A stretch of DNA of 34,556 bases, from the NCBI GenBank assembly GCA_029339195.1, contig JAPTJF010000572.1, positions 1-34,556 of the forward strand, given 5' to 3'. Below the pieces are notes generated by a model that saw only the letters and a list, made by a program, of their open reading frames with translations, ran no database searches and had not been told where the DNA came from. The translations under genes were made by a program, and so were the position numbers. The stretch is from Micractinium sp. NFX-FRZ (taxonomy: Eukaryota > Chlorophyta > Trebouxiophyceae > Chlorellales > Chlorellaceae). Shown in pieces: positions 1 to 34,556 of the stretch. Numbering within the stretch: position 1 is the first letter of the stretch; each line of letters begins with the position of its first letter.

Positions 1-127
1 CTCTCCCCCTGCTCTGTCCCATGAGACCGCTGCTGGCTCCCCGTGGACTTGAAATGTAATTGATTGATTGATTGATAATGCACGAATTTGACCTTGATAA
101 TGCACCCTTGCGCTGCTTGCACTGCAG

Positions 128-2051
128 GAGGTGCTGGAGGAGCACCCAGGCCTCAAGGCCGTCTGCCCAGGTGAGGCGCCCAAGGCTTGCGTGTTCACTC
201 AGCCCACGTGGGGCAACCTTTGCTGAACGCAGCACCACACAGTGCGCTCGCTGTCCCTTTGCTATGGCATCCATCCAGTGCACACGTCCCCCACCTCAGC
301 ACACCCGTGCATTGCACTGCCCTCCACTGCGCTGAGCTCCGCCACATGACCCCGCACCCTCGCCTGCCTTGCACGTGCGCAGACCTGCCGGCGCGCGGCT
401 GCGCTGCCGTGGACGCAGTGTTCATTCTTGAGCCCTCACCCTGCCCATGTTCGTCCTGCCCATCCCGCCCCCTGCAGACCTTCCCAAACGCGGCTGTGCT
501 GTGGTTGACGCTGTGCTGTGCGACCGCCTGGAGCTGCTGTTTGGGCAGCACCTGTCGGTGGCCATCGCCTGCTCCCTCTTCTACACGGTGAGCCAGCGGC
601 CTGCCCAGCACCTGTACTGTGTGTCTTGAGTGAGTGAGGCTTGAGCAGCACAGGTCTGCCAGTTGCTATAGGTCTGTGTGCTGTTATTGAGCATACAGGC
701 TGGAGCCGCCCGGCGCCTGCCTTGCTGCGTGGGCCACGCCGTGCCATGCCGGGCTGACGGGCATGGCAGCTGTGATATGTGGCTGCCCTGCAAGGGAGTG
801 CTTGCTTGCTGCATTGTCTGTTGTTTGTCCACCAGCCCTTCTCCGCCGGCACCAGCATCCCTGAGCGCTACGCACGCGCTTCAGCCCCCAGAAAGCTGCA
901 CATGCCTCCTCACCTTGCCTCCACCGCCGCCCATGCCCCGTTGCCGCCAGATCCGCGTGCACGGCGGCTCCCTGTCCTTCCGCAAGCTCACCGCCCTCAT
1001 GGCCTCCCTGCTGCCCAACCACGACGAGGACACGTTTGGGCGGGTGGAGCTGCCGCCAGAGGATGGGGCGGGGTGGGACGGCAGCAGGGACTACGGCGAC
1101 ACCCGCGCGGTGAGGGGGTGGTGGGGGGCGGGCAGGACGGAGCGCCGACTGTGGGGCAGCAGGAGGGAAGGAGGGGAGGGGGCGGGCTGGGGTGGCAGCC
1201 GCTGCAGGGGCCTTGGCAGGGACTGTGGCAACACGCGCACAACATGTGTGTGTGGTTGGTTGGGTGGGTACCCGGCGGGGCACTGTACTGGGTTCGATGG
1301 GAGATGATCCTGGCGGCAGGGTGCCAGTTAGACCAGAGCGGCGGTGAGTGAGGGCCGGAGGAAGGTAGGGAGGCACTGCGGGGGGGCCCGCTTGCGCAGT
1401 TCAGGGCCCCTCTGCACACCCCCCTGCTTTGCGCTGACTTGGCACTTCCTCTCACGTACATGCTGCTCTCCACTCGCTGCAGCTGTACAACATGGTCTTC
1501 CTCCCTGTGCTTGGCGGGTATGACGCAGCCTCCCTCTTTGGGTGAGCACACATCAAGAGAGCATGACTTGCATGCTATGGCCTCTGCTGAAGGATACCTG
1601 CTTTGGGTGCTGTGCCACCGGCGGCGCTTCATCCGCCTCTGCCAGCTGTACGGCTGTGCTGTCTGCACCAGCTGCAGGGTCGCAAGCCAGCGACCTTGCT
1701 CTGATTTGCGAGGGCAAGCCTGGGAGCAAGCACAGCCGTGATCTGCTCTTGTCGTGCCTGCCTGCCTGCCTGCCTGCCTGCCTGCTTACTGCACCCTCGT
1801 TTGTGTGCAGGGATGAACTGCTGGCACCCACACCCTCCAAGGCCCAGCTGGTGGCACACTCCACCCCGGTGGTCTCCTCCGCCCCCGACGGCGGCCACCT
1901 GCTGCCGGGCGGCCGCAGCCAGAGTAGGATGGGAGCCGAGGCAGCGGCTGGCGGGGCAGCCAAGCACCAGAAGCAGCAGCGCCGCCCGCTGGGGCAAGTC
2001 ACAAACAGCAATGGCGGCAGGCCCAGCGGCAGCATTCTTCGTGCGCGCTGA
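128..2051 (+). CDS. RBR: Retinoblastoma-related protein, C-terminal part (pocket B end and tail); 5' truncated by window edge
   Basis: Five exons are visible: 128-170, 478-587, 951-1109, 1483-1541 and 1811-2051. They join in frame into 203 residues ending at TGA 2049-2051. The 5' part lies left of the window. The fused protein follows the order of Rb pocket B: DRLELLFGQHLSVAIACSLF matches the region around DRHLDQ...CSxYG, then SLSFRKLTALM (Rb LxFKxII), then ETF-like DEDTFGRVEL, then LYNMVFLPVL, which resembles the plant FYNxIFVPAVKPLL helix. RBR proteins (MAT3 in Chlamydomonas) hold E2F/DP factors inactive in the nucleus and couple cell size to division; that role is known for the family and inferred here. 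The tail after pocket B is only about 80 residues, basic and Ser/Gly/Ala-rich, with a few SP/TP sites such as APTPSK. Exon junctions are GT-AG. No TGTAA signal was found downstream. Confidence 0.85.
381..420 (+). repeat. Decayed copy of the 5' edge of the next RBR exon inside an intron
   Basis: Bases 381-419 repeat 476-514, the acceptor AG and start of exon 478-587, at about 74% identity and 95 bp offset. The copy would encode DLPARGCAAVDAV against DLPKRGCAVVDAV in the real exon. It has its own AG but no in-frame donor, and its frame does not continue into the true exon, so it is probably not coding. Confidence 0.7.
1756..1784 (+). repeat. Simple repeat (GCCT)n in the last RBR intron
   Basis: About seven GCCT units lie 25-50 bp before the acceptor of the final RBR exon. 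They may act as part of the polypyrimidine tract. They are visible directly and carry no coding signal. Confidence 0.9.
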
Positions 2052-2720
2052 GAAGCACGGGGCAGCGTGCATAGCAGGCAGGCAGGCAGGCTGCCAGAGC
2101 AGCTCGCTAACAGAAGCGACAGCAGCAGCGAAACAGACGGAGGCGTATGGGGGCGGTTGCAGCAGCAGTGCCGGGTCGAACCGACTTGCCTGCACCGTCT
2201 ACTGGGCTTGGACTCTCCAACAATGCGTCATTGGAATCAGCAACATATCAGGACTGCCATGCAAACAGCAATCTGAGGTCTTTAAGCAGCATCACACAAT
2301 GTATATCGGAGATATAGAGGGAACCCAGGGGGTAGAGCGATTTATAGTTACTGCGGGGTTGCCAGGTCGACGGTCGCTGTGCTGTGCTGCGGCGCTCCGC
2401 TTTGGGGTGTGCCTTCTTCTCTTCCTGATCCCTTGGACGCCTCCAGTCTGCACGCAGGCACATTCGAACCCTCGCAACGCGGCAGGCGAGGTCTTTTAGC
2501 GCCACTCTCGTCCGCGCACCGTGCACCTTCCCCGGAGCCCGGGCCCTTTAGCCAGGTGCAGCGTGTTTGCTGGGGTTTCGGAGAGCAGCCGATGCCGGTG
2601 CGACTCTGGCATGGCCAGCGCGTGGCCTGCACGAGGCCCGCCTGCCCGCCGCCCTCCGCTCGCTCGCTGACGCTGCCGTCTCCCCTCCTACCGCAGGCGC
2701 ACCTCGGTTGCCCGCCCGCC
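2052..2720. other. Intergenic: RBR 3' UTR and upstream region of the MYND gene
   Basis: No convincing reading frame is present. The first few hundred bases are the likely 3' UTR of RBR, though no TGTAA poly(A) signal was found. The second half, rich in C and pyrimidine runs, should hold the promoter and 5' UTR of the downstream gene. No TATA box or named operator could be picked out by eye. Confidence 0.6.
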
Positions 2721-4401
2721 ATGGCTGCTGGCACCTCGCCTGAAGAAACGCGTCAGCTTCTGTCTCTGCGGCTTGCTGTAGAGCGGTCCGCCCCCGCTGA
2801 GCGCAGCGCCGATGCCGGCACAGTGCTGGAAGTGCTCCATCTGTATGACCGGGCTCTAGCCAACCTGCGGCCTGTGCCAGCTCATGGGGCCCCGTCGCGG
2901 GTGGGCGCCATGCCACCCAAAATCGCCATTCTTCGCTGTGACGACCCGGGGAGCGTTGCCACCCTGGCGATGCTGCGCGCGCGCGTGCTGTCGCCCGTGC
3001 CTGTCGATGCAAAGGAGGAAGAGCAGGCGCTGCTGCCGCACCCGCGCGTAGCGCTGCTGCGCAGCCGGCTGCTGCAGGCGGCAGCGCCGCTGGTGCACAT
3101 GGCGGCAGGGCAGGCTGAGATCGAGGCGCTGCCCGTGTTCGATCCCAGTGTTTTGCAGCCGCTGCACCGTGGCCGCTGGCCCAGCGGCGGCATCCTTCCT
3201 GTGCTGCAGGCAGCACTGCTGGCTCTGCTGCCACATCCCAGCATGCTCCTCCACCAGCGCTTCTTCTTTGCTTCTCTGGCGGCAGAGCGGCTGCGCAAGC
3301 CTGAGCTGGCACCTCGCTGGCGGCGGGAGCTGGCGCAGCTGGCAGAGGCGGCGGCAGGCGGTAGCAGCAGGGGCGCCAGCAGCAGCGGTGCCAGCATCGC
3401 CTGGGGGCAGGCACAGTCAAGTCCCTGCCCCCAACTCCCGGCTGGTCCCAGATGACAGCGCAACTGGTGGCTGCGGCTGAAGCGGCAGAGGCGGCAGATG
3501 CACAGCTGCTGGCAGAGCTGGTGCCGCACTGCTCAAAAGCCCTCGCCTGGTCCGGCCGCCTGCTGCTGCTGGGGCGCAAGCAGCCTGCTGAAGCAGACAC
3601 CATTGAGCGTGGCCTGCAGCGGCTGCGCTGCGCCACAGTAGCAGCGCAGGGCAGCGATGTGCACACGGCGGGGGCCTGCTTCCAGCTGCTCTCCTGCCTG
3701 GCCACCCACCTGACAGAGCTCAGCCAGCGCCCCGCAACAGCACTCCCATCCCCCGACTGCTGGGCCGGGCTTCTGGAGCTGGGCCAAGCAGCGCTGGCGC
3801 GTGCCCGCCAGGCTTCCATGCCGCGCCTGTGGCTGGCGGGGCTGGAGGCTCAGCTGGGCAGCATTCAAGCTGTGGATGCTGCGGTGCAAAGCGTGCTCCA
3901 GGTGGCATCAGCAGGTGAGGCTGCAATCTTCTGTCGCAGCAGCGCTTTGTATGGTGGGGTACGCTGCCTAAGTTGTTGTCGGGAAACAGGTACAATACAT
4001 GCATTGCTGCAACCACATATGTTGCTGTCATCCCTCTTTGTGTGCCTGCTCCAGCTGTGGAGGGCCTGCTTTTCCCTCTATGGCAGCGCTCCTCGCGCTC
4101 CTCCCTCACTGTAGACCTCCGTGCCTCCACTGCAGATGGCCGACAAGGGGCGGCACCACATCCATCATCTGTGAACGCAGCTGCCGGCGCTGCAGGGGCG
4201 GAGACGGCCGCCAGTGCGCACCGCCGCGCCTGCGCCGTCGAGGGATGCGGCGCCACACAGGGCCTCAAGCGCTGCGGTGGCTGCCGCTCGGTGCGGTACT
4301 GCAGCGAGGCGCACCGAAATGCCCACTGGCCCGTGCACCGTGCCGAGTGCAAGCGCCTGCAGGCAGCAGCGGCTGCGGCGGGCGCAGCTGCCCAGCTGTA
4401 G
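2721..4401 (+). CDS. MYND-type zinc finger protein
   Basis: The gene starts at ATG 2721 and ends at TAG 4401. Exons are 2721-about 3360, about 3411-3914 and 4055-4401. The second intron (3915-4054) is clear. The first must lie within 3361-3458: the frame shifts there, and donors at 3361 or 3388 pair in phase with acceptors ending at 3410 or 3458, giving 480-496 residues. The first 400 residues are helical-looking, Ala/Leu-rich and not recognised. The C-terminus holds a MYND finger (residues 441-480 of the 496 model): C441, C446, C455, C458, C464, H468, H472, H476 and C480, with CGGCRSVRYC and HWPVHRAEC. MYND fingers usually bind proline-rich peptides or partner proteins. The usual sixth ligand Cys is His468 here. 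No SET or other catalytic domain is seen, so the cellular role is unknown. Confidence 0.8.
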
Positions 4402-5505
4402 CAGGTGTCTGTGGCCGGTGTGTGCTTCGAGCGGGCCCCATTGTATCCCTTTCACTCTCTTCCTTTCAGTCTCCCTCCCTTCTCGCATTGCAAAGCCTGG
4501 GGAGCGCCCGTGCTGCACATGAACCGCCTCTCCTTCCACTCAACCTGCCTGTTGAATGCCACATGCAAAGCATTTGGACCCCCACCAGGTGCTTTCAGGG
4601 CAGGCGAATACCACGATGAAACGAAACCGTGTTTGCCCGTGACTGCTGCCTGGTTGTGTGTGTAAAAACAGCAAGCTGAGCGTGGCTGGCGGAGCTGAGT
4701 GCATGCGCAGTGCTGCACTTGAATGGGTGGTGCTGCCTGGTGCTGCTGCAGCTCCCATGGGTGCTGCCTGGGCGGTGCAGTACGATGAACTGCACACATT
4801 GTAGCATCTGGAACTGTGTCTGCCATTCATCCCAGCTGGCCACACACCGCCCCGGAGGGTGCTCAGTGGCTACCATGGAGCATTGTTGTCATTAAATCAA
4901 GGCTGCCATACACAACACCGTGCCAACGGAGATTCGTAGCAGCAGCAGACAAAGCAGGGAGAAACAGCGCAGCATAAGAAAGAAAGAAACAGGAAAGGTG
5001 GCTAGAGTGAGTGATCAAATCGTGGTTGGGTGGGGGGGTGCCTGCCTAGAGGGGAGAAGGAGACGGGGGGTCACTCAGCGACTGCGCTGCAGAACAGCAT
5101 GCTGGGTGCTGCACAGCCGCCTCGAATAATCTTGTAAGGTGCAGATGCGGGTGACATGGTGGGGCCTTGCCGCCGCTCAGCGCACGGTGGCAACGGCTGG
5201 CGGGCCTGGGTGTATTCCCACCAGGTCCTTCCCCAGCTTGCAGGGCGCTCTCAGCTCTCAACCGACGTGGAGCTAACAGAAGGCCTCCAGCCGCTCACCC
5301 TACACCAGGCTGCAGCTATGCAGCGACGCCAGGGGACGCCAGGGGACGCCAGCTCAAGCCCATCCGGCTGCTGCCCTCTGTGCTCCACGTGGCCCGGCCT
5401 CAGCTCAGCTGAAGTGATCTCAGCTGAAGTGGCCTCGGCTGAGGTGGTCTCAGCTGAAGAAGTAAGTGGCCTCCCTCAGCCGAAGTGGCCTCAACTGAGG
5501 TGGCC
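4402..5505. other. Convergent intergenic region: 3' UTRs of the MYND and RPOT genes
   Basis: The region lies between two genes that point at each other. Its left part is the 3' UTR of the MYND gene, with a TGTAA at 4661-4665. Its right part is the RPOT 3' UTR (minus strand) and contains the repeat array at 5401-5535. I found no TTACA (minus-strand TGTAA) for RPOT. Short frames here look like chance and no RNA gene was recognised. Confidence 0.6.
4661..4665 (+). terminator. Candidate TGTAA polyadenylation signal for the MYND gene
   Basis: TGTAA sits about 260 bases after the stop codon, in an A-rich context (TGTAAAAACA). TGTAA is the usual poly(A) signal in chlorophyte nuclear genes. A second TGTAA at 5133-5137 is a weaker alternative. 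Confidence 0.5.
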
Positions 5506-5535
5506 TCAGCTGAAGAAGTAGGTGGCCTCCCTCAG
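5401..5535 (-). repeat. Degenerate tandem array including a second copy of the RPOT terminal codons
   Basis: A unit of about 16-18 bp, near CTCAGCTGAAGTGGC on the plus strand, recurs many times. Within it the coding end of RPOT (minus strand, residues REATYFFS plus stop, true stop at 5508-5506) is repeated 56 bp further on, with its stop at 5452-5450. The copy lies downstream of the true stop and so is in the 3' UTR. Confidence 0.8.
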
Positions 5536-8500
5536 CTGGTTGAGGTCCAGCTCGCCCTTGTCTGGCACCGGAGGGAAGTCGATGCCCGGGTACAGCGCCT
5601 GGAACTCGGCCAGAAGCTTCTCCAGCAGCGGCTGCACAAGGGGGAGGGGGGGAGGCGGGGGGGCACCGACAGCGTGCATGTGGGCGAGGGCGGTGCGCGG
5701 CAGGCTCAGCAGCAGCTGCGCCAAATAGATGCATACATACATCAATCCATACATCAAGGAATGCAGCACAGCAGGCCAGAGGCCGCCTTGCTCTCTAACG
5801 ACGGCAGTTTGGTGCGCCTCTCATTCCACATCCCCCCGACCCGCCCCAAGCGCGCATCCCATCACACCAGGTGGCCCGCCGCGCCATGTGCCCCCTCCCC
5901 TCCCCTCCCCTCCCCATCCCACCACCCACCCACCCACCTGCGAGTGCAGCTCGATGAACTTGTCCCGCAGCACCTCGTTCATGCGCTCCACGCTGCCGGC
6001 GTGCGTCCAGAAGGAGTCGTGCACGCCCGCAAACGCGATGCCTGCGTGCCAGGGGACGGGGGGTGGGGGGGTGGGGCAGCAGCAGACGTTTGGCATTGGC
6101 ATCCAGGGAAGGAGCGCAGGGAAATTGCGCCTCCGGAACCGATGGGTGGGGAGGGCGGCAGGCTGGGCGGCGGGCGGGGATGGCAGGTGCCACGCGCGGC
6201 CCACGCGCCTCCACCTTCCACCGCACTCACTCCTTGTGCCCATCCGGCCCACGCCCTGGTCTTCTCACTCACTCCCTCCCAGACCGACCCACCAGCTCGC
6301 TCACTCTCCCTCGGGCAGGCAGTGGGTGTAAGCACCAGGACTGAAACTCCCTCCTGTTCTGCCTCCCTCCCCCTTCACACCCCCACCCCCGCCCCAACCA
6401 CCAGTACCACTACAGCGCCCCCACCCAACCCCTTCCTGCCCTCCCCCTCCTCCCGCCCCCCCAGCAGAGCTCACCCTCCTTGCGGCAGGCCGTGGCCGTG
6501 AGCATCATGTGGCTGGAGTCGATGGAGTGGATGTAGTTGGGGGGGAAGGCGGTGCGCTGGCGCTGCTTCATGATCGGCAGGTCGTCGTTGTTCTCCACCA
6601 GCACCAGGCGCTGCACACGAGGTGGACATGACATGAAACAAGGGGTGAGAGTCATGAAGGAGGTTCAAGCTGTGCGGGTAGGTGTGAGGTGCAAGCACAC
6701 GAGCCCTGGAAAGCTGGTGTCTCCACACCCTAATTTCCCAAGCCAGGTTTGCAGGCAGCGAGGCTCACGTGCAGACATTGCGGCAACGTAGGGACCCCAC
6801 CTACCCGCCGCCGCTCTACACCCAGCCCCCCACCCCGCCCCGGCCCAGCACGCCTGCAGCAGCGTGCGGACGTGCTGCCTGTCCTTGCGCCGGTACGTCT
6901 GCACCACCGGCAGACCCAGCGGCGTGTGCCACATCACGCCGTGCCCCTCCTTGGCAATCAGCCGCGCGCACTCGCTGCACAGGTGGTGGGGCGGGGCGGG
7001 GCAGGGAGTTCGGACGAGCAAGTGAGTGGAGGCGGGTCATTGGGAGGGGAGGCTGGGCGCGTGCCGGGCACGGCAGGCAGGCGGGGCGGGTGGGTGGGAA
7101 GGCGGGGCAGGACCGCGTCCGCACCCATGTCCCCGCCACACCGTCGCTACGTTGCTGCCCTGCCATCCAACGGGTGCATGCGCTCCGCCCCCACATCCCC
7201 ACCTGAGCCAGTGCATGGTGTGCTTGGCGTTCTGGAACATCTCATGCAGGCTCTCCAGCGTGACCTGATGGATGGATGGATGGATGGATGGATGGATTGA
7301 TTGATGAACACACAGCAGGGAGGGGAGGAGGTTCAGTCTGCAACATCTCAAGCCGTACAAACATTACATTCAACAAGCACAACACCACCCCCGGCAGCTG
7401 ACAGCGCGCCCCGAGGGAAGCTTCCAACTCGATTTCAACTGCATACCACGACGCCCTGCACATGCACACCAGGCTATCGCCAGTGCCTGGCTCCTAGCCC
7501 CGGCCCACCGGCAAGCCACCCACCCTGGCCCGCCCCCGCCGCTCACCTTGGCTGCGTAGCACGACACCTTGTACATGAACTGGTTGTCCTCAAACCCGCG
7601 CTCCTTCAGCCGGTTGCCAATCTGTGCGTGTGTGTGTGCGGGGCAGGGAGGGCGTATCGGAGTGGGTAGGAGAGGGTGTGAGGGCATGGTGACAGTGCGT
7701 AAGTGTGGGCGCGTGTAGATAAGAGTGTGCACATGTGGGCCGCCATGGGGGCAGGATTTGGCGATGAGAAGCGCAAGTGCCCGGAGGGCGCGGCAGACTG
7801 GCGGCGGGGCCGGCATATGCGGCCAGCAGCGCAGCCGGAGGAGGCTGCAGGGTGGCAGGCAGGGACTGCGGGGATGGTTCTGATGCGAGCGCCCACCTGC
7901 GCGCGCGCCCCCACAAACGTCACTCCGTACACGCTCGTCATCACCGTCTGCTTCACCAGCTTGCGGTCCACTGCAGGAGGGTGCGGGGAGGGGTTTCAGG
8001 AGGAGTGGCGAGCTGCAGAACTGCAAGCAATGAAGTGCGAGCCGCAGGAAAGCTCCTAAAGGCAGGCACCAGGCGGGGCCAGCACGACACTGGGCGCGCG
8101 TGGCAGGCACCAGATGAGCGGCGACAGCTACCAACGCGGCCTGCTCCAGCGGTGGCCACCCCCCACTCTCTCGCGCCTCGCTGACCCCGCTCCGGCCACT
8201 GCCGCCCTTATTCCACCCCTCCATCCGCCCTCATGTTGACCCAGCCAGCAACCTCGGGACTGCCCCACCCAGCCCAGTCCCACCCACCCTCGGTGTGCTT
8301 GACCAGCGCCTGCGCCTCGGGCACCCCCGCCGTCGCATCCGCCCCCACCCGCTTCTTCACCAGAGTACTGATCTCGGTGTACACATCCTGTGCACATGGT
8401 GGGTGTGTGGGGGGCAGAGGGGGAAACATGGTTGTCAAAATGCGGCGTGCTGAATTGGTGCACACGACCTGTGGGGGTGGCAGGCAAGAACCCACGGGCA

Positions 8501-11500
8501 TGTGCTGCCTGTGAGAGAGGGGTGGGAATACTGCTACCAATGCAACACCGGCCTGGTCCCTAATTTGGTTCCCCGTGGCTGTGGAAAAAGGAGAAGTGAT
8601 GGAGAGGGAATGCCGGAGGGGTCGGAGATTGTCCAGACACAGCATTGGCCGGCCGGCGGTTCCCCATCCACCGATTGGCACCCACCTGGGGCTTGTCACA
8701 GGGGCAGAGGTTGACGGCATACCCCCCCGCCAGGTCGCGTCCCAGCGCTGCGTAGTGCTGCAGCCCGTTGCAGGAGCCGTCCTGGTGCACCGGCACGCGG
8801 CTGACGTAGCGGGCGGGGTCGCCTGTTTGGGACACAAGAGGAGGGACAGGGGTGGAGAGCAGGTGGCATTAATGGTTGGTAATTGGGCATGTGATGGGTG
8901 CGGGCGGGTGGGTGCACAGGCACGTGGGTGGCAAGGCAGGCGAGGTTGTTTGTAAGGGAAGCAGGGGCAGGGCAGAAAGCAAGTACCGTGTAGCTGCTTG
9001 TGCACAGGGTGGCGAGAGGGCACTGGGAGCGGGTGAAGAGTGCTGATGCGTCGGACCGATGCAGCTCACGGAGACACAGCAGCACGCACTATGCCGTGCT
9101 GGCTAAGCCCCCTGCCGCCAGCTCAGCCCCCGCCAGCTCAGCGCCGCCTCACCTGACGCGTTGGCCTTGTGGATCTCGAAGCAGGTGGCCAGGAACTGGA
9201 AGGGGTTCTCCGCTTTCCACCTGTGCGGCAGGGAGGGCAGGGAGGGAGGGGAACGAAGGTGAGGCAGGGGTGGCGCGTGCCGGGGAGTAAAAGGGTTCCT
9301 CTGCTGTCCACCTGGGTCATGAGGAATGTGAGGAGGGCAGGACAGATTGGGAATTACATCAAGGAACTTGCAGGCAGGGGCAGCAGCAGCGGCGGCAGCA
9401 GCAGCAGCAGGGTGTGTGCATGCCAGTGGTCAACGTGCTGTGCTGCGCTGCCCCGCACCCACACGCTGTGCTATGAGAAGCTCAGCAGGCTGGCTCTGCC
9501 CAACCTGTACAAACATATAACACACTTTACCCCATGCGCTCCTCACCAGTACGGAATCTGGCTTTGTACCGCCTTGCTCGCCATGAGCTCCGCCAGCAAG
9601 TCCTTCTGCTCCGACCGGCTGAGCTGGCGCCCGCCGCCCGCTGAGCTGGCACTGCTGCCGCCGCCGCCGCTGCTGCCGCTGCTGCTGCCGCCACCGCTGC
9701 CGCTGATGCCGCTGCCTCCAAGAAGGCTGCTCTTGCGGAGGTGCGTGCTCATGTGGAACGGATCCCGCGCATTCTCTGCACCCAATGTTGCAAAGGGTTG
9801 ATGGTCGCCGCCAAGGGAGCTGCAAGTGCCAGCTCATTGACCTCAAACAAGCACACCGTCCGCCAGCCTCGCCGCCCAAACTCCAATGCTCCACTGGCCC
9901 ATAGCCTGCGCTCAGTGCTCCTGCACCTACAGCCCCCTTTGGCCTCCGCTCGACGCAACCACGAGTGTAGCAACACAGACGAGTGCCCACAGTTGGCTCC
10001 TTTTGGTCCTGCGCCCAGCAGCCCCTAGAACTCCCGTAAGCAGTACCACCCATGCGTTGCAGTACCACCCAGTGTGATGCTCACCCACGATCTGCGCCAG
10101 GTGGTCCTGCACCCACTTGTAGCGCCCCCACAGCGGCAGCTTGTCCACGCCCTGCCCCCACAAGTTGGCCGCCTGCGGGGTGGGGCAGGCGGTGTGGGGA
10201 GGGAGGGCAGGAGAGAGTGAGGGAGAAGCAGCAGGGGGGAAAGGGAGGCAAAGTGGGGGTGGGGCAGAGGGGAGGCAGGGCAGGGGGAGATGCAGCAGGA
10301 GGCATTCGAAGGCAGGTGCGGGGGTGGAGGTAGACACGGCAGCTGCGTGCACATACAATACCACCCCCCACGCAGACTCCCGCCGCCCCTCCTCTCCCAA
10401 GCCCCTCTTGTAACGTGAGCAGGTCTCCCTCATATCCCAACCCCCGCTCATCGAGCCCTGTAACATGAGCTGGTCTCCCTCATGCGTGCTGCGCCTTCTC
10501 CCCCCCCCCGCCCCCTCACCTGCACATACAGCCAGAACATGCCGTGCTCCCCCAGCGGCTGGCTGTCGGCAAACTGCAGCAGGCCGCGCGACAGGTCGGC
10601 CCCCAGGTGGTTGAGGTGCGGGTGCATCGGGTAGGCGCGGCCGCGGAAGTCGACGTTGTGGGGGAAGTAGAAGCGGGGCTCCTTCACGAATTCGCTGCAG
10701 CAGGGGAGAAGAAAGGTAGAGGGTGGGATAAGGCGGGGAGGTGGCACAGGACGGAAAGAGGACCCCTCGGTAAGAGGGTAACCAGGCCAGGTAGGACGGG
10801 GAGAAGGGGCCGGGAACAATGGGGTGAGGGAGGTAGAAGCGGGGCTCCTTCGCACACTCGCTGTGCAGGGGGAGGAGAAAGAGGGTGGGTGGGATCAGGC
10901 GGAGAGGTGGGATACAGTCACGGGAGAGTGGAGGTATCTGAATTGTGAAAGCAGAGGTGCTGGCGGTGTGCTGCGCGTCGCAGCGCAGGCCATGCGGTCA
11001 ACAAGGAGCAGCACATCCCCGAAAAGAGGGAGGAGCTCGTCGCGCGATGGCCAGCTTGCAAACAGCATAAAGCAAAAAGCATATCTCAGTCGAGCTCACC
11101 GTGCGATGGCCAGCTTGTACTCCATGTCGCAGCGCAGCGAGTGCAGCTCCCGGTTCTTCTTCTGCAGCCGCCCAATCTCCTGCCGCCGCGCCCGCACGTC
11201 CTGCCGCGTCACCGACTGAAGGAGTGGGGTGGATGAAGAGGTGCAGCAAAGTGGCAATTGAGGAACAGACAGCGCGCAAGTGGGCTGGGGAGAGGGGGGC
11301 AGTAGGGCCGTGGTGACGTGGAGCCCCAGCGACAGGCAGGCAGAGAGGCAGACGTGGGCAGGCCTCCACGCGTCTGGCAGAAGGAGCGCCGCTCACATTA
11401 GAGCTGCGATTGGGCAGGGCTACGCTGCATGCCTTTCCTTCACCCACTGAACCCATGTCCCCACCCCTTGGGCCCACCCTTGCGCCCTGTCCCTTCCCTC

Positions 11501-14500
11501 CGCCCTTGCCCCCAGCCTTCCGCGCACCCTTGCCCACCCTTTGCCCCACCCTTTGCCCCACCCTTACCCCGCACCCTTGCCTCCGCACCCGCCCCCTCCC
11601 TTGCCCCCTCCCTTGCCCCGCCTCAGGCTCACGTAAAACTCCAGCTGCCCGGGTGTGCGGTGCTGGCGGAAGCCGTACTTGAGGTCGGGGGGCAGCGGGA
11701 TGTTGAGCTTGGGTGGGATGTCGCAGATGCCGCCCCCCCAGGCCCACACTGCGGGGTGACAAGGGGTGACAAGGAGGGGTGGGAGGAGCATGTCAAACAT
11801 GCATCCCAGGTCGGCTGAAGGGGTGTGGTGTGGGCCAGAGGGGCACCGGTAGTCAACCACGCCACACGCCCCGGTGTCAGCCCCCCTCCCTCTTGCTTCC
11901 AGCCATCACCCACACCTCATGGTCAGCCACTGCCCACGCTGCCGGCCGCCACACAGCGACTCCAACCCACGACGCCCACCTGTCTCCACCACACAATGAC
12001 TAAAGCTAAAATAATACACGCCGCCTACCTGTCTCCTCCACCCAACGACTAAGCATGATTTCCAACCCATGCCGCCCACCTGTCTTCACCACCCAACAAC
12101 TAAGCACGATTCCAACCCATGCCGCCCACCTGTCTCCACCACGCGGAAGACGTCCTGGTTGACCGACCACGCCGTGCTGCCCAGCGCGTTGAGCGCCTCG
12201 TACACGTGGCTCAGCCCCGCCCCCCGCCCGCCGCGCATCTCCTCGTCCGCGTTGTCCAGCATCTCCTGCTGCAGCCGGCTGCCGCGGATGCGCATCACTG
12301 CACAGCATTCAAAGGAAACAACATAAGCAGTTGGAAGGTCGGCCTGAAATGGGGGGACTGCCTCGTTTGCGTCGCGAAGCATCGGAGCACAGGTGGGCGG
12401 TTCAGCCCTGTGCCTTTCCCCGCTACTCAGCCCCACCCCACCACACCCACCCGTGTTACGCAGCGTCAGGTGGCCCCCCAGGTTGTTGCGCAGCCATGGG
12501 ACGGGCGGGACGAGCATGGGCAGGTACTGAGGCATGAACACCTCCACCATCTGCGGGGGAGGGAGGGAGGGGAGGACGCCGTTCCAGGTGGCAGGCAGAC
12601 ATGCAGGCGTGAGCACATGTGTGGGGGTGGGCGTCCGGTGGAGGGGGCAGGCAAGGCACTACGACATGACGCGTGCCACAGTCTGCTCGTGAACTGCCAC
12701 CCTGCAGCGCCTTCCGTGCGCTGTGGGGCCAACACGCACAACCACTGTCTATAACGCCCTGTAACGCGCAATGAGCCGGGTCAAGCATAGCATGCACGCG
12801 CCTGGTGCGGCTTGATGCGCGCCATGATCTGCTCGTGCGCGCACAGGATGCCGTACTTCTTCCACACGCCGCGCGCGCTGCCGTCGTGCCCCAGCTCCAG
12901 CTTGTGCCAGAAGGCGGGCACCGACTGCACCCCGCCGCCTGGCCGCTTGACATCGATGCGGCAGCTGTCTGTGAGAAGCTTCATCAGCACCACACCCACC
13001 TGGGCCAGTAGAGGGAGGGAGGAAGGGACAGGAGAGGGTGGGAGGGAAGGGGTGCAGTGTCAGGGCGGTGCCATTTGGCACCAGCCGTCAAGTGGGCGGC
13101 CCACCTGCCTGGGGAGGGATCGAGCGAGGCAGGGCGGAAGGGAGGGGAGGGGGCACTTCCGCAAGAGTCGACACGGCAGCAATCTGTGAGCACAGCTTCT
13201 TCAACGCCGCAGGCTCACAGGCCACACAGATCCTTGATGCCCAACACACCCCCAGCAGCCGCCTCGCTCCTGGGCCGGCCCAGTGTGCGCCAGCGCCACA
13301 TCACCTGCCGCCCCACAAAGGCCCTGCACGCCCCACCCAACAACCTCACGGCAGGGTGGCCCTAGGGCCGCCAATTAATGTTCCTTGATATCATCATTTC
13401 TGATTATTACTGCAAGTGGGACCGGTCCCACCTTGGCCAGTATGTCCGAGTGCCACGTCACCTCCTGCCCCTGCAGCACGCGCCGCGCCTGCGCCTGCAC
13501 CCGCTGCAGTGTCGTCGAACCCTCCTTGGGCACGCGCACCGCCGCAGACAGCCGCCGCAGACGGTCCTCAAAGTCGCTCGTCTGCGGGGCGGGCAGGCAG
13601 GGGGGATGGGGGAGGAGGCAACAGGGGTGTGTTGCGGCGGGTGCGCCGGTGTGGGGGGTGGCGGGGGCCAGAAGGTTTGGAGGGCATGGGGGGGCAGGGC
13701 GCCCGCCGCAGCCGCACGTCACAGCCGCTCGCCTGTCCTGGTTCGTGCAACCCGCCCCACCATTCCCTGTTTCATGCCGCTGCACACACCATCGTCTTCC
13801 CCCCACCCACTGCCTCCCCTCAAGCTTGACCGCAGCAGTTCCGCATGATGCCACGCCTCCCAAGAACCCTCACTACCACCCAACCCTGCCCGCTCTCTCC
13901 TCCCCCTTGCCTCTCCTCTCAATCATTGATTAATTGATTAATTATTAATTCATTCATTGTACCTCGCTGCAGCAACACAAAAGCCGTCCCTGAGGTCTGT
14001 ATCGCAAGTTCCAACTGCGGAAAAACGGACTGTAAACACAAACAAGCCTCTCCCCACCCCGCTCACCGTGTACCAGTCGTGCGGGTCCAGCGGCAGCACC
14101 TCCCCCTGCTCCCGCAGCAGCCCCCCAATGTGCAGCCACTGCTGCCAGTCGCCCTCGGGCAGCACCGCTGCCGGGTCGGCGGCGCGCGCCGCCTCCAGCT
14201 GCTGCCGCAGGCGGCGGCCCTGCAGACGGAGGTGGGAGCGGGCGGGCAGTGGGGGCGTGGGGGCGTGCCGGGTGGCAACTGGGGGCGTGTGTGGGGCGAG
14301 CAAGGAGGATAGATAGGGCAGCAGAGCGGGGTCCCCCCCAGCTCACAAGCACCCGCACAGCAATCATGGCAAGCATGTCAAGCCCAGCCGTCCACCCCGC
14401 CTCCCCACCCCCTGCCCACCCCACCTGCTGGAACAGCTCCTTCACCTCCTGCCGCTTCAGGTTGTGCACGTGCGCCTCGTGCTGCAGCTTCTCCAGGTTC

Positions 14501-16520
14501 ACCTGCCCCTCCACAGCCTGCGGGAGGAAGCGCACGCATGGAGGCCAAACAACAATCAGCGCTGCACCGGGGCTGGCAGGCGCTACACAGGAGTGCTGCA
14601 GCTTGTCTCACGTGTGCCTGGCCCTCCGCAGCCGGGCACGCGAGGCAAGGAGACGTGCGTGGTGTGGTGTGGTGTGGTGCAGTGGGCGGCCAGAGAGAGG
14701 TCTAGTTTGTCTGCATCTGTTAACTATGCAGCCTCTGTGATACACCCGGGGATTGGGTCTCCCTCCCCACCCCCCTCCAGCCACCCTCCAGCCGCCGTCC
14801 TGCCCCAGTGTCACACCTTGCCAATGTTCAGCGACAGCCTCGTGACGCGGGCCTGGCCGGGAGAGGAAAAGGCGCCGCCCGCGTCCTCCGCCGTGACAAT
14901 CGCATTGATCACGCTGCGGCAAGAAAGGGGGGGGGGGGGGGGGGGGGGGGGCAAGGACGCAAGGTGGGCAGGTGAACCGGGCAGCCGCAACCATGTTGAT
15001 CATGTAGCTGCGAGCACTGCCCAGGCCCAGCCATGTGACCCCAGGGTGTGCATGGCAGTTGTGCACAGGGCGCAGCACACCTGACAGGACCTCCCCTCTC
15101 ACAGCACAAACTCCTCCCCACCATAAGCACTCCGCAATGACAAATGCCCTCCACTGCACCGGCACCCCACTACGGCCCTAACACAGCACCAGCCGTCACG
15201 GGCCCTGTAACTGTGCTGCCCCCCAACTAGGTGACCTTCCAAGCTGCACCGCCCTGCCACTGGGGGCCCGCCACCGCGGGCCCGCAAGGTGCCCGCCCAG
15301 CTCCCCGCCCCCACCTGTGCATCGTCAGCACCGCCAGCTGCTCAGGCTCCAGCAGCAGCAGGTAGGGGCCATACACCTTGCGGTCCACCCCCTTGGCACC
15401 CTGGATGATCTGCGGGCAGGCAGGCAGGCAGGCAGGCAGGCAAACAAGGGGAGCAGGACGGGGGCAGAGTGCGTGGGCACAGAAGCAGCGGCGGCGGACG
15501 CGGCGGCAGCGGCAGCGGGGGAGTGGTGGGCAACACAGCAGTGCGGGTTTGACCCCGAGCGTCACTCCTGAGTGCAGTCACCCCCTACCCCACCTCTGCC
15601 GTAACCCACACTCGCACTCTGCACACGCCCACCTGCCCACCCGCCTGCTCTCGCTGGAAGGCCTGCTGTGATAAGTGCCAGTTCGCTTGACCGGCACGTG
15701 CCCCACCCTGCCACCCACACTCTCTAGCAGCCCTCCCACCCACCCGCGTCTGTTCCCGCTGGATGGCTGCCGTCATGGGCGCAAACCACTTGAGCAGCAT
15801 CTGTCGGGCCTCGGGCATGGCGGCCGCCTGGCCCCGCGCTATCGCCGACAGGTGCTCCTTCTGGTACCGCGCCCGCGTGGCGTCCAGCGCCTTGGTCTCC
15901 AGGATGATCTGGCGCTGCCAGTTACGCCGCAGCTCCCGCCCCGCTGGCGTGTCGTCCATCCATTGCTGGTGCCACGTCATCGCTTGGAGCGCCGGCGACA
16001 TGGGCGGGGGCGCGGCGGCGGCGGCGGCGCCCGTCGTATCAGCCAGCTGATGCTGCTGGTGCCCCAGGATCTGGGTGAGGCCCATGAAGGAGGAGAGGCG
16101 CAGGTGGTGCGCCCCGTCGTCCGTGCCGCGCACCCGCGGGCTCCGCCCGTGCAGCGCGGGCTTGTGCCCCAGCTGCGCCATGCGCGGCGCCGCGGCGGCG
16201 GCCGCGTCGTAGGCAGCAACCGTGGAAACGCTCACACCTGCCCCTGCTTCTGCAGCTGCTGCTACTGCCGACCCTGCTGCTGCCTCTGCTGCGTGGGTGG
16301 CCGCGGAGGCCGCCGCACCGCCGCTGGCTCGGCTGGCGGCAGCCGCCGCCGCTGCCGCGGTGGCGGCGCCCTCTTCTGCCGCCTGCGGCGCTGCCTCCGC
16401 TGTGAAAGCTCGCAAGTACCCAGGGGGTAGCCGGGCGCCGGGTGAGGGACCACCCTGCGCCTGGCGAAGCGCCCGCAAGAGCGCCCTGAGCACCGCATGC
16501 CCGTGGGCCCCGCCCTCCAT
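5506..16520 (-). CDS. RPOT: Organellar (probably mitochondrial) phage-type single-subunit RNA polymerase
   Basis: ATG is at 16520-16518. The 24 exons are 16520-15744, 15409-15315, 14913-14817, 14517-14425, 14219-14067, 13581-13432, 12999-12802, 12550-12451, 12297-12130, 11748-11633, 11215-11100, 10694-10520, 10172-10085, 9775-9547, 9220-9153, 8822-8686, 8387-8288, 7970-7897, 7621-7547, 7264-7203, 6974-6854, 6610-6475, 6041-5938 and 5631-5506. They total 3558 nt (1185 residues), with every junction in phase. The N-terminus has Arg and almost no acidic residues, like a mitochondrial presequence. Family blocks run in order: [20 protein letters not shown] (about 270-290), VDFRGRAYP, motif [19 protein letters not shown] (Asp889), motif B with Lys960 and Tyr968, [27 protein letters not shown], motif C HDSFWTHA (Asp1118) and a YFFS terminus. 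These match T7 D537, K631, Y639 and D812. It should transcribe organelle genes. A Gly/Ser insert occupies 795-824. Confidence 0.95.
7267..7305. repeat. Tetranucleotide microsatellite (GATG)n
   Basis: About seven GATG units followed by ATTG units lie in an RPOT intron. The repeat abuts the acceptor of exon 7264-7203, so in the transcript it reads as (CATC)n directly before the splice site. Confidence 0.95.
9291..9314 (-). repeat. Intronic copy of the RPOT exon 15 acceptor edge
   Basis: Bases 9291-9314 resemble 9200-9223 (plus-strand AAGGGTTCCTCTGCTGTCCACCTG is the copy, not written further). The copy lies 91 bp from the true edge and includes the acceptor AG of exon 9220-9153. It is intronic. 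Confidence 0.65.
10400..10492. repeat. Imperfect tandem duplication in an RPOT intron
   Basis: Two copies of a block built on TGTAAC-TGAGC-GGTCTCCCTCAT lie about 50 bp apart, near 10410-10436 and 10460-10486. They lie in the intron between exons 12 and 13. No function is evident. Confidence 0.8.
10829..10915 (-). repeat. Intronic copy of RPOT exon 12 acceptor edge and adjoining intron
   Basis: Bases 10829-10915 repeat about 10662-10748 at an offset of 166 bp. The shared block covers the first codons of exon 12 (KEPRFY), its acceptor and about 50 bp of intron. It is the longest of the exon-edge copies. Indels and changes in the coding part show that it is decayed. Confidence 0.8.
11033..11058 (-). 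repeat. Intronic copy of RPOT exon 11 donor edge
   Basis: Bases 11033-11058 repeat 11092-11117, the 3' end of exon 11 with its GT donor, 59 bp away. The donor GT in the copy is altered, so it should not splice like the original. Confidence 0.75.
11971..12140 (-). repeat. Four tandem copies of the RPOT exon 9 donor site, about 50-bp period
   Basis: The plus-strand blocks at 11971, 12020, 12071 and 12121 each contain a near-identical sequence. On the minus strand each reads GTGG(T/A)GGAGACAG or a close variant followed by GTGGGC or GTAGGC. The block at 12121-12140 is the true donor of exon 12297-12130. The other three lie downstream in the intron, each keeping a plausible 5' splice site. Reading past the true donor soon meets a stop, so using the extra sites would truncate the protein. 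Confidence 0.85.
13163..13205 (-). repeat. Intronic copy of RPOT exon 7 5' coding edge
   Basis: Bases around 13174-13205 resemble 12959-12990, the start of exon 12999-12802, with a shift of 215 bp. On the minus strand the copy still encodes a stretch like LTDCCRVD, against LTDSCRID in the exon. It lies in the intron before exon 7. Confidence 0.65.
13920..13962. repeat. AT-rich simple repeat island
   Basis: A block of ATTGATTAATTGATTAATTA-type repeats stands out in an otherwise very GC-rich intron of RPOT (between exons 5 and 6). No coding or splice role is visible. Confidence 0.9.
14927..14951 (-). repeat. G25 homopolymer (C25 in the RPOT transcript) serving as polypyrimidine tract
   Basis: Twenty-five consecutive G on the plus strand. 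In the RPOT sense this is a C25 run that ends 12 nt before the acceptor of exon 14913-14817, followed by TTTCTTGCCGCAG. Its length is likely variable between strains or assemblies. Confidence 0.95.
15415..15443. repeat. Simple repeat (GCAG)n in RPOT intron 1
   Basis: About seven GGCA units immediately precede (in transcript sense) the acceptor of exon 15409-15315, giving a (TGCC)n pyrimidine-rich tract before the AG. Confidence 0.9.
15636..15668 (-). repeat. Intronic copy of RPOT exon 1 donor edge
   Basis: Bases 15636-15668 resemble 15739-15771, the 3' end of exon 1, at a shift of 103 bp. On the minus strand the copy still encodes FQREQA, against IQREQT in the real exon. It lies within intron 1. 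Confidence 0.75.
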
Positions 16521-17737
16521 CCTGTCGGGTCTCCTCCAGCTGCTGTTTACTTCAGCTTGCTATTAGTGCCGGGTTTTCGGGATGAGCAGCCACTGCATGC
16601 ATGCTGCTGCTGCTGCTGCTGCCGTGGCTCCAGGCGCCAGCTGTGCTCATTACCCAAAGGGCTTCATGCGACGCTAGCGGGCAATGGGAGCGTCCGGTTG
16701 AGAGAGGAACCCCCAGGGGCTTGGGCGGGCGGCATGTGAGATGTCGACAGCAGGATGAGGGTGTGGTGCAGTGGCCGCTTGGCAGGACTTAGGCAGCTCC
16801 CTGGTACAGCGCACTGAGAGAAGGTTCCGGTGCTTAGGTGGGTGGCGGCACCCTGCCGCCGTCGCTGCTCCTGCCGCCTGCTGCTGCCGGCACCTGCCGC
16901 CCTATTGCGGCTGTCACCCTGCTGCTGCGGCTGCCTTCAAGCTCGCAGCAGTGTGACAGGCTGATTATCATCAGGACACCCGGTAAGCTTTACCATGCAA
17001 GCCACCCGTTGTCGTGTTCGCACTACGGACCGAGGGTCGAGCGGCAGGTGCTGGGCGGTGCTGAGCAGCGTAGGGTGCCGAAGGGTGGTGGAGAGGTACC
17101 ATCTGCTGGCGGGAGTGCATTGCACGTTTGCGACTGCAGGGTTCCACACACGCCGTCATGCAGCACTGGTGCCGTCACCTACACCAGACTCAAAACAGCA
17201 GCTGCTGCACAAGGCCACAGTGCGCTCCCCGAGCCTGCCCAGCCAGGCGTGCGCAGCAGATGTGTGATCTTTGCTTGCGTGGTAGCTAATTTGGGAGGGG
17301 TCACATGAATGGGCACATGTGGGCCACAGGCGTGCATGCTTCAGGGGCCTTCCCACAGCGCGAGCTGCCGTGCATATGCAGGGCGGGTCCCAGCTTTACG
17401 CTGCCGCAGGCCAGGCGGAAGAGATGAATGAGCATTTGTCTAGACCGTCCCTATGCTGGTCCCCTTCATCCATGCCTCACAACTGTGCCATTGGACCCCA
17501 CACACAACAGCGTGTCCACTGTGACCAGCCCCATGGTGCACCCGACGGCAGCGAAATATCTCACCGAAGCGCAGCACAGCACAGCACCACAAGAGCGCCC
17601 AGAACGTCTCCCTCGCCGTCGCTGTCAAGTTAGCGCTACCCGACCAGCGTGCCCGCATCCCTTGTGTATTTGTGCTAAAAAAGAGTGCGTCTTGCGTGCC
17701 TCCACACTTCGGTTCCGTGTAGCGCCTGGCGTGCAAC
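16521..17737. promoter_or_regulatory. Divergent upstream region shared by RPOT and the bZIP gene
   Basis: The ATGs of RPOT (minus) and the bZIP gene (plus) are 1217 bp apart and no convincing gene lies between. The region must hold both 5' UTRs and promoters. A short (CTG)n run lies near 16600-16621. No TATA box or clear ACGT-core element was seen. Small open frames here have no family resemblance. Confidence 0.55.
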
Positions 17738-20456
17738 ATGCAGTGCAGCGCCGCACTGGACATGCTGGGTGGAGCGGGCGGCAACTGTTTCCTGGACCAC
17801 TTGGCAGGCGGCTTGGAAAAGGCTCACGGAGGTGGGTCGCTGCCTGCGGCCGTGCCTTTTCGCCCGGGTTGGTGTGCACACGGTTTGTGGGCTCACGACG
17901 GCCGTATGCACGCATCCCAACCTTCCGGGAGGGCCCCTACCGTGCGCCCGGCAGGGTGCAGAAGTATTTGTAAACCCATCTCCTTTTGCCCGAAGCAACT
18001 CCTTCCCGCTCCCTCTGTCCCTCCTTCAATTCCAGCAGACAGTAGAAGCAGCATTGACGCGGCGGCGCTGCACAACAACAGCCTTGGTGCAGTGTCGGCG
18101 GCTGTCGACGCCTCGGCGGCGGCGGACCTGCACCGCACTAGCGTTGATGCCGTGCGTGCCGCGCAGCACGCAGCGCAGCTGTCCGGCATGGACATTCCCA
18201 TGCTGGAAGACCTGCTGCCTCTGGAGGACCTGCACGACCCGTTTCTGGACGATTTGGCGGCAGCGGCGGGGCACCCTGAGCAGCACGCCCCGCACCACCA
18301 GCCGCAGCCGCACCACGCGCAGCTGCCGCCGCCGCAGCAGTATGCGGCGGCAGGCGGCATGCACTTTGGGTGCGCACCAGGGCTGGACCCCTCTGACCCC
18401 TCCTCCGCCTTTGCGCACTTCAGCCCCACGGCGGCCGGTTTTTTTGGCATCCCCGCATATGCCGAGCCCGACAGCCCCGCGGCTGCGCTGCTGAACAACG
18501 CAGCGGCGCCCTCGCCCCTGGTGCTGCCGCCGTCAATGGCACAGGCACTTGCGCAGCACAGCCGGCAGGGAGCGGCGCTGCTGCCGGGCGTGGTGCTGCC
18601 TGGAGGGCTGCAGCACGCACAGCAGCAGCAGCAGCAGCGGCAGGGCCTGGTGGCTGTGTTTGGGGCACAGCATGTGTTTGCGGCCTCACAAGCGGCACAT
18701 GCCGCCCACGCTGCGGCAGCCGCGCAGGGCCTTCCACCTGCCATTGCGGCGGCGCAGCAGCGCGCCGCGGCGGCCACGCTGCAGCAACAGATGCAGCAGC
18801 AGATGCAGCAGGCGGCGCAGCAGCAGGCGGCGCAGGCGGCGCATGCAGCGTCGTTGGCGCAGCAGCCCTCCCCGCCGGTGCAGCTGCTCTCCCCGCCGGC
18901 GCAGCAGGCGCAGGCCGAAAACGCGGCCAGCTGCGACCCTCCAGGCGGCGCCGGCACCAGCCACATGAGCAATGGCAGCAACGGCAGCGCAGCAGCCATG
19001 CTGCAGCGCAGCCCTTTCGAGGCCGCCGCCAGCGCGGGCGCAGCCGCGGCTGCCGCTGCCGCTGCCCTGCAGCGCTATTCCGATGACTCTTCGGGCGGCG
19101 AGCACCTGGAGGAAGGTGAGCGCTGCTGCGCTGCTGCCAGGGCAGCACCACTACTACTGTGACCGACTGACTTGTCCCGGGCAGGGCACGACAGGGGCTG
19201 GGAGGGGGGGCGCTAGGGTGGCAGACCTCCCGCCCGCTTGCGTGCTCCATGCCATGCCTGTTTGTGGATCGCATGCATGCCTGACTGGGTGAACCCCCCT
19301 GGCTCCCACCTGCCCACCTGTCTCTGCCCCCTTCCCTTGTGCTCTCCCGCCTGAAGACGTCCTGGACGATGCGGCCGCGCCCTCCGGCATGCCCTCCTCC
19401 GGCGGCCCCACCCCCACCGCCTCTGGCTCCGTCTTCACCACCGGCGACGGCACGGCGGCGCCCGCCAAGCGCGGCGGCCGCCCCCGCGAGAAGAAGAGCT
19501 ACGACGCGCTGATCGACCCCAACCTGCCGATTGAGGAGATCCGCAGGCTGAGGCGCATGCTGTCCAACCGGGAGTCCGCGCGGCGCTCGCGGCGCCGCCG
19601 GCAGACGCAGGTGTCCACGCTTGAAGTGGAGCTGGAGCAGCTCAAGACAGGTGGGGTGGGGGGCGGTGCTGTGCGGTGCCGTGCACGCCACGGTGGGGTT
19701 GCACACTCTCCACCTCCTCCGATGCGGTCCTGCCTCCCTGCCTCTCCCCCTGTGCACGTCACCTCTGTCCCAAGGCTACCAGCCGCCGACTCTTGTGCCA
19801 TGCCCCCCCGCCCGCCTGTGTCCCGTCCCCACCCCGCCCCGCAGACAAGGAGCGGCTGCAGAGCGAGCTGCACCAGACGTCCAGCTTTGCGCAGCAGCTG
19901 TCGGCGGAGAAGCAGCAGTTGCTGGCTGAGCTGGAGCGGCTGCGCTGCCAGCTGGCGCAGGTGTCCACGTCAGCACCGCCCGCCCTGTCGGCACCCATGC
20001 CAGCACCCGTGGCTGCCCCGGCCGCCCCCGCGCCGTCTGCCGTGCCTGCGCCCATTCTGGGGACAGCTGCCCCCACGAGTGTGGCCATGCAGCAGGCGCC
20101 TGCAGTGGTGCCCCCAGGCCTGCCGGCGCCCGGCGGCCGCCTGCCGCACTTCATTGAGCAGGCGCAGCGCCTGGCAAACAAACTGGTGAGGGTGCCTGCC
20201 CAGCGGTGGGCTGGCCTGGTTCCCTGTCTGCCCCCGCGCCTGCTTGCCTGCAGCCCAGAGGGGCAGGGCAGGCAGAGGCGCCTGCGTGGCTGTGAAGAAG
20301 AGAATGCTGGTGCTGCTCCCGCCGGCGTTCCCGACCCCGGCTCGCTCGGCTGGCATGAGCTTGCCGTGATGTTGCCCTCCTGACCTCACCCGCCTGCCCT
20401 CCGTCTGCTTGCAGAACCAGCCTCGCCCCAAGGAGGAGGCGCAGGCTGCGCACTAA
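17738..20456 (+). CDS. Plant-type bZIP transcription factor (group C/S-like basic region)
   Basis: Exons are 17738-17831, 18039-19115, 19357-19650, 19845-20185 and 20415-20456. They join into 615 residues ending at TAA 20454-20456. The basic region is near residues 453-472 (MLSNRESARRSRRRRQ) with the exact plant spacing N461-x7-R469-x9-L479, then leucines at 486, 493, 507, 514 and 521 (Thr at 500). Just upstream is KRGGRPREKK (428-437), which contains an AT-hook core and is a likely nuclear signal. An acidic-hydrophobic patch at 82-104 (MDIPMLEDLLPLEDLHDPFL) looks like an activation domain. The middle is Ala/Gln-rich with His/Pro runs; the C-terminal quarter is Pro/Ala-rich. Such proteins bind ACGT-core DNA as dimers. 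Intron 1 (207 nt) has no stop and is a multiple of three, so its removal is inferred from good splice sites. The target genes are unknown. Confidence 0.9.
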
Positions 20457-22116
20457 AGCAGCCAGCCGCATGAAAGAACCTTATGACAATCCGTCTGTCA
20501 AAGGAGCTGCCTACCCCTCCGGCCCCCCCAACTTGCACACCACAGGCCGGCTGCCGCGCTGCGCAACGCCGTGACATGCCCCGCCACGGCCCCCAACACG
20601 CCACAGGACCCATCACTTGCCCGCACTCGCACTACCATCTAGCACTGCCCTAAGATGATGCCAGGCCAGGCCCGTCATCTAGGCCGCACCACACTCCCCA
20701 CCGTCCCCCCCTCCTTACTCCCTGCCCACTGCTCTAATCAACCAACCAACAAACCTGCTCCCCCCCTCTACCCTTCTCTAGCGACCCCTCCCTGCCACAT
20801 CCCAACCCCTGCCTGCGCGCTCCCCTGCCCCCGCTGTACCTGCGGCCCCTACCTGCGGCCCCTTTTTTAACAAATTTTACAAGCATTGCTGCCCCCACCG
20901 GCTGGGCAAGCCGTTGTGTGCGGCGCCCACGCTGTGTCGCATTGGAACGCATGACACACCGCCCCTGCCCGTTGATCCGCCCAGTTTTCAAACCCCCCGG
21001 GGCCATAGGCTGCTGCCACTCTCTCACTGCCAGTGCCCAACCGTGCCCCATTTTCCTTCTTCCGGCCGACCCTGGCCAGCCTTCTCCCCGTTTGCTTGCT
21101 GCCCCCCTGGGCGCCGTCGACCCGCATTGGCAAGCACGCCCCCCCTGAGGCTTTTGTCCTGCCTTTTTTCGCTTTTTGGACGCGCCCACTTTCAGCTGCC
21201 CTGTCTCTGCTCTGCTCTCCCTTCCGCCCCCAATCGTGCGCTTGCTTGCCCTACCGGCTCTGCCAGCAAGCAGGCGCCAAAACCCAAACCCCCTATTCAC
21301 TGCCTGGCGGGCCCCGTCCCCCGGCTCAAGCCTCTTTCGTTTGTTTTGCCACAGCCCCCGCCAATGAATGGCACGGGGAGCACGCTCATACACAGCACAC
21401 TGCCTTACCTCGTCGCATGCCCTTGCAACGGGGGCGCCCCGCCCTCCACCCCCCGTCCGCCCAACCTCGTGCCGCCACATTTCATGGCTGAGCCATCGTG
21501 CCGCACGTTTTCCTACTCCCCCTTTTTTCATGGCTTGCACACAAGGATGCCCACCCACAAGGAAGAGAGAACCCCTGGTTCCTCACATTTTTGCCCCGAT
21601 TGTTCTCCCAAGCGCATGAAGCTTCTTCCCGGCCCCTCGCCCGCCCTCCCCCTCTTCTTACAATTCTCTGCTCTACTGAACGCTCTGCTTGTGACAAACA
21701 GCAACAGATGTGGCCTGGAGGGGGATGTTCCTGTGGTGCTGTTGCTGACGCGCCGTCAGGGAAGTCTCGCCGCCGGCAGCGCGTCGCCGGCAGCGCGCGC
21801 CAGCCGCCAGCGTGGCGCTGCCATCAGGGAAGGCAGCCCTGCATCTGACGCCGCACGTGACTCTGATCAGCAGCGCAGGCAGTTTGTGCCTGGTTTGCGG
21901 GGCTTTTGGCGCCCGTTCACGTTCAGGCACTTCGACGGTGGTCACGCCCACCTCCGCAGCAAGCAGCGCTGATGGGCATATCCTGACAGAGCCGGCAGTG
22001 GTCGTATTGTCACAAGGGCGCGCTCCGCCATTGCTGGCGTAGCACCGCTTGCGGGGAGGGAGGGGGAGTGCACGCCCTCCCAGGCGCCCAATTTGCTGCC
22101 GTGCCGCTTTGCAACG
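20457..22116. other. Long intergenic stretch: C-rich, G-poor bZIP 3' region, then upstream region of the Dicer-like gene
   Basis: No supported gene. From about 20520 to 21660 the plus strand is strongly C/T-rich and short of G, with repeated CCCC and CTCC runs. This leaves long open frames on both strands by composition alone. No TGTAA was found for the bZIP transcript. The last 400 bp have normal composition and should hold the promoter of the gene starting at 22117, with a palindromic CACGTG at 21854-21859. Confidence 0.6.
21854..21859. promoter_or_regulatory. G-box-like CACGTG upstream of the Dicer-like gene
   Basis: The palindrome sits 258 bp before the ATG at 22117, in the context GCACGTGAC. 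bZIP and bHLH factors bind this core. A six-base match in GC-rich DNA can be chance, so its function is only suggested. Confidence 0.3.
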
Positions 22117-25100
22117 ATGTCTGGGGGTGCTGGCTCCGGCGACGCGGCCTCACAGCTGGCGCAGCTGCGCTCCGCCGCGGCCGCTGTGCGGGCGGCAGTG
22201 TCGACGGCGGCAGCGCTGCCGCCGCCCGGCGAGGCACCCACAGCTGAGAGCGCCGACTGGGAGAGCCGGCTGGCAGCAGTGAATGCCGCAGTGGGCGGCC
22301 CCGCCCGACCCACCGAGGAGCAGGCATGCAGCAGCGGCCCCGCGGGCGACAAGGGCGGGCGCACAGACGACACCGCCAGCAGGGCCGTGCTTGCGCCCTA
22401 CCAAGCAGAGCTCATCAACTCGATCTCCAACTGCCCCGGCAACTGCGTCACCTTCCTGCCACTGGGTGAGGCCCCCACACAGCCCAGAGCGCCGACACGC
22501 CCCGCGCCTGGCTGGCCCGATGCCTCCACGCCAGCACCCGCACGCCGCTGCCCCCCCGCTGCCTCCCCTTGCCCCCTCCCCCACCCCTCTGCCCCGCCTG
22601 CCCCTGCTCCGATGCCTCCCTCTGCCCCTTCAGGCCTGGGGCTGCGCTCTGTTGTGGACTCGGTGCTGGTCAGAGCCGTGGAGCAGCACCCAGGGAAGCA
22701 TGTGCTGCTGGTCGTTGACCGCCCCGCGCATGCGCTGTCACATGCACAGGTGACTGATGTGCAGCCGGGTGCTGGGCAGCAGGCTGTTGGCTGCTTGCTG
22801 TGAGCATCTCTGGGTGACTGCCCACCGTGCGGACCCAGCCAGCCCAGAAGGGATGCCCGGGCTGTGTGCTGCTTCCCACCTGCCAGCGGCAACCCTGCCC
22901 AGGCTGTTTGCTGCTTCCCACCTGCCAGCGGCAACCCCCGCCCCGCCTGCACCCAGCGCTGCCCGACCAGCGCCGCATCCTTGCCCCGCCCTGCCCTGCC
23001 CCCTGCCTCCCGCCCGCAGCGCCTGCGCACCGAGCTGGGCCTGCCCACTGCCGTCTTCTGTGGCGGCGACTTTTTGTACTCCTTCCCCCAGCAGTTCCAG
23101 TCGAGGTGGGCAGGGAGGGGCGTGGTGCTCAACGCTGTTGGCTCTGGTGGCCTTTCCAGTGTGCGCCCGGTGGCGCCAATAGTGGCGGCTGGGCAGGTTC
23201 GCCCAGTACAATGCATTCCCCAAAGGCTCGCTGTCCGCAAGGCAAGGCAACGCCGTGCTGATCGTGCTGAGCGCTGTCCGGCTGGCTGCCTCATCTCCCC
23301 TTGACACGCCCTCGACCCCCCTGCAGCCGCGTCCTCGTGTTCACCGCCGGCCTGCTGCTGCGCCTGCTCAAGACGGGGGTGTACTCGCTTGAGCAGGCCT
23401 CCCTCATGCTGCTGCTGGATGCATTCACGGGTGCGCCACCACACCCGCAGCCTCTGCCTTCTTCCTCTTGCGTGTATTGCATGTATTGCATGTATTGTTA
23501 TTGAGGCAATGTGTGCTGTTGAGAGCAGGGTTGCCCTGCTGCCTGCCCTGCTGCCTGCCCTGCCCTGCCCGCCTGCACTGATGACCAGCCACTCCTCCAG
23601 CAGTCCGTCTCTGGCTTGTGAACTCGCTTCTCACTGCACCCTCCGCCCCGCCTGCCCGCCCTACCCCCGCTGCAGTGGTGCGCAACCACCCGTCCAACAC
23701 GTTGGTGCGCGAGTACTGGCGCGGGGCGGAGGAGGGGCGGCGGCCGCGCGTGGTGGGCGTGCTGGCCTCCCAGCTACCCTCCAAGCCACGCCCCTTTGAC
23801 CGCCTGCGCCAAAACCTGCGCAAGCTGTGCCACAGCCTGCAGGCGGCCCTGCTGCTGCCCGCGGGGTGCGGGCTGGCGCAGATGGAGGCCCAGCTGCACC
23901 ACGACTCCATCCAGCTGCACAGCTATGCGCTGGGCACCCCGGAGGAGCGGCTGGCCTCGCTGCTGCAGCAGCACCTGCTGGGGCTGTGGGACGTGCTGCA
24001 CGAGTTTGGGCTCAACCACTTTGGCAGGTGGGGGCGCTGCGCTGCGGGCTGGCGGGGCGAGTGCTGTGCTCTGGGCTGGCAGGGGGAGTGCTGCGTTGTG
24101 GGCTGGCAGGGGGGAGCGCTGCGGCTGGAAGCCTGGGGGGGACAGGGCGGGTGGAACCGCGCAAGCTGTGGGATGTGCTGCATGCCTGACAGCTGGCAGA
24201 GTGTGCCAGGCTGGACGGCGCCAGGTGGCAGCTGTGTAGTGCAGCCGTGAGGTGCAGGCGCAAGTGCTGCACGAGAGTGGGCTAGATCACTTGGGCAGGC
24301 AGGGGGGAAGCGGTGGAGAAGGAGGGAGAGGGGGTGGGCTGGCGAGTGGTGTGACTGTTGCTTGTTGTTTTGCAAAGTTGCTGCTGTGGTTGCCACCTCC
24401 GCGCCGCCCACCAAGCAGCACGCAGCCAGAAGGTTTTGCCCAGTCGAGCACGGCAGATCCGCTGGGTGCCCCTCCCTCCCTCCCTCCCTCATCCCCCTGC
24501 TTCTGTGCCTCTCTGCCCTCCCTGCCTTTCCCTGGCAGGCTGGTGCAATTCGCGGCGGCCAGCGGCGGCGGTGCCGCTGGCGGCGGCGGCACCCCGGGCA
24601 CCCTGCCAGGCACGCCGGCAGCCCCGGGCGCTACCCCTCCCCGGAGCACAGGCGCCGGCGCAGCAATGGGCGTGGCCGAGCAGCACTCGCCCGCGCTCAG
24701 CACGCCGCTCTCCGCCCGCCCGCTGTCAGCCGCGGGCAGCCCTGCCGCGGTGGAGGGCAGCCCCGGCACGCCGCTGCAGGGGCTGCTGCAGGGCGGCGGG
24801 CAGGGCGGGCACCACGCCGGGGGAAGCTCGGCGGCGGCTGCGGCGGCTGAGCAGCCCGACCCCATGCAGCACGACTGGGCGCAGGTGGAGCTGCAGGTGA
24901 GAGGGGGAGCCCGCCAGCCTGGCAGGGAGGCCACGTCCTAAGCCAGCAGGGGTGTGGGGAGGGGAAGGTCAGGCAGGCAGGGGTGTAATGACGGCGTAAT
25001 GACACAGGGGGAGGGCGGGCCCCAGGCAGCACGACTGGGTGCAGGTGAGGTCTCCGGTGGCGTGGGACAAAGTGAGGTGGTGTCACGGATGTGCAAGCCT

Positions 25101-28100
25101 TAACACCAGAAGCGGCAGCAGGCTGCACCGCCGCCGGGTGCTGGTGTGGTGCTTGTTTGGTTTCGGGTGTTGTGGGTCTCGTGGGTTGTGAGCCAGCGCC
25201 GCTGTCCTGGCCCTGTCGGCGGCCTGTCTCCCGCCCCGGCCCCACCCATCTGTGCCTGCAAGTGCAGCCGCAGCCTCTAGCCTCTGACGCAGCATCCAAG
25301 TGTCAACAGCACCATTGTCGGCAAAGTGTTGCCCGCTCTTACCCATCCTATCGCTGTTCACACGGCATGCACAGCCTGTGGCACAACAACAAAGTATATA
25401 GAGAGGCCGGCACCCCTGGGCTCAACACATGTTGACGCACATATGTGTTGTGTGTGTGCATTCGCAGGTCATCCACAGCCTGTGGCACAGCAACGCGCTG
25501 CCTAACAAGGGGGAGCATGTGCGGGAGCCTGATGCGCTGGCACTGCAGATGCACGTGCTCGACTGCGTGCGCGCCCTCAGGTAGGGGGTAGTGGCCGGCT
25601 GCACGTGCATGCACATGCATGCACACGCCTCCTGTGCTGCTGCTGCTGCTCTGCCAGTGGCTGGGCCCTGCCGGGACGCTTGTGTTGCCTCCCCTGCCTG
25701 CCCTGCCAGCCTGCACGACTGTGTGGGCACAATCATCCTCCTAGCTGCCCGCACATGGCACCAGGCCCTCACCACACCCGTTCCCCCCGTTCTCTGCTGC
25801 CTGCCTGCCTGCCTGCCTTCCCCGCAGGGTGCTGCTGGAGCAGGGGCCCTCCGCCTGCCTGGCGCGCCTGCCCCAGGCGCTGGACTCGATTTCAGACTTT
25901 CTGGCAGAGGGGGCGGGACCCGGGGGGCTGCCTGCCGCAGCGGCCCCGCTGCGTGCGCGGATCCTGCAGGTCGTCGGCGCCTCGCCGCTGCTGCCCTGGG
26001 CGCTGCAGGAGCAGAAGCGGGCGACGGCAGCGGTGGAGGAGGCTGCGCGGCGGGCGGCAGAGGCGGTGGTGGCTGGTGAGCGGTCGGGGTCGGGGCAGGT
26101 CGCGGGGCAGGCGGGAGAGGAGAAGAAGGAGGCAGCGTCGTCTGGGGCGGCAACGCCGCCGCGGGCGCCGCCGCCGCGGCCGCGTGCCTCCCCGCAGCTC
26201 AAGCCCAGCCCCCGGCGGCTGCCCTCTGTTGCCAGCAATGCCAACTTGGCCGACGGTCCTCAGGCAGCGGTGGCGGCCGGCAGCGCCCGGGTGGCAGCTC
26301 TGCTGCAGCTGCTGCAAGAGCTGCAGGTCGGCTGCCAGCTCAGCGGGCAGCGCCGGCTGACAGCTGTCGTGGCTGGCAGCCGCGAGGCGGTGGGCATGCT
26401 GCAGCGGGTGATTGCGGGCACTGATGAGCTGCGGTCTGCAGAGGTGCGGCAGCTGGGTGATGCATTGGCAGACCCAGAAGGCCTGAGCAGGGCATCGAGC
26501 ACTGCAGCTGCCGCAGCTGTGGCAGCGGGCCTGAGCCGGGCCGCCAGCCTGGGCCGGGCCGCCAGCCTGCGCCTGAGCCGGGCCGCCAGCCTGGGCACGG
26601 CCGCCAGCGGCGGGCTTGCACGCACGTGCAGCGGCGCAGCAGCTGCTGCTGCCACCTTCAGCAGGGCTGCTAGCACTGTGGAGCCAAAAGCAAACGGCCA
26701 GCTGGCGGCAGTGCAGCAGGAGGGTGAGGCCGCCCAGGGCGCAGCAGAGGCAGTCGAGGCTCTGGGAGATGAAGGGGCACTGGCGGCGGCGGCGGCAGCC
26801 GAGGGCGCCAAGCCGGCAGCAGGCGAGGCAGCGTCAGCAATGGGTGCCGCTGCCGCCGAGCCTGAGCCAGCAGCCGAGGGCGGCGAGGAGAGGACGGAAG
26901 CAGCAAGCGAGGCAGCAGGCGCGGCAGCAGAGCCAGATGCCGGCGGCGGCGAAGACGCCGCCGAGGCAGAGGCTGCAGCAGCAGGCGCAGCGGGCACAGC
27001 AGGCGACCAGGCAGCCGACAGCGAGTCTGGCAAGGGCGCCCTAGATCTTGCCACAAGTCCTTCGGAGACCGAGGCTGCGTTTGCGGCCGCCTGGGCGCAG
27101 GCAGCGCCCACCGTGCGGGTGGGGCAGCTGGTGGTGCACCTGCTGACGCCTGCTGACCTGGCGGCGCTGGAGCGCCACATCAGCTGCTACCACTCCCTCG
27201 TCTGGTGAGCTAATACGAACACATCTCATCAATAGGGATGCGAAAGAAACGCAGAATCAAGGCACAGGGCGGGGTGGGGCCACGCGCAGGCGGGCTTGCG
27301 ATGCTGGGTGTGGCAGCAGCAGGCCGTGAGGCCTGCGTTGCTATGCACAAGCGCTTGCATGAGCTTTGCAGCAGCAGGCAGCAACCGCACCGCTGCCTGG
27401 CTCAGGGGCTGCCCTTACCCAGCTGCTTGTCTATCCAGCCGCGTACTCCACTTGCTGCTCCCCGCATCTGGCCCCCCGCTGTGCGTCTCCGCTGCCTGCA
27501 CGCTGCATCCTCCTGCCGCTGCACCTCATAGTGCCATGCCTGTATGAATTATGCGCGCCCGCCTGCCCCACCCCCCCTGCCTGCCTGCTCGCAGGTACAG
27601 CGCAGGGGACGTGCTGCACGCCGCCAGCCAGGAGCTTGAGTCGGCAGCCCTGGCCGCCTGCCACCGCCTGTCGGCCGCCTACACGCTGGCGGCGGCGGCG
27701 GCGGCGGATGCCGCCCGGAAGAGCCGGCGCAGCATCCGGCGGCTGGAGTGCCACGTGCTGGCCACGGGCAGCCAGGTGCTGGCGCTGGGCGAAGTGCGGC
27801 GGGTGGACCACTCCCTCAAGGTGCGCCACCTGAGGCCCTGCTGCTGCTGCTGCGTTTGCATGATCAAGTGCTGCCTGTTGGTCTGAGCCGAGTGCGGCGG
27901 GGTAGCAGCGTGCTTCCCACGTGTGCTTGTGCTGCCTGCATGTTCCGGGCGCGGTGCAGCGGGTGGCTCAGGGTATGTGGCGGCCTCTGCAGCAGCTGCT
28001 GCTGCTGCTGCTGTGCTGCTGTGCTTGTGTGTACTTTGCTGTCTTGTTCATTACGCGTGCTGCCTGCGTGTGGGGGGGCAGTTGTGGCGAGTGCATCACT

Positions 28101-31100
28101 CACCCCTCAAGGTGAGGCGTCTCTGACACAGACTTCCTCTACAACCGTCCTCTCAAGGTGAGGCGTCTCTGACACAGAGTGTCTGTCTGTCTGTCTGTCT
28201 GTCATGTCCCCCTGTAGGCCGCGATGGAGCTGGTGCAGCTGGGCGACTCGGCAGCCGAGGAGAAGCTGACCATGCTGGCGCACAGGAACACGGCGGGGGT
28301 GCTGGAGGCAGAGGTGGGTCGAAATGCGGGCTCCCAGCCGGCTGCGGCAGGCAGACGCTGCCAGCGGAGCTGGGGCTGTGTCTGGGTGGGCTCAGGCAGC
28401 CACCAAGAGCACAGAGCACAGCGGCCTCAGCGCACATAATGTGGACAGATGTCCGAGATGGTTTGGCTGAGCCACCGCTGGCATCAGCAGCCTGCCCTCC
28501 CCACCTGCGCCAGCCCTTGGCCCCCTCGCTCACCAACCCTGCCCCTGCCTCCGCACCCCTCCCTGCCTCCCTGCCTCAGGCGCGTGCCATTCTGGAGATG
28601 CTGTGCTGCGGGCTGTGTGGCGCAGCCCCTGCCTTTGCCACCATGACAGCCAGCCCCTCACGCAAGCCCAGCAGCTCGCGGCGCCTGGCGGCAGCCGCCG
28701 CTGTGGCAGCCGCCGCGGCCGCTGAGGCTGCAGAGGGCGCTGCCAGCGGAGGGGCGGCGGCCACCGAGGGAGGCCAGGTGGACAGCGGTGGTGCAAATGG
28801 CAGGGGAGCCAGCAAGGAGGAGGGTGAGGCAGCCGAGGCAGCGGCTGCGCTGCCCCCCGGCGAGTCCACAGCAGAGAGCGCCGCGGGAGGCAGCGGCGTG
28901 CAGGCAGCGGCGGAGGGAGAGGAGGGAGGCGCAGCGGCGGCGGCGGCGGCGGCGGCGCAGCCCCAGATCCTGTTCCGCTCCAGCATCACCCTGCCAGCAG
29001 CCTACTTCCCTCCCGAGCGCTTCCACTCCCAGGGCGTCAGCATGCCGATGGACGTCTTTGTGGGGCCGCCCCTGCCCTCCGAGGATCAGGCCGCCAACGC
29101 GGCCGCCCTGCTGGCGCTGGCGGCGCTGCACCGCCTGGGCATCATCGTCCGCTACTGGCCCTCCCGCCTGCTGCTGGCGCAGCACCTGCTGCCACGCAGC
29201 CTGGCGGCCGCTGGGGTGCCCGGCGCGGCGCCGCCGGCGCAGCAGCCGGCCGCCGGCTCGGCGGCAGAGGCGGCTGGGGCCGCGTGGGCGGCCGCCACTG
29301 GCGTGCCGGCGGCCGGCCTGCAGCTGCAGCAGATGTCTGCCCAGCAGCAGCAGCAGCAGCAGCAGCCCTCCAATGTGATGAACTTCTTCTGTCCCCTGTG
29401 CAACGTCGCGGCCACCGGGCACAAGGTGGGTGACAGCCTGGCATCCAGCTGGCCGCACAGCTGGCACCCCACCAGCACTGCTTGGAGCGCACCCTTGCCC
29501 CCAATTGCTCCGTTTGGCTGCTTGCCGTCGCCACTGCCACCGCCCTTTCCTCGCCACATACCACCTTGCATGCTGCCTGCCCCACCTACAGTGCGGCCCC
29601 TCTGCCAATGCAGGCAGGCCTTTTACGGCCACCTACCCAACATCCCATATTCGAAGCAGCTGCCTCACAATGCATCAATGATTGAATTGCCGCCCTCCAT
29701 GGGTGCTTGTCGTGCAGGCATTTGACGCCCACCTGCGCGGCTTCCGCCACCAGCGGCGCATCAAGCAGGCGCAGCTGCTGCAGCAGGGACAGGAGGTCAG
29801 CGCCATGCTGCAGGGGCTGCTGCTGGATGAGACATCCCCTGCGGTAGCGGCGGCGGCTGCTGCTGCCGGCGCCGCGGGCAGCGGCGGCGGTGTGCAGGGG
29901 GCGCCGCCTGTAGCGGTGCGCCGGCCCGCTCTGGACGAGCTGATGGAGGAGGAGGAGGGAGGTGAGGGGGGGAGGTGAGGGAGGGAGGGGGGGTTATGAG
30001 GCCAAGATGTGGGCTCCATTTGAGAGGGTCCGTGGGTAGTGAGTGCTGTGGGATTCTTCACTCTCGGAAGGTCCCTGGTGAGGCGGTGAGGGAGGCAGGA
30101 TCACGGAGGTGAGGAAAGGAGGATGCCTAGAGAAGCAAGGGTCCACGCACATGCATACCTTCCTGCAGGCGACCACGGGAGCCCCAGCTGTGCATGCCAC
30201 CATACGTTGAGCCCATCCACCCGCTGCCCACAGACACGCCGCCGCTCACCTCCGCCCTCCTCTGCAGGCGACTACGGCAGCCCCAGCTTTGCCGACCGCC
30301 AGGTGTACAGCCCGGAGCCGACGCCGTACCGCTGCGACACCTGCGGGGTGTACTGCACCAGCGAGAGGCTGCTGGAGGCGCACACGCGGGGGCGCAAGCA
30401 CCAGCGGCGCGTCGCCGGCGTCGATTCGCCCGCGGGGCGGCCCTCCTCCCCAAAGTGCGCGGCCTGGCTGGCTGCGCAGGCAGGGATGTGCCTGGCCGTG
30501 TGCATGGCTGCCATGCAGCCGCCTGGCCGTGCGCATGAATGCATGCACACATACGTGTCCTGAGGGCCGTCCAACGAGCGCGCTGTGTGGCAGAGGCATG
30601 GGGTGGCAGGGCAGGGCGGGGGAAGAGTGGGTGCCTGCCCACCTTCTCAACCACCTACTGTCACCCTGACCCACCCCTCCCTCTTGCGCCACCGTGTGTG
30701 CCCCGTCCTGTGAGCAGGGTGCAGCCTCTGGTCACCCCTTACTTTTGCGCCATGTGTGGGCTGTACGCCACGAGCGAGGAGCAGCTGCGCATGCACATGC
30801 TGGGCAAGCGGCACACGCGCATGACCCAGCTGCACCGGCAGCGCATGCTGGGCGCTGCGGCGGCGGGGGCGGGCGGCGGCGGCGACGACGCCGCCCCCGC
30901 CAGCCTGCAGCAGCAGCACCACCAGCTGCTGGTGGCCGCCGCAGCAGCCGCCGCGCTCAGCAGTGGCGCCGCCGCATGGGTGCCTTCCTCCAGCAGCGGG
31001 GTGGCGTCCGCCTTTGAGATTGGGGAGTCCCCGCTGCCCTCCCCAGCCATGGGTGGAGGCTCCACCGTGGCACTGCTGGGGTCTGGGGCGCCCACGCTGC

Positions 31101-33993
31101 CGTCCTCCGTGGCAGACGGCATGGGGGGCGAGGGGGCGGTGGCGCTGCAGGGGCTGCTGCTGGATGCGTCAGGCAACCAGCGGATCTACCGGTGCGACCT
31201 GTGCGGCGTGGTCACCCCCTCACGCAGGCACTACGACTACCACCTGCAGGTACGAAGGCGGCGGTGGGTGGGTGGGTGAATGAGGCAGTGGGTGTGGTGG
31301 CCAGGGGCGCCGGCACCCTTGGGTGGGCGGGTGTAGTAGGGCCAGGCCAGGAGCAGGGGCAGGCTCCCGAGGGGGCTTCACCTGCTGGCGCGCTGGCGTG
31401 TCAGCACAGCCCCGCATGCGTCGGTGGGCACACCCCAGTGTGGCCAGGCAGCCGGCCCTGAGCCCTACAGCCTCCTCCAGCTGTCCATATCAGCTCCCCA
31501 ACTCGTGCCCCTCCCTCCCTTCCCCGCCCCCTATCTGCGCAGGGCATCAAGCACACGCGGCGCGCGATGCGGGCGCAGGGCCTGGACCCTGGCAGCGCCT
31601 CGCAGCCCGGCACCCCCGCCAGCTGCGGCAGCCCGGCGGGAGGCTCCCGCTCCTCCTCACCCGTCGGACGCGCCGGCCGCAGCCGCCACTCCCGCCACGG
31701 CAGCGCCGACTGGGGCGGCAGCTCGGGCGGTGTTGGCGGCAGCGGCGCCGGTGCGGGGGCGACGGCAGGGGCGCCTGACTCCGCCCCAGAGTCCCTTATC
31801 TGCTCGGTGTGTGGCATCATGGCCACCAGCGCAGTGAATTTAGAGGTAAGGTGGGACAGGGGGCGGGTAGGCCAGGCTGGCTTGGTTGGGGGCGGCGTGG
31901 CGGTGTGGGTGCGGTCACCCTGAGGGGCAGGGTAAGATTGTTGGATGCGTAGCAGCGGTGGTTTGGGGATGGTGACGTGGGTGTGGGCGGTTGTGAGGTG
32001 GCGTAGGGTGGAATGGCGGGCATGCGTGGGGCACCGCCCCTCCCAACTTGCACGCCTTGCTTGCAATGCCCCCCACCCGGCCCCTCCTCCCCGCGCCCCC
32101 TCTGCCCCCCGATCTGCAGGACCACTACAAGGGGCGGCGGCACCAGAAGAACGTGGAGCGGCAGCAAGCGCAGGCAGCGGCGGCGGCGGCGGCCGCCGCC
32201 GCCACCTCGGCGGCCGGCTCCACCAGCGGCCTGCCCCCGCTGCCGCCGCTCTCCACGGTGCCCTCCCCCTTTGCGGGGGCCGCCGCCGCCAGGGCCGGCA
32301 CGGGGCCGCCCTCTCTGCAGCGCATCCCCAGCCTGAACCGCTCCCAGAGCGGCATCACGCTGGGCGCCGATGGCCTGCGCCTGCCCTCGGGCGCGCTGCT
32401 GAGCGCCAACAGCCTGCTGGGGGCCACAGGCGGGCTGCAGCGCTCCACCAGCGACGTGTACGACGACTTCCCCTGCGTCAGGATTGGCTCCATACTGCTG
32501 CCCAGCTCAATGGACCTGCGCACCTTCTTGGGTGAGGGGGCGGGTGGGGAGGGGAGGAAGGGGGACGGAGGGCGGGAGGTGACGAGGGAGGGAGTGGGGA
32601 AGGGGGGAGGGAGGTGGCAAGGGAGGCGGCGGGAGGGAGGGAGGAAAGGAGGGAGGGAGCACACTGGGAACTCAGAGAGGGAGGGAAAGGGGTAGTTCCA
32701 TGCAGTGGGTGGCTGTGGGGGGGCCTGTGTGTGTGGTGTTTGTGACAGGAGTCAGTGTGTGCGGGGGGCGTGTGAGGTGGTTTGACTTGGCAACTGGCCA
32801 GGAGCAGGCAGGGGCCTTGCCGTGCCTGCCTTTTTGTGCCCTTTCACCCCACCTGCAGCGGGGGCGCAGCAACCTGGATAGGCCGGAGGAAACGTGCGCA
32901 CACACCTCCTCGCCACTGCTGAGCCACCAGCCACCAGTATCATCCAACCCGCCTCCCTCTGTGCTTTCCACCCACCTACCCTTTTTTTGCAGAGGAGATG
33001 CAGCACCTGGATGGGACGGAGGACATGGAGGCAGACCTCCTGCCCACAATTGAAGAGCACCACGAGACTTTAGGATCTGAGCTGGCGGCGGCTGTTGGGG
33101 TGGGCCTGGGCCTGCCGGGCAGCAGCAGCAGCGCCGCCGCCGCCGCCGCCGGCAGCAGCGGGCTGGCCGCCACAGCGCAGCTCTTCACCCCCTCGGCTTT
33201 GGCAGGAGGAGGCTCCCAGCAGCAGGCCTGGTCCTACCTGCCGGGTGTCGGCGGCACCGGCGCTGGCGGTGCAGGGGCCGGCAGCGGCACCGGCCCGGGC
33301 AGCGCGGGGGGCAGCCCGGCGCTCACCAGCCGCAGCGCAGGCGGCTCCACACCCCGGGGCCCGCAGTACCAGTATGGCGGCAGCCGCACCCAGCCAAGCT
33401 CGCCTTCAATGTACCTGCAGCCCGCTGCCGGCGGCGGGGCCTTTGGGCGGGGCGGCGGCAATCGGCCGGGGTCCGCGGGCGGCGGCCCCCGCCTCTCACG
33501 CTTTGCTCAGGACCAGCTGCAGCAGGCGCAGCAGGCGCAGCAGCAGGCAGCGCAGCAGGCGGCACAGCAGCAGGCGGCCGCGGCTGCGGCAGGGCTGGGG
33601 TATGCTGGGCAGCAGTTCGGCGCGGGCTATGGGCAGCAGTACGGGCACGGGCAGCAGTACGGTATGCCCCCGGGCGGCACCCACACGATGGCCATGGCGC
33701 CAGGCATGGCAGGCGGGTATGCTATGCAGCACAGCATGGGCATGACTCAACAAGCGTACAACGCTTATGTGGGCGGGGCCGGCTACAGCCCTGCCTACGA
33801 TCCGTCAATGTCGCCCGCCCTGGCCGCGCAGCAGGCAGCCGCCATGCAGCACCAGCAGCAGATTGCAGCGGCTTATGGGGCGGGCATGGCGGGGCACCAT
33901 GCGGCCGCGTACAGCGGCATGGCGGCGCAGCAGGGGCAGGGGTATTACCCGCCCCCACCGCCGCCGCCGCCGCCTTCCAGCCGGTACCGCTGA
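22117..33993 (+). CDS. Dicer-like degenerate helicase fused to five dsRNA-binding-type zinc fingers, no RNase III
   Basis: ATG is at 22117 and TGA at 33991-33993. The 17 exons are 22117-22465, 22634-22749, 23020-23105, 23327-23430, 23676-24027, 24539-24896, 25468-25580, 25828-27204, 27595-27820, 28218-28313, 28580-29425, 29718-29961, 30268-30454, 30718-31249, 31543-31845, 32120-32531 and 32993-33993. They total 6702 nt (2233 residues), all junctions in phase. Order: Dicer-like DExD/H core (about 100-335), a Hel2i-like stretch (LGLWDVLHEFG), a helicase-C-like part (about 645-950) with long low-complexity inserts, a DUF283-like domain (about 1188-1262), five C-x2-C-x12-H-x5-H fingers (1330-1771), and a Gln/Gly/Ala/Pro-rich tail. 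Walker A and DECH are lost. PAZ, RNase III and dsRBD are absent from the frame and the rest of the window. I infer a non-cleaving dsRNA-binding protein derived from Dicer. The gene itself is well supported; the Dicer kinship rests on motif order read by eye. Confidence 0.8.
22867..22938. repeat. Tandem duplication, period about 42 bp
   Basis: The block TGCTGCTTCCCACCTGCCAG plus GCGGCAACCC occurs twice in intron 2 of the Dicer-like gene, nearly unchanged, which suggests a recent duplication. Confidence 0.9.
24040..24125. repeat. Three tandem copies of a G-rich unit, about 28-31 bp
   Basis: The unit, roughly GTGCTG-G-GGGCTGGCAGGGG, is repeated three times just after the exon 5 donor of the Dicer-like gene. 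Confidence 0.8.
24263..24299 (+). repeat. Intronic copy of the exon 5 donor edge
   Basis: Bases 24263-24299 repeat 23992-24028, shifted by 271 bp. The copy encodes VLHESGLDHLGR against VLHEFGLNHFGR in the exon, and the GT donor has become GC. It lies within intron 5. Confidence 0.85.
25023..25050 (+). repeat. Intronic copy of the exon 6 3' edge
   Basis: GCAGCACGACTGGGTGCAGG repeats the sequence at about 24866-24885 with one change, about 160 bp away, and is followed by GTGAG. It encodes QHDWVQ against QHDWAQ and lies in intron 6. Confidence 0.85.
25367..25390 (+). repeat. Intronic copy of the exon 7 5' edge
   Basis: Bases 25367-25390 match 25471-25494 with two changes, at a shift of 104 bp. 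The copy encodes MHSLWHNN against IHSLWHSN at the start of exon 7. It lies in intron 6, which therefore holds decayed copies of both its borders. Confidence 0.85.
26480..26684 (+). repeat. In-frame repeat encoding several RA(A/S)S units
   Basis: A GC-rich tandem repeat in exon 8 encodes about five copies of SRAAS, GRAAS or SRASS between residues 711 and 776. Each matches the R-x-x-S pattern used by basophilic kinases. The surroundings are Ala/Gly-rich and probably disordered. Confidence 0.8.
28099..28180 (+). repeat. Two tandem copies of an exon 9 donor-like block
   Basis: CTCAAGGTGAGGCGTCTCTG plus ACACAG occurs twice, near 28107 and 28153. Its first part resembles the exon 9 end and donor at 27813-27830 (CCCTCAAG then GTGCGCC). 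Both copies carry a better donor (GTGAG) than the real site. They are in intron 9. Confidence 0.75.
28181..28203. repeat. Simple repeat (GTCT)n
   Basis: About six GTCT units lie just before the acceptor of exon 28218-28313, where they serve as its pyrimidine-rich tract. Confidence 0.9.
28580..29240 (+). other. Region encoding a Dicer dimerisation (DUF283)-like domain with an Ala-rich insertion
   Basis: Exons 10-11 encode HRNTAGVLEAEARAILEMLC, which resembles the TGAxVxLxSAVxLLxxYC start of this Dicer domain. After an Ala/Glu-rich insert of about 110 residues come FRSSITLPAAYFPPERF, then VFVGPPLPSEDQAANAAALL and ALHRLG, ending in LLAQHLLP. Plant Dicers show the same order: FxCTIxLPxNAP, VGPxxxSKxxAKxxACLxAC, LHxLGxLxDHLLP. 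The same exon continues without a break into a poly-Gln run and the first two Cys of zinc finger 1, so the Dicer-like part and the fingers belong to one transcript. Confidence 0.55.
29612..29641 (+). repeat. Intronic copy of the exon 12 5' edge (half zinc finger)
   Basis: Bases 29614-29641 resemble 29714-29741, shifted by 100 bp. The copy encodes QAFYGHL against QAFDAHL, the second half of zinc finger 1, including the AG acceptor. It is in intron 11 and does not continue as a finger. Confidence 0.75.
30163..30194 (+). repeat. Intronic copy of the exon 13 5' edge
   Basis: Bases 30163-30194 repeat 30262-30292, shifted by 99 bp, with the CTGCAG acceptor intact. The copy encodes GDHGSPSC against GDYGSPSF and lies in intron 12. 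Confidence 0.85.
32855..32895 (+). repeat. Intronic copy of the exon 17 5' edge
   Basis: Bases 32855-32895 resemble 32989-33028, shifted by 134 bp. The shared part includes the AG acceptor and the block AACCTGGAT / CACCTGGAT. It lies in intron 16. Confidence 0.7.
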
Positions 33994-34556
33994 ACCTGCC
34001 GAGCCAGCTGGCCGTCAGGGCGGCTGCCGGGCAGCCTTTGGCCGCTGCTAGAAATGCGGGCTCAGGCACCCGGTGGGCAGGCAGGCATGCTGCAAAGAGC
34101 GCAGGCTGAGCTGGCCCCTGCGCCTGCCCAGGAGTACCCTTTTCTTGACCCCTCACCGCTGTTCACGATCTGAGAGTATGCGCGCTGCTTGTTCCTCCCC
34201 CCGCCCCGCATCCACACCCCCCCCTTCTTTTTCCATCGGCCGGACCACACCCGTTTGCACGACACATGAACCTGCTAGCGAGTCCATCCCTAACCCTCCT
34301 TCTAACCCCGTCCTCCGCCCTGCTGTGCACGTGCTGCTGGCTGGCTGGCTTGCCCCCAGGCAGGCGCATGCAACGTGTGTGCCTCTCTTTCCCAGAATCA
34401 CCCGACGATCGAGTACCAAGATTTATTAACCATACTTTGTAACAGTTATGGCTAATTGCAGAGCCATCTGCCGAAATTCGGCGCTGGCATGGGCCGGCCA
34501 ACTCGCTGCATGAGCTGTCCGGCCACCTTTTGGCGAGGCAGGGAAGGGCCCCCGCG
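33994..34556. other. 3' UTR and downstream flank of the Dicer-like gene
   Basis: No supported gene. The 3' UTR runs to about 34455, judged from a TGTAA near its end. The last 100 bases carry no recognised feature. No PAZ or RNase III coding sequence is present here. Confidence 0.6.
34439..34443 (+). terminator. TGTAA polyadenylation signal of the Dicer-like gene
   Basis: TGTAA lies about 445 bases after the stop, in an AT-rich pocket (ACTTTGTAACAGTTATGG) within GC-rich DNA. This fits the usual chlorophyte poly(A) signal. Confidence 0.6.

Follow-up and report, generated by a model that had tools for sequence, protein, structure and literature searches.

In Dicer, the helicase-DUF283 half is normally attached to a nuclease, and docking to dsRNA, to Dicer or to Dicer cofactors is known from Dicer helicases, DUF283 and RIG-I-like helicases. 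To our knowledge, DUF283 is found only in Dicers, the related helicases LGP2, RIG-I and DRH-1 carry neither DUF283 nor a finger array, and the zinc-finger proteins JAZ/ZNF346, dsRBP-ZFa and DRG9 are not fused to a helicase. Two RIG-I-like helicases have been linked to Dicer: C. elegans DRH-1 works inside a Dicer complex and hydrolyses ATP (PMC11095941), and mammalian LGP2 inhibits Dicer (PMC5813259). Rice DRG9 possesses five Znf346-like fingers, recruits an mRNA into stress granules and protects it (PMC10957929). DUS16, a dsRBD protein, acts as the partner of DCL3 in Chlamydomonas (PMC12026948).

The gene described here occupies 22117..33993 on the + strand of the window, the whole 34,556-nucleotide stretch of Micractinium sp. 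NFX-FRZ DNA that was analyzed; all features of the gene given below lie on that strand. Its 17 exons encode a 2233-residue protein composed of a Dicer-type helicase, a DUF283-like domain, five CX2CX12HX5H fingers of the JAZ/zf-met type and a disordered tail with a conserved motif. Like Dicer and Dicer-like proteins (plant DCL1 and DCL4, algal Dicers), it aligns over Hel1 and DUF283 in that order and is predicted to adopt a RIG-I/Dicer helicase fold. Unlike them, it has no detected PAZ, RNase III or dsRBD domain, has lost the GKT and DECH motifs, and carries five fingers and a disordered tail instead. It belongs to the same helicase superfamily as the RIG-I-like receptors and Dicer-related helicases (LGP2, RIG-I, C. 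elegans DRH-1), but it resembles these far less in sequence than it does DCL1, DCL4 and AncD1D2, the last an ancestral construct of the Dicer helicase; animal Dicers match it no better than these helicases do. With JAZ/ZNF346, dsRBP-ZFa and rice DRG9 it shares multiple spaced CX2CX12HX5H fingers, and the dsRBP-ZFa structure 1zu1 is the best PDB match of the array. The proposed role of a non-cutting dsRNA-binding partner resembles that of the Dicer partners HYL1/DRB1, DRB4 and Chlamydomonas DUS16; however, those proteins use dsRBDs, whereas the window protein has a Dicer-like helicase-DUF283 module. Among the papers listed in searches of a literature collection with few subscription papers, none describes zinc fingers joined to the helicase-DUF283 half of a Dicer. 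The parts are known; what was not found described in those listings is their combination and the conserved, predicted-dead motor.

The gene model was obtained by splicing and translation and compared with homologous single proteins (P0002, P0003 and P0005). All 16 introns are GT..AG, the 6702-nt coding sequence contains no internal stops, and GC by codon position is 0.76/0.60/0.84, against 0.66 in the introns of the gene. This re-derivation reproduced the single open frame of seventeen exons and 2233 residues that the earlier note had claimed. A split into two genes before exon 11, which that note had named as a possible flaw, was not borne out: in exon 11 (28580-29425), a single frame runs through the DUF283-like domain and on to the cysteine pair of finger 1, and a gene boundary before this exon could not separate the two. 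The claimed helicase-DUF283-finger order is likewise supported and is conserved in other genomes, with the restriction that only Hel1 and DUF283 are demonstrable by sequence, Hel2i and Hel2 being predicted by a modest-confidence model. We take the gene to be correctly joined, its product being a pseudo-helicase derived from Dicer and carrying fused fingers of the dsRNA type. No second copy was found in the genome, either with 352 bases of the gene's DNA or by protein search; the latter gave one further match, on contig C763, at chance level (E 0.44, two stops). Elsewhere in the window, 10 of the 40 listed open frames were tried for other domains. Frames at about 5824-16559 (-) match a phage-type (organellar) RNA polymerase (PF00940, 52.7 bits; PF14700, 44.7 bits), with a further PF14700 match of 30.0 bits just below the cut-off of 30.1, and a frame upstream of the gene, at about 19293-20186 (+), has a bZIP domain (PF00170, 38.5 bits).

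The helicase part shows only at the profile and structure level, a Pfam scan of the window protein having returned no helicase domain. When a profile of five family members was compared with all PDB chains, the top matches were AncD1D2 (8.4e-14), DCL1 (3.5e-10) and DCL4 (3.6e-9), followed by the dsRNA-binding zinc-finger protein ZFa (4.9e-4). DCL3, Dicer-2 and animal Dicer (0.011-0.026) tie with the RIG-I-like helicases in the same search (LGP2, RIG-I and Hef, 0.015-0.021), which leaves just three Dicer sequences clearly ahead. Helicase domain 1 (Hel1, 22378..23806, residues 88-262, exons 1-5) is defined by this search and by hhalign against a profile of up to 17 Dicer sequences, picked by eye from 120 of 922 matches, with significance taken from 20 column shuffles. 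Hel1 scores 82.5 against a shuffle maximum of 16.1. By contrast, the Hel2i-like insertion domain (23807..26029, residues 263-560, to which the WDVLHEFGLNHFGRL block and a disordered linker belong) and the Hel2-like domain (26267..28229, residues 640-1031, with a disordered linker at about 700-930 inside) score 15.0 and 14.2, not above their shuffle maxima of 22.7 and 15.9, and are placed by the structure model only. The predicted structure of a homologue matches whole RIG-I/Dicer helicases (Hel1-Hel2i-Hel2). This is a modest-confidence model, with a mean pLDDT of 53 and 33 of the 60 ten-residue blocks between residues 41 and 640 reaching 70; the whole-helicase matches listed have low TM-scores, of 0.19-0.26 by query length and 0.27-0.42 by target, with rmsd of 6.5-15.3. 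A Dicer-type helicase is recognized by profile in Hel1, while the complete Hel1-Hel2i-Hel2 fold is predicted at modest confidence. The N-terminal region does not fall into an unrelated fold, the outcome that the earlier note had named as refuting its claim. Dicers led the profile search; Foldseek and VIA put Hef and RIG-I-like chains first. In a Hel1 tree (171 columns, 20 of 21 sequences kept, P0015 dropped as gappy), the family forms one group with 100 UFBoot. The branch leading to it is very long (2.39) and is compatible with an origin within the algal Dicers as well as with an earlier one.

The ATPase motifs are replaced in all family members that cover them. Aligned with Dicers, motif I (Walker A) is present as a degenerate TFLPLGLGL without GKT (22450..22644, residues 112-120, spanning intron 1): G-K-T is found in 15/17 Dicers, the other two being gapped there, versus none of the four family members having the region. 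Motif II, DECH or DEAH in 17/17 Dicers, is replaced by DAF (23418..23426, residues 215-217) in 5/5 family members, including P0006, and D215, A216 and F217 are invariant in the four aligned members. The window protein thus has neither the Walker A GKT nor the DExD/H box of active SF2 helicases and RIG-I-like ATPases. The segment following motif II, ‘NHPYN’ in Dicers, corresponds to RNHPSNT in both the PDB profile search and the Dicer alignment (23681..23701) and is kept in the family as RN(H/N)PxNT, with H in 3/4 aligned members and N in P0005. Because GKT and DECH are lost across the family, the ATPase is predicted to be dead, with no ATP turnover. As judged from these alignments, a replacement that is shared and itself conserved suggests a stable pseudo-enzyme rather than decay.

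The DUF283-like (Dicer_dimer) domain (28964..29257, residues 1188-1285, exon 11) lies after the helicase, at the position expected in Dicer. Pfam PF03368 matches a fragment of the window protein with 20.9 bits (E 3.8e-4), under the cut-off of 23.7, and is unlisted in the full-length scan; P0001, P0002 and P0003 give 18.1, 19.1 and 23.1 bits, all below the same cut-off. Pfam did not find Dicer_dimer in P0005, nor in P0004, from which the region is missing. The assignment rests on a separate profile comparison, in which hhalign gave 38.6 against Dicers and a maximum of 12.7 in 20 shuffles, the joint MAFFT alignment having misplaced DUF283. As for the nuclease half, the earlier claim that PAZ, RNase III and dsRBD are lacking agrees with the scans of the window protein. 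RNase III (PF00636/PF14622) was not found by Pfam in the window protein, P0002 or P0003, while the control P0007, a Parachlorella Dicer, gave 114.9 bits. PAZ (PF02170) and dsRBD (PF00035) were not found by Pfam in the same three proteins either, which is a weak test, as P0007 also shows neither; the RNase III result is thus the telling one.

The DUF283-like domain is followed by five fingers of the exact CX2CX12HX5H form: finger 1 (29390..29750, residues 1330-1352, spanning intron 11), finger 2 (30333..30401, residues 1445-1467), finger 3 (30746..30814, residues 1495-1517), finger 4 (31193..31554, residues 1644-1666, spanning intron 14) and finger 5 (31801..32143, residues 1749-1771, spanning intron 15), the last being the best-scoring stretch of the match to ZFa 1zu1. 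P0002 and P0003 have five such fingers each. In Pfam, the window protein matches zf-met (PF12874, 98.5 bits) and zf-C2H2_jaz (PF12171, Zinc-finger double-stranded RNA-binding, 63.5 bits), both above cut-off, as is characteristic of tandem JAZ-type fingers. The best PDB match of the array is modest (1zu1, E 6e-4), followed by SCAPER (0.0017); weaker matches include ZMAT2, PRP9 and some DNA-binding fingers, and PRP11 and ZMAT2 also appear in the family profile search. Fingers of the zf-met and U1 types are also found in splicing and ribosome proteins. From these motif and profile matches, the array likely binds dsRNA. Further downstream, the tail contains a C-terminal motif, FPCVRIGSILLPSSMDLRTFLEE (32453..33006, residues 1875-1905, spanning intron 16), recognized by its identity to homologues (P0002 21/31, P0003 23/31, P0005 20/31). 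In four members this stretch, with the consensus FPCVRxGDxxLPSSMDLRxFLEE, reaches roughly the conservation of the fingers although the rest of the tail is disordered. The motif, possibly a docking site, matched nothing else in the genome at E <= 10.

Homologues are few. In a family search of a very large protein collection, 7,991 candidates were scored and five of them reached E <= 0.001, and a second, alignment-based search retrieved three at E <= 0.01 among 7,985, two of them already known and the third a new partial sequence, P0006. Homologues with the same order do exist, the earlier note having proposed a search for orthologues: P0002 from Parachlorella kessleri (2455 aa) and P0003 from EukProt (1870 aa) each carry the whole domain order with five fingers in a single predicted protein. 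P0005 (1089 aa) has the same order, with the C-terminal motif and the helicase part retained, but its DUF283-like stretch is shortened and only the fifth finger is present; this reduced form is either a real reduction or a gene-model error. P0001, P0004 and P0006 are partial homologues, P0004 and P0006 with apparent intron read-through. Conservation across the family is concentrated in the domains. Identity to P. kessleri P0002 is 97/175 in Hel1, 51/110 in residues 443-560, 40/83 in DUF283, 11-18 of 23 in the fingers and 21/31 in the C-terminal motif, against 67/275 in the tail. Neither search returned a family member named as Auxenochlorella or Chlamydomonas, among matches of which several bear no species name and candidates scored only if they shared 5-residue words.

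The genome (66 Mb, 838 contigs), whose closest named relatives in protein matches are Parachlorella and Auxenochlorella, also encodes other silencing genes. A separate Dicer lies on contig C635, with a DUF283 match over the cut-off (31.5 bits) and downstream exons in which platform-like, RNase IIIa, RNase IIIb and dsRBD-like regions were recognized by eye. When 403 spliced residues of it were searched, 922 of 7,991 scored proteins matched. A Parachlorella protein carrying RNase III domains came first, at 50% identity; next were Dicers of Auxenochlorella, other algae and plants. Of the separate, complete Dicer that had been suggested as a check, the RNase III-bearing part is present; its helicase part would lie where the contig reads N, so the gene may or may not be complete. 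An RNase III family search of the genome gave one exon each on C12 (L001, 41.2 bits) and C265 (L002, 35.6 bits), and missed C635, where introns split the domains. An Argonaute is found on C161 and two RdRP loci on C60 and C11. A DUF283 match on C137 (16.2 bits) lies opposite an open frame that, by eye, is presumably SMG9-like, and was dropped as chance. Further dsRBD matches occur on C269 and C715. On C715, frames L025 and L026, about 4 kb apart, have similar C-terminal dsRBD parts (GYGR[ST]KKDAEQHCAYQAL) and may be tandem duplicates encoding a dsRNA-binding protein. Parachlorella kessleri likewise combines a protein of the same architecture (P0002) with an RNase III-bearing Dicer (P0007; by Pfam, RNase III 114.9 bits and Dicer_dimer 78.2 bits). 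P0007 has Helicase_C only, without helicase domain 1 by Pfam, and by eye starts inside the helicase; its gene model is probably incomplete.

That the gene is an artefact, with two adjacent genes joined or a Dicer pseudogene in decay, is the least probable of the readings considered. High GC produces many chance open frames and the gene model was predicted from DNA alone, but DUF283 and finger 1 share a single frame of exon 11, the identical domain order recurs in other genomes, 224 columns are identical in 4/4 members, and Hel1 is far closer to P. kessleri than is the tail. Scarcely better is a front half derived from a RIG-I/Hef-like helicase, its DUF283 resemblance being due to chance. The Foldseek and VIA rankings favor such an origin, as does the PDB profile search in so far as RIG-I-like helicases score level there with animal Dicers and DCL3; however, fold ranks do not separate these sister families, Dicer sequences take the first three places among the helicase matches, six or more orders of magnitude ahead, and the DUF283 match sits at a Dicer-like position.

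We put at roughly 45% the reading that this Dicer-related protein, with its motor motifs replaced, its cutter not found and five fingers added, binds dsRNA without unwinding or cutting it and acts as a partner of the separate Dicer. On this view, DUF283 together with the pseudo-helicase would attach to dsRNA, to Dicer or to Dicer cofactors, the flexibly tethered fingers would hold the duplex, and the protein would recruit or position dsRNA for Dicer. The contact with Dicer is one we infer, and the other dsRBD genes in the genome mean that Dicer could have another partner. A close rival, although on balance an unlikely one, gives the same anatomy the task of a guard or decoy that shields dsRNA from Dicer or keeps Dicer inactive, as LGP2 does in mammals: an absent cutter, a predicted-dead motor and dsRNA-type fingers fit sequestration equally well, but LGP2 falls outside the family of the window protein, and the sequence gives nothing to tell decoy from helper. 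Less likely again would be a factor that serves mRNA or ribonucleoproteins and has no part in RNA silencing, its fingers on structured mRNA or pre-mRNA and its dead helicase a protein-docking scaffold. The weak finger matches to the splicing proteins ZMAT2, PRP9 and PRP11 point that way, and rice DRG9 offers a precedent (PMC10957929). Against this, the N-terminal half is nearest to Dicer constructs and not to other helicases. The protein has also kept DUF283, a module not known to us outside Dicers.

Beyond the partner reading, a broader and more tentative proposal is that the protein is a Dicer paralogue of Parachlorella-related green algae in which a clamp of zinc fingers for dsRNA has taken the place of the cutter and the motor has been lost. 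It would then be a dedicated dsRNA receptor that does not cut but passes dsRNA to the true Dicer or keeps it back, and possibly a new class of eukaryotic dsRNA regulator. A conserved, independently kept Dicer half with a predicted-dead motor would naturally separate Dicer sensing and docking from cutting, and raises the question of what role a Dicer helicase serves without ATP hydrolysis or an RNase to feed. The family suggests an algal dsRNA-handling partner with zinc fingers in place of dsRBDs, and such a finger-based Dicer partner would differ from the dsRBD solution of Chlamydomonas DUS16.
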